From: Cellulosimicrobium sp. Marseille-Q4280
GTDB taxonomy: Bacteria > Actinomycetota > Actinomycetes > Actinomycetales > Cellulomonadaceae
Length of the DNA stretch: 64,000 nucleotides
Direction of reading: 5' to 3'
NCBI RefSeq assembly: GCF_943181405.1
Contig: NZ_CALPBY010000002.1
Location: forward strand, 434,001-498,000
A program made the position numbers and the translations under genes. Of the stretch, positions 1 through 64,000 are shown in pieces. Each line of letters opens with the position of its first letter. Position 1 is the stretch's first letter. The notes below the pieces were generated by a model. The model was not told where the DNA came from and ran no database searches. It worked only from the letters and a program-made list of their open reading frames with translations.

Positions 1-1134
1 CCCGCGCTCGTGCGGCGTGACGAAGCTCAGCGCCTCGCCCGTGCGGCCCGCACGACCGGTGCGGCCGATGCGGTGCACGTACGCCTCGGGCTCGCCCGGA
101 AGGTCGAAGTTCACCACGAGGCCGATGCGGTCCACGTCGAGGCCACGGGCCGCGACGTCGGTCGCGACCAGCACGTCGAGGGCGCCGGAGCGCAGTCGCT
201 CGACGATCTTCTCGCGGTCCTTCTGCGCGACGTCGCCCGAGATCGTGGCGGCGGAGATGCCGCGCTCGACGAGCGCGGAGCCGACCTCCTCGGCCGCGCC
301 GCGCGTGCGGGTGAAGACGATCGCGGCGTCGGCGTCCGACGTCGCGAGGACGCGGGCGAGCGACCCGGTCTTGTGGCGGAACGGCACGACCGCGTAGGTC
401 TGGCGGACGCTCGTCACGGTGGAGGACTGGCGCGAGACCGCGATCTCGACCGGGTCGTTGAGGTGCTCGGCAGCCACCCGACGGATCGGGGCCGGCATGG
501 TCGCGGAGAAGAGGGCGACCTGACGCTCGCGCGGCGCGCGGGAGAAGATCGTGTCGACGTCCTCCGCGAAGCCCATGCGGAGCATCTCGTCGGCCTCGTC
601 GAGCACGAGGAAGCGCACGTCGTCGAGCACGAGGGTGCCGCGCTCGATGTGGTCGATGACACGACCCGGGGTACCGACGACGACCTGCGCGCCGGCCGCG
701 AGCGCCCGCTGCTGCGGCTGGTACGGCGAGCCGCCGTACACCGCGAGGACGTCGACCCTGGGCAGCTGCGCGGCGAACGTCTCGATCGCGTCGGCGACCT
801 GCATGGCGAGCTCGCGCGTCGGGGTCAGCACGACCGCCTGCACGCGGCGCAGCGCGGGGTCGATCGCGGCGAGCAGCGGCAGGCCGAACGCGGCGGTCTT
901 GCCGGTGCCGGTCTGCGCGACACCGGTGATGTCACGGCCCGCGAGGAGCGCGGGGATGGCCTGCGCCTGGATGGCCGACGGCGTGACGAAGCCGAGGTCG
1001 GCCACGGCGCGCCCGAGCGCGGCGGGGAGCCCGAGGGACGCGAACGTCGCGTCGTCCACCGCGGGAGCGGCGGGGGTGGAGTCGGTGGAGGAGTGGTCGA
1101 GGGCGCGCGAGGGCGCGACGACGTCAGCAGTCAT
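1..1134 (-). CDS. DEAD-box ATP-dependent RNA helicase (3' end cut by window)
   Basis: 378 residues are visible and the reading frame runs off the left edge, so the C-terminal tail is missing. Motifs appear in family order: a Q motif (TPSAIQAQAIP), Walker A AQTGTGKT near residue 72, PTRELA, TPGR, DEAD near 178, SAT, and HRIGRTGR near 353. DEAD-box helicases unwind short RNA duplexes in ribosome assembly and RNA turnover; the specific role (DeaD/CsdA or RhlE type) cannot be settled without the tail. The ATG at 1134 is the first in-frame start before the Q motif. A TAGGAT -10 box on the same strand at 1324-1329 implies a leader of about 180 nt, and long leaders are common for cold-inducible helicases. 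The gene is divergent from pgsA. Confidence 0.93.
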   Translation of the reverse strand, partial: MTADVVAPSRALDHSSTDSTPAAPAVDDATFASLGLPAALGRAVADLGFVTPSAIQAQAIPALLAGRDITGVAQTGTGKTAAFGLPLLAAIDPALRRVQAVVLTPTRELAMQVADAIETFAAQLPRVDVLAVYGGSPYQPQQRALAAGAQVVVGTPGRVIDHIERGTLVLDDVRFLVLDEADEMLRMGFAEDVDTIFSRAPRERQVALFSATMPAPIRRVAAEHLNDPVEIAVSRQSSTVTSVRQTYAVVPFRHKTGSLARVLATSDADAAIVFTRTRGAAEEVGSALVERGISAATISGDVAQKDREKIVERLRSGALDVLVATDVAARGLDVDRIGLVVNFDLPGEPEAYVHRIGRTGRAGRTGEALSFVTPHERG

Positions 1135-1323
1135 GGGGCGGTGAGGACCGTTTCGTGTCGGGGTGGGGAGTGGCGTGCGGTCGCCAGGTCGGCTCTCGCA
1201 GGTCGCACTCCCGAACACACCTGGCCGGGCGCCGACCGCGGCCGATGACGGCCGTGCGGGCGGGGGATCCGGCCACTCTCACAGAACACGCGGGACGAGC
1301 GACGAACTCCACAGGTGACCACC

Positions 1324-1494
1324 ATCCTACCGGAGCGGGCGGACCGGGGCCGTGACCGGGTCGGTGACGTCGCTCACCCGGTGAGCGACGCGCGTCCGCA
1401 GACCGTTCCCCGGGACGCGACGGGGTGATTTCGGACGACGCGTCCCGCCCGCCCGGAAATGCGCACCCCGGGCGGGGTGCGCCGTACGTAGGAT
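1324..1494. promoter_or_regulatory. Divergent promoter region between the helicase gene and the pgsA operon
   Basis: The 412-base gap between the two genes holds no convincing coding frame. It carries a -10 box TAGGAT on the minus strand (1324-1329) facing the helicase and another TAGGAT on the plus strand (1489-1494) facing pgsA. Between them are two perfect inverted repeats: CGTCGCTCAC-CCG-GTGAGCGACG (1368-1390), and GCGCACCCC-GGGC-GGGGTGCGC (1461-1482), which covers the -35 position of the pgsA promoter. The latter is well placed for a repressor or activator site. No clear -35 hexamer is seen for either promoter. The assignments are inference from sequence. Confidence 0.5.
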
Positions 1495-1546
1495 GGTCGC
1501 GCGGCGCGAGCCGCGATCCTCAGGCGAGGCAGGACGAGCAGGGGCG

Positions 1547-2170
1547 GTGAGCGTGGCACCAGGGCAGCGGGTCAGCTCCCGTGTCGTGACCGTCCCGAAC
1601 GTCATCAGCTTCCTGCGCCTGCTGCTGGTCCCGGTGTTCGCGGTCCTCATCGTCGAGGGCTACGACGTCTGGGCGCTCGTCGTCCTCGCCGTCTCGGGCG
1701 CGTCCGACTGGCTCGACGGCGTGCTGGCCCGCCGCCTCGACCAGGTGAGCCGCCTCGGGCAGATGCTCGACCCCGCCGCGGACCGGCTCTTCATCCTCGT
1801 CACGCTGCTCGGTCTCGCGTGGCGCGACGTCGTGCCGGTGTGGCTCGTGGTCGTCATCGTCGCGCGCGACCTGCTGCTCGTCTGCCTGCTGCCGTGGCTC
1901 GCCCGCCACGGGTACGGCCCCCTGCCCGTGAGCTTCGCGGGCAAGGCCGGGACGTTCGCCCTGCTGTACGCGTTCCCGCTGCTGCTCCTCGCGGAGATGC
2001 CGGGCTGGCTCGGCGACGTGGCCGCGGTCGTCGGGTGGGCGTTCACCTGGTGGGGCATCGGCCTGTACTGGCTGGCCGGCGTGCAGTACGTCGCGCAGAC
2101 CCGATCCCTCGCGGCGACCGGCGACCTCGGCACCGGTGCAGGCGCGCACGGTCCGGAGGGGACGCCGTGA
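1547..2170 (+). CDS. CDP-alcohol phosphatidyltransferase (PgsA-like membrane enzyme)
   Basis: A 207-residue integral membrane enzyme that joins CDP-diacylglycerol to an alcohol acceptor such as glycerol-3-phosphate or inositol phosphate. The family signature D-G-x2-A-R-x8-G-x3-D-x3-D is intact from D57 (DGVLAR ... GQMLDPAAD). Several hydrophobic segments follow. The GTG at 1547 is preferred because the family N-terminus (TVPNVISFLRLLL) follows closely and a G-rich ribosome site precedes it; the frame stays open upstream to 1493. It heads an operon in which the next start overlaps its stop (GTGA). The position matches pgsA2 (Rv1822) of M. tuberculosis. The acceptor substrate cannot be decided from sequence. 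Confidence 0.88.
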   Translation: MSVAPGQRVSSRVVTVPNVISFLRLLLVPVFAVLIVEGYDVWALVVLAVSGASDWLDGVLARRLDQVSRLGQMLDPAADRLFILVTLLGLAWRDVVPVWLVVVIVARDLLLVCLLPWLARHGYGPLPVSFAGKAGTFALLYAFPLLLLAEMPGWLGDVAAVVGWAFTWWGIGLYWLAGVQYVAQTRSLAATGDLGTGAGAHGPEGTP

Positions 2171-3120
2171 GCCAGGACCCGCAGCCCGCACGGACCGGCC
2201 CCGTCGACGCGTCCATGACGCTGCTCAACGAGGTGATGCACCGCCCGCTCGACCCCGGGTACGCGGCCGCCGCGGCCCGCCGCGCCAGGGACGGCGACGC
2301 GCCGCGCGGGCGGGGGCGGACCGTCCTCCTCGTCGTGCTCGCCGTCGTCCTCGGCCTCGTCACCACCGCCGCGACCCTCGACCTGCGAGCGCCGCAGCCC
2401 GCGGTCATCGAGGCTCGCGCGACGCTCGAGCAGGAGATCACGGACCGGCAGGCCGACGCCGACGCGCTCGCGACCCGCTCCAACGAGGTCTCCGCGGAGA
2501 TCGAGGCGCTGCAGGACGAGGCGCTCGGCGGCCTCAGCGACGACGTGCTCGCCGACCTGCAGCGGGAAGGCGCGACCACCGGGTCCCAGGCCGTCGAAGG
2601 GCCCGGCGTCGTCGTCACCCTCGACGACGCGAGCGGGGGGCTCGGCGCGGACGACACGACCTCGGCGAACCTCGTCCAGGACTCCGACCTGCAGCGCGTC
2701 GTGAACGCCCTGTGGTCCGGAGGGGCTGAGGCCGTCGCGATCAACGACCAGCGCCTGACGGGGCTGTCCGCGATCCGCAGCGCGGGCGACGCGATCCTCG
2801 TCGACCTGCAGCCCCTCGTCCCGCCCTACCACGTCGAGGCCGTCGGCGACGCCGACGCGATGCGGACGGCGCTCGTGCGCACCGGCGCGTCGGACTACCT
2901 GCGGCTGCTCAGCACGCAGTACGGCATCCAGTCGGGCGTGACCGCGCAGAGCAGGCTCGAGATCCCTGGCCGGCCCAACCCCACCCTGTACTTCGCGCGC
3001 GTCCCGGGCGCGCCCGTAGAATCCGACCCGGACCCCGCCGGCGACGGGTCCTCGCCCGAGGATCCCGCGCCAGGGGACGTGGCCGGCACCACCGAGGAAC
3101 GGCAGGAGAGCGTCGAATGA
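2167..3120 (+). CDS. DUF881 family membrane-anchored protein (first copy)
   Basis: 317 residues. A short cytoplasmic tail is followed by one membrane segment (VLLVVLAVVLGLVTTAATL, about residues 52-72), a coiled-coil stretch (EQEITDRQADADAL onward) and an extracytoplasmic DUF881 domain with the characteristic GVVVTLDD, GGAEAVAINDQRL and YGI elements. The C-terminal 40 residues are acidic and probably disordered. DUF881 proteins flank the small basic protein in actinobacteria and Firmicutes; their biochemical role is unknown, with a cell-envelope or division role often suspected. The GTG start overlaps the upstream stop and the stop overlaps the next start (ATGA), so translation is probably coupled. 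Equivalent to Rv1823. Confidence 0.9.
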   Translation: MSQDPQPARTGPVDASMTLLNEVMHRPLDPGYAAAAARRARDGDAPRGRGRTVLLVVLAVVLGLVTTAATLDLRAPQPAVIEARATLEQEITDRQADADALATRSNEVSAEIEALQDEALGGLSDDVLADLQREGATTGSQAVEGPGVVVTLDDASGGLGADDTTSANLVQDSDLQRVVNALWSGGAEAVAINDQRLTGLSAIRSAGDAILVDLQPLVPPYHVEAVGDADAMRTALVRTGASDYLRLLSTQYGIQSGVTAQSRLEIPGRPNPTLYFARVPGAPVESDPDPAGDGSSPEDPAPGDVAGTTEERQESVE

Positions 3121-3449
3121 TCGCAGTCGTCGGACTGGTGGTGGGCATCGTGGCCGGGCTCGTCCTGCAGCCCACCGTCCCCGTCTACCTCCAGCCGTAC
3201 CTGCCCATCGCCGTGGTCGCCGCGCTCGACGCGCTCTTCGGCGGCCTGCGCGCGATGCTCGACGGCATGTTCGACGACAAGGTCTTCCTCGTCTCGTTCC
3301 TGTCCAACGTCGTCGTCGCCGCCCTCATCGTGTTCCTCGGCGACCAGCTCGGCGTCGGGAGCCAGCTCTCCACCGCCGTCGTCGTGGTCCTCGGCATCCG
3401 CATCTTCTCCAACGCGGCCGCGATCCGCCGCCACGTCTTCAAGGCCTGA
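3117..3449 (+). CDS. sbp: Small basic protein, DUF1290 family
   Basis: 110 residues, normal family length, with three hydrophobic segments: an N-terminal helix (IAVVGLVVGIVAGLVL), the family motif VPVYLQPYLPIAVVAALDALFGGLRA, and a helix after FDDKVFLVSFLSNVVVAALIVFLGDQLGVG. The family has no assigned reaction. It almost always sits between DUF881 genes and upstream of division or metabolic regulators, as here and at Rv1824. Its ATG overlaps the previous stop, and only two bases separate its stop from the next start. The short spacing and constant neighbourhood suggest a membrane complex with the two DUF881 proteins; that is inference. Confidence 0.93.
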   Translation: MIAVVGLVVGIVAGLVLQPTVPVYLQPYLPIAVVAALDALFGGLRAMLDGMFDDKVFLVSFLSNVVVAALIVFLGDQLGVGSQLSTAVVVVLGIRIFSNAAAIRRHVFKA

Positions 3450-3451
3450 CG

Positions 3452-4873
3452 ATGGTTGCCGCGCCCACCGGACCTCCGGACCCCGAGCGGGACGACACCC
3501 CCGTCGACGAGACGCCCGTCGACGAGACGCAGGACGACCGCACGCAGGACGAGGACGCCGCGAGCGCCGCACCTGTCGACCCCGCGGCCCCGGGCGACCG
3601 GGATGCCCTCGGAGAGGACGAGCTCCCCGCGGACGCCGGAACCGAGCACGGCGACGACGCGTTGCGCGACCCACCGGCGTCCGACCGCGACGCCGCCACG
3701 CCGAGCGACGACGCACAGGGAGACGCCGAGCCGGACTCCCGGCGCGACGAGGACGCTGATCACCCCGACGCCGTCGCCGCGGACGACCGCGACGACCATG
3801 GCGACGCGGACCCCGACGTCGACCAGGACTCGGACCCCGACGCGGACCACGGCGCGGACCAGGGCGCGGGCGGGGACCCGGACCGGGATCGCCGCGCGGG
3901 AGAGCCGCCCACGGGTGACCGGCAGCTCGCCGAGAGCGGGGCGCCCACCGAGGAGCCCCCCGCCTCGAGCAGCCCGGTCGACGACACCGCGGACGACTCT
4001 GCCGGCACCTCGGACAGGACCGCCGAGCCGGTCGAGCCGGTCGAGCCGGTCGAGCGGGCGCCCCGCGGCGCGGCGGCGACGTCCGACGAGCCCACGACGA
4101 CGCCGCACCGACCGGCCCCCGGCGGGCGGCACGGCGGGGGCGCGCTCCCCGAGCCGCAGGGGTTGCGCGGGCTGGGCAGGGTCCTGCGGCCCCGGGCCAG
4201 CCGGTCCCAGATCATCGTCGGCCTGCTGTGCGCGCTGGTCGGGTTCGCGCTCGTCGCGCAGGTGAGCCAGACCCAGGAGGACCAGCTGTCCTCGTTGCGG
4301 CAGAGCGACCTCGTCCGGCTGCTCGACGACGTGACGCAGCGGTCGGGCGAGCTCGAGGACCAGGTCTCGTCCCTCGAGGCGACGCGCGACGAGCTGCAGT
4401 CGGGCTCCGGCCGCGCACGCGCCGCGCTGGAGGTCGCGCAGCAGCAGGAGCAGACCCAGGGCATCCTCTCGGGACGCCTCCCGGCGCAGGGGCCGGGCGT
4501 CGAGATCGAGGTCGTCGAGGGCGAGACACCCCTCGACGCGTTCTCCCTGTTCAACGTCCTCGAGGAGCTGCGCAACGCCGGGGCCGAGGCCATGGAGGTC
4601 AACGGCGTGCGGCTCGTGGCGAGCAGCTATTTCGAGGACACCACCGACGGGGTCGTGGTCGACGGCCAGCCGATCTCGTCCCCGTACCGGTGGACGGTCA
4701 TCGGGGACCCGTCGACGCTCGAGACGGCGCTCGAGATCCCGGGCGGCGCGATGGCGACCCTCCGCGCCGACGGGGCGCGCACCACCATCCGCCAGCAGGA
4801 GACGGTCGACGTCACGTCCACGCGCGAGCCTGCCGAGCCCCGGTACGCGACGCCCGTCCCCGCCGACGACTGA
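3452..4873 (+). CDS. DUF881 protein with long acidic disordered N-terminus (second copy)
   Basis: 473 residues, much longer than the first copy because about 235 N-terminal residues are low-complexity and rich in Asp, Pro, Ala and Arg, with short repeats (PVDET twice, PVE three times, and a DPDADHGADQGA-like run). After this come one membrane segment (IIVGLLCALVGFALVAQV, about 252-270), a coiled coil (LRQSDLVRLLDDVTQRSGEL) and a complete DUF881 domain (GPGVEIEVVEG, NAGAEAMEVNGVRL, PYRWTVIGD). The acidic segment lies on the cytoplasmic side if topology follows the family. Equivalent to Rv1825. In M. tuberculosis gcvH follows; here garA follows directly. Confidence 0.88.
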   Translation: MVAAPTGPPDPERDDTPVDETPVDETQDDRTQDEDAASAAPVDPAAPGDRDALGEDELPADAGTEHGDDALRDPPASDRDAATPSDDAQGDAEPDSRRDEDADHPDAVAADDRDDHGDADPDVDQDSDPDADHGADQGAGGDPDRDRRAGEPPTGDRQLAESGAPTEEPPASSSPVDDTADDSAGTSDRTAEPVEPVEPVERAPRGAAATSDEPTTTPHRPAPGGRHGGGALPEPQGLRGLGRVLRPRASRSQIIVGLLCALVGFALVAQVSQTQEDQLSSLRQSDLVRLLDDVTQRSGELEDQVSSLEATRDELQSGSGRARAALEVAQQQEQTQGILSGRLPAQGPGVEIEVVEGETPLDAFSLFNVLEELRNAGAEAMEVNGVRLVASSYFEDTTDGVVVDGQPISSPYRWTVIGDPSTLETALEIPGGAMATLRADGARTTIRQQETVDVTSTREPAEPRYATPVPADD

Positions 4874-4905
4874 GCGACGGGCGGTGCGCCGGTACCTCGG
4901 GACGC

Positions 4906-5007
4906 TTCCGGTGCTCTCCCGCGCCGGGTAGGTTGGGTGTACCGCGTCGGATGCACCGCATGACCTGCGGGTGTAGTAGTTTTCCCGCAGAAGGAGCGAA
5001 GCTCCCG
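4906..5007 (+). promoter_or_regulatory. Candidate garA promoter and structured leader
   Basis: A -10 box TAGGTT lies at 4929-4934 with a weak TTCCGG -35 (4906-4911, 17-bp spacing). The predicted transcript then runs about 120 nt to garA and contains consecutive hairpins: CTGCGGG with CCCGCAG (4965-4990, 12-nt loop), GGAGC-GAA-GCTCC (4993-5005), and CGTGAC with GTCACG (5011-5029, 7-nt loop). Such stacking is unusual in this window. No match to a known riboswitch is claimed. It may set garA expression independently of the upstream envelope operon. Confidence 0.4.
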
Positions 5008-5064
5008 ATGCGTGACGAACCAGGTCACGAGGAGGGCGCCGTGAGTCCCGAGGAGGCGAGATGA
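5008..5064 (+). CDS. Possible 18-residue leader peptide coupled to garA
   Basis: The frame encodes MRDEPGHEEGAVSPEEAR and its TGA overlaps the garA ATG (ATGA), the arrangement used for translational coupling in the operons around it. An AGGAG lies 12 bases upstream but within the GGAGC hairpin, so its use could depend on folding. The frame also stays open upstream to ATGs at 4951 and 4960. It may be a regulatory upstream frame or chance in GC-rich DNA; no homologue is recognised. Confidence 0.25.
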   Translation: MRDEPGHEEGAVSPEEAR

Positions 5065-5543
5065 CTGTCCCAGGTGGTGCTGGCGTGCCGAACCGGGCGG
5101 GGAGCGACACGACGATCAGCTTCGGCCGGATCGAGGCACCTGTCGAGGAAGGTGTCCAGCCGGGTGGGCTGAGCCCCGAGGAGGTGGCCGCCGTCGCCGC
5201 GCTGCCGCGGCACTCCGCGCTCCTCATCATGCAGCGCGGACCGGGCCAGGGGTCGCGGTTCCTGCTCGACGCCGAGCGCACGGTCGCCGGCCGGTCGGAG
5301 CACGCCGACATCTTCCTCGACGACGTGACCGTGTCCCGCAAGCACGCCGAGTTCGTCCGTGAGGACGACCGCTTCGTCGTGCGCGACGTCGGCTCGCTCA
5401 ACGGCACGTACGTCAACCGGAGCCGCATCGACGCCGCCGCGCTCGGCACGGGTGACGAGGTGCAGATCGGCAAGTACCGGCTCACGTTCCACGCCAGCCC
5501 GCACGCGGGCACCCCTGCCGGCGGGTCGGCCCCGCAGTCGTGA
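5061..5543 (+). CDS. garA: FHA-domain regulator, GarA/OdhI type
   Basis: 160 residues. The FHA domain fills about residues 50-145 with the phosphothreonine-binding signature: GRSEHADIFLDDVTVSRKHAEF, then DVGSLNGTYVNR, then GDEVQIGKYRLTF. The N-terminus keeps the paired threonines (SDTTISF) at the place where GarA and OdhI are phosphorylated by PknB/PknG-type kinases. In mycobacteria and corynebacteria the unphosphorylated form inhibits 2-oxoglutarate dehydrogenase and affects glutamate enzymes, setting carbon-nitrogen balance. The ATG is supported by GAGGAGGCGAG just upstream. Gene order around it equals Rv1827. Function here is inferred from domain and context. Confidence 0.9.
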   Translation: MTVPGGAGVPNRAGSDTTISFGRIEAPVEEGVQPGGLSPEEVAAVAALPRHSALLIMQRGPGQGSRFLLDAERTVAGRSEHADIFLDDVTVSRKHAEFVREDDRFVVRDVGSLNGTYVNRSRIDAAALGTGDEVQIGKYRLTFHASPHAGTPAGGSAPQS

Positions 5544-6301
5544 GCGCGTCGACGAGCGCCGTGCGCGTCCCGGACCCGGGGGAGGACTCCGGTCCGGAGC
5601 CGTGGCCGCACGGGATCTCCCGGCGCGCGACGATGCGGATCTCCGACGTCCTGCGCGCGCTCCGGACCGAGTTCCCGAACGTCAGCCACTCCAAGCTGCG
5701 GTTCCTCGAGGAGCAAGGCCTCATCGACCCCGTGCGTACCGCGTCGGGCTACCGCCAGTACAGCCCCGCCGACGTCGAGCGCCTGCGGTACGTCCTGGTG
5801 GAGCAGCGTGACCGGTACCTGCCGCTGAAGGTCATCAAGGAGAACCTCGCGGCGCTCGACGCCGGCACGGCCGCGGAGGGCATCGTGCCCCGCCTCGCCA
5901 CGGCCGACGGCGATCCCGGCTCGGCCGCGGTCCGCCAGCGGTACACGGTCGACGCGCTCGTGTCCGCCGCGGGCGTCGACCGGGCCCTCGTCGACGGGCT
6001 GATCGAGGTCGGCGTGCTCACCCAGGCGCCCGGAGGGCAGCTCGACGCGCACGCCCTGGACGTCGTCGTGCTCGCGGCGGGACTCGCGGAGTACGGCATC
6101 GAGCCGCGGCACCTGAGGTCGTTGCGCACGGCCGCGGACCGGCACGTGAGCCTCGTGCACCAGGTGGTCGCCCCGTGGCGCAGCCAGCAGACCGCGTCCG
6201 CCCGCGCGCACGCGGGCACCGTCGCGGGGGAGGTCGGCGAGATGTGCTCACGGCTGCACACCGTCTTCCTCCGCCAGGGCATCGACGACCTGACCCGCTG
6301 A
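5540..6301 (+). CDS. MerR-family regulator, FtsR-like (Rv1828 family)
   Basis: 253 residues. The winged helix-turn-helix of the MerR class spans about residues 28-95 (ISDVLRALRTEFPNVSHSKLRFLEEQGLI then YRQYSPADVERLRY). The C-terminal part is longer than in metal-sensing MerR proteins and lacks a cysteine metal site. Orthologues in corynebacteria (FtsR) activate ftsZ and other division genes; in mycobacteria this is Rv1828. The GTG start overlaps the garA stop (GTGA), so the two are co-translated. Target genes are not visible in this window. Confidence 0.87.
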   Translation: MSASTSAVRVPDPGEDSGPEPWPHGISRRATMRISDVLRALRTEFPNVSHSKLRFLEEQGLIDPVRTASGYRQYSPADVERLRYVLVEQRDRYLPLKVIKENLAALDAGTAAEGIVPRLATADGDPGSAAVRQRYTVDALVSAAGVDRALVDGLIEVGVLTQAPGGQLDAHALDVVVLAAGLAEYGIEPRHLRSLRTAADRHVSLVHQVVAPWRSQQTASARAHAGTVAGEVGEMCSRLHTVFLRQGIDDLTR

Positions 6302-6326
6302 GCCGCACGAGGCGGGTCCCCCAGAC

Positions 6327-6361
6327 CTGCCAGATGCCCGCGACCGTCGTACCGTGGACGG
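6327..6361 (+). promoter_or_regulatory. Leaderless promoter for the DUF151 gene
   Basis: CTGCCA (6327-6332, four of six matches to TTGACA), a 17-bp spacer, TACCGT (6350-6355) and then six bases to the GTG at 6362. No Shine-Dalgarno sequence precedes that GTG. The geometry puts the transcript start at the start codon. Confidence 0.55.
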
Positions 6362-6853
6362 GTGAGCGACGACGTGCCGATGGTCCCCGTGGAGGTCCTC
6401 GGCGTCCGTCAGCAGCAGCGGGACCAGGAGATCGTGGTGCTGCTGCTCGACGGCGCGTCCGACCTCGTCGTGCCCATCGTCATCGGTCCGCGCGAGGCGA
6501 GCGCCATCGCGATGGCGCAGGCCGGTCTGCCCACGCCGCGACCGATGACGCACGACCTGCTGCGCGACCTGCTCGAGGCGGTCGACGTCCGGCTCGAGCG
6601 GGCCGAGATCGTCGCGCTCGACGGCGGGATCTTCTTCGCCGAGCTCGTGCTCAGCAACGGGGCACGGCTCGACTCCCGGGCGTCGGACGCCATCGCCGTC
6701 GCGGTGCGCACCGGCAGCCCCGTGCTCTGCTCGGCCGAGGTGGTCGCGACCGCCGGCGTCGAGGTGGTCGACGTCACCCAGCAGGAAGAGGTCGAGCGGT
6801 TCCGCGACTTCCTCGAGCACGTCACCCCCGAGGACTTCACCACCGAGGAGTGA
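6362..6853 (+). CDS. DUF151 (bifunctional nuclease family) protein
   Basis: 163 residues, typical of the family, with the conserved core LLDGASDLVVPIVIGPREASAIAMAQAG, then RPMTHDLL and RASDAIAVAVR near the C-terminus. Plant members have been reported to cut both RNA and DNA; the bacterial role is not established. The position between two MerR genes matches Rv1829. Its own leaderless promoter suggests expression partly independent of garA-ftsR. The 198 bases between its stop and the next gene hold no clear coding frame. Confidence 0.88.
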   Translation: MSDDVPMVPVEVLGVRQQQRDQEIVVLLLDGASDLVVPIVIGPREASAIAMAQAGLPTPRPMTHDLLRDLLEAVDVRLERAEIVALDGGIFFAELVLSNGARLDSRASDAIAVAVRTGSPVLCSAEVVATAGVEVVDVTQQEEVERFRDFLEHVTPEDFTTEE

Positions 6854-7051
6854 CACGAGCGAGGAGCGCTTCCCGTCATCACCGCAGCATCCGACTCAAC
6901 CGGACAGAACGGACCTTCGACCTCAGGTCGAGGGTGAAGGACCGCCGTGCAGGGGGTGAGGTGGGCGACACGCCCGACGCGTCGGCTCGTCGGTCGTTGA
7001 CGGCCCCCTGCGGCGCCCATAGCGTGGACGAGGACACCCCAGGAGGCGACA

Positions 7052-7642
7052 GTGAAGAGCAGCGGTGAGGCGAGCGTCGGGTCCGGCGCGACGGTTCCGC
7101 ACGGTGCACAGGGTCTCCTCTTCGGGGAGGACATCACCGAGCAGGACACCACCACCGGCTACCGCGGCCCCACCGCGTGCCGGGCCGCCGGCATCACCTA
7201 CCGACAGCTCGACTACTGGGCACGCACCGGACTCGTCGAGCCCACGGTGCGGCCCGCCGCGGGGTCGGGCTCCCACCGGCTGTACAGCTTCCGCGACATC
7301 CTCGTCCTCAAGGTCGTCAAGCGACTGCTCGACACCGGCGTCTCCCTCCAGCAGATCCGCACCGCCGTCGAGCACCTGCGCGAGCGGGGCGTCGACGACC
7401 TCGCGCAGATCACCCTCATGAGCGACGGCGCGAGCGTGTACGAGTGCACGTCGCCGGACGAGGTCGTCGACCTCGTCCAGGGTGGACAAGGAGTCTTCGG
7501 CATCGCCGTAGGTCGCGTGTGGCGCGAGGTCGAGGGCACGCTCGCGGAGCTGCCGACCGAGTCGCTCGAGGACGTCGCCGAACCCGAGGTGAGCGAGCAG
7601 GACGAGCTCGCCGCGCGCCGTCGGGCACGCTCCGCCGGCTGA
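7052..7642 (+). CDS. MerR-family transcriptional regulator (Rv1830 family)
   Basis: 196 residues. The MerR helix-turn-helix is at about residues 36-105 (CRAAGITYRQLDYWARTGLVEPTV, SHRLYSFRDILVLKVVKRLLDTGVSLQQIRTAV). The C-terminal half (GASVYECTSPDEVVDLVQGGQGVFGIAVGRVWREVEGTLAEL) is typical of the Rv1830 branch and contains no metal-binding cysteine cluster. The GTG start has AGGAGGCGAC directly upstream. The ligand and target genes are not known from sequence. It closes the conserved pgsA-to-merR block. Confidence 0.88.
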   Translation: MKSSGEASVGSGATVPHGAQGLLFGEDITEQDTTTGYRGPTACRAAGITYRQLDYWARTGLVEPTVRPAAGSGSHRLYSFRDILVLKVVKRLLDTGVSLQQIRTAVEHLRERGVDDLAQITLMSDGASVYECTSPDEVVDLVQGGQGVFGIAVGRVWREVEGTLAELPTESLEDVAEPEVSEQDELAARRRARSAG

Positions 7643-7793
7643 CAGCCGCCGTAGGGCCGGCGGGCCCCGCTCTGTGGAGCACGTCACACGCCCGGCGAGG
7701 CCCCTGCGCCGGGGTGCGTGGGAGGATCGGCCCGAAGCCGGTCGGGGTCGGCAGCGCAGACCCGTGGCCGGACGGTCCGTCGGATGGAGTGCC

Positions 7794-10700
7794 GTGTTCT
7801 CGAAGGTCCTTGTCGCCAACCGTGCCGAGATCGCCGTCCGCGCGTTCCGCGCCGCGTACGAGCTCGGGGCGCGGACGGTGGCCGTCTTCCCGCAGGAGGA
7901 CCGCAACTCCGAGCACCGCCTCAAGGCGGACGAGGCCTACGCCATCGGCGAGCCCGGGCACCCGGTGCGGGCCTACCTCGACATCGAGGAGATCGTGCGC
8001 GTCGCGCGCGAGTCGGGTGCCGACGCCGTCTACCCCGGCTACGGCTTCCTCTCCGAGAACCCCGACCTGGCGCGCGCGTGCGCCGACGCGGGGCTGACGT
8101 TCGTCGGCCCACCTCCCGAGGTCCTCGAGCTCGCCGGCAACAAGGTGCGCGCGCTCAGGGCGGCGCGCGAGGCGGGGCTGCCCGTCCTCGCGTCGTCGGA
8201 GCCGTCCGCCGACGTCGACCAGCTCCTCGCCGCGGCCGACGCGGTCGGGTTCCCCGTGTTCGTCAAGGCCGTCGCGGGCGGTGGCGGGCGCGGCATGCGA
8301 CGTGTCGACACGCGCGAAGACCTTCCCGAGGCCCTCGCCGCCGCGATGCGCGAGGCCGACGGCGCGTTCGGCGACCCGACGGTGTTCCTCGAGCGGGCCG
8401 TGCTGCGGCCCCGCCACATCGAGGTGCAGATCCTCGCCGACGGCGCCGGGAACGTCGTGCACCTCTACGAGCGCGACTGCTCGCTGCAGCGCCGGCACCA
8501 GAAGGTCGTCGAGATCGCGCCCGCCCCGAACCTCGACCCCGCGATCCGCGACGCGCTGTGCGCCGACGCGGTGCGGTTCGCGCGCCACATCGGCTACCAG
8601 AACGCCGGCACCGTCGAGTTCCTCGTCGACACCGTCGGCGAGCGCGCCGGCCAGCACGTGTTCATCGAGATGAACCCCCGGATCCAGGTCGAGCACACCG
8701 TGACCGAGGAGGTCACCGACGTCGACCTCGTCTCCGCGCAGATGCGCATCGCGGCGGGGGAGACGCTCGAGGACCTCGGGATCCGTCAGGAGGACGTGCG
8801 GGTCAACGGTGCCGCCCTGCAGACCCGTATCACGACGGAGGACCCCGCGAACGGGTTCCGACCCGACACCGGCCGGATCATCGCCTACCGCTCGCCCGGC
8901 GGGGCGGGCGTGCGGCTCGACGGTGCGACCGCGACCGCCGGGTCGGAGGTCTCCGGCCACTTCGACTCCATGCTCGTCAAGCTCACGTGCCGCGGTCGCG
9001 ACTTCCCGACGGCGGTCCGCCGCGCCCGGCGCGCGCTCGCCGAGTTCCGCATCCGGGGCATCCGCACCAACATCCCGTTCCTCCAGGCGGTGCTCGCCGA
9101 CCCGGAGTTCGTCGCCGGGAACGTCGCCACGTCGTTCATCGACGAGCGCCCCGAGCTGCTCTCCGCCCGCGAGAGCGCGGACCGGGGGACGCGGCTCCTC
9201 GCCTACGTCGGGGACGTCACCGTCAACCGCCCGCACGGCGCACCGCGCGCCGTGGCGGACCCGGCGCTCAAGCTGCCCGCGCTCGACCTCGGCGTCGCCG
9301 CGCCGCCCGGCACGCGCCAGGAGCTCCTCGAGCTCGGCCCGGAGGGCTTCGCCCGCGCGCTGCGCGCCGAACAGCGCCTGCGCGTCACCGACACGACGTT
9401 CCGCGACGCGCACCAGTCCCTGCTCGCGACGCGCGTGCGCACGCACGACCTCGCCGCCGTCGCGCCGTACGTCGCGCGCGCCACACCCGGTCTGCTGTCC
9501 GTCGAGGCGTGGGGCGGGGCGACGTACGACGTCGCGCTGCGGTTCCTCGGCGAGGACCCCTGGGAGCGGCTCGCGACGCTGCGCGACGCGATGCCCAACC
9601 TCGCGATCCAGATGCTGCTGCGCGGGCGCAACACCGTGGGATACACGCCCTACCCGACGCAGGTCACGCGCGCGTTCGTCGCCGAGGCCGCGGCGACGGG
9701 GATCGACGTCTTCCGCGTCTTCGACGCCCTCAACGACGTCGACCAGATGCGCCCCGCGATCGACGCCGTGCGCGAGACCGGGACCACGGTCGCCGAGGTC
9801 GCCCTGTGCTACACCGGCAACCTGCTGGATCCCGCAGAGGACCTGTACACGCTCGACTACTACCTGCACCTCGCCGACCGCATCGTGGAGGCCGGGGCGC
9901 ATGTCCTCGCGATCAAGGACATGGCCGGGCTCTTGCGCCCCGCCGCCGCCGCGCGACTCGTCGCCGCCCTGCGCGAGCGGTTCGACCTTCCCGTGCACCT
10001 GCACACCCACGACACCGCGGGCGGCCAGACGGCGACCCTCCTTGCCGCTGCGGCGGCCGGCGTCGACGCCGTCGACGCCGCGAGCGCCGCCCTGGCGGGG
10101 ACCACGAGCCAGCCGTCGCTGTCGGCGCTCGTCGCGGCGCTCGAGCACACCGAGCGTGACACGGGGCTGTCGCTGCGCGCCGTCGCGGACCTGGAGCCGT
10201 ACTGGGAGGGCGTGCGGCGTGCCTACGCGCCCTTCGAGTCCGGGCTCCCTGGACCGACGGGCCGCGTGTACGAGCACGAGATCCCCGGGGGTCAGCTGTC
10301 GAACCTCCGGCAGCAGGCGATCGCGCTGGGGCTCGGGGAGAAGTTCGAGCAGATCGAGGCGATGTACGCGGCCGCGGACCGCATCCTCGGTCGCCTCGTG
10401 AAGGTGACGCCGTCGTCGAAGGTCGTGGGCGACCTCGCGCTGCACCTCGTGGCGGCCGGCGCCGACCCGGCGGAGTTCGCGGCGAACCCGCAGGCGTTCG
10501 ACATCCCGGACTCGGTCGTCGGGTTCCTCGGCGGAGAGCTGGGTGACCCGCCGGGCGGGTGGCCCGAGCCGTTCCGGTCCCGGGCGCTCGAGGGGCGCGC
10601 CGCACGTGCCGGCGTGACCCCGCTGACCGACGAGGACGAGGCGGAGCTCGCGCAGCCGGGCCCGGTGCGCCGTCGTCGGCTGAACCACCTGCTCTTCGCG

Positions 10701-11192
10701 GGACCGACGAAGGAGTTCGAGCAGGTGCGCACGACGTTCGGGGACGTGTCCGTGCTGGACACCCCGACGTACCTCTACGGGCTGGAGCCCGGCCAGGAGG
10801 TCGCGGTCGGCCTCGAGAGGGGCGTGCGGCTCCTCGTCGGTCTCGAGGCGATCGGGACGCCGGACGGACGCGGGATGCGGACCGTGATGTTCACGCTCAA
10901 CGGCCAGCTGCGCCCGATCCAGGTCCGGGACCGCGCGGTCGACGCGGACGTGCGGGCCGCGGAGAAGGCGGACCCGACGCAGCCGGGCCAGGTCGCGGCG
11001 CCGTTCGCGGGCGCGGTGACGCCGGTCGTGGCGGCCGGCGACGTCGTCGAGGCCGGGCAGACCGTCGCGACCGTCGAGGCGATGAAGATGGAGGCGGCGA
11101 TCACGTCGCCCGTCGCGGGCACGGTGCAGCGCGTCGCGATCGGCGCCGTGCAGCAGCTCGAGGGCGGCGACCTGGTCCTGGTCGTCGGGTGA
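7794..11192 (+). CDS. pyc: Pyruvate carboxylase
   Basis: 1132 residues, the normal length of the single-chain enzyme, which makes oxaloacetate from pyruvate, bicarbonate and ATP. Domains in order: biotin carboxylase (about 1-460; KAVAGGGGRGMR ATP-grasp loop, ERDCSLQRRHQKVVE, EMNPRIQVEHTVTE), carboxyltransferase (about 530-810; VTDTTFRDAHQSLLATR, metal-site LHTHDTAG), the PC-specific region, and biotinyl domain with EAMKMEA (biotinyl lysine near K1098). The GTG at 7794 fits the family N-terminus (VFSKVLVANRAEIA). As the anaplerotic enzyme it feeds the oxaloacetate pool, functionally close to the TCA control exerted by GarA upstream. Expression appears separate from the merR gene (151-bp gap). 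Confidence 0.96.
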   Translation: MFSKVLVANRAEIAVRAFRAAYELGARTVAVFPQEDRNSEHRLKADEAYAIGEPGHPVRAYLDIEEIVRVARESGADAVYPGYGFLSENPDLARACADAGLTFVGPPPEVLELAGNKVRALRAAREAGLPVLASSEPSADVDQLLAAADAVGFPVFVKAVAGGGGRGMRRVDTREDLPEALAAAMREADGAFGDPTVFLERAVLRPRHIEVQILADGAGNVVHLYERDCSLQRRHQKVVEIAPAPNLDPAIRDALCADAVRFARHIGYQNAGTVEFLVDTVGERAGQHVFIEMNPRIQVEHTVTEEVTDVDLVSAQMRIAAGETLEDLGIRQEDVRVNGAALQTRITTEDPANGFRPDTGRIIAYRSPGGAGVRLDGATATAGSEVSGHFDSMLVKLTCRGRDFPTAVRRARRALAEFRIRGIRTNIPFLQAVLADPEFVAGNVATSFIDERPELLSARESADRGTRLLAYVGDVTVNRPHGAPRAVADPALKLPALDLGVAAPPGTRQELLELGPEGFARALRAEQRLRVTDTTFRDAHQSLLATRVRTHDLAAVAPYVARATPGLLSVEAWGGATYDVALRFLGEDPWERLATLRDAMPNLAIQMLLRGRNTVGYTPYPTQVTRAFVAEAAATGIDVFRVFDALNDVDQMRPAIDAVRETGTTVAEVALCYTGNLLDPAEDLYTLDYYLHLADRIVEAGAHVLAIKDMAGLLRPAAAARLVAALRERFDLPVHLHTHDTAGGQTATLLAAAAAGVDAVDAASAALAGTTSQPSLSALVAALEHTERDTGLSLRAVADLEPYWEGVRRAYAPFESGLPGPTGRVYEHEIPGGQLSNLRQQAIALGLGEKFEQIEAMYAAADRILGRLVKVTPSSKVVGDLALHLVAAGADPAEFAANPQAFDIPDSVVGFLGGELGDPPGGWPEPFRSRALEGRAARAGVTPLTDEDEAELAQPGPVRRRRLNHLLFAGPTKEFEQVRTTFGDVSVLDTPTYLYGLEPGQEVAVGLERGVRLLVGLEAIGTPDGRGMRTVMFTLNGQLRPIQVRDRAVDADVRAAEKADPTQPGQVAAPFAGAVTPVVAAGDVVEAGQTVATVEAMKMEAAITSPVAGTVQRVAIGAVQQLEGGDLVLVVG

Positions 11193-11215
11193 GGTCGGAC
11201 CGGACGGAGGAGCTC

Positions 11216-12055
11216 ATGCAGATCACGTTCCACGGGCACGCGTGCGTCGCCCTGCGCCACGGTGGCACCGACGTCGTGATCGACCCGGGCTCGTTCTCCG
11301 ACGCGGCCGGCGCGCTGCGGGACGCGGACGCCGTGCTGGTCACGCACGAGCACGCGGACCACGTCGACCCGGACACGCTCGGCACCGCCCTCGGTGCGCG
11401 CGAGGACCTCGAGGTCTGGGGGCCTGAAGCCGTCGTGTCGGGCCTGCGTGCGACCCTGCCCGACGACGCGGCGCGGCGCGTGCACGCGGTCTCGCCGGGG
11501 GACGGGATCGACCTGGGCGGTCTCGAGGTCGTGGTGGGCGGTGGCCGGCACGCGGAGATCCACCGCGACGTGCCGCGGATCTCCAACGTCACGTATCTCG
11601 TGCGGGGCGGGGGCGTGGCGGTGTATCACCCGGGGGACTCCGTCGACCTGCCCGTGACGCGGGACGCGAACACGGTGGACGGGCCGCAGGACGCGCGCCT
11701 CGACGTGCTGCTCGCTCCCGTGTCCGCGCCGTGGCTGAAGATCGGGGAGACGATCGACCTCGTGCGGGCGCTCGACCCCCGCGTCGTCGTCCCGGTCCAC
11801 GACGCTCTGCTCTCGCAGATCGGCCACGGGTCGGTGGCTCGGCTCCTCGACCACGCGCGCACGGGCGGCACGTACGAGTACCGACGGTTGGGCGCGGGGG
11901 AGTCGTTCACCCTGGCCGTCGACGCGCACACCGTGGCGGAGGCGGTGCTGCGCGAGCATCCCGAGTACTCCGAGGTCGCGCTGCTCGAGGACGACGAGAC
12001 GGTGCCGCCCCGGCCCGAGGAGGACGCGGCGGACGCCGCGCGCGAGCGCTCCTGA
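11216..12055 (+). CDS. Metallo-beta-lactamase-fold hydrolase (UlaG/UPF0173-like)
   Basis: 279 residues. Metal-ligand motifs of the fold are present: THEHADHVD near residue 40, HAEIH, and a later PVHDALLSQ histidine. The N-terminus MQITFHGHACVAL is typical of the small UlaG-like or UPF0173 hydrolases whose substrates are mostly unknown. The ATG has GGAGGAGCTC upstream, 24 bases after the pyc stop, so it is probably co-transcribed with pyc. The C-terminal 25 residues are acidic and disordered. The gene ends 11 bases from the convergent phospholipase-D gene. Confidence 0.82.
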   Translation: MQITFHGHACVALRHGGTDVVIDPGSFSDAAGALRDADAVLVTHEHADHVDPDTLGTALGAREDLEVWGPEAVVSGLRATLPDDAARRVHAVSPGDGIDLGGLEVVVGGGRHAEIHRDVPRISNVTYLVRGGGVAVYHPGDSVDLPVTRDANTVDGPQDARLDVLLAPVSAPWLKIGETIDLVRALDPRVVVPVHDALLSQIGHGSVARLLDHARTGGTYEYRRLGAGESFTLAVDAHTVAEAVLREHPEYSEVALLEDDETVPPRPEEDAADAARERS

Positions 12056-12066
12056 GCCGGAGCGCG

Positions 12067-13320
12067 CTACAGCAGCGGGCGCAGCGGTGTGAGCACGACC
12101 TCGCCCAGCTTGGCGGCGAGCGACCGGGTCTCCCACTCGGCGAGCGTCAGCTCACGCGTGTTCGACAGGTCGACCGCGAAGATCTTCTCCATCTGCTCCG
12201 CCACGCCCTCGTCCGTGATCTCGAGGTTGACCTCGTAGTTGCCCGTGAGGGACAGACGGTCGATGTTGGCGGTCCCGATCGTGGTCCACCGGCCGTCGAT
12301 GGTCGCGGTCTTCGCGTGCACCATGGCGTCCAGGTAGAGGTGGATGCGCACGCCGCCCTTGAGGAGCGAGGTGTACAGGCCACGCGCCAGCCAGTCGGCG
12401 ACGACGTGGTTGGAGCGCTCGGGGACCAGCACGCGCACGTCCACGCCGCGCGCTGCCGCGGTGAGGAGCGTCGCGAGGATCTCGCGGTCCGGGATGAAGT
12501 ACGCCTGCGTGATGTAGACGTGGGAGCTCGCGCGGTCGATCGCGTCCAGGTAGATGCCGCGGATGGGGAACACGAGGTGCGCGGGGGCGTTGCGGGCGGC
12601 GCGCAGGCGAGGCTCCCAGTGCATCGACCCCGGGTCGGCGAGCATCGGCTGGCCCTCCGCGCGGTTCGCGTTCCAGAAGTCGACGAACGCGTTCCGCAGC
12701 TCCCACGTGCTCGGCCCCTCGAGCCGGACGTGCGTGTCGCGCCACTGCGTCGCGTACAGGGCGCCGATGTTGTAGCCGCCGACGAAGCCGATCTGGTCGT
12801 CGACGACGAGGATCTTGCGGTGGTCGCGCCCGGACTTGCGGACGTTGAGCATGAGGATCCCCGGCCGGAACACGGGGTACCGGATGACGTGGACCGACTC
12901 GGGGAGGTCGTAGAAGTCGCGGGGGACGACGAGGTTGGCGAACCCGTCGTAGATGACGAAGACCTGGACTCCCCGCTCGCTCGCCTCGACCAGCGCCTGC
13001 TTGAACTGCTCACCGACCGCGTCGGCCTTCCAGATGTACGTCTCGAGCAGGATGCACTGCTGGGCACCGCGGATCGCGGCGAGCATCTCCTGGTAGAGGT
13101 CGTCGCCGAAGGTGTAGACGGTGGCCGTCGTCCCGGCGACCTCGGCCTCGGCCGGCGCCGACCTCGGGAACGAGGCCTCGGTCGTGTTGCGTCGCTTGCG
13201 GATCGCGTCGGCGACGACGAGCGCGCCCGCGACCGTCGCCGGGACGGCGACGGTGAGGACGAGCGCTCGTGCCGCGATGCGCCGGGCCAGCTGCCAGGAG
13301 ATGTCGGGGAGGATGCGCAC
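12067..13320 (-). CDS. Phospholipase D-family protein, cardiolipin synthase-like
   Basis: 417 residues with an N-terminal membrane segment (ALVLTVAVPATVAGALVVADAI). Two HKD motifs are intact: HRKILVVDD in the first half and HAKTATID in the second, each followed by the expected small-residue stretch (GGYNIGALY; TANIDRLS). Such proteins transfer phosphatidyl groups, most often making cardiolipin from two phosphatidylglycerols, but the family also contains phosphodiesterases. The GTG at 13320 is chosen because TACGGT (minus strand, 13327-13332) sits six bases upstream, the leaderless pattern. A longer upstream extension is open but compositionally unlike protein. Confidence 0.85.
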   Translation of the reverse strand: MRILPDISWQLARRIAARALVLTVAVPATVAGALVVADAIRKRRNTTEASFPRSAPAEAEVAGTTATVYTFGDDLYQEMLAAIRGAQQCILLETYIWKADAVGEQFKQALVEASERGVQVFVIYDGFANLVVPRDFYDLPESVHVIRYPVFRPGILMLNVRKSGRDHRKILVVDDQIGFVGGYNIGALYATQWRDTHVRLEGPSTWELRNAFVDFWNANRAEGQPMLADPGSMHWEPRLRAARNAPAHLVFPIRGIYLDAIDRASSHVYITQAYFIPDREILATLLTAAARGVDVRVLVPERSNHVVADWLARGLYTSLLKGGVRIHLYLDAMVHAKTATIDGRWTTIGTANIDRLSLTGNYEVNLEITDEGVAEQMEKIFAVDLSNTRELTLAEWETRSLAAKLGEVVLTPLRPLL

Positions 13321-13441
13321 GTGCTCACCGTAGTCGCCGCGGCCCGCGATGCGAGCGCAGCGGCGAGGGGCACGCGGGTGACGTCCGTCCCGTCCGTCCT
13401 GCTGGGCGCCCCGGGACGCGCCCGGGGACGCCGGCACGACA

Positions 13442-13711
13442 TCAGTGCGAGCGCAGCGCCTTGACCAGCTCGGCCTTGCGCATCGAGGAGCGGCCCTCGA
13501 TGCCGATCTCCGCCGCACGCCGGCGGAGCTTCTCGACGGTCCAGTCGTCGTAGTCGCCGCTCGTGCCGCCCTTGCGGCCGACCGACTTCCGTGACGACCC
13601 GGCGGCGGCGTTCGCGATGCGCGCCGCCTTCTCCTTCGAGTCGCCCTCGTCGCGCAGCTTCTCGTACAGCTCCGGGTCCTTGACGCTCGGTCCGGGGTCA
13701 CGCCTGGGCAT
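13442..13711 (-). CDS. Small basic DUF7218 / Rho-N-like protein
   Basis: 89 residues. The first half carries the conserved string MPRRDPGPSVKDPELYEKLRDEG and SKEKAARIANAAA; the second half is a SAP/Rho-N-like helical unit (DDWTVEKLRRRAAEIGIEG then MRKAELVKALRSH), a fold that often binds nucleic acid. The protein is strongly charged. GAGGAGGCGACC precedes the ATG. No reaction is known for the family, and the neighbours do not reveal a role. Confidence 0.75.
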   Translation of the reverse strand: MPRRDPGPSVKDPELYEKLRDEGDSKEKAARIANAAAGSSRKSVGRKGGTSGDYDDWTVEKLRRRAAEIGIEGRSSMRKAELVKALRSH

Positions 13712-13820
13712 GGTCGCCTCCTCGGTCGACGGGTGTGGCGGGTGTCGTGCAACCGCCCGCTCCTCCCAGCGTCGCCGCGCGGTACGTCCCTCGCACGTCG
13801 GCCCGGTCGGTGCCCTCACG

Positions 13821-15296
13821 TCACTCGTGCACGACGAGCTGACCGAGCGCCGGGTCCAGGTGGACCAGCCGTCCGCCGACCGCGCGGAACCCGGCCGCGC
13901 CGAGCGGGTACTCCTCGTCCCAGACGACGTCGCCCCGCTCCAGGTCGAGCGCCACGACCCGAGCACCACCGGAGCCGTCGAGCGAGGTGATGACGAGTGC
14001 GGCGACGAACCCGTCGGTGAAGGCGCCGACGATCTGGTCGGTCGTCCCCAGGCTCTCGCGCTCCCACGACCAGACCTCGCGACCGGAGGCGAGGTCCACG
14101 CCGAGGACGACGTACCCGAGGTCGAGCGCCGCGGTGCCGTCGGCCACCACCACGACCTGGGAGACGGTGCCGCTGAGCGTCCAGCGCTCGTTCCCGGACA
14201 GGTCGACCGCCTGCACGCCGCTCGGTACGAGGAGGAGCCGGGTCGGGTCGGCCGTACCGTCCGACGCGAGGGGCACGAGAGGACGACCGGGCACGATGCG
14301 CTCGACCGTCCCGTCGGTCCGGACGAGCTCGGTGATCTGGACCGCGCCTGTCGCCGAGCCGCTCGTCGTGCGCAGGAAGGTTCCGGCGCGAGACCCGAGC
14401 ACCTGCGACGTCACGGGTTCACCGCGGTCGTCGACGCGGGCGCCGTCGAGGGTGAACACGGCGCTGAGCCGGCACCCGCGCAGCACGATCAGGCCGTGCT
14501 CGACGCGCGCCGTCGCGTACGCCGACACCTGAGGGCGGCACAGGTCGGTCCGGGCGAGGTCGTCGGGAGCGACGGTGGACCGCCAGCGCACGGAGGCGTC
14601 CGTGGCGTCCTGCACGGCGACCTCCAGCACGCCGCCCGTGCGCTGCCACCGCACGACGTGGCCGTCCGGGACGGCGATCGCCCGCCCGAGACCGTCGCCG
14701 AGGTCGGTGCGCGAGGCGACCGTCCCGTCCGCGCTCAGGACCCAGGCCCGCGGGTCGTCCTCAGGGCCGGTGAGGCACACGAGCGCGTCCAGCGGTGCGC
14801 TCGACAGGTCCTCGGGCGAGGGCCCGCAGCGCGGCGGACCGCCGAGGTCGGCCGACCAGCGCGCCTCTCCGTCGGACGGGTCGAGTCCCACGACGGTGTC
14901 CGACTCCACGACGACGAGGGCGTCGCCGAGGGCCCACGCGTCGAGACCGGTCGTGCTGGTCGTCCACTGCCCGACGGGCGGCGTCGCGAGCGACGCGACC
15001 CCACCGTGCGCGTCGAGGAGGGCGAGGCGACCGGCCCGCGACTGCCAGAGGCTGCTCGCCACGAAGACCGCGGCGACCAGGGCGACGGCGACCACCGCCG
15101 TCACGACGCGTCGTCGTGCCGACGGGGGGCCACCACCGGCGGAGGGCTCGACCGGGAGGTGTCGCTCCCCGGGTGTCGCGCGCCGTCCGTACGAGGGGTC
15201 GGGCCGGACCGCGTCGTCCGGTGCGAGCTCGTCCGTCTCGACCAGCTCGAGCCGCCGGAGCGCGTCCTCGCGCCGGTTCGCGACCATGCAGCGCAC
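13821..15296 (-). CDS. Membrane-anchored PQQ-type beta-propeller protein
   Basis: About 491 residues: a cytoplasmic N-terminus of some 60 residues, a single membrane segment (VVTAVVAVALVAAVFVASSLW), and an extracytoplasmic repeat domain with propeller-like motifs (VVGLDPSDGEARWSADLGG, VLGVDLASGREVWSWE, VVALDLERGDVVWDEEY). Such domains usually bind partners or ligands; no dehydrogenase catalytic residues are evident. The start is either GTG 15296, four bases after a GGAG, or ATG 15287. It begins one base after the Xer-type recombinase stop, so the two form an operon, an odd pairing for which no function is known. Confidence 0.72.
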   Translation of the reverse strand: MRCMVANRREDALRRLELVETDELAPDDAVRPDPSYGRRATPGERHLPVEPSAGGGPPSARRRVVTAVVAVALVAAVFVASSLWQSRAGRLALLDAHGGVASLATPPVGQWTTSTTGLDAWALGDALVVVESDTVVGLDPSDGEARWSADLGGPPRCGPSPEDLSSAPLDALVCLTGPEDDPRAWVLSADGTVASRTDLGDGLGRAIAVPDGHVVRWQRTGGVLEVAVQDATDASVRWRSTVAPDDLARTDLCRPQVSAYATARVEHGLIVLRGCRLSAVFTLDGARVDDRGEPVTSQVLGSRAGTFLRTTSGSATGAVQITELVRTDGTVERIVPGRPLVPLASDGTADPTRLLLVPSGVQAVDLSGNERWTLSGTVSQVVVVADGTAALDLGYVVLGVDLASGREVWSWERESLGTTDQIVGAFTDGFVAALVITSLDGSGGARVVALDLERGDVVWDEEYPLGAAGFRAVGGRLVHLDPALGQLVVHE

Positions 15297-15297
15297 A

Positions 15298-16380
15298 CTA
15301 CTCCGCGCTGCTGTGGCGAGGGCCCGCCTCCTGACCGCCCGCGAGCGCCCCGCTGAGGGGGTGGGACCGGATCGCCGCGGCGAGCTCGCCCTCGATACGG
15401 TCCAGGTAGACCCCGGTCGTGGCGATGGACGCGTGACCGAGGAGCTCCGCGACGACCTTGACGTCCCAGCCGTCGGCCGCCAGGAGGGTCGCGGTCGTGT
15501 GCCGCAGCGCGTGCGGTGTGGCCTCGCGCCGGTACTGGTCGGGCATGCGGTCGATGCACCGACGCAGCAGCGCGCGCACGGCCTGGGCGTCGATCCTGCG
15601 CCCGCGCCACGAGAGGAGCAGCGCGCGCTGCGCGTCGGCGTCGTCGGGACGACGGGATCGCAGCAGCGGGCGCAGGCGTGCGAGGTACTCCTCGAGGGCG
15701 TCCGCGAGCGGCGGGGACAGCTCGACCGTCCGTACGTGACCGCCCTTCCCGTGGATGCGCCATCGCGTCCGGTCGGGTTCGCGGGCGAAGTCGTCGACGT
15801 CGGCGCGCACCAGCTCGGAGACGCGTGGCCCCAGGACGAGGAGCAGCGCGACGACGAGGCGGTCCCGCAGGCGTAGGTCGTGGTCCTGACGCGAAGGGCC
15901 GACCGGCGCGTCGTCGGTGGCCACCGTGAGCAGCGCCGCCGCGGACCCTGCGGAGAGGGCCGTGCGCGCGACCCGGAGGCCGTCGCGCAGACGGGCCGGG
16001 GGAGCGGCCCACTGCATGGGGTCGGCCTGCACCCACCCCTCTCGGGACGCGTGGGCGAAGAACCGCGTGAGGGACTGCCGGAACCGGTTGACGGTCGCGG
16101 GGGAGCGGCCGGTGCCGCCGGGCTTGCGGGTCGCGTCCTGGTAGCGGAGGTCGGGAGTCGTCTGGTAGCGCACGAGCACGTCGTCGACGTCGTCGCCGGT
16201 GACGTCGTCCAGGGTGCGCCCGGGACCGACGAGTCGCGTGAACTCGCGCACGTCGCGGACGTAGCTGCGCTGCGTCGTGACCGAGAGCACGCCGCGCACG
16301 GTCTGCGACGCGACGCTCGCGAGGTAGCGGTCGGCGGCGTCCTGGACGGTGACGAGATCGAGGCGGGGCGGTGCGACCAT
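15298..16380 (-). CDS. Tyrosine site-specific recombinase, XerC/XerD type
   Basis: 360 residues, slightly longer than XerC/D. The N-terminal SAM-like core-binding domain covers about residues 12-130 and the catalytic domain 150-340. All catalytic residues are visible: R186 (GPRVSEL), K212 (HGKGGHVRTV), H290 and R293 (HALRH), H316 (LLGHASIATT) and the nucleophile Y325 (GVYLDRI). The ATG at 16380 has AGGGAG upstream. The gene lies about 1.5 kb from a dif site, so it could be the dif recombinase itself or the integrase of an element using dif. No excisionase or phage gene is adjacent, which favours a housekeeping or domesticated enzyme. Confidence 0.9.
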   Translation of the reverse strand: MVAPPRLDLVTVQDAADRYLASVASQTVRGVLSVTTQRSYVRDVREFTRLVGPGRTLDDVTGDDVDDVLVRYQTTPDLRYQDATRKPGGTGRSPATVNRFRQSLTRFFAHASREGWVQADPMQWAAPPARLRDGLRVARTALSAGSAAALLTVATDDAPVGPSRQDHDLRLRDRLVVALLLVLGPRVSELVRADVDDFAREPDRTRWRIHGKGGHVRTVELSPPLADALEEYLARLRPLLRSRRPDDADAQRALLLSWRGRRIDAQAVRALLRRCIDRMPDQYRREATPHALRHTTATLLAADGWDVKVVAELLGHASIATTGVYLDRIEGELAAAIRSHPLSGALAGGQEAGPRHSSAE

Positions 16381-16462
16381 CCCTCGCGGTCTCCCTTCGG
16401 CGTGGACGCCGGCCAGGGTGGCCGGGCACGCCGAGCCTAGGCCCGGGCACCGACACCGCAGG

Positions 16463-17161
16463 TCAGAGCGGGTGGACGACCTCGCCCAGCGACACGACGC
16501 CACGGTTGCCGAAGAACGCGTCCTCACGCAGCGTCGTGATGCTCCCGGACGGCACCGGGAAGGTCACGTGCCCTACCGCCTCGACGGGCATCCCGATCCA
16601 CGCGGCCACGACGAAGGTCGCCGCGAAACCGTGCGTCACGATCACGAGGTGGTCACCGTCGTGCGATGCCAGAGCGGTCGACGTCGCCGTGTAGACACGG
16701 ATCGCGAGGTCGAGACGCGTCTCGGCGCCGTCGACGCCCTCGTGGTGACGCAGCCGGTCACCGACCCGCGGGGGCGGGACGAAGCGGGCGTCCAACCATT
16801 CCTGCGGCCGGCCCTCGGCGACCCCGTACGACTTCTCGCGCAAGCGGGTGTCGTAGCCCGGCACGACGTCGAGGGCGCGGCCGATCGCGTCCGCGGTCCG
16901 GCGCGTGCGCTGCAGGTCCGAGGCCACGATGCCCGTACCGGCGGCTCCGGGGATCCGGTCGCGCAGGACGGCGCCGAGCCGGTCCGCTGCACGGGCACCC
17001 GCCGGCGTCAGGTCGGAGTCGTGCTGACCCCCGACGATCCCGTCCACGTGGTGGGTCGCCTCGGGGTGGGTGACGAGGTGCACCGTCCGGGCCCGGGGCG
17101 GGACCTGGCCGGGGACGGGTGGCGGGGGAGCGGACGGCGCAGGGAGTGGTTCCGGGGGCAC
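16463..17161 (-). CDS. Histidine phosphatase superfamily protein with altered RHG motif
   Basis: About 232 residues. The fold is recognisable from SDLTPAGARAADRLG, ASDLQRTRRTADAI and VIVTHGFAATFV (second histidine). The usual first motif R-H-G-E reads T-H-P-E here (VTHPEATHHVDG): the phospho-acceptor histidine is kept but the preceding arginine is threonine. This may change substrate or reduce activity. The GTG at 17161 has AAAGGG upstream; the extra Pro-rich 25 residues would be absent if translation began at GTG 17083. The substrate is unknown. Confidence 0.72.
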   Translation of the reverse strand: MPPEPLPAPSAPPPPVPGQVPPRARTVHLVTHPEATHHVDGIVGGQHDSDLTPAGARAADRLGAVLRDRIPGAAGTGIVASDLQRTRRTADAIGRALDVVPGYDTRLREKSYGVAEGRPQEWLDARFVPPPRVGDRLRHHEGVDGAETRLDLAIRVYTATSTALASHDGDHLVIVTHGFAATFVVAAWIGMPVEAVGHVTFPVPSGSITTLREDAFFGNRGVVSLGEVVHPL

Positions 17162-17310
17162 GGGATCCACCCTTTCATGAGGGTGCGGGGCCGGACACCC
17201 GACCCTCGAGCCGCTGCCGCGCCGCACGAGGTGGCTGCGCGAGGACCGCTCGGGCGATGAGCGGGACCCACGCAGGACGGCTGTGCGCGTCCTGGGCGTC
17301 ACCGCTCCGA

Positions 17311-17343
17311 TAGGATGGTGTTGACCTAAACACACTGGTTTAG
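17311..17343. promoter_or_regulatory. AT-richer motif cluster with a dyad operator-like site
   Basis: In the 197-base gap between the phosphatase gene and the next minus-strand gene, a plus-strand TAGGAT (17311-17316) precedes a perfect inverted repeat CTAAAC-ACACTG-GTTTAG (17326-17343). TAATGTCC at 17347-17354 repeats the core of the dif site 500 bp away but its arms do not match. No plus-strand gene follows closely, so whether the dyad controls the minus-strand phosphatase gene is unclear. Confidence 0.35.
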
Positions 17344-17358
17344 CCCTAATGTCCGATT

Positions 17359-17784
17359 CTAGAGATCGTAGCCGAACCCGCGGTCCCTGGCCAGGGTGAG
17401 CGACGCCGTGGTCGCGGGGCCGTCGCGTCGGCTCGAAGGCTCGGTGGTGGTGTCCGTGGCAGGCGTCGCGCCGAAGGCGCTGCCGTGAGGCAGAGTCGGC
17501 ACCGGCCGGGCGGAGCGCGCAGGGGACACCGTGCGCCAGGTCCAGACGCAGGCCGTCGCGAGGCTTGCGGCGACGGCGACGAGCAGGAACGCGACGAGCG
17601 AGACGATGACGACCGGCACGGCGACCAGAGCGCCCAGAAACCTCGAGGCGTCCCGGGGCTCGCCGTCACGCACGCGTGGGCGCTCACGGCGCGTTCTCGG
17701 CGACCGCAGCTCGGCGACGGGTGCCGTGGGCACGACGACGGCGCGGGCCGGTCGGGCCGCGGCAGGTGCAGTCGTCGTCGTCAT
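17359..17784 (-). CDS. Small single-span membrane protein, unknown function
   Basis: 141 residues with one strong hydrophobic segment (FLGALVAVPVVIVSLVAFLLVAVAA, about 49-73). An Ala/Pro/Arg-rich N-terminus precedes it and a Thr/Ser-rich tail follows. No family is recognised. There is no Shine-Dalgarno sequence before the ATG and no obvious -10 box, so the coding call rests on the continuous frame and the membrane helix. Its start lies 59 bases from the dif site. Confidence 0.5.
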   Translation of the reverse strand: MTTTTAPAAARPARAVVVPTAPVAELRSPRTRRERPRVRDGEPRDASRFLGALVAVPVVIVSLVAFLLVAVAASLATACVWTWRTVSPARSARPVPTLPHGSAFGATPATDTTTEPSSRRDGPATTASLTLARDRGFGYDL

Positions 17785-17843
17785 GCTCGGGGGGAGGTTT
17801 CACCGCCGCCCGGTGATGCACGACGACACCTCTGTCCTCGGCG

Positions 17844-17871
17844 AAGTGACATAATGTCCATTATCGGCGCT
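17844..17871 (-). other. dif: Chromosomal dif site (XerCD recombination site)
   Basis: 28-bp site with two 11-bp arms around a 6-bp centre. Read on the minus strand: AGCGCCGATAA (XerC-type arm), TGGACA (centre), TTATGTCACTT (XerD-type arm; compare TTATGTTAAAT in E. coli). It agrees with the actinobacterial form as remembered (CGCCGATAAT...ACATTATGTCA). dif is where XerC/XerD resolve chromosome dimers and normally marks the replication terminus. Gene orientation on the two sides fits this. It lies between two minus-strand genes and inside neither. Confidence 0.85.
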
Positions 17872-17964
17872 TAGACTGGTGCGCGTTGCCCTGGATGCAA
17901 GGACTCGCACCTCGCAGCGAGATCGACGTGCGCGTTGGTCGGTGGTCTCGCCCCTCCGTACGGC

Positions 17965-18471
17965 TCACCCGATGATCTCTATCGGGGCGAAGGGGTTCTG
18001 TGCGCAACCGACGCTCGGGTCGATCTCGCAGATCGTCTTGGCGCCCTGGAGTCTGAGGGACACCTCGGCTTTGCCGATCGGGATGTCGTCCGGGACACGG
18101 ATGGTGCCCTGTGCAGAACCGTCGCTCTCAGGGTCCAGAGAACCGAGAGTCGTCGAGTGGCGCATGTCCGGGTCGCTGTCGGGCTCCGCAGAGACGATCG
18201 AGACCTCGTACCGAGCGTGTGCCGGCATGCTCGGCTCGCAGTCCACATCGCCCTCGCGCCCAACGGTCTCGATCTGCAGGACATCGCCAGGTGCCGCACT
18301 CTGCGGCGTCACAGTCGGGTCTTCAGGCTGGCAGTCCGCCGTCAGATCGGCACCCGCAACGCTCGAGCAACACGTCATCGCTCCCAAAGCGACGCTGACG
18401 ACGGCAAGGCGTAGCGCCCGCGCCGCCCGGGGCGAGGTCCCGCTGGGGAGCGCAAACCGATACCGCGTCAC
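17965..18471 (-). CDS. Secreted protein of unknown function
   Basis: 168 residues. A basic N-terminus and hydrophobic stretch (ALRLAVVSVALGAM) followed by CCSSVAGA suggest export; the cysteine context is a poor lipobox, so a cleaved signal peptide is as likely as a lipoprotein. The mature part begins like a bacterial Ig-type segment (TVTPQSAAPGDVLQIE) and has four further cysteines. The GTG has AGGA nine bases upstream and a minus-strand TAGGGT at 18496-18501, giving a short leader. Base composition is lower in GC than the core genes. No function is proposed. Confidence 0.6.
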   Translation of the reverse strand: MTRYRFALPSGTSPRAARALRLAVVSVALGAMTCCSSVAGADLTADCQPEDPTVTPQSAAPGDVLQIETVGREGDVDCEPSMPAHARYEVSIVSAEPDSDPDMRHSTTLGSLDPESDGSAQGTIRVPDDIPIGKAEVSLRLQGAKTICEIDPSVGCAQNPFAPIEIIG

Positions 18472-18876
18472 GATCTCGCGTCCTGCGACGGGGCGACCCT
18501 AGCGCCAGAGGATGCCACTGAGGTCGCCTCGCTCCCCCGGACGGGTGCCGATCACTCGCACCAGTCGAGCACGCACACCTACCGGTTCACTACGGCGAGC
18601 TGCATCTGATGCCGTACCCCCACGTGACCGATGGGCGAACGGGATGGACGGAAACCAGGCTGCGGCGGTGCACGGTGCTCTGACCACGCCCTGGTACGAC
18701 TGAGTCACGGCTCGGATCCAGGCGTCGCACTCCCCCGGCGGCCGCAGCCTGTTCGCTGTCGCCGCTCCGACAAGTGCGCAGAGGCCGTCCGAGCTCCTTG
18801 ACCGCATCCGGCCCAAACTCGACAGTGACTATACTCAGAACTGAGGTACGTCATGGACCATTCCCGGAGGAGCACG
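18472..18876. other. Intergenic stretch upstream of the tetR gene
   Basis: About 400 bases without a convincing gene. It holds the -10 box of the minus-strand secreted-protein gene near 18,500 and the TetR operator near 18,840. Short open frames on both strands (for example 18499-18816 minus) lack ribosome sites and recognisable domains and could be gene remnants. Confidence 0.4.
18834..18845 (+). promoter_or_regulatory. Candidate autoregulatory operator of the TetR gene
   Basis: Perfect palindrome CTCAG-AA-CTGAG directly downstream of TATACT (18829-18834) and 31 bases before the TetR start. TetR proteins commonly repress their own promoter through such dyads. A related ACTCAGA element occurs in the upstream region of the oxidoreductase gene near 21,720. 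Confidence 0.45.
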
Positions 18877-19479
18877 ATGCCAGTGGCCACCCCGCCGCTC
18901 GGGCGACGCGAGCGGAACAAGCAGGCCAAGCTCGAGCGCATCACCGCGGCCGCGAGCGAGCTGTTCGAGAAGCACGGGGTGGACGAGGTCACCACGCAGC
19001 AGATCGCCGACGCGGCGGACATCGGTACGGGCACGCTCTTCCTGTATGCGAAGACCAAGGGCGAGCTGCTGCTCCTCGTGCAGAACACCCACTACGCAGC
19101 GGCCCTGGAACGCGGACGCGCCGCGGCCGCGGGTGCCGCGACGGCGCTGGACGGGGTGATGGCGCTGGTCGCCCCGGTCGTGGAGTGCAACCGGGTCCAG
19201 GTCGACAACGGCCGTACGTATCTCCGGGAGATGGCCTTCGGCGATCCGGGCGAGCCCCACCACGCCGAGGCATTGTCGATCGTCGCGGAGACCGAGGAGG
19301 CCGTTGCCAGCGTCCTGACCGGCCGGTCGCAGCTGCCCGCTGCGGAGGCCGCGACGCTGGCCCGGGTGGTCTCGGCGATCCTGCTTCTGGAGCTGGGGGC
19401 AAGCCTGAACGCGGAGTCGAGCATCCCGGGGCTCCTCGAGAGCATCCGCACCCAGGTCGCAGCGATCCTTCCGCGCTGA
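18877..19479 (+). CDS. TetR/AcrR-family transcriptional regulator
   Basis: 200 residues. The N-terminal helix-turn-helix is clear (RERNKQAKLERITAAASELFEKHGVDEVTTQQIADAADIGTGTLFLYAKTKGELL, about 12-65). The C-terminal ligand domain is helical and not assignable to a ligand. The ATG at 18877 is chosen over ATG 18853 because GGAGG lies six bases upstream of it. The two genes that follow on the opposite strand (hydrolase and oxidoreductase) are plausible targets. Confidence 0.85.
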   Translation: MPVATPPLGRRERNKQAKLERITAAASELFEKHGVDEVTTQQIADAADIGTGTLFLYAKTKGELLLLVQNTHYAAALERGRAAAAGAATALDGVMALVAPVVECNRVQVDNGRTYLREMAFGDPGEPHHAEALSIVAETEEAVASVLTGRSQLPAAEAATLARVVSAILLLELGASLNAESSIPGLLESIRTQVAAILPR

Positions 19480-19587
19480 CGGCACTGCGGATACTGCCGG
19501 GAGAGGCTGTCTCTCCGCATGGTCGGCTGGCGCCTCACCGCCGCCTGGCCGGTCGTGTCGCCCTTCCGGCTCGGTGATCCCGATGGA

Positions 19588-20448
19588 TCACGGGGCGAGG
19601 AACTTCGCGGCGACGGGGGCGAACTGCTCCCAGTGCTGGAAGATGCCGCCGTGCCCGGAGTTGGGGTAGATGATCAGCTCGGAGTCCTTGATGCGCTGGT
19701 GCAGGTCCGCGGAGAGGATGGAGGGCACCATGCGGTCGTTGTCGCCGTTGGCGATCAGGGTGGGCTGGGTGATCACCGAAAGGTCCGAGGGCGCGGAGCG
19801 GCCGAACTTCTGGATGGCCTTCAGCTGGGTCCGGAACGCCGTGGGGCTGATGGACCTGTCGCGGTCGAGGGTGCGCTCCTGGAGCCGCTCCACGAATGCC
19901 TTGCCGGCCCTCTTGCCGACCCCGTCCCGGTTGAAGAAGAGGAACTCCTTCGGGTCGGACCGGGTGACGGCGGCGCGCACGATGTCCCAGTACGTCACGC
20001 CCACGACCTTGTCGATGTTCCTGCCTCCGCGAGGACCGGTGCCCGTCAGGACGAGCCTGCGCACCAGGTCGGGGTGCTTGACGACCAGGTCCTGGGCGAT
20101 CATGCCGCCCAGGGAGAACGCGAAGACGTCGATCGTGTCGTCACCGAGACCCTTCGTGATGAAGGCGTACGCGTCGTCGGCTGCTTCCTCGATCGTGTCG
20201 GGGACGGTGCCGGAGGAGGCGCCGACACCGCGCTGGTCGAACGTGATCACGTGACGTGTCTTCGCGATCGCCTCCACGATGCGCGGATCCCAGTTGTCCA
20301 GGGTCGCCGCGAGGTGCACGAAGAACACGACGGGGATGCCACCCTTCGGGCCGAGCTCGCGGTAGGCGAACGTGGTGCCTCCCGCGGTGACGGTCTTCGC
20401 CGGTGCCTCGGCGTACGACGTGATGACGGGTTCGGAGACCGTGCTCAC
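19588..20448 (-). CDS. Alpha/beta-fold hydrolase
   Basis: 286 residues. Catalytic triad candidates are visible: nucleophile elbow AFSLGGMIAQ, acid in NGDNDRMV, and histidine in PNSGHGGIF. The oxyanion region is FFVHLAATLDNWDPR and the RGVGAS motif follows. It resembles esterases and chloroperoxidase-like hydrolases; the substrate is unknown. The GTG start has AAGGAG upstream. It lies 55 bases downstream of the oxidoreductase gene on the same strand, likely one transcript. Confidence 0.87.
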   Translation of the reverse strand: MSTVSEPVITSYAEAPAKTVTAGGTTFAYRELGPKGGIPVVFFVHLAATLDNWDPRIVEAIAKTRHVITFDQRGVGASSGTVPDTIEEAADDAYAFITKGLGDDTIDVFAFSLGGMIAQDLVVKHPDLVRRLVLTGTGPRGGRNIDKVVGVTYWDIVRAAVTRSDPKEFLFFNRDGVGKRAGKAFVERLQERTLDRDRSISPTAFRTQLKAIQKFGRSAPSDLSVITQPTLIANGDNDRMVPSILSADLHQRIKDSELIIYPNSGHGGIFQHWEQFAPVAAKFLAP

Positions 20449-20503
20449 GATGGTGACTCCTTCGGTCGTTCGTCGTGCTGGTTGATGCGTAGCTGACGTC
20501 GGG

Positions 20504-21490
20504 TCACGCGCCGGTGATCACGACCTTGCCGCGGAGCCCACCCTGGGCCAGGGCTTCGAGTGCCTGCGGGGTCTGGTCGAACGGAAACGTCTTTCCCACC
20601 ACCGGACGAAGCGTGCCGTCCTCGACGAGGGCGGCGATCTGCCGCAGCTGGTCGCCGTCGGCGGCCATGAGGAGGAACTCGTAGCTCACGCCGAGCTTCT
20701 TCGCCTGCCGACGGATCTTCCCGCTGAGCGCGGAGACAGCTAGGCGTAGCACCGGGTTCAGGCCCGCCGCCCTAGCGAACGCAGGGTCTGGCGGGCCGGA
20801 GATCCCGATCGCCTTCCCACCTGGGCGCAGGACGCGCAGGGACTTCTCGAGGTTCTCTCCGCCGAGGCTGTCCAGCACCAGGTCGTATCCGGAGAGCTCG
20901 GTCTCGAAGTCCTGCGTGCGGTAGTCGATCACGACGTCAGCGCCGAGGTCTCGGACGAACTCCCCCGAGGCCGTGGTCGCCACCTGTGCGCCGAGGTGCT
21001 TCGCGAGCTGGATCGCGACGGTGCCGACCCCACCGGCACCGGCGTGGACGAGAACCTTCTGGCCCGGCTTCACGTTGCCCTTGACGACGAGCGCCTGCCA
21101 CGCGGTCAGCGCCACGAGCGGGAGCGACGCCGCCTCGACGGGACCGATCGTGGCCGGGGCGGGAGCGAGGTCGGCCTCGTCGATCGCGATGCGTTCGGCG
21201 AACGTTCCAATCCGCCCGTCCCGGGGGCGGGCGAACACCTGGTCGCCTGCCGTGAACCTGGTGACGCGCGCGCCGGTGCGGGTGACGGTGCCGGCGACAT
21301 CGTGCCCGAGGGCGAGGGGGGTCTTGTAGGGCAGGATCGCCTTGAACTCTCCGTCCCGGATCTTCTCGTCCAGCTGGTTCACCCCCGCAGCCACGACGCT
21401 CACGAGCACGTCGCGATCGCCCACGTCGGGCTCGGGCACGTCGGACTCGTGGACGGCCTGCTTGTACTTGTCGAACACGAACGCTCGCAT
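20504..21490 (-). CDS. NADP-dependent quinone-oxidoreductase-like enzyme (MDR superfamily)
   Basis: 328 residues. The N-terminal GroES-like domain (MRAFVFDKYKQAVHESDVPEPDVGDRDVLV, GHDVAGTV) is followed by a Rossmann domain with VLVHAGAGGVGTVAIQLAKHLGAQV. Zinc-binding cysteines are absent, as in the quinone reductase branch. The enzyme probably reduces quinones or enones using NADPH. The ATG has GGAGACAGAGG upstream. It is likely co-transcribed with the hydrolase and controlled by the TetR gene on the far side. Confidence 0.88.
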   Translation of the reverse strand: MRAFVFDKYKQAVHESDVPEPDVGDRDVLVSVVAAGVNQLDEKIRDGEFKAILPYKTPLALGHDVAGTVTRTGARVTRFTAGDQVFARPRDGRIGTFAERIAIDEADLAPAPATIGPVEAASLPLVALTAWQALVVKGNVKPGQKVLVHAGAGGVGTVAIQLAKHLGAQVATTASGEFVRDLGADVVIDYRTQDFETELSGYDLVLDSLGGENLEKSLRVLRPGGKAIGISGPPDPAFARAAGLNPVLRLAVSALSGKIRRQAKKLGVSYEFLLMAADGDQLRQIAALVEDGTLRPVVGKTFPFDQTPQALEALAQGGLRGKVVITGA

Positions 21491-21914
21491 GGTCCTCTGT
21501 CTCCTACGGGATGGCGGTCAGTGGTGCAGGAAGCGGCTGGTGAGCGCGGTGACGGCTCGCGGCTCTCGACGCGGCCCCGTACACGAAGTCCGGGAAGATC
21601 CGCACACGCGCGTCGAGGGACCGCTGGAGCAGGGCGTCGGCGCACCCCGGGCGGGACCATCCGGTCGATATCACCGTGCAGCCCTGTTTCCTGGCCATTC
21701 ACCGAGCATGATCAAGTCTGAGTCTGATCAGTAATTCTGTCAAGCAGGCTCCGTACACCGGGGACCCGTGCGACACCCGGGGTGAGGGGCCACTCGCACG
21801 CCCGGCGCGCGCCCCTGCCGGGTGGAATCGAAAGCCGATGAGAAGTGGCGCCGACCGCAGTCTGAGCACTGTCCGGCCACTCGCGCTGCGCGCGCATCAC
21901 GGGAGAGGAACGAG
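21491..21914. other. Intergenic stretch with a likely promoter and a decayed coding remnant
   Basis: Reading the minus strand toward the oxidoreductase gene, TTGACA (about 21,737-21,742) is followed by an overlapping dyad/direct-repeat cluster TGATCAGACTCAGACTTGATCA-like (21,712-21,733), sharing ACTCAGA with the TetR operator. Closer to the gene, a minus-strand frame (21,504-21,698) contains RVRIFPDFVYGAASR and, after a frame change, VTALTSRFLHH before a stop. This looks like the broken tail of an enzyme gene, but no family is certain. Confidence 0.35.
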
Positions 21915-22484
21915 ATGAGACCACTTCGCTACTCGATCAACGTCACGCTCGACGGCTGCTGCCATCACGAGGCAGGGCTCTCCCCCGACGAGGAGTCGAT
22001 GCGCTACTGGACCTCCGAGATGGCACGAGCCGATGCCGTCATCTTCGGCCGGGTGACCTACGAGATGATGGAGTCGGCGTGGCGACGACCGGCTTCGGGC
22101 ACGTGGCCCGACTGGATGGACGAGTGGAAGATCCCGTTCGCCGAGACCCTCGACCGCGCGAAGAAGCACGTCGTGTCGACCACGCTGAGCGGGGTTGACT
22201 GGAGCGCCGAGCTGGTGCGAGGCGACGTGGGGCAAGCGGTTCAGCGGCTGAAGCAGGAGCCGGGCGAGGGTCTGTTCGTGGGTGGCGTGACGCTCCCCCT
22301 GGCGTTGGCGGACCTGGGACTGATCGACGAGTACGTCTTCCTCGTGCAGCCGGTGCTCGCCGGGCACGGACCGACGTTGCTCGCCGGTCTGCGCGAGCGC
22401 ATCCAGCTCGAGCTCGTGGATCGCCAGGAGTTCCGGTCCGGGGTGGTCGCCCAGCGGTACCGGCCCACGCGGGCAACGGTGTGA
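21915..22484 (+). CDS. Dihydrofolate reductase/RibD C-terminal-fold protein (first copy)
   Basis: 189 residues. Family landmarks: MRPLRYSINVTLDGCCHHEAG, RADAVIFGRVTYEMMESAW, HVVSTTL, GLFVGGVTLPLALADLGLIDEYVFLVQPVLAGHGPTLL. The fold is that of the RibD reductase domain, but these stand-alone proteins have no assigned substrate and many bind NADPH only. The ATG is supported by GGAGAGGAACGAG. A second, divergent copy lies 0.7 kb downstream. Confidence 0.85.
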   Translation: MRPLRYSINVTLDGCCHHEAGLSPDEESMRYWTSEMARADAVIFGRVTYEMMESAWRRPASGTWPDWMDEWKIPFAETLDRAKKHVVSTTLSGVDWSAELVRGDVGQAVQRLKQEPGEGLFVGGVTLPLALADLGLIDEYVFLVQPVLAGHGPTLLAGLRERIQLELVDRQEFRSGVVAQRYRPTRATV

Positions 22485-22595
22485 CGCAATTGGTCCTGAC
22501 ACGTCGGAACGACGGCTCTTGACGATTCCTCACGCGCGGGCGCAGTAGTCCAAATCCGTTCGACGGGCAACAGTTTGGGCCCACGAGAGCACCGT

Positions 22596-22970
22596 TCAGT
22601 CGAAGGAGCCTCGCTGGATTCCGCCCTGCTGACGGTCGATCGTGCCGTCTCCGAGACGCTCGTCGATCGCGGCGTCCGGATACGGGCCGAATATCTTCCA
22701 GGGGCTCGACGCACCTTCCGGAGACACCGCCCGAAGCGCGTACTGGCCGCGTCTCAGCGCGACGTGGTCGACACCGGGTTCTAGGTCAAGAATGTGCTGG
22801 TAGTGGGCGACCATGGGCGTGGAGCTGTCGGACTCTTGTGCCGAGAGGTACATCCACGTCCCCGACGTCCGGATGATCCGCGTCACGGGAGACTGAGCAT
22901 CCAGTACTTCAGCACTCGTGACGATTGCATGGCCGGCGTCGGGTACGTCTGCGGTGCGCCGCCACCACAT
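22596..22970 (-). CDS. Hypothetical protein, 124 residues
   Basis: The protein has normal composition (GTWMYLSAQESDSSTPMVAHYQ, SPEGASSPWKIFGPYPDAA) unlike the Arg/Pro-rich shadow frames of this DNA. A strong ribosome site (GAGGAAGGCAGG) lies upstream of the ATG. No domain, signal peptide or membrane helix is recognised. It sits between the two RibD-fold genes on the opposite strand. Confidence 0.55.
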   Translation of the reverse strand: MWWRRTADVPDAGHAIVTSAEVLDAQSPVTRIIRTSGTWMYLSAQESDSSTPMVAHYQHILDLEPGVDHVALRRGQYALRAVSPEGASSPWKIFGPYPDAAIDERLGDGTIDRQQGGIQRGSFD

Positions 22971-23195
22971 GCGTACCTGCCTTCCTCATGGGTGCCTGAT
23001 CGGGCCCATGCCACTGGACCCGACACGATACAGTCCATGCCGTTCGTTCCGGAGGCCACGCTGCGCCCTCCGCTGCCGGCGTGGCTCTACCCCGCCGAGG
23101 GTAGGCCGAGCGACAGCCCGATGAGTTCCAGGTCGAGCGCAGGTCACAGCCTTCGACGCGCCGGCACATCGACACGGTCATCCGAAGGAGACGAC

Positions 23196-23753
23196 ATGGG
23201 CAAGCTCATCTACTCGATGATCACCTCGCTCGACGGCTACGCCGAGGCGGCGGAGGGCGACCTGGGCGTCGGCGCCGAGGTGGAGGAGGTGCACACGTTC
23301 ATCGGTGACCTCTTCCGGCCCGTGCGCACGTTCCTCTACGGCCGGCAGATGTACGAGACGATGGTGTTCTGGGAGACCGCGCACGAGGACCCCGACGCTC
23401 CCCCGCACATCGTGCAGTACGCCCGTGACTGGCAGGCCGCGGACAAGGTCGTGTACTCCACGACGCTGGAGTCGCCATCGAGCGAGCGGACCAGGATCGA
23501 GCGAACCTTCGACCCCGACGCGGTGCGCCGGCTCAAGTCCGAGACCGATCACGACCTCTCCGTCGACGGCCCGAACCTCGCCGCGCAGGCGATCGCGGCG
23601 GGCCTGGTGGACGAGTACCACCTGTTCACCACCTCGAGCGTGGTCGGCGGCGGCAAGCGGTTCTTCCCCGACGGTGTGCGCCTCGACCTCGAGCTCGTGG
23701 ACCAGCGTGCGTTCGACTCGGGTCTCGTCTACACGCGCTACCGCACCCGCTGA
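23196..23753 (+). CDS. Dihydrofolate reductase/RibD C-terminal-fold protein (second copy)
   Basis: 185 residues: MGKLIYSMITSLDGYAEAAEGD, RTFLYGRQMYETMVFWE, VVYSTTL, HDLSVDGPNLAAQAIAAGLVDEYHLFTTSSVVGGGKRFFPDGV. The spacing of motifs matches the stand-alone family. GAAGGAGACGAC precedes the ATG. Substrate unknown. The two copies differ too much to be a recent duplication. Confidence 0.87.
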   Translation: MGKLIYSMITSLDGYAEAAEGDLGVGAEVEEVHTFIGDLFRPVRTFLYGRQMYETMVFWETAHEDPDAPPHIVQYARDWQAADKVVYSTTLESPSSERTRIERTFDPDAVRRLKSETDHDLSVDGPNLAAQAIAAGLVDEYHLFTTSSVVGGGKRFFPDGVRLDLELVDQRAFDSGLVYTRYRTR

Positions 23754-23875
23754 GCCTTCGGCCGCCGGTGCGTGCGGCACTCCCCCGCTCCTCGCCGGTG
23801 CCGACGCCGACGCCGGACCGGACGACGTCGACACGACCGGTCGCGTGAGGAGCACCGGCTGCTGGACGTGCTGAG

Positions 23876-24877
23876 ATGGCACCTATGGCCGATACGTCCC
23901 TGCCCACGCTCGAGATGCTGTGGGAAGCGTGCGACCCTCACGACGCGCTCGCCGAGAGGTTCGGTCTCCAGGACGCGGGCTCGGCGGCTCGCTGGGTCGC
24001 GACGGTCCTCGACGACCACTGGGGTGTCCGGGTCGACGCGTGCGAACGGATCGTGATCAGCGACCACAACGCGCTGGCGTGGGTCGCTACCCCGTCGGGC
24101 GACCGGCTCGCCAAGTGGTCGGTCGTGCCCGAGCGCTTCGCGCGGCTGACGCAGGTCGCTCGGCTCACGCACTGGCTCCACCGTGAAGGGCTGCCGGTGT
24201 CAGCACCGGTCCGTTCGCTGGACGGCGATCTCCAGGTAGAGGTCGACGACGTCACGATGAGCCTGCAGGACGTGGTCGACGGTGAGCTGCTCGACGTCGA
24301 CGACCCTCAGCAGGTCCGAGCCGCCGGTGCCGTCCTCGCCCGGCTGCATCTCGCGCTCGCGACCTACCCCGACGCCGACCGGGCCGTCGCGCCGGCCGCT
24401 CCCCCGGCCCCCGTGGCGACCCGGGTCTCCGACTGGCTCGGCTCGCTCCGCGACCACGTTCCGGCAGCGGCTCGCACCATCCTCCGACGGCTGGTCGACG
24501 ACGCACCCGCCGACCGGCTGCCGACGCAGCTCGTGCACGGTGACTTCCGCTCGTCGAACGTGATCTGCCGGGGCCGGGACGTCGCCGCGGTGATCGATCT
24601 CGAGGAGGTCAGGCTCGACCACTGCGTCGTCGAGGTGGCTCGGTCGGCCGTCATGCTCGGCACGCGCTACCGGAACTGGGGGCCGGTCTCGGCCGAGGTC
24701 CGTGCGACGTTCCTGGCGGGCTACGAGACCGTCCGGCCGCTGACACCGGCCGAGGCCGGCTGGTGGGACACCCTGGTGCTCTGGCACGCCTGGGCGCTCG
24801 TGCCGCCCGGCGAGGACCCGACGGGGTGGGGACGCTCGGCGCACGACCAGCTGGAAGACCTGGCACGCGCGCGCTGA
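23876..24877 (+). CDS. APH-family phosphotransferase
   Basis: 333 residues. The aminoglycoside-phosphotransferase/homoserine-kinase-like core is shown by LVHGDFRSSNVICRGRDVAAVIDLEE, giving the catalytic Asp in HGDF and the metal-binding Asp in AVIDLEE. The N-terminal lobe has a nucleotide-binding lysine candidate in RLAKWSVVPE. These kinases phosphorylate small hydroxyl compounds or antibiotics; sequence does not identify the substrate. Start is ATG 23876 or 23885, with no strong ribosome site for either. The gene converges on the Imm-5-like gene. Confidence 0.82.
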   Translation: MAPMADTSLPTLEMLWEACDPHDALAERFGLQDAGSAARWVATVLDDHWGVRVDACERIVISDHNALAWVATPSGDRLAKWSVVPERFARLTQVARLTHWLHREGLPVSAPVRSLDGDLQVEVDDVTMSLQDVVDGELLDVDDPQQVRAAGAVLARLHLALATYPDADRAVAPAAPPAPVATRVSDWLGSLRDHVPAAARTILRRLVDDAPADRLPTQLVHGDFRSSNVICRGRDVAAVIDLEEVRLDHCVVEVARSAVMLGTRYRNWGPVSAEVRATFLAGYETVRPLTPAEAGWWDTLVLWHAWALVPPGEDPTGWGRSAHDQLEDLARAR

Positions 24878-24904
24878 GCCTCGGCCGTACGGGACCGGCC
24901 GGCC

Positions 24905-25426
24905 TCAGTCGTCGAAGACGTTCCAGCAGATCGGGCTCCTCAGGCGTTGGTCGTCGAGGACGAGCTCGCGAACCTCCTCAGGGATCCGCTCGCGCTGCCA
25001 GTCCCGCTCGGCGACGCGGGCCGCCTCGCCCTGCCCCCTCGTCGCTGCCTCTGCCGCCGCCGCACGGATCGCGTACGCCGCGGCGCCGAGGTCGTGCGCC
25101 GCGACGTGCGCGACCGCGACCGCCTGCCCGGCCGCGAGCGCCGCGTACTTCGCGGGGGCGGGTTGGTCGCGTCCGGCGGCGTTCGCGGGGAACGCGGCGC
25201 GGTGGGCGTCGCGCACGGGTACGTCGCCGCGCATCCAGCCGCGTGCCGTCTCGAGGGCGCCCCGGGGCCGTGTGTCGTCCGGTCGGGCCTGTTCGAAGAG
25301 GGGCAGGACGTGGTCGGCGCAGAGGATCGCCCACTCGGCGAGCAGACGATGGTGGTCGTCCGTCAGGGATCCCCCGCGGCGCACGGTGATCAGTCGGGGG
25401 TCCCTGTCGGTCGGGAGGATGGGCAT
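24905..25426 (-). CDS. Imm-5-like putative immunity protein, orphan
   Basis: 173 residues, largely helical and alanine-rich. Recognisable strings: HHRLLAEWAILCADHVLPLFEQARPDDTRPRGALETARGWMRG, DAHRAAFPANAAGRD, AAGQAVAVAHVAAHDLGAAAYAIRAA, and the C-terminal ERDWQRERIPEEVRELVLDDQ. This is the family labelled Imm-5-like by analogy with polymorphic-toxin immunity proteins. No toxin gene is adjacent, so an immunity role is doubtful here. The ATG at 25426 begins the conserved region; upstream in-frame sequence contains a pentanucleotide repeat and is unlikely to be translated. Confidence 0.75.
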   Translation of the reverse strand: MPILPTDRDPRLITVRRGGSLTDDHHRLLAEWAILCADHVLPLFEQARPDDTRPRGALETARGWMRGDVPVRDAHRAAFPANAAGRDQPAPAKYAALAAGQAVAVAHVAAHDLGAAAYAIRAAAAEAATRGQGEAARVAERDWQRERIPEEVRELVLDDQRLRSPICWNVFDD

Positions 25427-25500
25427 GCGGCGATTGTGCCGAGAGGGGCTGGGGGTGGGCAATCGCCTCACGCCGCCTGCGGGCGAAGGGAGCATGGTTC

Positions 25501-25535
25501 GTGCCGTGCCGTGCCGTGCCGTGCCGTGCCGTGCC
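25501..25535. repeat. Pentanucleotide tandem repeat, seven copies of GTGCC
   Basis: Seven perfect GTGCC units in tandem, followed by degenerate GCGTC, GTGGC, GTGGC units. It lies in the 140-base gap between the Imm-5-like gene and the alpha/beta hydrolase. Copy number of such perfect short arrays is prone to slippage, and here it would change the spacing upstream of the Imm-5-like gene. Confidence 0.95.
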
Positions 25536-25566
25536 GCGTCGTGGCGTGGCGTCCGGGCGTCGTCGG

Positions 25567-26367
25567 TCACCCGGGGCGCTGTTCGGCGGCGTGCAGGAAG
25601 CGGCGCAGCTCGTGCGTGACGGCTTCGGGCGCCTCGACGGGGCTGGCGTGGCCGGGGCCGGTGAGGACGACGAGCTCGGAGCCGGGTAGGGCGTGGTGCA
25701 GGGCCTCGCCGACCGCGACGGGCGCGCGGACGTCGTGGTCGGCGTACAGCAGCAGGGTGGGCACGTCGATGTCGGGCAGCACGTGGCTCTGGTCGGGGTG
25801 GCTCGCGTGGGCCATCGCCCGGAAGCCTCGTGGGCGGGTCGCGCGGACGCTGTCGACGAAGGCGACCACTCGCTCGCCCTCGGCGGAGGGTGAGAACAGG
25901 GACGGTGCCATCGCGGTGACGAAGACGTCGGGTGGCAGCGTCGATGCCCGCAGCGAGCGCGCCAGCCTCAGGTCGGCCTCCGCGGGGCCGAGGGAGCCGA
26001 CCCAGCCCGCGTACCCGCTCACGAGGGCGAGCGACCGGACGACCCGGCGGTGCCGACGGGCGACCGCGAGCGCCAGGGCTGCCCCGAAGGAGAGCCCGAC
26101 GAGGTGGGCCTGCTCGATCCGGAGCGCCGCGAGGACGGCAGCGAGGCAGTCGGCGTAGCCGTCCATGCCGAGCTCCTCCGGAGGGTCGTCCGACGCTCCC
26201 GCGCCGGGTGCGTCCCAGGCGATCACGGTGAACTCGTCGGAGAGCGCGTCGAGCTGTGCGCCCCAGGTGGCGCGGGCGTCTCCCACGAAGCCGTGCAGCA
26301 GCAGCACCGGGGGCCCGGCCCCGGCGCGCTCGTAGGCGATGCTCAGCCCGCCGACCTTGACGCGCAC
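25567..26367 (-). CDS. Alpha/beta-fold hydrolase downstream of UvrA2
   Basis: 266 residues. Catalytic elements: HGFVGDARATW oxyanion region, nucleophile elbow VGLSFGAALALAVA, acid near LLYADHDVRAPV, histidine in LTGPGHASPVEAPEAV. The GTG at 26367 matches the family N-terminus (VRVKVGGLSIAYERAG). It follows the UvrA2-like gene by 62 bases on the same strand. Substrate unknown; pairing with a drug-resistance-type ABC protein hints at detoxification, which is inference. Confidence 0.85.
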   Translation of the reverse strand: MRVKVGGLSIAYERAGAGPPVLLLHGFVGDARATWGAQLDALSDEFTVIAWDAPGAGASDDPPEELGMDGYADCLAAVLAALRIEQAHLVGLSFGAALALAVARRHRRVVRSLALVSGYAGWVGSLGPAEADLRLARSLRASTLPPDVFVTAMAPSLFSPSAEGERVVAFVDSVRATRPRGFRAMAHASHPDQSHVLPDIDVPTLLLYADHDVRAPVAVGEALHHALPGSELVVLTGPGHASPVEAPEAVTHELRRFLHAAEQRPG

Positions 26368-26429
26368 ACCTCGATCGTCGGACGGTCCGCGTGTGGGAGC
26401 AACGGCTGGGGGTGTGCGCGCCGGGGAGC

Positions 26430-28847
26430 TCAGCCCTGCTCGGCCCCTACGTAGGCGGCGAGGTGCTCCCCGGTGAGCGTGGCGCGCTGCGCCACGAGGT
26501 CGGCGGGTGTGCCCTCGAAGACGACGCGGCCGCCGTCGTGCCCGGCGCCGGGCCCGAGGTCGATGATCCAGTCGGCGTGGGCCATGACGGCCTGGTGGTG
26601 CTCGATGACGATGACGGACTTGCCGGAGTCGACGATGTGGTCGAGCAGGCGCAGCAGGTTCTCGACGTCGGCGAGGTGCAGCCCGGTGGTGGGCTCGTCG
26701 AGGACGATCACCCCGCCGGAGTCCCCCAGGTGCATCGCGAGCCTGAGCCGCTGGCGCTCGCCGCCGGAGAGGGTGTTGAGCGGCTGGCCGAGCTTGACGT
26801 AGCCGAGGCCGACGTCCTTGAGGTGCGCGAGGATCTTGTGCGCGGCGGGGATCTTCGCGTCGCCGTCGTGGAAGACGTCGTGGGCTCGTGCCACGGAGAG
26901 GTCGAGCACCTCGGCGATGTTCAGCCCGCCCAGCGTGTACTCGAGCACGGACGCCATGAAGCGCTTGCCGCCGCAGTCCTCGCACGGCGTCTCGACGGTC
27001 TCCATGAACCCGAGCTCGGTGTAGATGCGCCCGTTGCCCTTGCAGGTGGGGCAGGCGCCCTCGGAGTTGGCGCTGAACAGGGCGGGCTTGACGCCGTTCG
27101 CCTTCGCGAACGCCTTGCGGATCGGCTCGAGCAGGCCGGTGTACGTGGCGGGGTTGGAGCGGCGCGAGCCCTTGATCGCGCCCTGGTCGACGACGACGAC
27201 GCCCTCGTGCCCTGCGAGGTTGCCGTGGATCAGCGAGCTCTTGCCCGAGCCCGCGACACCGGTGACGACGGTCAGGACGCCGGTGGGTACGTCGACGTCC
27301 ACGCCTCGGAGGTTGTTCTGCGACGCTCCTCGGATCTCCAGCGCGCCGGACGGCGTGCGCACGGACTCCTTGACGGCGGCGCGGTCGTCGAGGTGGCGGC
27401 CGGTGAGCGTGTCGCTCGCCCGCAGCTCTTCGACGGTCCCCTGGAAGCAGATCGTGCCGCCGTCGGTTCCGGCGCCGGGGCCGAGGTCGATCACGTGGTC
27501 GGCGATGGCGATCGCCTCCGGCTTGTGCTCGACGACGAGCACCGTGTTGCCCTTGTCGCGCAGGTCGAGCAGCAGGGAGTTCATGCGCTGGATGTCGTGG
27601 GGGTGCAGGCCGATGGTGGGTTCGTCGAAGACGTAGGTGACGTCGGTGAGCGCGGAGCCGAGGTGGCGGATCATCTTGGTGCGCTGCGCCTCTCCCCCGG
27701 ACAGCGTGCCCGCGGGCCGGTCGAGCGACAGGTAGCCGAGGCCGATCTCGACGAACTTGTCGAACAGGTGCAGCAGGCTCGCGACCAGCGGGGCGACGCC
27801 GGGGGCGTCGACGCCCCGCGCCCAGTCGGCGGCGTCGGAGATCTGCATGCGGCACACGTCCGCGATGCCGGCCCCGTTGACCTTCGCCGACCTGGCGGAC
27901 TCGTTGAGACGCGTGCCGTCGCACGCCGGGCAGGGCACGAACACGGCCGCTCGTTCGACGAACGCCCGGATGTGCGGCTGCAGCGACTCGGGGGCCTTGC
28001 TGAACACCGACTCGCGCAGCTTCGGGATGAGGCCCTGGTAGGTCATGTTCATCCCGAGCGCCTTGACCTTCCCCTTCTCGCGGTAGAGGAAGTCGTGCCG
28101 CTCGGTCTCGGTGTAGTCGCGGACCGGCTTGTCGCCGTCGACGAACCCGGACTCGGCGAACCCCTTGACCATCCAGCCGTCCGCCTTGTAGCCGGGCACC
28201 AGGATCGCGCCGTCGTTGAGGGACCTCGACTCGTCGACGATGACGGACAGGTCCAGGTCGGAGACCGTGCCCCGGCCCTCGCACTCGGGGCACATGCCGC
28301 CCAGGTACACCTGGTTGCGCACCACCTTCTTCTCCGTCGTGCCGTCCGCCTTGTCCGTGCTGAACACGCCGCTGGCCGTCGAGGTCGGGACGTTGAACGA
28401 GAACGCCGTCGGCGGCCCGACGTACGGGTCTCCCACGCGGCTGAAGAGGTTGCGCAGCATCGCGTTCGCGTCCGTCACGGTGCCGACGGTCGACCGGACG
28501 TTGGCGCCCATGCGTTCCTGGTCGACCAGGATCGCGGTGGTGATGCCCTCGAGCACGTCGACGTCCGGCCGCGGCAGCGACGGCATGAAGCCCTGCACGA
28601 ACGTCGAGTACGTCTCGTCGATGAGGCGTCGCGACTCGGCGGCGATCGTCGCGAACACGAGCGAGCTCTTGCCCGAGCCCGAGACCCCGGTGAAGACGGT
28701 GAGCCGCCGCTTGGGGATCTCGACGTCCACCTCACGCAGGTTGTTCTCGCGGGCGCCCTGCACGCGGATGACGTCGTGGGTGTCGGCGGCGTGCGGCACG
28801 GACGCTCCCGACGTCGTGGCGTGGCTCGGGGTCTGCGTTGCGGTCAC
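26430..28847 (-). CDS. UvrA-like ABC ATPase (UvrA2 / drug-resistance class)
   Basis: 805 residues, about 140 shorter than UvrA. Two ABC ATPase modules are complete: GVSGSGKSS and LSGGEAQR in the first, GVAGSGKSS and LSGGERQR in the second, with DEPTIGLH and DEPTTGLH. Cysteine zinc modules are kept (CPECEG/CPACDG and CPTCKG/CEDCGG). The UvrB-binding and part of the insertion region are shortened, as in UvrA2 and DrrC-type proteins that protect DNA from intercalating antibiotics. GGAG precedes the GTG start. It probably does not replace the housekeeping UvrA. Confidence 0.88.
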   Translation of the reverse strand: MTATQTPSHATTSGASVPHAADTHDVIRVQGARENNLREVDVEIPKRRLTVFTGVSGSGKSSLVFATIAAESRRLIDETYSTFVQGFMPSLPRPDVDVLEGITTAILVDQERMGANVRSTVGTVTDANAMLRNLFSRVGDPYVGPPTAFSFNVPTSTASGVFSTDKADGTTEKKVVRNQVYLGGMCPECEGRGTVSDLDLSVIVDESRSLNDGAILVPGYKADGWMVKGFAESGFVDGDKPVRDYTETERHDFLYREKGKVKALGMNMTYQGLIPKLRESVFSKAPESLQPHIRAFVERAAVFVPCPACDGTRLNESARSAKVNGAGIADVCRMQISDAADWARGVDAPGVAPLVASLLHLFDKFVEIGLGYLSLDRPAGTLSGGEAQRTKMIRHLGSALTDVTYVFDEPTIGLHPHDIQRMNSLLLDLRDKGNTVLVVEHKPEAIAIADHVIDLGPGAGTDGGTICFQGTVEELRASDTLTGRHLDDRAAVKESVRTPSGALEIRGASQNNLRGVDVDVPTGVLTVVTGVAGSGKSSLIHGNLAGHEGVVVVDQGAIKGSRRSNPATYTGLLEPIRKAFAKANGVKPALFSANSEGACPTCKGNGRIYTELGFMETVETPCEDCGGKRFMASVLEYTLGGLNIAEVLDLSVARAHDVFHDGDAKIPAAHKILAHLKDVGLGYVKLGQPLNTLSGGERQRLRLAMHLGDSGGVIVLDEPTTGLHLADVENLLRLLDHIVDSGKSVIVIEHHQAVMAHADWIIDLGPGAGHDGGRVVFEGTPADLVAQRATLTGEHLAAYVGAEQG

Positions 28848-29002
28848 CCTGGGGGCTCCTTCGGGTCGTGGTGCGGGGGGCGTGGTGGGGACGACCGGCG
28901 GCGGCCCGAGAACTCATCGTCGCACCGCCGCTGGGCGCGGTGGCGTGCGGCAGACCGGGGACGCACACGGCGGCGGTCCTCAGCGCCCCACGGACGGGCC
29001 GG

Positions 29003-29413
29003 TCACCGGACCTCGTCGATGCGGACCATGTTGCCCGCGGGGTCGCGGAACGCGCAGTCGCGCACGCCCCACGGCTGCTCGGTCGGCTCGGAGACGACCT
29101 CGGCGTCGGCGGCCTGGAGGTGCTCGAACGTCGCGTCGAGGTCCTTCGTGGCGAGGATGATCGACTGGTAGGCACCCTTGGCCATGAGCTCGAGGACGGT
29201 GCGGCGCTCCGCGTCGGTGACCCCCGGGTCGGCGGCCGGCGGCGTCAGGACGAGGCGGACGTCGGGCTGCGACGGCGCGACGAAGGTGAGCCAGCGCATG
29301 GCGCCCTCGCCGACGTCCATGGTGAGCTCGAAGCCGAGGAGGTCGCGGTAGAAGCCGAGAGAGGCCTCGGGGTCGGTGTGCGGCAGGAACGTGGTGTGCA
29401 GGGTGATGTCCAT
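29003..29413 (-). CDS. VOC-family glyoxalase-like protein
   Basis: 136 residues with two beta-alpha-beta-beta-beta units: MDITLHTTFLPHTDPEASLGFYRDLLGFELTMDVG and a C-terminal CAFRDPAGNMVRIDEV. This superfamily includes lyases, dioxygenases and antibiotic-binding proteins; metal-ligand positions are not certain here. GAGAGG precedes the ATG. Only five bases separate it from the AraC gene, so they are one operon, a common actinobacterial pair. Confidence 0.86.
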   Translation of the reverse strand: MDITLHTTFLPHTDPEASLGFYRDLLGFELTMDVGEGAMRWLTFVAPSQPDVRLVLTPPAADPGVTDAERRTVLELMAKGAYQSIILATKDLDATFEHLQAADAEVVSEPTEQPWGVRDCAFRDPAGNMVRIDEVR

Positions 29414-29418
29414 GCCTC

Positions 29419-29871
29419 TCACGCTAGGTGCACGTCCACGGCCGGCGCTTCTCGATTCCTGACCGGTCGGCTGGCCTGCTTGGTCACGCACGACGGCAGC
29501 TCGCCCGCACCCGCCGTGAGGGCACGGCGCGCGTACTCGCTCGGGGACATGCCCACGAGCTCGGTGAAGCGCGTGCTGAACGTGCCGAGGGACGAGCTGC
29601 CGACGGCGAAGCAGACCTCCGTCACGCTGAGGTCGCCGCGGCGCAGGAGCGTCATCGCGCGCTCGACGCGACGCGTCATGAGGTAGGAGTACGGCGACTC
29701 GCCGTAGGCGGCCCTGAACTGGCGGCTGAGGTGGCCGGCCGACATGTGCACGCCGCGTGCGAGCGCCTCCACGTCGAGCGGCTGGGCGTACTCGCGGTCC
29801 ATCCGGTCGCGGACGCGGCGCAGCAGGGCCAGCGTGCGCAGGTGCGCGTCGTCGCCTCCGATGCTGGTCAC
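29419..29871 (-). CDS. AraC-family regulator (short, DNA-binding domain only)
   Basis: 150 residues. It is almost all the two-helix-turn-helix AraC domain: LDVEALARGVHMSAGHLSRQFRAAYGESPYSYLMTRRVERAMTLLRRGDLSVTEVCFAVGSSSLGTFSTRFTELVGMSPSEYARRAL. There is no separate ligand domain. The GTG at 29871 is the start typical of this family (VTSIGGDD). It likely controls the adjacent VOC gene. The divergent flavin/pyridoxamine-oxidase-fold gene starts 57 bases away and may share the control region. Confidence 0.87.
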   Translation of the reverse strand: MTSIGGDDAHLRTLALLRRVRDRMDREYAQPLDVEALARGVHMSAGHLSRQFRAAYGESPYSYLMTRRVERAMTLLRRGDLSVTEVCFAVGSSSLGTFSTRFTELVGMSPSEYARRALTAGAGELPSCVTKQASRPVRNREAPAVDVHLA

Positions 29872-29928
29872 GGTCCCGATCGTAGTTCGCCCCTCCCTCG
29901 TGCGGCAGGGCGGCCGTACGATGCGCCC

Positions 29929-30351
29929 GTGGATCTCGAGCAGCTGGTGGCGTACGTGCGCGCGCACGGGGACGGCGTCGTCTCGACGCTCGGTCCGGGT
30001 GGCGCACCGCAGGCCGCGTACCTCGCGCTGACGGCGACGGACCGGGGCGAGCTCGTGCTGGACGCGCGCGCGTCGTCGCGCAAGGTGGCGAACGTGCGGC
30101 GCGACGGACGGGTGGCGGTCGTCGTCGGCGGCGCGGACGGCACGACGCTGCAGGCCGAGGGTGTGGCGGACCTGCCCTCCGGCGCGGAGCGGGAGCGGTG
30201 CGCCGTGGCGTACGCCGCCGCGTTCCCGCAGTTCGCGGCCTCGCTCGCGGACGACGGCATCGTCGTCGTCCGCGTGACGCTCACCTGGGCGCGCCACGGG
30301 GACTTCCGAGGTGCCGTCCCCGTGACGTCGGACGTCGCCCTCCCCTCCTGA
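29929..30351 (+). CDS. Pyridoxamine 5'-phosphate oxidase-fold (split-barrel) protein
   Basis: 140 residues. Split-barrel flavin-binding features: VVSTLGPGGAPQAAYLALTATDRGELVLDARASSRKVANVRRDGRVAVVVGG. Such proteins use FMN or F420; the C-terminal region does not settle which. GTG 29929 is the most natural start because the conserved N-terminal helix (LEQLVAYVRAHGDG) follows. Divergent from the AraC-VOC pair. Confidence 0.8.
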   Translation: MDLEQLVAYVRAHGDGVVSTLGPGGAPQAAYLALTATDRGELVLDARASSRKVANVRRDGRVAVVVGGADGTTLQAEGVADLPSGAERERCAVAYAAAFPQFAASLADDGIVVVRVTLTWARHGDFRGAVPVTSDVALPS

Positions 30352-30369
30352 CGCCGCGCCGCCGCCAGG

Positions 30370-30402
30370 CCGGCGAGGGGCCGGCGAGGGGCCGGCGAGG
30401 GG
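30370..30402. repeat. Three tandem copies of an 11-bp GC-rich unit
   Basis: CCGGCGAGGGG occurs three times in direct tandem, followed by a partial CCGGCG, between the stop of the split-barrel gene and the stop of putP. It may act in the shared 3' region of the two convergent genes or simply be a slippage product. Confidence 0.9.
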
Positions 30403-30408
30403 CCGGCG

Positions 30409-31908
30409 TCAGCTCCGGGCGACCTCGGCCTCCATCGCGTCGAACTCGGCGTCGACCGCTGCGTCCGACCTCGCGGTGGCCCGGCTGACCAGGACGGCGA
30501 CGAGCAGGTTGAGCAGGAAGCCCGGCACGATCTCGTACATGGCGTCGCTGAGCGCGGAGACGTTCCCCCACACGAGCACGACGACGGCACCGGTGACGAG
30601 CCCGGCGAGCGCCCCCGCCGGCGTGAGCCTGCGCCAGTAGAGGCTCAGCAGCACGATCGGCCCGAAGGCGGCGCCGAACCCGGCCCACGCGAAGGCGACG
30701 AGGTCGAGGATCGCGGAGTCGTCGTCAAGGGCGAGGACGGCGGCGACCACCGCGACGGCGAGGACTGCCCCGCGCCCGAGGAGCAGCTCGGTCTTCTCGG
30801 AGGAGCGTCGCCGGGCGAGGTTGTACAGGTCCTCGACGAGCGCGGAGGAGCACACGACGAGCTGGCTCGACATCGTGGACATGATCGCGGCGAGGACGGC
30901 GGCGAGGACGAGCCCGGCGACGAACGGGTGGAAGAGGATCTGGCTGAGGACCAGGAACACGGTCTCGGGGTCGTCGAGCGGCAGGGCGGGGTCGTCGGCG
31001 AAGTAGGCGATGCCGATGAGGGCGGTCGCGACGGCGCCGCCGGTCGTGAGGAGCATCCAGGTGAGGCTGATGCGGCGCGCGACGGTCGCCTCCTTGACGG
31101 TACGCAGGGCCATGAAACGCACGATGATGTGGGGCTGGCCGAAGTAGCCGAGTCCCCACGCGGCGGTGGAGACGATCGCGACGATCCCGAGGAACGCGCC
31201 CTCGTTGCTGAGCCCGGAGAACAGGTTGAACGCGTCCGGGTTGACGGCCCGGGCCTCGTCGACGACGGCGCCGACACCGCCCATCTGGGTGACGGCGACG
31301 ACGGGGACGGCGATGAGGGCGGCGAGCATGAGCAGGCCCTGGGCGACGTCGGTGAGGGTGGCGCCGAGGAACCCGCCGAAGAGCGTGTAGCCGAGGGTGA
31401 CGACGGCGACGACGGCGAGCCCCGTGAGGTAGGGCCAGCCGAAGGACGACTCGAAGAACTTCCCGGCGGCGACCATGCCGCTGGAGACGTAGAACGTGAA
31501 GAACACGAGGATGACGAGGGCCGCAGCGATGCGCAGGGGCCGGCTGTCGCCCTTGAGCCGCTTGGAGAAGAAGCTCGGGATCGTGATCGCGTTGTCGGAG
31601 ATCTCGGTATAGGCACGCAGCCGGGGGGCGACGAACCGCCAGTTGAGCCACGCGCCGATGATGAGCCCGATCGCGATCCACGCCTCGACGAGCCCGGCGG
31701 CGTAGATCGCGCCGGGCAGGCCGAGCAGGAGCCAGCCCGACATGTCGGACGCGTTGGCGGACAGCGCGGCGACGGAGGGTCTGAGCCCGCGGTTGGCGAG
31801 CATGTAGCCGTCGAGGTTCTGCGTGCGGCGGTAGGCGTAGTACCCGATGCCCAGCATGACGAGCAGGTAGAGCACGATCGCGGCGAGCTGGTAGTCCCGG
31901 TCCGACAT
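30409..31908 (-). CDS. putP: Sodium/proline symporter
   Basis: 499 residues (E. coli PutP has 502) with about 13 membrane segments of the sodium:solute symporter family. Typical strings: NLDGYMLANRGLRPSVAALSANASDMSGWLLLGLPGAIYAAGL, SDNAITIPSFFSKRLKG, WGLGYFGQPHIIVRFMAL, AAIMSTMSSQLVVCSSALVEDLY. The residues used for Na+ and proline in PutP (D in ASDMSGW, S in STMSSQL) are present. CAGGAGGCCGCC precedes the ATG. No proline catabolic gene is adjacent, so transport may serve osmoprotection or nutrition. Confidence 0.93.
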   Translation of the reverse strand: MSDRDYQLAAIVLYLLVMLGIGYYAYRRTQNLDGYMLANRGLRPSVAALSANASDMSGWLLLGLPGAIYAAGLVEAWIAIGLIIGAWLNWRFVAPRLRAYTEISDNAITIPSFFSKRLKGDSRPLRIAAALVILVFFTFYVSSGMVAAGKFFESSFGWPYLTGLAVVAVVTLGYTLFGGFLGATLTDVAQGLLMLAALIAVPVVAVTQMGGVGAVVDEARAVNPDAFNLFSGLSNEGAFLGIVAIVSTAAWGLGYFGQPHIIVRFMALRTVKEATVARRISLTWMLLTTGGAVATALIGIAYFADDPALPLDDPETVFLVLSQILFHPFVAGLVLAAVLAAIMSTMSSQLVVCSSALVEDLYNLARRRSSEKTELLLGRGAVLAVAVVAAVLALDDDSAILDLVAFAWAGFGAAFGPIVLLSLYWRRLTPAGALAGLVTGAVVVLVWGNVSALSDAMYEIVPGFLLNLLVAVLVSRATARSDAAVDAEFDAMEAEVARS

Positions 31909-32029
31909 GGCGGCCTCCTGCGGGCGTCGTCGACGACAGTTCCGTCCTCGGCACGCTACGCCGCACCGGGCCCGACGGCGCCCCGGGGGCGTCGGCGTGC
32001 CGCCACAGGACGGCCCGGCCCGGCGGCGC

Positions 32030-32692
32030 TCAGCCGAGCAGGCGGGCCTTCGCGCGGGCGTACTCGGCGTCGGTGAGGTCGCCGGCGCGGTGCAGCGCGG
32101 CGAGCCGCTCGAGCCGCTCCACGAGGTCCGCTCCCCCGTCGGCGTCGGAGCCCGAGGTGCTCGGGGCATGCACGTGCCACACCCGGCGCGCGAACACGCC
32201 CGGCCGGTGCTCGGAGCCGCGCGACGCGGTCCGCAGGCGGGGCGTGCGCGGGGACGGCGAGGTGCGGTCGTCGATCGTGACGGCGCCGGGATGGGCCCCC
32301 CGCAGCGCACAGGCGAACCGGACGAAGCGCTCCGCGGACCGGTCGAGCACGACGGCCCGCGACGTGCCGGGGGCGCTCGCGGCCCGTCCCCCGGCGGCGG
32401 GTCGTGCCGGGTGCAGGTGGACCACGACGCCCTCGCCGATCGTGACGGTGACGCGACCGGCGGGCAGCTCGACGCGCGCGCGGGTGCCGTCGGGGCCGAG
32501 AAGGTGGAGCCGCGTCCCGTCCCACACGAGGCGCCCGCCGGCGACGTGGAACATCGCGGGGTAGCGCGGGTCCGGGGTGAACCGTCGGGCGGTGGCCCGG
32601 TCGGGATCGGCCCGGCGGGCGGTGACGCCGATGCTGCGGCGCGCCGGGCGGGCGGGGGCGTCGGTGCCGTGCTCGTCGTGCGCTGCCGTCAT
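32030..32692 (-). CDS. SHOCT-domain protein of unknown function
   Basis: 220 residues. The last 30 form a SHOCT motif (LERLAALHRAGDLTDAEYARAKARLLG), a short oligomerisation or targeting unit. The rest is a beta-rich domain (GGRLVWDGTRLHLLGPDG, RFVRFACALRGAHPGAVTIDDRT) with an Arg/Pro-rich N-terminus. No membrane helix is present. GGGGAG precedes the ATG. Function unknown. Confidence 0.72.
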   Translation of the reverse strand: MTAAHDEHGTDAPARPARRSIGVTARRADPDRATARRFTPDPRYPAMFHVAGGRLVWDGTRLHLLGPDGTRARVELPAGRVTVTIGEGVVVHLHPARPAAGGRAASAPGTSRAVVLDRSAERFVRFACALRGAHPGAVTIDDRTSPSPRTPRLRTASRGSEHRPGVFARRVWHVHAPSTSGSDADGGADLVERLERLAALHRAGDLTDAEYARAKARLLG

Positions 32693-32835
32693 GGATCCGC
32701 TCCCCGTCCTGCCGGTGCCCCGTCGTGCCGATCGTCCCGGACCGGGAGCGCCGGCGCAAGGGCTCCGCCGGCGCCGTGGCGCGCGCCCGTGCAGGTCAGC
32801 GGCGCGGCGGACGGGAAGCGGCGGTCCCGGTCAGG

Positions 32836-33480
32836 TCAGAGTCCCCCGAGGAGGGCGGTGAAGTCGGGGGTGTCGGCGAACGGGTCCGCGGGGCCGCTGC
32901 TGGTGCGCAGCGCGACCTTCTCCGCGAGCTCGCGACCGGCGCGCGCGATGCGTCGCGGCAGCCCTCCGCCGGAGTCGGACTCGCCCGCGGCCCAGTCGTC
33001 GGTCGCGGCGAACACCGACGTCGTGGCGACGTCGGCGCGCAGGTACGTGAACAGCGGGCGCAGCGAGTACTCGAGCGCGAGCGAGTGCCTGGCCGTGCCG
33101 CCGGTCGCGCCGAGCAGGACGGGCGTGCCGGTGAGCGCGTCCTTGTCGAGGACGTCGACGAAGGACTTGAGCAGGCCCGAGTAGGTCGTGGTGAACAGCG
33201 GCGTGGTCACGACGATGCCGTCCGCGGCGTAGAGGCGGTCGAGCACGCCGGCCAGCTCGCCCGTGGGGAACCCGGTGAGCATGGTGTCGACGACGGCGTG
33301 CGCGTGGTCGCGCAGCTCGACCGTCTCGACCTCGGCGGTGACCCCGAGCGCGCCGAGCTCGCGGACGGCGGCCTCGCCGAGACGGTCGGCAAGCAGCCGG
33401 GTCGAGGAGGGCTTGGACAGGCCGGCGGAGACGACGACGAGGCGCCGGTCGGTGCCGCCGGGGGTGGTCTGCTGGGTCAT
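32836..33480 (-). CDS. NAD(P)H-dependent FMN reductase (CE1759 family)
   Basis: 214 residues with a flavodoxin-like fold: VVVSAGLSKPSSTRLLADRLGE binds the FMN phosphate, and TTPLFTTTYSGLLKSFVDVLDKDALTGTPVLLGATGG is the flavin/dimer region. It supplies reduced FMN. It sits 149 bases downstream of an LLM monooxygenase on the same strand, the two-component arrangement known from this family. CAGGAGCACCGC precedes the ATG. Confidence 0.87.
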   Translation of the reverse strand: MTQQTTPGGTDRRLVVVSAGLSKPSSTRLLADRLGEAAVRELGALGVTAEVETVELRDHAHAVVDTMLTGFPTGELAGVLDRLYAADGIVVTTPLFTTTYSGLLKSFVDVLDKDALTGTPVLLGATGGTARHSLALEYSLRPLFTYLRADVATTSVFAATDDWAAGESDSGGGLPRRIARAGRELAEKVALRTSSGPADPFADTPDFTALLGGL

Positions 33481-33629
33481 GCGGTGCTCCTGGTGCTGCG
33501 ATGTCGTGCGTGTGCTGCGGCGTGCTGCTGCGAGCCCGTGGCCCGCGGTGGCCCGACGGCGCCGGTCCCGAGGTGCGGTGCCCGCACCCCGTGACCGTAC
33601 GCCGTCGGGCGGTTGCTCGCGGAGGAGCG

Positions 33630-34826
33630 TCAGAGGCCGAAGGCCGAGCCGGCGCGCGCGGGCTGCTGCGCGGAGGCGTCGTCCTCGGCGGTGCGACCGG
33701 TCCACCGGTCCTCCGCAGCGCCGACGTGACCGGCGTGGGTCTCGCCCGCGGCGCGGGCGGCGGCCACGCGCTCGGCGTGCGTCGGCGGGCCGGACGGCAC
33801 GTGCGCGGGGCGCGCGGCCTCCGCCTCGCGGCGCAGGACCGGCACGACCTCGCCCGCGAGGAGGTCGATCTGCTCGAGGACCGTCTTGAGGGGCAGCCCG
33901 GCGTGGTCCATGAGGAACAGCTGGCGCTGGTAGTCGCCGACGTCCTCGCGCATCGCCCCGTAGCGGTCGATGACCTGCTGCGGCGAGCCGACGGTCAGCG
34001 GGGTCTCGCGCGTGAAGTCCTCCATCGACGGCCCGTGCCCGTACACGGGCGCGTTGTCGAAGTAGGGGCGGAACTCGTCCCACGCCTTCTGCGAGTCCTT
34101 GCGCATGAAGACCTGGCCGCCGAGGCCGACGATCGCGGTGTCCGCGGGCCCGTGACCGTGGTGCTCCCAGCGCTGCCGGTAGAACTGCACCATCTGCTTC
34201 GTGTGGCTCATGGGCCAGAAGATGTTGTTGTGGAAGAACCCGTCGCCGTAGTACGCGGCCTGCTCCGCGATCTCGGGGCTGCGGATCGACCCGTGCCACA
34301 CGAACGGCGGGACCCCGTCCAGGGGGCGCGGCGTGGAGGTGAAGCCCTGCAGCGGGGTGCGGAACTTCCCCTCCCAGTCGACGACGTCCTCGGTCCACAG
34401 GCGGCGCAGCAGCGCGTAGTTCTCGACCGCGAGCGGGATGCCGTTGCGGATGTCCTGCCCGAACCACGGGTACACCGGGCCGGTGTTGCCGCGACCCATC
34501 ATGAGGTCCATGCGCCCGTCGGTGATGACCTGGAGCATCGCGTACTCCTCGGCGAGGCGCACCGGGTCGTTCGTCGTGATGAGCGTCGTGGACGTCGACA
34601 GGACGATGTCCTTGGTCACACCCGCGAGGTAGCCGAGCATCGTCGTGGGCGACGACGGCACGAACGGCGGGTTGTGGTGCTCGCCCGTCGCGAAGACGTC
34701 CAGCCCGGCCTCGTCGGCGTGCTTCGCGATGGTGAGCATCGCGCGCACCCGCTCGGTGTCGTCCGGGGTCCGGCCCGTCGTGGGGTCCGTCGTCACGTCG
34801 CCGACGGTGAAGATGCCGAACTGCAT
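33630..34826 (-). CDS. LLM-class flavin-dependent oxidoreductase (CE1758 family)
   Basis: 398 residues with the luciferase-like TIM barrel: MQFGIFTVGDVTTDPTTGR, HADEAGLDVFATGEHHN, RMDLMMGRGNTGPVYPWFG, FMRKDSQKAWDEFRPYFDNAPVYGHGPSMEDFTRETPLTVGSPQQVIDRYG. It uses reduced flavin, probably from the FMN reductase downstream, to oxidise an unknown substrate. The C-terminal 60 residues are low-complexity. GGGAG precedes the ATG. A palindrome 45-56 bases upstream is a likely regulator site. Confidence 0.9.
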   Translation of the reverse strand: MQFGIFTVGDVTTDPTTGRTPDDTERVRAMLTIAKHADEAGLDVFATGEHHNPPFVPSSPTTMLGYLAGVTKDIVLSTSTTLITTNDPVRLAEEYAMLQVITDGRMDLMMGRGNTGPVYPWFGQDIRNGIPLAVENYALLRRLWTEDVVDWEGKFRTPLQGFTSTPRPLDGVPPFVWHGSIRSPEIAEQAAYYGDGFFHNNIFWPMSHTKQMVQFYRQRWEHHGHGPADTAIVGLGGQVFMRKDSQKAWDEFRPYFDNAPVYGHGPSMEDFTRETPLTVGSPQQVIDRYGAMREDVGDYQRQLFLMDHAGLPLKTVLEQIDLLAGEVVPVLRREAEAARPAHVPSGPPTHAERVAAARAAGETHAGHVGAAEDRWTGRTAEDDASAQQPARAGSAFGL

Positions 34827-34870
34827 GGTGCGCTCCCAGTGTCCTCTGACGTCCTATTGTTCATGCGTTT

Positions 34871-34882
34871 GCATGTACATGC
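34871..34882 (-). promoter_or_regulatory. Palindromic operator candidate upstream of the LLM gene
   Basis: GCATGT-ACATGC is a perfect 12-bp palindrome, with a further half copy (GCATGAAC on the minus strand) next to it, in an AT-richer patch just upstream of the LLM start. It probably binds the regulator of the LLM/FMN-reductase pair. No regulator gene is adjacent. Confidence 0.45.
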
Positions 34883-35085
34883 GGCTCAACCGGACACCCT
34901 CCGTGTTTGTTCCCGACGCCGCAGCCTGGCCGTGGAGCGGCGGATCTCACGCCGCGCGAGTTGCGCGGGGCATCGAAACCCGGGAGCCTGGGACGGCGAC
35001 GCGCCGTGGCGGACCCGGCCCCGACGTCGCGCGGCCCGCCCGGCGGGCCGCGACCGCGACGTTCACCGGACCTTCACCCCGCGTC

Positions 35086-35111
35086 GGAACACCCCACCAC
35101 GACACGGCGTT
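35086..35111 (+). promoter_or_regulatory. SigR/SigH-type (thiol-oxidative stress) promoter of rbpA
   Basis: GGAAC (35086-35090), 18 bases, then GTT (35109-35111). This is the GGAAT-N18-GTT pattern of SigR/SigH-class ECF sigma factors. In Streptomyces rbpA is a known SigR target, so the location fits. The expected start is around 35,117, giving a leader of about 70 nt. Confidence 0.65.
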
Positions 35112-35186
35112 GCGTACTCGTAGACCGGGCACGCTCGCACCCACGGGCCCGCCCCGTACACCCCCGACGATCCTCTGGAGGACACC

Positions 35187-35531
35187 ATGGCCGACCGTTC
35201 GCTGCGTGGCATGAGCATCGGTGCGAAGAGCATGGAGTCGGACGAGGGCGTCGACTTCGCGCCCCGCTTCCAGGCGCACTACGACTGCCCCAACGGCCAC
35301 ACCATCATCCTGCCGTTCTCGACCGACGCCGAGGTCCCTCCCGTGTGGGAGTGCCGCTGCGGCGCCGAGGCGCTCCTGCGTGACGCCGAGCGCCCAGAGC
35401 CCAAGGCCGGCAAGCCTGCCCGCACCCACTGGGACATGCTGCTCGAGCGCCGCACGATCTCCGAGCTCGAGGAGCTCCTCGACGAGCGCCTCGACCTGCT
35501 GCGCGCCGGCAAGCTCCGCCGCTCCGCCTGA
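35187..35531 (+). CDS. rbpA: RNA polymerase-binding protein RbpA
   Basis: 114 residues, usual length. It begins MADRSLRGMSIGAKSMESDEGV, followed by the zinc-ribbon-like core (YDCPNGHTIILPFSTDAEVPPVWECRCG) and the C-terminal sigma-interaction part (RTHWDMLLERRTISELEELLDERLDLLR). RbpA binds RNA polymerase and group-1 sigma factors and stabilises the open complex; in some species it lowers rifampicin sensitivity. CTGGAGGACACC precedes the ATG. A strong terminator follows, so it is a single-gene unit. Confidence 0.96.
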   Translation: MADRSLRGMSIGAKSMESDEGVDFAPRFQAHYDCPNGHTIILPFSTDAEVPPVWECRCGAEALLRDAERPEPKAGKPARTHWDMLLERRTISELEELLDERLDLLRAGKLRRSA

Positions 35532-35580
35532 CGCCCGCAGCCGACCGAACCGGTCGGCGCGCGACGGCTGCTCGCACGAG

Positions 35581-35607
35581 GGCCCGGTCCCCACGGACCG
35601 GGCCTTT
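35581..35607 (+). terminator. Intrinsic terminator after rbpA
   Basis: Perfect 10-bp stem GGCCCGGTCC / GGACCGGGCC with a CCAC loop, followed by TTTCC. It starts 50 bases after the rbpA stop. Confidence 0.85.
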
Positions 35608-35667
35608 CCTGCGCCCGGCCCCGTCGGCGTCCCGACCGGCGCATGCTCGCGGCGCCGGGTCCGGCGG

Positions 35668-36483
35668 CTACGGCCGGTGCGTGCGACCCCGCCGGACGAA
35701 CGACGCGAGCTGCTCCGCGCGACGTCGGGCACCCCACACGGTGACCTTCCACAGCGCCTCGGCGACGATGGCCCGGCTCATCTTGGACCGCCCCGCCGTG
35801 CGTTCGACGAACGTGATCGGGACCTCCACGACGCGACCCCCGGCCCGGGCGACGCGCCACGCCATGTCGACCTGGAAGCAGTACCCGTGCGACTCCACGG
35901 CCGCGAGGTCCAGCGCCCGCAGCGCGTCCGCCCGGTAGGCGCGGAACCCGGCCGTCGCGTCCCGCAGCCGCAGCCCGAGGGCGAGCCGCACGTACGCGTT
36001 GCCGCCCCGCGAGAGCACCTCGCGGTGCCACGGCCAGTTCTCCACCTCGCCGCCCGGCACCCAGCGCGACCCGATCACCAGGTCCGCTCGCCCCGACCGG
36101 CCCGCGCTCGCGGCGCCGTCCGGAGCGCCTGCCGGGGCCGCGGCCAGCGCGTCGAGCAGGCGCGGCAGCTCCTCCGGGCGGTGCGACCCGTCGGCGTCCA
36201 TCTCCACCACGACGTCGTACCCGCGCTCCAGTGCCCACCCGAAGCCCGCGACGTACGCGGCCCCCAACCCCTCCTTGCCCGCGCGGTGCAGCACGTGCAC
36301 CGCCGCGTCCCGGCCGGCGACCGTGTCCGCGAGGTCGCCCGTCCCGTCGGGCGACGCGTCGTCGACCACGAGGACGTCCGCGGCCGGGACCGCCGCGCGC
36401 AGGCGCGCGAGCGTCCCCGGCAGGGTCAGCGCCTCGTCGTACGTCGGCACGACGACGAGCACGCGCCCGGGTCCGTCGTTCAC
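35668..36483 (-). CDS. ppm1: Polyprenol monophosphomannose synthase (glycosyltransferase family 2)
   Basis: 271 residues. GT2 catalytic features: [28 protein letters not shown] (nucleotide-binding Asp), [15 protein letters not shown] (DAD metal site), [15 protein letters not shown], and [12 protein letters not shown]. It transfers mannose from GDP-mannose to polyprenol phosphate, the donor for lipoglycans and protein mannosylation. The GTG start overlaps the lnt stop (GTGA). In M. tuberculosis the corresponding two domains are fused in Ppm1; here they are separate overlapping genes. There is no C-terminal membrane domain. Confidence 0.92.
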
Positions 36484-38246
36484 CGGCGGCCCTCCTGGGC
36501 GTCCTGGCCGTCCTGACCGTCCGCTGCGGCCGCCGAGGCGCCGGGCCCGGCACCGGTGGTGCCGTCGGCGGGGCGTCCTCGCCGGCGCTCGCGGACCGAC
36601 CCGACGACCCCGGCGAGGACGAGACCCGCGGCGAGCAGTCCGACGACGAGGGCGGGCAGGCCGCCGGCGCGCACGGACGGCGTCAGGTCGGTACGCAGCG
36701 GCAGGGACGCGACGAGCTGGTCGGCGGTGAACAGGTCCGTGCTCTGCAGCAGGGTGCCGTCGGGCGCGACCACGCCGCTGACCCCGACCGTGGACACCTG
36801 GACGGTCGCGCGCCCGGTCGAGATCGCGCGCAGCCGTGACATCGCGAGCTGCTGGGTCGACTCGGCCGTGTACCCGAAGGACGCGTTGTTCGTCGGGACG
36901 ATCAGGACCTCGGCACCGGCACGCACCGCGTCGCGTACGAGCTCGTCGTAGGCGACCTCGAAGCAGATGACGACACCCAGCGGCACGGTGCGCCCCAGTC
37001 GTCCGGAGGCGAGGTCGACCACGCCCGTCTCGCCGCCGGGGATCATGTCGATGGTCACGCGGTCGACCTGGTCGGAGAAGACCCGCAGGAGCGGGCGCAG
37101 CGGCATGTACTCGCCGAACGGTGCGGGGTGCTGCTTGGCGTACCGGTCGACGACGCCGGCGCCCGGCTCCCAGAGCAGCGCCACGTTGTACCGCCCGCCC
37201 GTCTCCGGGAACTCCTGGGCGCCGACGAGGATCGGGGCGCCGACCTCGCGCGCGGCGTCGTCGATCGCCGCGGCGACCTCGGGGGCCTCCTGCGGGTCGA
37301 GGTCCGAGCCGTTCTCCGGCCACAGCACGACATCGAGGTCGCCCGGGTCCACCTGGTCCAGCAGCGCGACGGTGCCGTCGAGGTGGTTGTTCAGCACCTC
37401 GGCCCGGTTCGCGAACGACCCGAGCCCCGGCTCGCCGACGTTGCCCTGCACGGCGCCGACCTCGAGCGTGCCGGCCTGCGCGCGGGTGTCGAGCGGCACG
37501 AGCAGCGGCGCGGCGACGAGCGCGCCCGCGACGAGGAGCGGCACCACCACGGGGGCGGTCCCGCGCGTGCGGTCCTCCCGGTCCTCCCCTGGCGTCCCGG
37601 GCACCGCGTGCGCCGCGGCGGCGCGGCGCCGCACGACGGCGAGGACGGCGGCGGCGAGCAGCGAGCCGACGAGCGCGACGAGGACGGAGACGAGCACCTC
37701 GCCGCCGAGCCACGCCGCGCGCCCGAGCGGGGAGCCGGCCTGGGAGAACGCGAGCCGGCCCCAGGGGAACCCGCCGAACGGCACCTCGGTGCGCGCCTGC
37801 TCGACGCCGACGAACAGCACCGTGAACGCGACCGCCTGCCGGCCGGGTCGGCCCCGCAGCCAGGACCAGCGCCGCGCCCACACCCACGCAGCACCCAGCA
37901 CCGCGACGAAGCAGGCCTCCATGACGGACAGCGCGATCCAGGGGACGGTGTCGGTCGCCTCGTTCGCCCACCACAGGTGCGGCAGGAAGAACGACAGTCC
38001 CCACACGAGACCGACCAGGGCGCCCCACCGGGCGTCGTCGCGACGCAGCGCCCAGAACAGCAGGCCGACGCCGACGAACGCGGCGGGCCACCAGCCGCGG
38101 TCGGGGAACGCGGCATCCGTGAGCAGGCCACCGAGGAGCGCGAGGAGCAGGGTCAGCGGTCGGGAGACGGGACCGCCCGCGTCACGTCGAGGGCTCGGAG
38201 CGGGCCGACCGAGGCTAGGGTCGGTCGCGGACGCTGGGGCTGGCAC
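36480..38246 (-). CDS. lnt: Apolipoprotein N-acyltransferase
   Basis: 588 residues. The N-terminal half has about seven membrane segments ([66 protein letters not shown]). The periplasmic nitrilase domain shows the Glu-Lys-Cys triad: E in [11 protein letters not shown] in [17 protein letters not shown] in [12 protein letters not shown]. It adds the third acyl chain to lipoproteins. The C-terminal 35 residues are Gly/Ala/Gln-rich. The GTG at 38246 has only a weak ribosome site. Downstream ppm1 overlaps it, so the two are co-translated. Confidence 0.93.
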
Positions 38247-38473
38247 GGGGTGCAGGATACGCCACGTGCCTGCACGGCCTCGGTGCGTGGCGGCCGCGGG
38301 CGACGAGCGGGCGACGCACGGACGACGGGAGCGCGCAGCAGGGTGCGGCGGGCCCGCGCGTCCTTCGGCCCGTGCCCTGCCGCCACCGGCTGGGCACGTT
38401 TTCTACTGAGCGCGCGGGCCCGGCCAGACACACCCGTCGCGGCATGCCGAGGGATCGTCGGCGGTGGCAGATC

Positions 38474-38551
38474 CCCCTGCGGCCGCAGGGGCCGGAACAC
38501 CCTGTCGAAACTACTCCCGCTCCCCGCGCTGTCAACCGGAACCAGTTCCGG
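38474..38551 (-). promoter_or_regulatory. Promoter, palindrome and leader hairpin for lnt-ppm1
   Basis: The 320-base gap between the amidohydrolase stop and lnt holds no convincing gene. On the minus strand: TTGACA (38530-38535), 16-bp spacer, TAGTTT (38508-38513). A perfect palindrome CCGGAAC-nn-GTTCCGG (38536-38551) touches the -35. A perfect dyad, CCCCTGCGG followed by CCGCAGGGG (38474-38491), lies near the predicted 5' end of a leader of about 250 nt. The palindrome has a 2-bp centre, so it is not a LexA box (4-bp centre). Confidence 0.6.
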
Positions 38552-38566
38552 CGTGCGCGGACCTTC

Positions 38567-40207
38567 TCACCCGAACGTGTCGAACAGCACGACGCCGTCT
38601 CGCACGGTCTGCAGGCACGTGGGCCGCGGGGCGTCCCCACCGAGCTCGGGCAGGAGCGGCGTACCCGAGCGGGCGTCCGTGCTCCACGACGACGCGGGAC
38701 GCCCGAGGGTGCCCTGCACCACGAGGTGCTCCGCGCGCCACACCGCGAGGTGCGCGGGCGCGCCGACGCGCAGCTGGCCCGCGCCCGTGTGGTCCAGGCC
38801 GGCGATGCGCCACCCGCCGCGCGTGTGCGCCTGGAACGCCGCCCGCGCCGAGACCCGCTGGTCCAGGTCGACGTGCGACATCGCCGCCAGGACCCCCGCC
38901 CACGGGTCGAGCCGCGTCACCGGGGCGTCCGACCCGAAGGCGACCGGCACGCCCGCCCCCGCGAGGTCCGCGAACGGGCTCAGCCCCTCCGCGCGCGTCG
39001 CCCCGACGCGCGCCGCGTACATGCCGCCGGGGCCGCCCCACGCGGCGTCGAACGCGGGCTGGACGCTCAGGGACACGCCGAACAGCAGCAGGGTCGCCAG
39101 CGCGGTCGCGTCGACGAACAGCGCGTGCTCGACCCGGTGCCGCGCCGCACGCACCGAGCCCGCCCCGTGCACGTCCGCCGCCGCCTTGAGGCCCAGCACG
39201 AGCTCGTCCATCGCGCGGTCGCCGATGACGTGGAACCCGCCCTGCGTCCCGGCCGCCGCGACCGCGGACAGGTGGTTCGCGATCTGCTCCGCCGTCAGGT
39301 ACAGCGCGCCGCGCTCCCCCGGCACCGGCGCGTCCCGGTACGGCTGCCGCATGGCCGCCGTGCGCGACCCGATCGACCCGTCCACGTTGAGGTCCCCCGC
39401 GATGCCCGCCAGACCCGGCACGTCCGCCAGGAGGGAGCGCGCGTCGTCGGCCGTCGTGCACAGCTCGCCCCGGTACCCCACGACGTGCGCCAGCCCGCCC
39501 GCCGCGTCGTGCGTCAGGTCGAGCACCTCGCGCAGCCCGGCCCGGGTGTCGATGTGCGGTGCGCTCATCTCGTGCACCGACACGATGCCCTGCTCCGCCG
39601 CGGCGCGCAGCGCCGCCCGGTACAGCTCCGTGCGCCGCCCCGGCGACACCTCGCGCGCCAGGTCCCGCGCCACGTGGTGCGCCTCGCCGGTCACCCACCC
39701 CGACGCGTCCCACCCGGGCCGGCCGTCGAGCCCCGCCCGCCGCGCGAGCGCCGCCGAGACGACCGCGGAGTGCACGTCCACGCGCGCCGCGTACACCGCC
39801 CGGCCACCCGCCGCGGCGTCCAGCTCCTCCGCCGTCGGGGGACGCCCCTCGGGCCACGACCGCTCGTCCCACCCGAACGCCAGCACGACCTCGTCGTCCC
39901 CCGCCACGGCGGCAGCCTTCGCCACCGCGTCCAGCGCCGACCCGAGCGACGTCACGCCGGCGCTCGCGGACAGGTCCACCCCGGCGAGGGCGAGGCCGAT
40001 CTCGAACAGGTGCACGTGCGCGTCGACGAAGCCGGGTGCGACGAGCGCGCCGTCGAGCTCGACCACCCGGTCGGCCCGGGCGGCGAGCCCGTCGGCGGTG
40101 TCGTCGGCGCCGATCCAGGCGATCACGCCGTCGTCGACGAGCAGGGCCTCGGCGAAGGGGTCGGCCGAGGAGTGGATCACGCCACCGCGGTACAAGGTTG
40201 AGGCCAC
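38567..40207 (-). CDS. Amidohydrolase family protein (YtcJ-like)
   Basis: 546 residues. Metal-dependent hydrolase features of the Amidohydro_3 group: GALVAPGFVDAHVHLFEIG (first HxH), SVHEMSAPH, GFHVIGDRAMDELV, RHRVEHALFVD and AFGSDAPVTRLDPW. Such enzymes hydrolyse amide bonds in diverse small molecules; the substrate is not predictable. GTG 40207 is preceded by GAAGGA and by TATGGT eight bases upstream. It lies 49 bases downstream of the helicase gene on the same strand. Confidence 0.88.
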   Translation of the reverse strand: MASTLYRGGVIHSSADPFAEALLVDDGVIAWIGADDTADGLAARADRVVELDGALVAPGFVDAHVHLFEIGLALAGVDLSASAGVTSLGSALDAVAKAAAVAGDDEVVLAFGWDERSWPEGRPPTAEELDAAAGGRAVYAARVDVHSAVVSAALARRAGLDGRPGWDASGWVTGEAHHVARDLAREVSPGRRTELYRAALRAAAEQGIVSVHEMSAPHIDTRAGLREVLDLTHDAAGGLAHVVGYRGELCTTADDARSLLADVPGLAGIAGDLNVDGSIGSRTAAMRQPYRDAPVPGERGALYLTAEQIANHLSAVAAAGTQGGFHVIGDRAMDELVLGLKAAADVHGAGSVRAARHRVEHALFVDATALATLLLFGVSLSVQPAFDAAWGGPGGMYAARVGATRAEGLSPFADLAGAGVPVAFGSDAPVTRLDPWAGVLAAMSHVDLDQRVSARAAFQAHTRGGWRIAGLDHTGAGQLRVGAPAHLAVWRAEHLVVQGTLGRPASSWSTDARSGTPLLPELGGDAPRPTCLQTVRDGVVLFDTFG

Positions 40208-40256
40208 AATCCTTCACCATACCGCCACATTCGCGGTGTTCGTGCAGGTGGCTCCG

Positions 40257-43200
40257 TCACACGCTCGAGTATGCGACCACGCCGCGGCGCAGCCGCTCGA
40301 TCGCCTGCACCGCCGTGCGCCGCAGCGCAGGGGTGGGCGCGGCACCCGCGAGCTGGTCGAGCACGTCGATGACCTGCTTGCACCAGCGCACGAAGTCCCC
40401 GGCCGCGATCTCCGACCCACGCAGGACCGCGTCGAGGCTGCGTCCCACCGCCCAGCGGTGCACGGCGGTGACGAGACCGTCGTCGAGCTGGCCCGTCGCC
40501 TCCAGGCGGTGCGCGCTCTCCAGGTCCTCGACCTCGGACCACACGCGCACGGTCGCGTCGAGCGCGCGGGCGAGCGGACCGTGCGGCCCGCCGGGGACGT
40601 TCGGCTCCGTGGGCTCGTCGCGGCGCCCCGAGTACACGCACGTCGACACCACCGCGGCCAGGGCCGGGGCGTCGAGGTCGTCCCACACGCCGCGCCGCAG
40701 GCACTCGGCGAGCAGCAGGTCGTTCTCGGCGTACAGGCGGCGCAGCCACCGCCCGTCCGCCGTGATGCGCAGCCCCCCGGCGTGCACCGTGCCGCCGGTG
40801 GGCTCGCCGCCGGTGTCGGGTGCTGCGTCGAACGCGTCGCTGTCGAGCGTGTCGGCGTCGAGCGTGTCGGCGGCGCCAGGGCTCGTCGCCCGCTGGTTCT
40901 CGGCCCGTTCGAGGTACCCGAGCTCGAGCAGGACGTCGCACGTGCGGTCGAACAGCTTGGCGATCGACCCGGTGCGGCCCTCGACGCGGCGCACGAGCTG
41001 GTCGTGCTCCTTCTTGAGCCGGGCCCACCGCTCGGCCCACCGGGCATGTTCCTCCCGGTCGGGGCACCCGTGGCACGGGTGGGCCCGCAGCTGCGCGCGC
41101 AGGCGGGCGAGCTCGGCGTCGTCCGCGGCGCCGGACCGCCCCCGCGCGGCCTTCCCGGGGCGGCCGCCGGGCTCGTCGAGCGCACCGAGCGCGTTGCGCA
41201 GGCTCGACGCGAGGTCGCGCCGCTGCGCCGGGACGCGGGGGTTGAACGCCTTGGGGACCTTGACCCGTGCGACGACGCGGATCCCGCCGGGCGCGTCCGC
41301 GACCGTGAGCTTCTTCACGGCGCGGTCCTGCGTGAGCACCGTCGGGCGCGGCCCGTCGAACCCGGCGCCCTCCCCCGGGTCGAGCACGACGACGTACCCC
41401 GCCCGGCGGCCGGACGGAACCTCGACCACGTCGCCGGGGCGCAGCCGCTCGAACGCCGCGACCACCTCGGCGCGTCGCGACCTGGACGCCGCCCGGGACA
41501 GGTCCGTCTCGCGCTGGGCGATGCGGCGCCGCAGGGCCGCGTACTGCGAGAAGTCGCCGCGGTCGCACGTCATGGCCTGCGCGTACCCGTCGAGGGCCTC
41601 GGCGTGCGCCTGCGCCTGCTTCGCGAGCCCGACGACGCCGCGGTCGGCCTGGAACTGCGCGAACGACGTCTCCAGCACGTCGCGCGCCCGGTCCCGCCCC
41701 ACCTGCGCGACGAGGTTGACCGCCATGTTGTACGTGGGCCGGAAGCTCGAGCGCAGCGGGTACAGGCGCTTGGACGCCAGGCCCGCGAGCTGCACGGGGT
41801 CCAGGCCGGCGTGGTCCACGACGACCGCGTGCCCCTCGACGTCGATGCCGCGCCGCCCTGCGCGCCCGGTGAGCTGCGTGTACTCCCCGGGGGTGACGTC
41901 CACGTGCGCGGACCCGTCCCACTTCACGAGCCGCTCGAGCACCACGGAGCGCGCGGGCATGTTGATGCCGAGCGCGAGGGTCTCCGTGGCGAACACGACC
42001 TTGATGAGGCCGCGGCTGAACAGGTCCTCGACCGTCTCCTTGAACACAGGCAGCATGCCGGCGTGGTGGGCCGCGACGCCGCGCGCGAGGGACTCGCTCC
42101 ACGTCCAGTACCCGAGGACGTCGAGGTCCTCGGTCGGGATGGTCGCGGTGCGCTCCTCCGCGACCCGGCGGATCTCCGCCTCCTCCTCCGCCGACGTGAG
42201 CCGCAGCCCCGCGGTCAGGCACTGCGTGACCGCGCCCTCGCACCCGGCGCGGGAGAAGATGAAGTAGATCGCGGGCAGCAGCGCGTCCTCGTCGAGCGCG
42301 TCCACCACGGAGAAGCGCGACGGGGTACGCCGCGAGAACCCGGACCTGTCGGGACCCGGTCGACGGCCGCCGCGCCCCCGGTACCCGCGGTCCCCCGCGC
42401 CGCGGCGCCCGCCCGGGCCCGACGTGCCCGAGCGTGGCGCAGCGCGGAACGCGGCGAGCAGGTCCGGGTTGATGGGTGGGTTCACCCCGGGGTCGGTCGG
42501 GTCGACGTGCCCCGCGTACAGGTCGAGCAGGTCCGCCCCGAACCCTGCGCGGCCCGCGTGCCGGTCCGCGCCCGTCGGGTTCGCCGACGCGACGAGGACG
42601 TGCTGCCACAGCGGCACGGGGCGGCGCTCGCTGACGACGACGGTCGTGTCGCCGCGCACCATCTCGAGCCAGTCGCCGAACTCTTCCGCGTTGGACACGG
42701 TCGCGGACAGGGAGACGAGCTGCACGTCGTCGGACAGGTGGATGATCACCTCTTCCCACACGGGTCCGCGGAACCGGTCGGCGAGGTAGTGCACCTCGTC
42801 CATGACGACGTACCCGAGGCCGTCGAGCGCGGTGGACCCCGCGTAGAGCATGTTGCGCAGCACCTCGGTCGTCATGACGACGACCGGGGCGTCCCCGTTG
42901 ATCGTGGTGTCCCCGGTCAGCAGGCCGACGTTGTCGGCGCCGTGCCGGCGCACGAGGTCGGCGTACTTCTGGTTCGACAGCGCCTTGATGGGGGTCGTGT
43001 AGAACGCCTTGCGCCCGGTCGCGAGCGCGAGGTGGACGGCGAACTCGCCGACCACGGTCTTGCCCGCCCCGGTGGGGGCCGCGACGAGGACGCCCCGCCC
43101 CTCCTCGAGGGCTTCGCACGCGCGCTCCTGGAAGTCGTCGAGCGGGAAGTCGAGGACGTGGCGGAACTCGGCGAGCCGCGTGCGAGCCGCGGACTGGCGC

Positions 43201-43259
43201 GCGCGTGCGGCGGCGTACCGGGCGGCGGGTGAGTCGGCGGACGTGTCAGCTGCCGTCAT
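40257..43259 (-). CDS. helY: Ski2/Mtr4-like superfamily 2 helicase, HelY type
   Basis: 1000 residues. Helicase motifs: VLVAAPTGAGKTVVGEFA (Walker A, about residue 58), TTPIKALSNQKY, VVMDEVHYLAD (DEVH), LSATVSN, and in the second RecA domain AAHHAGMLPVFKETVEDLF, VFATETLALGINMPARSV, QLTGRAGRRGID. A low-complexity Arg/Gly insert (about 280-320) separates the lobes. The C-terminal domains include a short Cys pair (HPCHGCPD). The role is probably RNA processing or turnover. TAGGCT six bases before the ATG (43266-43271, minus strand) indicates a leaderless transcript. Confidence 0.92.
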   Translation of the reverse strand: MTAADTSADSPAARYAAARARQSAARTRLAEFRHVLDFPLDDFQERACEALEEGRGVLVAAPTGAGKTVVGEFAVHLALATGRKAFYTTPIKALSNQKYADLVRRHGADNVGLLTGDTTINGDAPVVVMTTEVLRNMLYAGSTALDGLGYVVMDEVHYLADRFRGPVWEEVIIHLSDDVQLVSLSATVSNAEEFGDWLEMVRGDTTVVVSERRPVPLWQHVLVASANPTGADRHAGRAGFGADLLDLYAGHVDPTDPGVNPPINPDLLAAFRAAPRSGTSGPGGRRGAGDRGYRGRGGRRPGPDRSGFSRRTPSRFSVVDALDEDALLPAIYFIFSRAGCEGAVTQCLTAGLRLTSAEEEAEIRRVAEERTATIPTEDLDVLGYWTWSESLARGVAAHHAGMLPVFKETVEDLFSRGLIKVVFATETLALGINMPARSVVLERLVKWDGSAHVDVTPGEYTQLTGRAGRRGIDVEGHAVVVDHAGLDPVQLAGLASKRLYPLRSSFRPTYNMAVNLVAQVGRDRARDVLETSFAQFQADRGVVGLAKQAQAHAEALDGYAQAMTCDRGDFSQYAALRRRIAQRETDLSRAASRSRRAEVVAAFERLRPGDVVEVPSGRRAGYVVVLDPGEGAGFDGPRPTVLTQDRAVKKLTVADAPGGIRVVARVKVPKAFNPRVPAQRRDLASSLRNALGALDEPGGRPGKAARGRSGAADDAELARLRAQLRAHPCHGCPDREEHARWAERWARLKKEHDQLVRRVEGRTGSIAKLFDRTCDVLLELGYLERAENQRATSPGAADTLDADTLDSDAFDAAPDTGGEPTGGTVHAGGLRITADGRWLRRLYAENDLLLAECLRRGVWDDLDAPALAAVVSTCVYSGRRDEPTEPNVPGGPHGPLARALDATVRVWSEVEDLESAHRLEATGQLDDGLVTAVHRWAVGRSLDAVLRGSEIAAGDFVRWCKQVIDVLDQLAGAAPTPALRRTAVQAIERLRRGVVAYSSV

Positions 43260-43323
43260 GGCCTCAGCCTACGGTCCGGCGCCCACCTCGCTCGGCACGT
43301 CCCCGTCCGCTGCGGGGTGGTGG

Positions 43324-44457
43324 TCAGGCCGTGGGAGGCGTGGACGTGAGCACGTGCAGCGCCCCGGGGACGATCTCGACGCGCAGGGGCAGCGGGCCGA
43401 GGTGCTCGCCGTCGGCGAAGGCGTGCGGGGGCGTCGCGCCGGCGGCGGTGGGCTCGATCGTCACGACGCGGGCGCGGACCGTGCCGACGCCCGGGTTCGT
43501 GAGGTGCCGTCCGGCGTACATGCCGGGGAAGATCGCGGCCGCGCCGCGGCGCGTGAACGGTCCGGCGAGGACCACGTCGAGGAGCGCGTCGTCGACGAGC
43601 GCGTCGGGCGCGATGCGGATCCCGCCGCCGACGCGAGGTCCGTTGGCGACGGAGACGAGCGCGCCCGGGGATTCCCAGACGAGGGTCGGCCCGTCGGGTC
43701 CTGCACCCGGCACGAGGGGCGCGCCGGCGATGACGTCGGGCGGGCTGCCGGTGCTCGGGGCGTCGGGGACGCCCGCGAGGGTGACCCGGTACCCGTAGGG
43801 GCGGTAGCGCGCGATCTCGCGCAGGGCCGAACGCGCGTAGCGGGCGCGCCCGCGGGGCCAGGTCGCGGCGTTGGCGTACGCGTTGACGGCCGCGTCGACG
43901 CCCGCGGACAGCACGCCCGCGTACCAGCGGGGCACCATGACGCGCGATGCCTCGCGCGACGCCTCGTGCGGCGCCGTGCCGGGCGGTGGTGCGGTGGGCC
44001 CGTGTCCGCCGGGTCCGGTCGTGGCACGGGTGTCGCCGGTGGCCGGCGTGGTGACGCGGGCGGCGTCGACGGCGCGCGTGGTGCGGTGGGTGAGGGCCCG
44101 CACGACGGCGTCGACGCACGGGTCGACGCGTCCTGTCGGGAGGCCGAGGGCGTGCGCGAAGTCGTTGCCGGTCCCGACGGCCACGATCCCGAGCGGCGTC
44201 CCGGTTCCGGCTGCCGCGTTGACGCCGAGGTGCACCATGCCGTCGCCGCCGACGACGACGAGCGCGTCGACCCTGCTGCGCCCCGCGTGCCCGCGCACCG
44301 CGGCGTCGGCGGACTCCTGCGCGAGGGCGAGGCTCGGGGCGCTGAGGTCGACGACGTCGTGACCGGCGGAGCGCAGCGCCGCGGCGGTGCGCTCGCCCCC
44401 GGTGCGGCCGCGTCCGCGGCCCGCGGTGGGGTTGACGACGAGCCCGACCGTGCTCAC
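43324..44457 (-). CDS. Diacylglycerol/lipid kinase family protein (YegS/LCB5 type)
   Basis: 377 residues. DAGK catalytic features: VGLVVNPTAGRGRG, ALVVVGGDGMVHLGVNAAAGTGTPLGIVAVGTGNDFAHALGLP (GGDG and GTGND), and a C-terminal beta-rich lobe (PGMYAGRHLTNPGV, FADGEHLGPLPLRVEIVPGALHV). The middle holds a low-complexity insert about 30 residues long. It phosphorylates diacylglycerol or a related lipid. The GTG start lies 43 bases after the tatC stop, same strand. Confidence 0.9.
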   Translation of the reverse strand: MSTVGLVVNPTAGRGRGRTGGERTAAALRSAGHDVVDLSAPSLALAQESADAAVRGHAGRSRVDALVVVGGDGMVHLGVNAAAGTGTPLGIVAVGTGNDFAHALGLPTGRVDPCVDAVVRALTHRTTRAVDAARVTTPATGDTRATTGPGGHGPTAPPPGTAPHEASREASRVMVPRWYAGVLSAGVDAAVNAYANAATWPRGRARYARSALREIARYRPYGYRVTLAGVPDAPSTGSPPDVIAGAPLVPGAGPDGPTLVWESPGALVSVANGPRVGGGIRIAPDALVDDALLDVVLAGPFTRRGAAAIFPGMYAGRHLTNPGVGTVRARVVTIEPTAAGATPPHAFADGEHLGPLPLRVEIVPGALHVLTSTPPTA

Positions 44458-44500
44458 GGGCGTCCCGCGCGCCGCACGGGGCGCGGGTGGTGCGCTCGGT

Positions 44501-45280
44501 TCACAGGGCGAGCCGGGCGGCGTCGCGCTTGTCGGCGCGGCGGTCGTGCAGGTAGCTGATGCCGAGCGCGCCGAAGTACAGCGCGCAGATGGGCAAGGCG
44601 ACGAAGATCATGGTCAGCGCGTCCGGGGTGGGCGTCATGACGGCCGCGAAGACGAACGCGATGAGCACGGCCCAGCGCCAGCCCTGGGCCATCGTGGAGG
44701 CGCGCATGAGCCCGGCGGAGTTGAGCGCGACGAGGACGACCGGCATGACGAACGCCAGGCCGAACGCCAGGACGAGGCGCATGACGAAGCTCAGGTAGCC
44801 CTGGGCGTCCGCGAGGTTCGTCGCGCCCTCCGGGACGAAGCCCGCGAGGATGTCCACGGCGTGCGGCAGCACCCACCACGCGAGGAGCGCGCCGCCGAGG
44901 AACAGCGGCACCGAGCCCGCGAGGAAGCCGACGGCGTACCGCTTCTCCTTGGACGTGAGCCCCGGGGTGATGAACGCCCACAGCTGGTAGAGCCACCAGG
45001 GGCACGAGACGATCACGCCGAGGAAGAGCGAGACCTTGACCTTCATGTCGAGCGCGGACGCGAGGCCGGAGAAGTTCAGGCTGATGACCTTGTTCTGCTC
45101 CTCGGCCGCCTGCTGGAGGGGGGCCTGCAGGGCCTCGAGCAGCGGTTCGTAGAGGACCCAGCCGACGAGTGCGCCCGCGACGAGGCCGCATGCCGCGAGG
45201 AAGAGCCTCTTGCGCAGCTCGAGCAGGTGCTCGCGCAGCGCCATCCGCCCCTCGGGGTCACGACGGGTGGTGCGTGACAC
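44501..45280 (-). CDS. tatC: Sec-independent protein translocase subunit TatC
   Basis: 259 residues with six membrane segments. Family signatures: MALREHLLELRKRLFLAACGL at the N-terminus, FSGLASALDMKVKVSLFLGVIVSCPWWLYQLWAFITPGLTSKEKRYA, and FGLAFVMPVVLVALNSAGL. TatC recognises twin-arginine signal peptides. Only three bases separate it from tatA. The start is GTG 45280. No tatB is present in the window. Confidence 0.96.
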   Translation of the reverse strand: MSRTTRRDPEGRMALREHLLELRKRLFLAACGLVAGALVGWVLYEPLLEALQAPLQQAAEEQNKVISLNFSGLASALDMKVKVSLFLGVIVSCPWWLYQLWAFITPGLTSKEKRYAVGFLAGSVPLFLGGALLAWWVLPHAVDILAGFVPEGATNLADAQGYLSFVMRLVLAFGLAFVMPVVLVALNSAGLMRASTMAQGWRWAVLIAFVFAAVMTPTPDALTMIFVALPICALYFGALGISYLHDRRADKRDAARLAL

Positions 45281-45283
45281 CGA

Positions 45284-45550
45284 TCACCTCGGGGAGGAGT
45301 CGTCCGGGGCGGGCGACGTGGTCCCTCCGGGAACGGTCGACGTGCCGGTCCCGGGGACGCGGTCGGTCGGGGTGACGGAGGAAGGAGGCGTCGTGGGGGT
45401 GTCGTCCTCGTTCAGCTCCTTGACCTCCTTCTTGAAGATCTTGAGCGACTGACCGACGCTGCGCGCGAGGTCGGGGAGCCGGCGCGCCCCGAAGAGCAGC
45501 AGGATCACGACGACGAGCACGATGATGTGCCAGGGCTTCAACATGCCCAT
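45284..45550 (-). CDS. tatA: Sec-independent protein translocase subunit TatA
   Basis: 88 residues: one N-terminal membrane helix (PWHIIVLVVVILLLFGARRLPDLARSVGQSLKIFKKEVKEL) with the FGARRLP hinge and amphipathic helix, then a Thr/Ser/Pro-rich tail. It oligomerises to form the Tat pore. GGAGGAGTCGCAC precedes the ATG. It is the upstream partner of tatC. Confidence 0.94.
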   Translation of the reverse strand: MGMLKPWHIIVLVVVILLLFGARRLPDLARSVGQSLKIFKKEVKELNEDDTPTTPPSSVTPTDRVPGTGTSTVPGGTTSPAPDDSSPR

Positions 45551-45592
45551 GTGCGACTCCTCCTCGAGGACCGGGTACGACAGGTCAGAAGT

Positions 45593-45928
45593 CTACGCGT
45601 TGAACCGGCGCCATCGTGCCCACACCTGTTCGTCGCGCTGCCGGCGCAGGACACGCCGTCCGGCCTTCTCGGCCCGCAGCGCGTCGACGCGTCCGCGCAG
45701 CACGACGGGGTCGTCGTACAGCGTGGGTGCCGTGGACGGCTGCTCCGCCTCGAGGCGCCGCGCGATCTCGTCGGCGCGCGTCCCGAGGTCGCTCGCGACC
45801 TGCGAGGCGCGCGCGAGCTCGCGCCCCAGTCCCTTCACCGAGCGCCACAGGCGCCGGGCGAGGAAGAACGCGCCCACGAGCGTGCCCACGACGAGCAGCG
45901 TCCACACCCAGAACCACATGCCGCCCAC
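45593..45928 (-). CDS. Small membrane-anchored hypothetical protein
   Basis: 111 residues: an N-terminal membrane helix (MWFWVWTLLVVGTLVGAFFLARRL) followed by a charged helical stretch (LARASQVASDLGTRADEIARRLEAEQ), like short envelope coiled-coil proteins. GTG 45928 is one base after the pafC stop; an internal ATG at 45919 is the alternative. It lies between pafC and tatA, a position where a similar small protein is common in actinobacteria. Function unknown. Confidence 0.72.
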   Translation of the reverse strand: MGGMWFWVWTLLVVGTLVGAFFLARRLWRSVKGLGRELARASQVASDLGTRADEIARRLEAEQPSTAPTLYDDPVVLRGRVDALRAEKAGRRVLRRQRDEQVWARWRRFNA

Positions 45929-45929
45929 C

Positions 45930-46904
45930 CTAACCAGCGGGAGCGTCGTCGAGGCGCGCGTACGCGGCGAGGGCGGCGCGCGCCGTCTCCCGCACGTCGT
46001 CGGCGACGGACGCCGGCTCGACGGAACGCACGTGCCGGGCGCGCGCCAGGAGGAGCTGGCGCAGCCACACCGGGTTGGTGACGCGCAGGCGCACCTCGAA
46101 CGCGCCGTCGGGCAGGTCCCGCACGGACTCGACCGGCACCTGCTCGGCCACGGTCCGTGCCTGGCTCGCGAGGACGAGCGTCGCGAGGGGGGCGTCGCCC
46201 GCCGGGGTGAAGTCGACGTCCGGGTCGACGTCGTGCGCCTGGACCGGGGTGTCGAGCTCGACGGCGTCGAGGATGCGGTCGACGCGGAACGTGCGGCGCC
46301 CCTGCGCGCGGTGGCACCACGCGAGCAGGTAGGCGTGCTCGTCCTGGGTGTGCAGGCTCACGGGGTCGATCTCGCGGTCCGACGCCTCGTCCGCCGCGGT
46401 CACGTAGCGGATGCGCAGGCGGTGCCCGGCGGCGAGGGCGCTCGCGATCGTCGACACGACCTGCGGGTCGCCCTCGGGCGCGAGCCGCACGTCGAGCGCC
46501 GCGGCGGCCTCGCCCGTGGCGTCGGTGAGCTTCGTCAGGACGGACTCGACGACGCGCGCCCGCTCCGGGTCGGCCTGCACGGCGCCCGTCTCACGCATGG
46601 CCCGCAGCGCGGCCACGAGCGCCACCGCCTCGCGCGTGCCGAGCCGCAGCGGCCGCGTCATGCCGCGCGCCTCCGTGAGGCGCACGACGCCACGCTCGAT
46701 CGAGTCGGCGTCGAAGTCGATGAGGTCGTCGGGCCAGTAGCCGGGCGTGCCCGACACCCACAGGGCGTCGACGTCCTCGAGCACCTGGCGCTCGCTGACG
46801 CCGAAGTGCCGCGCGAGCTCGCCCACGGGCACCGGGCCCGCGCCGTCGAGGTAGGCGACGATGCCCAGCAGGCGCACCAGCCGGTCGTCCGCGCGCTCAG
46901 CCAC
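45930..46904 (-). CDS. pafC: WYL-domain DNA-damage regulator, PafC
   Basis: 324 residues: an N-terminal winged helix (VRLLGIVAYLDGAGPVPVGELARHFGVSERQVLEDVDALWV), a WYL domain (AYLLAWCHRAQGRRTFRVDRI region, with the Tyr-Leu motif) and the C-terminal WCX extension (VWLRQLLLARARHVRSVEP). With PafB it activates the LexA-independent DNA-damage response in mycobacteria. GTG 46904 overlaps the pafB stop by 8 bp. A longer upstream frame overlaps pafB and is not real. Confidence 0.88.
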   Translation of the reverse strand: MAERADDRLVRLLGIVAYLDGAGPVPVGELARHFGVSERQVLEDVDALWVSGTPGYWPDDLIDFDADSIERGVVRLTEARGMTRPLRLGTREAVALVAALRAMRETGAVQADPERARVVESVLTKLTDATGEAAAALDVRLAPEGDPQVVSTIASALAAGHRLRIRYVTAADEASDREIDPVSLHTQDEHAYLLAWCHRAQGRRTFRVDRILDAVELDTPVQAHDVDPDVDFTPAGDAPLATLVLASQARTVAEQVPVESVRDLPDGAFEVRLRVTNPVWLRQLLLARARHVRSVEPASVADDVRETARAALAAYARLDDAPAG

Positions 46905-47958
46905 GGTCCTCCTCCCCCACGCCGCTCGACCCGCCCAGCCCGGCGGCCTCCTGCAGCCGGCGCACGACGACGTCGCGCAGCTCGGGTGGTTCCAGCACGA
47001 GCACCGCGTCGCCGTAGCCCACGACCTCGTCGGCCAGCGCGGTCCGCACGTCGAACGGCACCTCCACCACGTCGCGCCCCGGACCGGGCGCACCGGCGGC
47101 GGGGATCGAACCCACGACCTTGCCGCGCGCCCGCAGCGCCGCGGCGCGCTCCGGGACGACGGCGAGGCGCGCGACCCCGCCGGCGCCGTGCCCGCCGAGG
47201 AACGCGTCGACGTCCACGTGCTCGGGCACGTCGAACGCGTCGCGCGGTCCCGTGGCACGTACCCGGCCCTCGACGCGGCTGAGCCGGTACGACCGCGGCG
47301 CGTCCCGGTCGGCGTCGAACCCGACGAGGTACCAGCCGCCGCGTCGCGCCGCGATGCGCCAAGGCTGCACGCGCCGGGGCCGCACCTCGCCCGTGCTCGC
47401 CGCCCGGTACGTGAACGACACCGCGCGGCGCTGCGAGATCGCGTCGAGCAGCGTCGTGTACGCGTCGCCCACGGCCCGCACGCGCGGCACCAGGCCCGCG
47501 ACGGCGTCCATCGCCGTCTCCCCCGCGCCCGCGGCGCGCAGCTTCGTCAGCGCGCGCGAGATGTCCGTCCGCAGCGACTTGTCCTGCCAGAACTGCGCCG
47601 CCAGGGCCAGGACCCCCAGCTCCGCCGGCGTGAGGTCCACCGCGGGCAGCGCGTACGCGTCCTGGTCGATGCGGTACCCCACCTCGTCGGCGTGCCCGCC
47701 CGCGTCGACCGTGACGATCGGGATGCCCAGGTCCCGCAACGTGTCCTTGTCCCGCTCGAACATCCGCTCGAACGCGTCCGGGGACGGCGCGTCGCCGTAC
47801 CCCGCGACGCTCGTGCGGATCTGCTGCTTCGTCATCGACGCGTTCGTGTTCACCAGCGCGATGACCAGGTTCAGCAGCCTGGCGGCAGGGTTCGACGGCG
47901 CGCCCGGCGCGGGCGGTGCCGCGTCGGGCGAGGACCAGGGGGTGCGGGGCTCGGGCAT
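46897..47958 (-). CDS. pafB: WYL-domain DNA-damage regulator, PafB
   Basis: 353 residues: winged helix (RLLNLVIALVNTNASMTKQQIRTSVAGYG, FERMFERDKDTLRDLGIPIVTV), WYL domain (ISQRRAVSFTYRA, GGWYLVGFDADRDAPRSYRLSRV) and WCX extension. It forms a complex with PafC that acts on RNA polymerase at damage-induced promoters (known from mycobacteria). The ATG has TAGCGT (47967-47972, minus strand) eight bases upstream. The proteasome genes that usually lie nearby in mycobacteria are not present here. Confidence 0.88.
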   Translation of the reverse strand: MPEPRTPWSSPDAAPPAPGAPSNPAARLLNLVIALVNTNASMTKQQIRTSVAGYGDAPSPDAFERMFERDKDTLRDLGIPIVTVDAGGHADEVGYRIDQDAYALPAVDLTPAELGVLALAAQFWQDKSLRTDISRALTKLRAAGAGETAMDAVAGLVPRVRAVGDAYTTLLDAISQRRAVSFTYRAASTGEVRPRRVQPWRIAARRGGWYLVGFDADRDAPRSYRLSRVEGRVRATGPRDAFDVPEHVDVDAFLGGHGAGGVARLAVVPERAAALRARGKVVGSIPAAGAPGPGRDVVEVPFDVRTALADEVVGYGDAVLVLEPPELRDVVVRRLQEAAGLGGSSGVGEEDRG

Positions 47959-47966
47959 CGGGCACC

Positions 47967-47993
47967 ACGCTACTGGTCGATAGGGTGAGCGAC
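47967..47993. promoter_or_regulatory. Back-to-back promoters of pafBC and the DUF3866 operon
   Basis: Minus strand TAGCGT (47967-47972) serves pafB. Plus strand TAGGGT (47981-47986), seven bases before GTG 47994, serves the DUF3866 gene. The two -10 boxes are eight bases apart, so the divergent promoters must overlap and could interfere or be co-regulated. Each -35 region overlaps the other promoter. Confidence 0.6.
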
Positions 47994-49163
47994 GTGATCA
48001 CGTGGCGAACCGGGACCGTGGTGTCGCGAGGACGGGCCTGGCCCGGCGCGCAGGAGCTCGCCGTCGAGCTCGACGACCCCCTCGCGGGTGCGGACGACAC
48101 ACCCCTCGCCACCGTCCGCGCCCTGGCCTACACCGACCTCGTCGGCACCCCCGACGCCGGGGACGGCCTCCTCCTCAACGTCTCCGCCCTCGCGCGCGGC
48201 CTCGGCACCGGCGGGTACGCCCTCGTCGTCGGGCCCGCCGCACCCGGCACCCCCGTGCCGCCCGACCCCGCCCCCGGACCCGGCCACCTCGTCAAGGCCC
48301 GGTACACGCCCCTGCAGGCCCTCGTCCTCGGCGTCGACGAGCAGGAGTCGCCCCACCACGACACCCTCCGCGACGCCGACGACCTCCACGCGACCCCCGT
48401 CGTCGTCGCCGACCTCCACTCCGCCCTGCCCGCGATCGTCGCCGGTGCCCGGCACGCCGCGGCGCTCGCGGGCCGGCCCGCACCCCGCGTCGCCTACGTC
48501 ATGACCGACGGCGGCGCGCTGCCCGCCGCGTTCTCCCGCACCGTCGCGACCCTGCGCGAGACCGGCTGGCTCGAGGCCTGCGTCACCGTCGGGCAGGCGT
48601 ACGGCGGCGACCTCGAGGCCGTCACCGTCCACACCGGCCTCCTCGCCGCCCGCCACGTCGTCGGCGCCGACCTCGTCGTCGTCGCCCAGGGACCCGGCAA
48701 CCTCGGCACCGGCACCCGGTGGGGATACTCCGGCGTCGCCGCCGGCGAGGCCCTCAACGCCACCTCGACCCTCGGCGGCCGGGCGATCGCCTCCCTGCGC
48801 GTCTCGGGCGCCGACCCCCGCGACCGCCACCTCGGCGTCTCCCACCACTCCCTCACCGCCTACGGGCGCGTCGCCCTCACCGCGTGCGACGTCGTCGTCC
48901 CCCTCCCGGAGCCCGACGTCGAGTCCCTCCCCGGGTGGGGACCGCACCTCACCGCGCGGATCGCCGAGCAGGCCGCCACCCTCGTCGCCCCCACCGGGCG
49001 CCACCAGCGCGTCGACGTCACCACCGACGCCTTGCTGCTGCGCGCCCTGCGCGACGCCCCCGTCCGTCTGTCCACCATGGGACGCGGCCTCGACCAGGAC
49101 CCCGCCGCGTTCCTCACCGCCGCCGTCGCCGGCGTCCACGCCGAGACGCTCGCCCGGGCATGA
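47994..49163 (+). CDS. DUF3866 family protein
   Basis: 389 residues. Typical strings: ATVRALAYTDLVGTPDAGDGLLLNVSALARGLGTGGYALVV, HLVKARYTPLQALVLGVDEQESPHHD, RVAYVMTDGGALPAAFSRTVATLRETGWLEACVTVGQAYGGDLEAVTVHTGLLAARHVVGADLVVVAQGPGNLGTGTRWGYSGV, and VSHHSLTAYGRVAL. No reaction is known. The start is GTG 47994, leaderless; GTG 47985 in frame is inside the -10 box. Its stop overlaps the next start (ATGA), tying it to the MoxR operon. Confidence 0.85.
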   Translation: MITWRTGTVVSRGRAWPGAQELAVELDDPLAGADDTPLATVRALAYTDLVGTPDAGDGLLLNVSALARGLGTGGYALVVGPAAPGTPVPPDPAPGPGHLVKARYTPLQALVLGVDEQESPHHDTLRDADDLHATPVVVADLHSALPAIVAGARHAAALAGRPAPRVAYVMTDGGALPAAFSRTVATLRETGWLEACVTVGQAYGGDLEAVTVHTGLLAARHVVGADLVVVAQGPGNLGTGTRWGYSGVAAGEALNATSTLGGRAIASLRVSGADPRDRHLGVSHHSLTAYGRVALTACDVVVPLPEPDVESLPGWGPHLTARIAEQAATLVAPTGRHQRVDVTTDALLLRALRDAPVRLSTMGRGLDQDPAAFLTAAVAGVHAETLARA

Positions 49164-49937
49164 CCGCACCGCAGGGGGCACCCACGACACCGCCCGGCAC
49201 GACGCACACGACCCCGTCCCGCCGTCCCGGCCCGCGCCACGTCGCGCTCGTCACCACCCTCGCCACCGTCGTGCTCGCCGCCGCCGCCACCGGCACACCC
49301 TGGAGCTGGAACACCCCCGGCTGGCTCTCGTCCCTCTCCGGAGACCAGGCACCGCCCCCGAACCACCCCCGCCCCGGTCACACCACCGGTCGAACCACCA
49401 CCCCCGCCACCCCTCGACGACGCCCCGTTCGGCCTCGGCGACGTCCTGCTCGCGCTCGCCGGACTCGCCCTGCTCGTCATCGCCGTCCTCGCCCTGCGCA
49501 ACGTCCTCGCACGCATCCGCCGCAGCGGCACCCCGCACCCCCGTCACCGCCACCCCGGGCACACCCTCCTCGGCACCCCCGAGGACGACGTCGCCCCCCA
49601 CCTGCGCGACGGCCTGAGCACCGCCCAGCAGCACCTCACCGCCGCCGTCCCCCCGCGCGACGCCGTCGTCGCCGCCTGGGTCGCCCTCGAGGACGCCGCG
49701 GCGCTCGCGGGCGCGCACCGCGACCCCGCGCAGACCCCCACCGAGTTCACCGTCGCCGTGCTCGACCGCACCCGCGCCGACCCCGGAGCCGTCGCCACGC
49801 TGCGTGGCCTCTACCACCGCGCCCGGTTCCGCGACGCGGACATCGGCACGAGCGACGTCCAGACCGCCCGCGACGCCCTGCGCCGCCTCGCCGACGACCT
49901 CGCGATCGACGCCCCCGACCGGACCCCGGACGCATGA
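49160..49937 (+). pseudogene. DUF4129 protein gene with a one-base frameshift
   Basis: The frame opens with ATG overlapping the DUF3866 stop and encodes MTAPQGAPTTPPGTTHTTP and a first membrane helix (HVALVTTLATVVLAAAATG). The second half is in the next frame: PPPLDDAPFGLGDVLLALAGLALLVIAVLALRN (second helix), then the DUF4129 domain (VVAAWVALEDAAALAG, TPTEFTVAVLDRTRADPGAVATLRGLYHRARFRDADI). Removing one C from the CCCCC run at 49,355-49,359 joins the halves in a natural Pro-rich linker. The span of 778 bases is one more than a multiple of three, and the gene end still overlaps the next start. It is either a real inactivating insertion or a sequencing error. Intact length would be about 258 residues. 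Confidence 0.8.
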
Positions 49938-50452
49938 ACCACCTCCCGGCGATCCTGCGCCGCGCCGCGCCGCCCGCGATCCTCGTCGTCCTCACCGCGA
50001 TCGCGCTCGTCGTCCTCGGATCCTCCGCCGCCCACGCCGTCATGCTCGCCGCCGCCGGCCTCAGCGCCCTCCTGCTGTGGCACAGCGCCGAGTACACCGC
50101 AGACGGGACCTGGCCCCAGGTCCCGCCCCTGCACCGCGACGGCGCCCGACGCGACGTCTCCGACCTCGGCTGGGCGATCCTCGGCAAGGACGGACGCGTC
50201 ACCGACCGCGCCGCCCGACGCGTCCGCACCCTCGCCGACCACCAGCTCGCCCGCCACGGCCTCCACGGAGACCTCGCCGACCCCCACGTCGCCACCCGCG
50301 CCGAGCCGCTCCTCGGCACCCCGACCGCCCACGGCCTCCACGACCACGCCACCCACGGCACGCTGCCCACCCCCCGGCAGCTCCAGACCTGGCTCGACGC
50401 CGTCGAACGACTCGCCACCACGCCGCCACCCGACGAAGGGACACCCCGTTGA
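49934..50452 (+). CDS. Two-span membrane protein in the MoxR operon
   Basis: 172 residues. Two adjacent hydrophobic segments near the N-terminus (AILVVLTAIALVVLGSSAAH, VMLAAAGLSALLLWHS) are followed by a soluble region (DVSDLGWAILGKDGRVTDRAARRVRTLADHQLARHGLHGDL, DHATHGTLPTPRQLQTWLDAVERL). No named family recognised; it takes the place of the DUF4350-like or similar component seen in other MoxR clusters. ATG overlaps the DUF4129 stop and its own stop overlaps the moxR start (TTGA). Confidence 0.78.
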   Translation: MNHLPAILRRAAPPAILVVLTAIALVVLGSSAAHAVMLAAAGLSALLLWHSAEYTADGTWPQVPPLHRDGARRDVSDLGWAILGKDGRVTDRAARRVRTLADHQLARHGLHGDLADPHVATRAEPLLGTPTAHGLHDHATHGTLPTPRQLQTWLDAVERLATTPPPDEGTPR

Positions 50453-51477
50453 CCTCCTGGACCCCCCGGCCCGACGACCGGAGCGCCGACGCCACCGCCC
50501 ACGTCGCACCCCTCCCCGTGACCGACGTCGCCGAGCACTCCCGACGCATCCTCGACGAGGTCGCCACCGCCGTCGTCGGCATGCGCGAGACCCTCACCCT
50601 CGCCCTCGCCACCGTCCTCGCCGGCGGGCACGTGCTCTTCGAGGACGTCCCCGGCCTCGGCAAGACCCTCGCCGCACGCAGCCTCGCCCGCGCCCTCGGC
50701 CTCGACTTCGCCCGCCTCCAGTGCACCCCCGACCTCCTGCCCTCCGACATCACCGGGTCCGCCGTCTACGACCCCGCGACCCGCACCTTCGAGTTCCGCC
50801 CCGGTCCCGTCTTCACCGGCCTCTTCCTCGCCGACGAGATCAACCGCACCGCCCCCAAGACCCAGTCCGCGCTCCTCGAGGCCATGGCCGAGCGCCAGGT
50901 CACCGTCGACGGCACCACCCACCCCCTGCCCCGCCCCTTCCACGTCGTCGCCACGTCCAACCCCGTCGAGTACGAGGGCACCTACCCCCTGCCGGAAGCC
51001 CAGCTCGACCGCTTCATGGTCCGGCTCGCCGTCGGCTACCCCGCCCGCGACGAAGAACGCGAGGTCCTCACCCGCCGCGTCGCCCGCCGCCACGACGACC
51101 CCACCGTCACCCAGGTCGTCGACCACCGCACCGTCCTCGCCATGCAAGCGGGCGTCGAGACCGTCGACATCGACCCCGACGTCATCGGCTACTGCGTCGA
51201 CCTCGCCGCCGCCACCCGCACCCACGACGCCCTCGAGGTCGGCGCCTCACCCCGCGGCTCCCAGAACCTCGCCCTCCTCGCCCGCAGCGTCGCCGTCCTC
51301 GACGGCCGCGACTACGTCCTGCCCGAGGACGTCAAGCGCGTCGCCGTCCCCGTCCTCGCCCACCGCCTCACCCTCACCCCCGCCGCCTGGGCCGCCGACC
51401 GGCACCCCGAAGCCCTCGTGCGCTCCCTCCTCGCCACCGTCCCCGGCCCCACCACCGTCGCCGGCGGGCGCGGGTGA
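50449..51477 (+). CDS. moxR: MoxR-family AAA+ ATPase
   Basis: 342 residues. Walker A GHVLFEDVPGLGKTLAARSLA, MoxR signature LQCTPDLLPSDITGSAVYDPATRTFEFRPGPVF, Walker B LFLADEINRTAPKTQSALLEAMAERQVTVDG, sensor VVATSNPVEYEGTYPLPEAQLDRF. MoxR ATPases act as chaperones or assembly factors for partner proteins, usually DUF58/VWA proteins encoded next door, as here. The TTG start overlaps the previous stop and has GAAGGGA upstream; GTG 50516 is a less likely alternative. Confidence 0.92.
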   Translation: MTSWTPRPDDRSADATAHVAPLPVTDVAEHSRRILDEVATAVVGMRETLTLALATVLAGGHVLFEDVPGLGKTLAARSLARALGLDFARLQCTPDLLPSDITGSAVYDPATRTFEFRPGPVFTGLFLADEINRTAPKTQSALLEAMAERQVTVDGTTHPLPRPFHVVATSNPVEYEGTYPLPEAQLDRFMVRLAVGYPARDEEREVLTRRVARRHDDPTVTQVVDHRTVLAMQAGVETVDIDPDVIGYCVDLAAATRTHDALEVGASPRGSQNLALLARSVAVLDGRDYVLPEDVKRVAVPVLAHRLTLTPAAWAADRHPEALVRSLLATVPGPTTVAGGRG

Positions 51478-52844
51478 GCATCCCCGACCGCCCCACCAGC
51501 GCACCCGTGTGGCGCACCACGACGGCGCTCGCGGCCGGGACGACCGTCGGGGTCGTCCTCCTCGCCGTCGGGCTCGTGGCGCGCCGCGCCGACGTCGCGC
51601 TGCTGGGGCTGCCGGCGCTGCTCAGCGCGACGTGGGGGCGGACGCGGCGTCCTGAGGGCCTCGTGACGGTGGCTGTCGCACCCGAACCCGAGGCACCCGC
51701 CGGAACCCTCGGCGCCCGGCTGCGGATCACCTCCCCGCCGGGCGTGGAGACCGTCAGCGTCCGCGTCGTGGGGCCGGCGAACCTCACCGCCGAGCGCACC
51801 CTCGCCGTCACCGGCACGACGGAGCGCGAGATCGCCGTGAGCACGCGATCGGTCCGCACCGGGCCGCAGCCGTCGTACCGCGTGGACCACGCCGCCTACG
51901 GCCCCGAGGGCGTCGAGGAGCAGGTCCCGTCCACGACGGTCGGCCCGCCGCTGCTGGTCCTGCCGCGCCCGGTGACGCTCGGCCGGGTGCCTCTCGCCTC
52001 CCGCCTGCGCGGGCTCGCCGGTCCGCACACGTCACGCCGGCCCGGCGAGGGCTCCGAGCTGCGCGACGTCGACGCCTTCCGGCCCGGGGACACCGTGCGA
52101 CGCGTCGACTGGCGGGCGACCGCGCGACGCTCCCCGGCGCTCGACACGCTCTACGTGCGCCGCACGTTCGGCACCGCGGAGGCCACCGTGGTGCTCGTGC
52201 TCGACTCGCGCGACGAGGTCGGCGCCGACCTCGCCACGTGGGGCGGCGTCGGGTTCCGGCGTCCCGACGAGGCGACGTCGCTCGACCTCGCGCGCCACGC
52301 CGCGGCGTCCGTCGCGCAGGTCGTCCTGGACGCCGGCGACCGGGTCGCGCTCGACGACCTCGGCCAGCTCCGCCGGCCCGTCCGTCCCGGTGGCGGGCGG
52401 CGTCACCTGCGGCGCGTCCTGCACGGCCTCGCGCTCGCGCGCCCGGTCGGTGACCCGTCCACGCGGCTGCGCCCCCCGCAGGTCCCTGCCGGTTCGGCCG
52501 TCTACCTCTTCTCGACCCTGCTCGACGACGAGGCGCCCCGCCTCGCGCGGCAGTGGCACGACGCCGGGCACGTCGTCGTGGTCGTCGACACGCTCCCGCC
52601 GGTCGCGGTCACCGACGCGGACCGACGGGTCGTGCTCGCCTGGCAGATCACGCGACGGGAGCGCGAGGACCGCGTCGACGTCCTGCGCGCGGCCGGGGTC
52701 GACGTCGTGCGGTGGCTGCCCGACACCCGGACCGACGCCGGACGGACGGAGCCCGACGCCCGCGGCGCGCTCGAGATGGCCGCGCGCCGGCACGAGCGCC
52801 GTCTGGCGCGCGCCCCGCGAGCCGGCCGTGGTGGTGCGCGATGA
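51474..52844 (+). CDS. DUF58 domain protein
   Basis: 456 residues. Two hydrophobic segments at the N-terminus, a beta-rich region, then the DUF58 motif GEGSELRDVDAFRPGDTVRRVDWRATARRSPALDTLYVRRTFG and a von-Willebrand-like domain (VVLVLDSRDEVG, LDLARHAAASVAQVVLDAGDRVALDDLG). It is the usual MoxR partner. The GTG start overlaps the moxR stop (GTGA), and its stop overlaps the next start. Confidence 0.9.
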   Translation: MSIPDRPTSAPVWRTTTALAAGTTVGVVLLAVGLVARRADVALLGLPALLSATWGRTRRPEGLVTVAVAPEPEAPAGTLGARLRITSPPGVETVSVRVVGPANLTAERTLAVTGTTEREIAVSTRSVRTGPQPSYRVDHAAYGPEGVEEQVPSTTVGPPLLVLPRPVTLGRVPLASRLRGLAGPHTSRRPGEGSELRDVDAFRPGDTVRRVDWRATARRSPALDTLYVRRTFGTAEATVVLVLDSRDEVGADLATWGGVGFRRPDEATSLDLARHAAASVAQVVLDAGDRVALDDLGQLRRPVRPGGGRRHLRRVLHGLALARPVGDPSTRLRPPQVPAGSAVYLFSTLLDDEAPRLARQWHDAGHVVVVVDTLPPVAVTDADRRVVLAWQITRREREDRVDVLRAAGVDVVRWLPDTRTDAGRTEPDARGALEMAARRHERRLARAPRAGRGGAR

Positions 52845-53392
52845 CCGGGCTCCGGGCGTCGCGCGACGCCCCGGAGGCGACGACGCCGCCCCGCGTCGAG
52901 GTCGGGACCGGCGCGACCGTCGGTGGGCTCGTGCTGCGCGTCGCGCTCCTGCTCGTCGCCACCGCGTACACGGGGATCGCGCTGGTGCCCGTCGTCGGGG
53001 ACCCGGCCCTCCGGTGGAGCCTCGCCGTCTTCGTCGGAGCGATCGTCGCGGGGCTCTGCCGACCGCCCGTCCCGCACGTCCTCGTGGTGCTCGGCGGGCT
53101 CGCCCTCGCCGGCGGTCCCGGACCGTTCGACCCCGTCGTCCTCGCCCTCCTGCCGCTCGCGCACCTCGTGCTCCGCCTCTCGTGGTGGTGCGCCCACGTC
53201 CCGGCGACGGCCGCCGTCGAGGTGCGCGCGCTCGTGCCGGACGCGCGTCGCCTCGTCGTGATCCAGGTGGCGCTCCAGCTCGTCGGGCTCGTGCTCCTGC
53301 TCGTCGCCGGGGCGTCCGCGGTGCCGGTCGGTGTCGCGCTCGGTGGGCTGGCTCTCCTCGGCCTGACGGTGCTCGTCCTGCCGCGGGACTGA
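52841..53392 (+). CDS. Multi-span membrane protein, last gene of the MoxR operon
   Basis: 183 residues with about five hydrophobic segments (LVLRVALLLVATAYTGIALV, WSLAVFVGAIVAGLC, VLVVLGGLALAGG, VVIQVALQLVGLVLLLVAGAS, VALGGLALLGLTVLVLP). No family recognised. It overlaps the DUF58 stop (ATGA). The cluster lacks the transglutaminase-like membrane protein that often ends such operons; this gene occupies that place. Confidence 0.78.
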   Translation: MTGLRASRDAPEATTPPRVEVGTGATVGGLVLRVALLLVATAYTGIALVPVVGDPALRWSLAVFVGAIVAGLCRPPVPHVLVVLGGLALAGGPGPFDPVVLALLPLAHLVLRLSWWCAHVPATAAVEVRALVPDARRLVVIQVALQLVGLVLLLVAGASAVPVGVALGGLALLGLTVLVLPRD

Positions 53393-53498
53393 CGCTCGAC
53401 CTGCGTGCCGCGCAGGACCGGACCAGGATGGAGCCGACGGAGCCGTCCGCCCGTCCGCCGCCTCCGGCGGCGTGCGCACCGACACGAGGAGGCGCCAC

Positions 53499-54077
53499 AT
53501 GGCTGCTCGTCCCGACCTGCCGAAGTACACCGTCCCGTCGCTCACGCCCGAGGAGGGAGCGAAGGCCGCCGCGATCCTGCAGCAGCGACTGCACGCGCTG
53601 AACGACCTCCAGCTCACGCTCAAGCACATCCACTGGAACGTCGTGGGCCCGCACTTCATCGCCGTCCACGAGATGATCGACCCCCAGGTGGACGCCGTCC
53701 GCGCCATGGTCGACGCGATCGCGGAGCGCATCGCCACGCTCGGCGTCTCGCCGCAGGGAACCCCCGGGTCGCTGGTCGCTGCCCGGACGTGGGACGACTA
53801 CTCCCTCGGCCGGGACTCGACGATCGCGCACCTCGGTGCCCTCGACGAGGTGTACGTGGGCGTCATCACCGAGCACCGTGAGGCCGCGACCGCGACCGAG
53901 GGCATCGACGACGTGACCAACGACCTGCTCATCGGTCACCTCCACGAGCTCGAGCTGTTCCACTGGTTCGTGCGGGCGCACCTCGAGTCGACCGGCGGGG
54001 CTCTCTCCACCGCCGGCGCCGACAGCGAGAAGGGCGCCGCTGCGCAGGCTGCGGACGGTGCGGTCGGCGAGCCCTGA
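53499..54077 (+). CDS. dps: Dps-family ferritin-like DNA-protecting protein
   Basis: 192 residues. The four-helix bundle shows LQQRLHALNDLQLTLKHIHWNVVGPHFIAVHEMIDPQVDAVRAMVDAIAERIATLG, with ferroxidase residues (H in HIHWN, D and E in VDAIAERI) present. The C-terminal tail (GALSTAGADSEKGAAAQAADG) is acidic and without the Lys-rich DNA-binding extension. It stores iron and detoxifies peroxide. GAGGAGGCGCCAC precedes ATG 53499; the in-frame ATG at 53472 is less likely. A hairpin follows. Confidence 0.93.
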   Translation: MAARPDLPKYTVPSLTPEEGAKAAAILQQRLHALNDLQLTLKHIHWNVVGPHFIAVHEMIDPQVDAVRAMVDAIAERIATLGVSPQGTPGSLVAARTWDDYSLGRDSTIAHLGALDEVYVGVITEHREAATATEGIDDVTNDLLIGHLHELELFHWFVRAHLESTGGALSTAGADSEKGAAAQAADGAVGEP

Positions 54078-54090
54078 CCCGCCTCTCCCA

Positions 54091-54129
54091 CGAAGGGCGC
54101 GTCTCCCCCGTCGGGAGGCGCGCCCTTCG
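54091..54129 (+). terminator. Strong hairpin after dps
   Basis: Stem of about 17 bp: CGAAGGGCGCG pairs with CGCGCCCTTCG, then a T-G pair and CTCCC with GGGAG around a short loop. No U-tract follows, as is frequent in actinobacterial terminators. Confidence 0.75.
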
Positions 54130-54192
54130 CGTGCGCCATGGTCTTTCGGCGCTCTGTGGTGAGGTCTGTCGGGTGGCGAGTAACGAGTAGGG

Positions 54193-54233
54193 CGCGCTTG
54201 GCACACTATTTATATCGACAAACGGACTACGGT
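54193..54233 (+). promoter_or_regulatory. VOC gene promoter with shared 15-bp element (copy A)
   Basis: CGCGCTTGGCACACT (54193-54207) followed by an AT-rich TTTATAT and CGAC, then the -10 box TACGGT (54228-54233) six bases before the ATG, so the transcript is leaderless. The same 15 bases recur at 55345-55359. Confidence 0.6.
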
Positions 54234-54590
54234 GATCGCATGCCGCCTACAGAACCCCCCGTCCGCCAGCTGCGCCTCGTCGTCGAGGCCGAGGACTACG
54301 ACGCTGCCCTCACGTTCTACCGCGACGTGCTGGGTCTCCCCGAGCGTGTGGCCTATGCCGACGGTGACGACGAGCGGGTCGCCATCCTCGACGTGGGGCA
54401 CGCGACGCTCGAGATCGCGAACCCCGCGCACAAGCGGGCGATCGACGACCTCGAGGTGGGCCGACAGGTCGCCGGGCACCTCCGCGTCGCGTTCGAGGTG
54501 GACGACGCCGCGGCCGCCACCGAGCGCCTCGTCGGCGCCGGCGCGCAGCTCGTCGCTCCCCCGACCCGCACGCCGTGGAACTCGCTCAAC

Positions 54591-56912
<2,322 letters not shown>

Positions 56913-56927
56913 CCGTAGGGTCGGCGG

Positions 56928-57590
56928 GTGGGGACGAGCACGGGCGCCGACGAGCTGCCGGGCACGATCGCCCGCCCGGTCGACCACGAGCTGGTCGTCA
57001 AGAGGTCGCGGTTCCTCACCCACCTCGCGCCGGTGGCGGACGTCGCGGCGGCTGACGCCGTGGTCGCGCGCGTGCGCAAGGAGCACTGGGACGCGCGTCA
57101 CCACTGCGTCGCGCTCGTCGTCGGCCCGCACGCGGACCAGCAGCGTTCCACCGACGACGGCGAGCCCTCCGGCACCGCGGGCGTCCCCATGCTCGAGGTG
57201 CTGCGGCATCGCGCGCTCACGGACGTCGTCGCGGTGGTCACGCGGTACTTCGGCGGCGTGCTGCTCGGTGCGGGCGGGCTCGTGCGCGCCTACTCGTCCG
57301 CGGTGAGCGAGGCCCTGGACGTCGCGCGCGTCGTCCGTCGCGCCGTGCGCACGGTCGTCACCGTCGACGTCCCCCACGCCGACGCAGGTCGTCTGCACGG
57401 CGTGCTGCACGACTGGGCGGGCACGCACGACGCCGTCCTCGCGGGGGTCGCGTACGAGGAGGTCGCGCGCTTCACGGTGCTCGTCGCGCCCGCCGACCTC
57501 GCCCGGTTCGACGCCGACCTCGCGGCCGCCTCGGCCGGCGGGCTCCGTGCGCGCCGCGGCGAGGACCGCGTCGTCGACCTGGACCGCTGA
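56928..57590 (+). CDS. YigZ/IMPACT family protein
   Basis: 220 residues. Family core: VVKRSRFLTHLAPV, VRKEHWDARHHCVALVVGPHADQQRSTDDGEPSGTAGVPMLEVLRHRALTDVVAVVTRYFGGVLLGAGGLVRAYSSAVSEAL. The N-terminal IMPACT domain is linked to translation or ribosome stress; the C-terminal domain is ferredoxin-like. GTG 56928 has TAGGGT (56916-56921) six bases upstream, just after the argG stop, so it has its own leaderless promoter. Confidence 0.9.
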   Translation: MGTSTGADELPGTIARPVDHELVVKRSRFLTHLAPVADVAAADAVVARVRKEHWDARHHCVALVVGPHADQQRSTDDGEPSGTAGVPMLEVLRHRALTDVVAVVTRYFGGVLLGAGGLVRAYSSAVSEALDVARVVRRAVRTVVTVDVPHADAGRLHGVLHDWAGTHDAVLAGVAYEEVARFTVLVAPADLARFDADLAAASAGGLRARRGEDRVVDLDR

Positions 57591-57595
57591 ACCTC

Positions 57596-57700
57596 GTGTC
57601 AGGGCGACGGGTCACGCGGGTGACGTGTCGCCCTGACACGGGCGCGCAACGCACGACGTGTCAGGGCGTCAGCACACCCGAGTGATCTCTCGCCCTGACA
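57596..57700. repeat. Two consecutive TGTCAGGGCG inverted repeats between convergent genes
   Basis: First dyad 57596-57639: 13-bp arms GTGTCAGGGCGAC / GTCGCCCTGACAC enclosing a second nested stem GTCAC-GCGG-GTGAC. Second dyad 57659-57700: 10-bp arms TGTCAGGGCG / CGCCCTGACA with a 22-base loop. Thus the decamer appears four times in 105 bases. The stretch lies between two convergent stops and may be a bidirectional terminator or a dispersed repeat family. Confidence 0.85.
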
Positions 57701-57705
57701 ACCCG

Positions 57706-59142
57706 TCAGTCGCTCACGCCGTCCGGGCCCACGACGGCGCCGTCGGGCACGCGCGCGGCGCCGCCCTCGTCGTCGAGCCGGGCGTCGTCCACGACGGTCA
57801 CTCCCCCACCGAACGACCAGTCGCCGCGGACGGTGAGCGACCGGGCTCCCCGCAACGACGGCGTGCCATCGTCGAAGCGCGCGTCGAACCCCGCGATGGT
57901 CTTGTAGTGCGCCGGGTCGAGGTCGACGAGCGGCGCGTCGGCCCGCGCGACGAAGCGGTACGCGTCGTCGAGCTCGTAGACGTCGGAGCGCAGCACGAGG
58001 AGGTCGTTCGTCGTCTTGACCGGGAGGAACCGGTCCCGGCCGACCTCGATCGCCACCGCGCCGTCGAACACCTCGACCGCCGCGCCCATCGCCGACTCGA
58101 CCTGGATCACCTCGGGTGACGACGAGTCCGTCGGGTCGACCGTCTTCGTGTTCCGGATGAGCGGCAGCTCGAGCACCCCGCCGGTCCGCTCGAGCTCGGC
58201 CGCGAGCGCCTCGAGGTCGAACCAGAGGTTGTTGGTGTTGAAGTAGCGGTGGCGCGTGATGTCGGCGGCGGCGTCCGCGTCGGCGTCGGGTGTCTGGGCG
58301 GTCTCGCGCAGGACGATGCGGCCGTCGGCGCGGCGCACGACGAGGTGGCCGCCCTTGCGGTCCGCGGGCGTGCGGCGAGCGACCTCGGCGGCGAAGGGGG
58401 CGCCGGACGCGGCGAACCAGCCGGCCATGGCGGCGTCGGGCGCTGCGCCGAGATTGTCGGAGTTGGAGACGCTGGCGTACCGGTAGCCGGCGTCCAGGAG
58501 CGCGCGGAGGGCTCCTGACGCGTAGAGGGCGGTGTAGAGGTCGCCGTGGCCGGGCGGGCACCACTCGAGCCCGGGGTCGGCGGGCCAGTCGACGGGGGTG
58601 AGGTCGGTGGCGAGGAGCTTGGGCTCGCGGTTCTGGAGGAAGTCGAGCGGGAGGCCCTCGACGGCGAGGTCGTCGTGGGGGGCGAGCGCGTCGAGGGTGT
58701 CGGCCTGGGTGCGGAAGCTGTTCATGAGCAGCAGCGGGAGGGTGGCGCCGGTGGCGTGCCGGGCGGCGCGGACCTGGGCGACGATGACGTCGAGGAACGT
58801 CAGCGGGTCGGCGTCGGCGCCGCGGTGCGGGTCGGCGTCGCGCACCGTGAGGAGGGACTTGGCGCGGTCCATGCCCATGGAGGTGCCGAGGCCGCCGTTG
58901 AGCTTGATGATCGCGGTGCGCCCGAGGGCGGTGCGGGCGTCGTCGGCGGGGACGTCGAGGGCGTCGCGGTGGGCGACGTCGGTGAGGGGCTCGACGTCGG
59001 CCTCGGGGATCATCCCGGTCTCCCCGGACTCGAGGAGGCGGTAGAAGCGGGTGAAGACGTCGATGGCGGCGGTGGCGACACCTGCCTCGCGCATGCGCCG
59101 CTGTGACTGCTCGAGACCGGGGGCGTCCGTCTGGCTGCTCAT
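57706..59142 (-). CDS. UTP-glucose-1-phosphate uridylyltransferase (UDPGP family)
   Basis: 478 residues, the eukaryote-like UGP family rather than GalU. Signature: TAIIKLNGGLGTSMGMDRAKSLLTV, then LPLLLMNSFRTQADTL, LPLDFLQNREPKLL, EWCPPGHGDLYTALYASGALRALLDAGYRYASVSNSDNLGA, and RHRYFNTNNLWFDLEAL. It makes UDP-glucose for glycogen, trehalose or wall polymers. TAGCAT (59149-59154, minus strand) six bases before the ATG indicates a leaderless transcript. Confidence 0.92.
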   Translation of the reverse strand: MSSQTDAPGLEQSQRRMREAGVATAAIDVFTRFYRLLESGETGMIPEADVEPLTDVAHRDALDVPADDARTALGRTAIIKLNGGLGTSMGMDRAKSLLTVRDADPHRGADADPLTFLDVIVAQVRAARHATGATLPLLLMNSFRTQADTLDALAPHDDLAVEGLPLDFLQNREPKLLATDLTPVDWPADPGLEWCPPGHGDLYTALYASGALRALLDAGYRYASVSNSDNLGAAPDAAMAGWFAASGAPFAAEVARRTPADRKGGHLVVRRADGRIVLRETAQTPDADADAAADITRHRYFNTNNLWFDLEALAAELERTGGVLELPLIRNTKTVDPTDSSSPEVIQVESAMGAAVEVFDGAVAIEVGRDRFLPVKTTNDLLVLRSDVYELDDAYRFVARADAPLVDLDPAHYKTIAGFDARFDDGTPSLRGARSLTVRGDWSFGGGVTVVDDARLDDEGGAARVPDGAVVGPDGVSD

Positions 59143-59223
59143 GTCCCGATGCTAGGGGCGGGTGCGCGGTGCGGGGCGTCGACGGCGCGGGTGAGACGCG
59201 GGTCACATGTCTACGGTGGGCTG

Positions 59224-60765
59224 ATGGACGACGCCTCGGTGGCCGGAGCGGCCGAGTGGCTGGGCTCGTGGTTCTGGGCGGGTGGGTACGACGTCGCGCG
59301 CGAGGTGCTGCAGCGCGGCACGGCGGCGGTGCTCGTGGTGGCGTTCTGGGCGGTGATGCGCCAGTGGCGGCCGCTGCTGGGGGTGCGGGGACTGACGCCG
59401 GCGGTGCGGGTGCTCGACCGGACGCGGTGGCGGGACGGCCCGAGCGTGCTGAGGTGGCGCTGCACCGACGGGTTCGTCGTGGCGCTCGGGTGGGGTGGTG
59501 CGTCGCTCGCGGCGCTGCTCGTGGCCGGGGTGCCGCAGCTCGGGCCGTGGTGGGTCACGACCCTCGCGTTCCTCATGCTGTGGGTCGTCTACCTGTCGGT
59601 CGTGAACGCCGGGGGGCGGTTCTACGGGTTCGGGTGGGAGTCGCTGCTGTGCGAGGTGACGTTCCTCGTCGCGTGGCTGGGCTCGTCGGGCGGGGGCGTG
59701 GCCCCTCCCGTGCTGGTGATCCTGCTGGCGCGGTGGTGCCTGTTCCGCGTGGAGCTCGGCGCGGGGCTGATCAAGATCCGCGGGGACCGGGCGTGGCGGG
59801 ACCTGACGGCGCTGGACTACCACCACGAGACGCAGCCGCTCCCCGGACCGTTCTCCTGGCACGCCCACCACCTGCCGCGGTGGTGGCACCGGGTCGAGGT
59901 GGCGGGCAACCACGTGACACAGCTCGTGGTCCCGTTCCTGTTCTTCGCGCCGCAGCCGGTGGCGTCCTGGGCGGGCGCCGCGGTGGTCCTCACGCAGCTG
60001 TGGCTCGTGGTGACGGGCAACTTCGCGTGGCTGAACTGGTTGACGGTGGTGCTGGGGCTGTCGCTCGTGAGCGACGGGTCGTGGGCGGCCGTGGGCGGCT
60101 GGCTCGGCCTCGCACGTTCCGCGCCGTCCCCCGGGGGTGTGCCCGACGGCGCGGGCGGCCTCGGCGGTCCGGTCGCCCTGGTCGTGGTGGTCGTCGCGGT
60201 GAGCGCGCTGCTGGTCGCGCTGAGCTACCGCCCGGCTCGCAACCTCGTGGCGCGCCGCCAGCTGATGAACGCGAGCTTCGACCCGCTGCGGCTGGTCAAC
60301 GCCTACGGCGCGTTCGGATCGGTGACGCGACGCCGGGACGAGGTCGTGGTCGAGGGCTCGACCGCGCGCTCCCCCGGGCCGGACGACTGGGTGGAGTACG
60401 CGTTCCGCGGCAAGCCGGGCGACGTGCGCCGTCGTCCGCCGCAGGTCGCGCCGTACCACCTGCGGCTCGACTGGCAGATGTGGTTCCTCGCGCTGGGCTC
60501 GCCGGAGGTGCGGTGGTTCGAGGTGCTGCTCCTACGGCTCCTCGAGGCCGATCCCGCGACGCTGCGCCTGCTGCGCGCGGACCCTGACGCCGGTCCCGCC
60601 GGGCCTGCGCCGCGGTGGGTCCGTGCGCGGCTCTTCCGGTACCGGTTCTCGACGCGCGACGAGCGCCGGCGCACGGGCGCGTGGTGGGTGCGGCACGAGC
60701 TCGCGGTCCTCGTCGACCCGGTGGACCTCGCCCGGATGCGACGTCTCCTCGGCCCGGCGGCCTGA
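59224..60765 (+). CDS. Lipase maturation factor-like membrane protein
   Basis: 513 residues with about eight hydrophobic segments. LMF1-family strings: GRFYGFGWESLLCEVTFLVAWLG, RWCLFRVELGAGLIKIRGDRAWRDLTALDYHHETQPLPGPFSWHAHHLPRWWHRVEVAGNHVTQLVVPFLFFAP, and LRLVNAYGAFGSVTRRRDEVVVEGS with a C-terminal DWQMWFLALG. The vertebrate protein helps lipase folding; the bacterial role is unproven. TACGGT six bases before ATG 59224 gives a leaderless start. Confidence 0.88.
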   Translation: MDDASVAGAAEWLGSWFWAGGYDVAREVLQRGTAAVLVVAFWAVMRQWRPLLGVRGLTPAVRVLDRTRWRDGPSVLRWRCTDGFVVALGWGGASLAALLVAGVPQLGPWWVTTLAFLMLWVVYLSVVNAGGRFYGFGWESLLCEVTFLVAWLGSSGGGVAPPVLVILLARWCLFRVELGAGLIKIRGDRAWRDLTALDYHHETQPLPGPFSWHAHHLPRWWHRVEVAGNHVTQLVVPFLFFAPQPVASWAGAAVVLTQLWLVVTGNFAWLNWLTVVLGLSLVSDGSWAAVGGWLGLARSAPSPGGVPDGAGGLGGPVALVVVVVAVSALLVALSYRPARNLVARRQLMNASFDPLRLVNAYGAFGSVTRRRDEVVVEGSTARSPGPDDWVEYAFRGKPGDVRRRPPQVAPYHLRLDWQMWFLALGSPEVRWFEVLLLRLLEADPATLRLLRADPDAGPAGPAPRWVRARLFRYRFSTRDERRRTGAWWVRHELAVLVDPVDLARMRRLLGPAA

Positions 60766-60771
60766 GCAGCC

Positions 60772-61392
60772 CTACTCGAAGCGCGACGGGTCGCCCGCAC
60801 CGACGCGCACGACCTCGGGCACGCCGTCGGACACGTCGACGACCGTGGTGGGCGCGCTGCCGCGCTCGCCGCCGTCGACCACGGCGTCGATCACGTGGTC
60901 GAGCTCCTCCTTGATCGCCCACCCGTCGGTGAGCGCCTCCTCCGAGCCCGGGAGGATGAGAGAGCTCGACAGGATGGGCTCGCCCAGCGCGGCGACGATC
61001 GCCTGGGCAACGGTGTCGTCCGGGATGCGCACGCCGACGGTCCGCTTCTTCGGGTGCGCGAGGCGGCGCGGCACCTCGGACGTCGCGCGCATGATGAACG
61101 TGTACGGGCCCGGGGTCGCCGCCTTGATCGCGCGGAACGCCGAGTTGTCGACCATGACGAAGTGCCCGAGCTGGGCGAAGTCCGCGCACACGAGCGTGAA
61201 GTGGTGCTTGTCGCCGAGGTGGCGGATGCGGCGGATGCGCTCCGTGCCCTCGCGGTCGTCCATGCGGCACCCGAGCGCGTAGCCGGAGTCGGTCGGGTAG
61301 GCGACGAGCCCGCCGTCGCCGAGCAGCGCGACGACCTGCGCGATCACGCGGGGCTGCGGGTTGTCGGGGTGCACGTCGAGGTAGCGGGCCAT
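60772..61392 (-). CDS. YciO/Sua5/YrdC-family threonylcarbamoyl-AMP synthase-like protein
   Basis: 206 residues. MARYLDVHPDNPQPR, LVAYPTDSGYALGCRMDD, IRHLGDKHHFTLVC, and GPYTFIMRATSEVPRR are typical of the YciO branch, which shares the YrdC fold used for tRNA threonylcarbamoyl-adenosine synthesis; the YciO branch itself may have another or weaker activity. Leaderless: TAGGCT seven bases before the ATG at 61392, overlapping the dehydratase 3' end. Confidence 0.88.
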   Translation of the reverse strand: MARYLDVHPDNPQPRVIAQVVALLGDGGLVAYPTDSGYALGCRMDDREGTERIRRIRHLGDKHHFTLVCADFAQLGHFVMVDNSAFRAIKAATPGPYTFIMRATSEVPRRLAHPKKRTVGVRIPDDTVAQAIVAALGEPILSSSLILPGSEEALTDGWAIKEELDHVIDAVVDGGERGSAPTTVVDVSDGVPEVVRVGAGDPSRFE

Positions 61393-61402
61393 GCGACCGA
61401 GC

Positions 61403-62413
61403 CTAGGCCGGGACCGTCGCGAGCACACGGCGCAGCTCGGCCGGGCTCGCGTTGCCGCCGGTGCACACGACGCCCACGCGGCGTCCGGCGAACCGGCCGG
61501 GGTCCGCGAGCACCGCGGCGAGCCCGGCCGCTCCCGCGGTCTCGGCCACGGTCCGCGCCCCGGTGAGGAAGAGACCGGCCGCGCGGTCGAGCGCGTCGTC
61601 GTCGACGAGCACGAAGTCGTCGAGGTGGGCGCGCAGGATCTCCTGCGTCAGGGCGAACCCGCACCCGGTCGCGAGGCCCTCGGCGCGGCTGGCGTTCTGC
61701 GCCGTCCGCAGCGCGCCCGACCGCCACGAGTCGTGCGCCGCCGGCGACGCGGACGACTGGACCGCCACCACCTCGAGGTCGGGCGCGACCGCGCGGGCGA
61801 CGAGGCACGCGGCCGCCGCGCCGCTGCCCCCGCCCACCGGGACGACGACCGCGTCGAGGTCCGGCGCCTGCTCGAGCAGCTCGAGGTACGCCGTCGCGAC
61901 CCCGGCGACGAGCATCGGCTCGTTCGCGGCGCTGACCAGGCGCGCGCCGGTCTCGCCGGCGAGCGCCGTGGCGTGCTCGCGGGCGTCGTCGAACGTGGCG
62001 CCGTGCAGCACGAGGCGGGCGCCGAGGGCGCGCACCGCGTGGGCCTTGACGGGGTTCGGGTCCGTGGGCATGACGATCGTGCAGGGCGTGCCGGTGGACC
62101 GCGCGGCGTAGGCGACCGCCTGCGCATGGTTTCCCGTGGAGAACGCGACGACGCCGCGGGCGCGTTCCTCAGGGGTGGTGCGCAGGAGGAGGTTGAGGGC
62201 CCCGCGGACCTTGAACGCCCCGGTGGGCTGGAGGTTCTCGTGCTTGACGACGACGCGCGCGCCGGTCGCGGTGTCGAGGGGCTCGTAGGTCCGCACGGGC
62301 GTGGGCTCGAGGTGGGCGGCGAGCGTGCGTCGCGCGTCGAGGACGTCGCGCACCGTGGGCGGGACGAGAGCAGAGGGCGCGGGGCTCGGCGGCGTGGCGG
62401 GCGTGGCGGTCAT
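61403..62413 (-). CDS. Threonine/serine dehydratase (PLP fold type II)
   Basis: 336 residues. PLP lysine in NLQPTGAFKVRGALNLLL, substrate loop VAFSTGNHAQAVAYAAR, phosphate-binding glycine loop VPVGGGSGAAAAC. It lacks the C-terminal ACT domain of biosynthetic IlvA, so feedback control by isoleucine is unlikely; it may be catabolic, or act on serine or a related hydroxy amino acid. The ATG at 62413 begins a normal N-terminus. Divergent from a LysR gene that probably controls it. Confidence 0.88.
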   Translation of the reverse strand: MTATPATPPSPAPSALVPPTVRDVLDARRTLAAHLEPTPVRTYEPLDTATGARVVVKHENLQPTGAFKVRGALNLLLRTTPEERARGVVAFSTGNHAQAVAYAARSTGTPCTIVMPTDPNPVKAHAVRALGARLVLHGATFDDAREHATALAGETGARLVSAANEPMLVAGVATAYLELLEQAPDLDAVVVPVGGGSGAAAACLVARAVAPDLEVVAVQSSASPAAHDSWRSGALRTAQNASRAEGLATGCGFALTQEILRAHLDDFVLVDDDALDRAAGLFLTGARTVAETAGAAGLAAVLADPGRFAGRRVGVVCTGGNASPAELRRVLATVPA

Positions 62414-62552
62414 GGTTCCACGGTGGCCCGGCGCGACGCATAGGTCCAATGCCGGAATTCGCTGCATCCATCGATGTCGTCGATGGGTCGGTCTACGCTC
62501 GTGCGGTAGGTGGGACGGCGCACGACGGGCACGAGGAGACGGGGATCGTGAC
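62414..62552. promoter_or_regulatory. LysR box and promoter between the dehydratase and lysR genes
   Basis: CCATCGA-TGTCG-TCGATGG (62468-62486) is a perfect inverted repeat with the T-N11-A LysR consensus. On the minus strand TTGGAC, 18 bases, CACCGT and six bases to the dehydratase ATG form a possible leaderless promoter just downstream of the box. This is the classic arrangement for LysR activation of a divergent target. Confidence 0.65.
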
Positions 62553-63545
62553 ATGGACCTGACGAGGCTGCGCGTGCTGGCCGCGGTGGCGCGCGAGGGG
62601 TCGGTGACCGGTGCCGCGCGCGTGCTGCACTACGCGCAGCCGTCGGTGAGCCACCACCTGGCGCGCCTCGAGGCGGAGGTCGGGGTGCCGCTCGTGGAGC
62701 GCGTCGGGCGGGGCATCCGGCTGACGGACGCAGGCCGCCTGCTGGCGGCGCGCGCCGAGGAGATCCTGGGCCGGGTCGGCGCGGCGCGCGAGGAGGTCGA
62801 GGCGCTCGCCGGGCTCGCCGCCGGGCGCGTGCGGCTCGCGGCGTTCCCGTCGGCGCTCGCGACGCTCGTGCCCGACGTCGTCGCGCGCCTCGCCGTCGAC
62901 CACCCCGGTCTGGTCGTGGGCCTGGTGGAGGCGGAGCCGCCCGAGGCGCTGGCGGCGCTGCGGCGCGGCGCGGTGGACGTGGCGCTGGTGTTCGAGCACG
63001 ACCGCTCGCCCGCGGACCTGGACGGGCTGGTGCCGGTGCCGGTGCTCGAGGAGGAGCTGTCGGTCGTGACGTCCGGGGCGCCGCCGGGCGGTGCGGGCAG
63101 CGTCGCGCCACGGGGCGACGTCCCGGGTGCGGGCGGTGTCGCGCGTGGCGACCCGACGGCCCCCTCCGACCTGACACGGTTCGCGGACGTGCCCTGGATC
63201 GCCGGCTGCGAGCGGTGCCGGGCCGACCTCGTGGGCCGCTGCGAGCGGGCGGGCTTCACGCCGCGCATCGCGTTCGAGACCGACGACTACGTCGCGGTCC
63301 AGTCGCTCGTCGCGGCGGGCGTGGGGGTCTCGGTGCTCCCGGAGCTGGCGCTGCGCGCCCACCGCGACCCGCGCGTCGTGACGCACGCGCTCCCCGGCGC
63401 GGCGCGGCGCGTGCTGGCGGTCACGTACGGGGACCGCCCACCGCCGGGGGCGCGCGCCGTCGTCGACGGCCTCGTGGCCGCGTCGGCGCCCCGACGACCG
63501 CGGGACCGCACCCCGTCGAGCACGGGGTCGTCCACCGGGTCCTGA
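62553..63545 (+). CDS. LysR-family transcriptional regulator
   Basis: 330 residues. N-terminal helix-turn-helix MDLTRLRVLAAVAREGSVTGAARVLHYAQPSVSHHLARLEAEVGVPLVERVGRGIRLTDAGRLL, then the periplasmic-binding-like effector domain (VRLAAFPSALATLVPDVVARL, VALVFEHDR, VLPELALRAHRDPRVV). A low-complexity Gly/Ala/Pro insert of about 30 residues lies in the effector domain. The effector is unknown; an amino acid is likely given the divergent dehydratase. Confidence 0.9.
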   Translation: MDLTRLRVLAAVAREGSVTGAARVLHYAQPSVSHHLARLEAEVGVPLVERVGRGIRLTDAGRLLAARAEEILGRVGAAREEVEALAGLAAGRVRLAAFPSALATLVPDVVARLAVDHPGLVVGLVEAEPPEALAALRRGAVDVALVFEHDRSPADLDGLVPVPVLEEELSVVTSGAPPGGAGSVAPRGDVPGAGGVARGDPTAPSDLTRFADVPWIAGCERCRADLVGRCERAGFTPRIAFETDDYVAVQSLVAAGVGVSVLPELALRAHRDPRVVTHALPGAARRVLAVTYGDRPPPGARAVVDGLVAASAPRRPRDRTPSSTGSSTGS

Positions 63546-63607
63546 GGAGTGCGGTGCGCGACCCCGTGCTCGGCGGTCGGACGAGCGGTGGTCAGAGGAG
63601 CCGCGGT

Positions 63608-64000
63608 TCAGACGAGCGAGGCCCGCCACGCGGCGTCGAGCGCGGCGAAGCGTCCGCCCTGCGTCGCAACGAGCTCGGCGGGCGTCCCGTCCTCGACGAC
63701 GCGGCCGTCCGCCATGACCAGGACGCGGTCGGCGATCGCGACCGTCGACAGGCGGTGGGCGATGATGATCGCCGTCCGGTCGGCGAGGAGCGTCCGCAGT
63801 CCCTCCTGCACGAGCCGCTCCCCCGGCAGGTCGAGCGAGCTCGTCGCCTCGTCGAGCACGAGGACGGCCGGGTCGGCGAGGAAGGCGCGCGCGAACGACA
63901 GGAGCTGGCGCTGCCCGGCGGACACGCGTCCGCCGCGCTTGTTGACGTCGGTGTCGTAGCCGTCGGGCAGGCGCAGGACGAACTCGTGCGCACCCACCGC
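63608..64000 (-). CDS. ABC exporter ATPase domain (5' part beyond window)
   Basis: The last 130 residues of a type I ABC exporter are visible: [55 protein letters not shown], then the H-loop [19 protein letters not shown]. The signature motif reads VSAGQRQ, where most have LSGGQRQ, a variant common in this group. The ending DAAWRASL is typical of full-size (transmembrane plus ATPase) exporters. The gene starts outside the window. Confidence 0.88.

Follow-up and report, generated by a model that had tools for sequence, protein, structure and literature searches.

Positions 17844-17871 of the 64,000-nucleotide stretch of Cellulosimicrobium sp. Marseille-Q4280 DNA analyzed here (hereafter, the window) almost certainly represent the chromosomal dif site at the replication terminus. 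It is accompanied, at a distance of 1.5 kb, by a gene encoding a tyrosine recombinase and, between the two, by a second conserved site, both of which were missed when the sequence alone had been examined earlier (the sequence-only reading). Taken as a whole, the region is interpreted, with somewhat more confidence than doubt, as an XerCD dif at the terminus with a separate recombinase-site module kept beside it.

The dif site is located on the plus strand and comprises two 11-bp arms and a 6-bp center, the complete 28-mer being AAGTGACATAATGTCCATTATCGGCGCT. A 22-base dif pattern whose 5-base center was left free matched the window once at up to three mismatches and had no match in 100 shuffles, which agrees with the sequence-only reading, where similarity to dif in both arms and the center had been noted. 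In the 4.86-Mb genome, the full 28-mer had this sole match at up to three mismatches and the reversed-pattern control had none; the search for other dif-like sites suggested in that reading thus leaves one copy per chromosome. The comparison with related genomes, also suggested there, gave matches to a 23-base dif pattern at up to three mismatches in all 17 genomes of the genus and in 198 of 221 genomes of the family, with zero matches of the reversed control in every genome listed. Between genomes, the center bases were more variable than the arms, and the window dif differs from the commonest sequence in the genus in one arm base and one center base. Read as its reverse complement, the site is similar to the dif of Frankia alni, CACGCCGATAATGCACATTATGTCAAGT, given in the available part of PMC3025954, where XerCD/dif is also reported as predicted in 66 of 66 single-chromosome actinobacterial genomes. 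Like these actinobacterial systems, the window site is 28 bp long, possesses conserved XerC and XerD arms, lies at the terminus, and is present once per chromosome; nothing essential distinguishes it from them, and in itself it is an ordinary XerCD-type site. Both recombinases were sought in the window's own genome. On the contig that carries dif, XerD scored 335.8 bits, over the model cut-off, and an XerC-like gene, identified by its best model and its dprA neighbor, which it adjoins, scored 290.9 bits, best to XerC but under the cut-off; dif lies 175 kb and 389 kb away from the two genes. Chromosome dimers are resolved at dif by XerC and XerD when these meet FtsK, and by analogy with this established mechanism the same would occur at 17844-17871.

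The assembly consists of 12 contigs, with dnaA on contig C6 and dif on contig C2. Cumulative GC skew, calculated over 684 of the 735 kb of contig C2, reached its maximum at position 468830 (approximately 34830 in the window), 17 kb from dif or 0.35% of the genome size, so that on its own contig the skew extremum expected near dif by the sequence-only reading was indeed found. Mean skew in 10-kb bins of this contig was +0.009 to the left of dif (43 bins) and -0.015 to the right (26 bins), with wide scatter (Mann-Whitney p 0.001, the bins not being independent). In a relative with a one-contig assembly (G004), 41 sampled 20-kb stretches averaged +0.014 on the arm leading from the origin to dif and -0.013 on the other arm, single stretches showing skew of either sign on both arms, and plus-strand coding amounted to 64% and 42% on the two arms. 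GC skew around dif is weak. In G004, 49.1% of the circle separates dif from dnaA. The position of dnaA was determined for a set of 18 relatives, three of which (G001, G006, G009) carry it on a contig separate from dif; among the 15 measurable relatives, two of which (G013, G147) have further contigs, the distance between dif and dnaA was 46.9-50.0% of the contig circle in 14, and 15.8% in G008. In this one-contig relative, dif (position 2058439 of its contig C1) nevertheless has the usual 20-kb neighborhood, and the chromosome may be rearranged or misjoined during assembly. The single dif, the skew peak on its own contig, and the antipodal position in 14 of 15 relatives support the earlier proposal that the window contains the replication terminus, and dif provides a firm terminus anchor for this genome.

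Genes in the window were called with a simple GC3-based caller. The sequence-only reading had placed a switch of gene orientation at dif, with plus-strand genes to the left and mostly minus-strand genes to the right. Eight called genes at 1493-11192 are indeed all on the plus strand, and the minus strand carries 15 of the 20 genes called from 19.5 to 49 kb; however, the four genes at 12067-17335, still to the left of dif, are already on the minus strand, so the switch occurs at approximately 11.2-12.1 kb, about 6 kb to the left of dif, and not at dif itself. The same reading had proposed that core genes would be terminus-proximal, which holds: a garA-like FHA gene, rbpA, tatC/tatA, and helY are present in the window, their domains were confirmed by Pfam, and dif places garA, rbpA, tatC, and helY near the terminus. 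A gene that is a frequent neighbor in these loci encodes a phospholipase-D/cardiolipin-synthase-like protein (12067..13752, minus strand), and the start of an ORF for a PQQ/beta-propeller domain protein (13821..15296, minus strand) adjoins the recombinase stop. An ORF of the histidine-phosphatase superfamily (16463..17335, minus strand; true start probably near 17090) lies between the recombinase and the second site, and a relative of it is present in seven of 12 same-genus loci. On the other side of dif, the window encodes an Imm5-like putative immunity protein (24905-25570) and a short UvrA-like protein (26430-28847, 805 aa, under the UvrA cut-off), which we take to be of the drug-resistance UvrA type and which is found near dif in several other genera too.

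Further dif-like sites were observed in relatives. In the genus labeled g5, three of seven genomes possess a second dif-like site with altered arms. In two of their loci (L144, positions 4593 and 10001; L153, positions 7479 and 14169), the second site is inverted and lies 5.4-6.7 kb from dif, the two sites spanning a UvrA-like gene; in the third genome (G120), it is found on a contig separate from dif. In each of the three genomes, the second site and dif have an identical 6-bp center (TGTACA in two genomes and TGTCCA in the other), suggestive of recombination between them, which could invert the intervening segment. In five same-genus genomes, sites with dif arms and another center, TGACATAAGG....TTATCGGCG, were found (L083:2952, L084:10001, L085:10001, L086:10001, and L087:10001), with up to three mismatches to dif; two lie on contigs 55 and 76 kb long, and these sites are possibly pdif sites of plasmids or islands.

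The recombinase gene (15298..16380, minus strand, within an ORF at 15298-16527) encodes a protein of 360 aa, the start having been chosen by alignment, in which the catalytic residues R186, K212, H290, R293, H316, and Y325 are all present. Its scores of 130 bits with the XerC model (cut-off 335) and 126 bits with the XerD model (cut-off 330) are far under both equivalog cut-offs, and it was rejected as an orthologue of either. As judged from its sequence, it is a third, catalytically intact tyrosine recombinase beside dif, neither XerC nor XerD. It was likewise rejected as an orthologue of XerS (66.8 bits, cut-off 267) and of XerH, to which it matched partly, behind XerA and XerD by sequence. 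A predicted structure of moderate quality (pLDDT 73, pTM 0.50) found its best fold match in XerH bound to difH (5jk0, TM 0.45-0.47), which may be regarded as a weak hint. The six catalytic residues are intact in 66 of 68 full-length rows of the alignment, a count that leaves out four short or cut rows (L233, L244, L245, L246) of 72, and dN/dS was 0.14-0.26 in five of five pairs, which indicates an intact recombinase under purifying selection. The gene looks frame-broken in two loci (L232 and L236), is split in two pieces in three genomes (G159, corresponding to L233; G014; G176), and is partial in another (G186), so it is dispensable.

Linkage of the recombinase to dif is close. In all 12 same-genus dif loci examined, the recombinase lies less than 2 kb from dif. 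When named genomes were scanned with the recombinase alignment, 71 loci were obtained, 62 of them with dif in the flanking DNA examined, always 5' of the recombinase gene at 0.47-6.5 kb and oriented one way in 59 loci and the other way in three Myceligenerans loci; of the nine loci with no dif in the flank, seven are from Kocuria, and in two the upstream DNA covers no more than 0.5 and 2.8 kb. Among the 221 family genomes, 80, belonging to 13 of 25 genera, contained a match to the recombinase at E <= 1e-50, which in a few cases was fragmented or low-scoring, and 141 genomes, some incomplete, had no match at this threshold. Dif positions were listed for 38 of the 80, in 37 of which recombinase and dif are encoded on one contig, 0.6-3.3 kb apart. 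With at most five candidates scored per genome and E <= 1e-60, matches were obtained in 13 of 396 genomes of the order (12 of the same family, including its own) and in one of 396 genomes of the phylum (its own), and at this threshold the recombinase is, as far as such searches indicate, not general in Actinobacteria. For the sole match from another family (G412), the 4.0 kb examined contained no dif and no second site of the Cellulosimicrobium type, and a scan of 1000 bases revealed no good repeat of the Kocuria type. Searches of plasmid and phage records gave two and one records, all partial matches at 39-49% identity. In a recombinase tree, 39 rows formed one group (support 86), the outgroup branches being too long for more.

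Alignment of the dif regions of 12 Cellulosimicrobium genomes revealed two strongly conserved blocks, namely dif and a second block situated 0.5 kb from it on the recombinase side, and the DNA between them showed little conservation in either the Cellulosimicrobium or the Promicromonospora alignment. In the window, the second-site core (17312..17339, plus strand) comprises 10-bp arms at 17312-17321 and 17330-17339 and an 8-bp center, and the extended conserved block (17320..17355, plus strand) is present as one copy at up to three mismatches in each of the 17 genus genomes. At the same threshold, the Cellulosimicrobium-type block was found in 28 of 221 family genomes, all 28 among the 80 with the recombinase. 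Across genera, the core is an inverted repeat, approximately ACCnnTGTGT-8 bp-ACACAATGGT, with 7.9 of 10 arm pairs symmetric and none of 300 column shuffles as high; the window core differs from the cross-genus pattern at six of 26 bases, its left arm being degenerate. Using this 26-base pattern at up to six mismatches, the second site was found no more than 1.4 kb from dif, on a single side and in one orientation, in 60 of 63 loci with recombinase and dif (62 named loci and the window). Since these loci had themselves supplied the pattern, this count is partly due to construction, and the far side of dif and the genomes lacking the recombinase serve as fair controls. On the far side of dif, no second site was found in either orientation (best 11 mismatches), and it was absent from all 15 dif loci examined, drawn from the 141 family genomes with no recombinase match (best 9 mismatches). 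These second-site counts leave out the Kocuria dechangensis loci L237, L238, L239, and L241, do not include L243-L246, and drop L224 for lack of a dif in the DNA examined. Same-side matches on the opposite strand, three at up to six and 37 at up to eight mismatches, were taken for the palindromic site read backwards and not for further sites. The distance from the second site to dif was 310-705 bp in 56 of the 60 loci and 827-1237 bp in four (median 551.5 bp), and in the three Myceligenerans loci dif and the second site are flipped as one unit relative to the recombinase. The interval between the two sites in the window encodes a small predicted membrane protein of 141 aa (17359..17784, minus strand), which was recognized in eight of 13 other Cellulosimicrobium loci and, by a crude ORF pick, in no other genus, where no common gene was recognized in this interval. 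At up to five mismatches, no more than one second-site copy per locus was present in 71 loci, and an integron-like layout with insert genes between two copies was rejected on this ground. No hit was returned when 15-20 kb were compared with Rfam at E <= 1, so that the block corresponds to none of the RNA families known.

The three loci of the 63 in which the second site was not found are those of Luteimicrobium album, in which the recombinase gene is broken, Raineyella antarctica, and Kocuria palustris. The R. antarctica recombinase (49% identity) has dif 471 bp from the gene, and that of K. palustris (39% identity) has a dif-like site (three mismatches) at 783 bp. These two species, each represented by one genome, share another inverted repeat, TGTCGTAGTA-6 bp-arm, which is separated from dif by 413 and 521 bp. 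In Kocuria dechangensis, the recombinase gene is present five times (L237, L238, L239, L241, L243), in differing surroundings. Four of the five copies, with no dif in the flanking DNA examined, are preceded, at 220-225 bp before the gene and away from dif, by the arms TGTCGTAGTA/TAANACGACA, with four different 6-bp centers (GAGGAA, GTGCAA, GGCAAA, and GTCTAA). All in all, this repeat follows the recombinase and not dif, and its center changes while its arms do not, which is the pattern expected of a crossover site. In five of the six pairs of these four copies, the shared DNA starts within 5 bp of the repeat, and in the sixth it starts approximately 240 bp earlier. A TrwC relaxase gene is located near L239, and a 5.7-kb block of this relaxase stretch recurs at L241 with 84% identity. 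L237, which has no repeat, shares a 64-kb contig with L239, an arrangement that speaks against one module per plasmid, and the Kocuria module DNA had no match in the plasmid collection. The K. dechangensis copies are possibly a family of mobile resolution modules.

Linkage of the recombinase to dif, conservation of the second site, the near-fixed geometry, and the co-occurrence of recombinase and second site are all observed directly. As judged from these patterns, the second site very probably belongs to the 15298-16380 recombinase, which alone would bind and cut the 17312-17339 core. Since the second site is present as a single copy, its only ready partner would be the same site on the sister chromosome, and the most likely reaction would be exchange between sister chromosomes at the terminus, with resolution as the outcome. 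A single-recombinase resolution system with an XerS/XerH-like layout would then be held next to the two-recombinase XerCD/dif. That the second site and the recombinase serve resolution of sister chromosomes or dimers is given slightly less than an even chance, the remainder being shared by three alternatives. If both crossover sites were active at a separation of 0.5 kb, recombination at one might reverse the resolution achieved at the other, which argues against such a module.

The alternative that survives best, although we regard it as unlikely, is that dif alone is of importance and the recombinase is a relic, passed down ever since, of an IMEX-like element once integrated at dif by means of Xer, with the inverted repeat as its old attachment site. 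Mobile elements that use Xer for integration at dif are known, as described in the available part of PMC5357621, the K. dechangensis kin lie near a relaxase gene, broken recombinase copies exist, and at up to four mismatches 38 extra dif-like matches were found in the 71 loci, compared with 11 for the reversed control, some of them half-sites near dif. Many of these matches are half-sites, no single place is common to them across genera, and an old element end may be among them. Decay would fit poorly with the low dN/dS and the catalytic integrity reported above, with the near-constant spacing to dif despite little-conserved intervening DNA, or with the finding of at most one second-site copy per locus. 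Like an IMEX, the window locus is situated at dif; it differs in having its own catalytic recombinase kept under selection, and no clear second end was found.

Somewhat less probable still is that the inverted repeat controls the recombinase operon as its operator or promoter, to which some other regulator or the recombinase would bind. Operators are typically inverted repeats, and in Oerskovia, some Isoptericola, and other loci the repeat begins 119-179 bp 5' of the recombinase. Nevertheless, it is the distance to dif, approximately 0.5 kb, that stays nearly constant, whereas the distance to the recombinase varies up to approximately 6 kb, and in Myceligenerans the repeat is flipped and lies beyond dif. 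A simple promoter and terminator scan of 16.2-18 kb (16200-18000) returned nothing, including no sigma-70 promoter match, and conserved arms with a changing center fit a crossover site better. PepA/ArgR at cer act as a topological filter, and the spacing and common orientation relative to dif, seen also at 413 and 521 bp in Raineyella and K. palustris, might suggest that recombinase and site likewise serve XerCD/dif as an accessory or regulator and not as a crossover system of their own; this is improbable, as catalytic residues would not then need conservation and a K. dechangensis module occurs with no dif in the flanking DNA examined.

The preferred interpretation, a recombinase acting in resolution at its own site beside dif, has parallels among known systems. 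In the available part of PMC5357621, XerS/difSL of streptococci and XerH/difH of epsilonproteobacteria are described as systems in which one recombinase of about 355 aa is encoded close to its own site, and the same source describes plasmid multimer-resolution modules with their own tyrosine recombinase. Similarly to the former, the window recombinase gene is located near the terminus, close to a core-like site that is putatively its own. In contrast to them, XerC, XerD, and dif are also present in its genome, so that the recombinase is no replacement; it is an orthologue of neither XerS nor XerH, and the centers of the sites described here are 8 bp (or 6 bp) long, compared with 11 bp in difSL. 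With plasmid multimer-resolution modules, the window module shares a recombinase beside a symmetric core, and its K. dechangensis kin lie near a relaxase gene; it differs in being chromosomal, located at dif, and present across genera, whereas the Kocuria contigs are only putatively of plasmid origin. In searches of open-access full text, we recognized no report of a third recombinase or a second site beside dif in these bacteria. To our knowledge, XerC, XerD, and FtsK are all that dif requires, and single-recombinase systems have been known to take the place of XerCD/dif but not to accompany it.

We therefore put forward, tentatively and with more doubt than confidence, that in an actinobacterial clade two independent resolution systems operate at the terminus, the second being a perhaps plasmid-derived recombinase with a symmetric site approximately 0.5 kb from dif, and that this pairing has been made or kept in at least three lineages, namely the Cellulosimicrobium-Isoptericola-Promicromonospora-Oerskovia group, Raineyella, and K. 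palustris. If this is true, the pairing at dif in at least three lineages would imply functional coupling between the two crossover sites, and a recombinase whose own site is kept at a near-constant distance from dif, in genomes that retain dif and, in the one genome checked, XerC and XerD, would open to experiment the questions of why two crossover systems are needed at one terminus and of how resolution modules pass from mobile elements to chromosomes.
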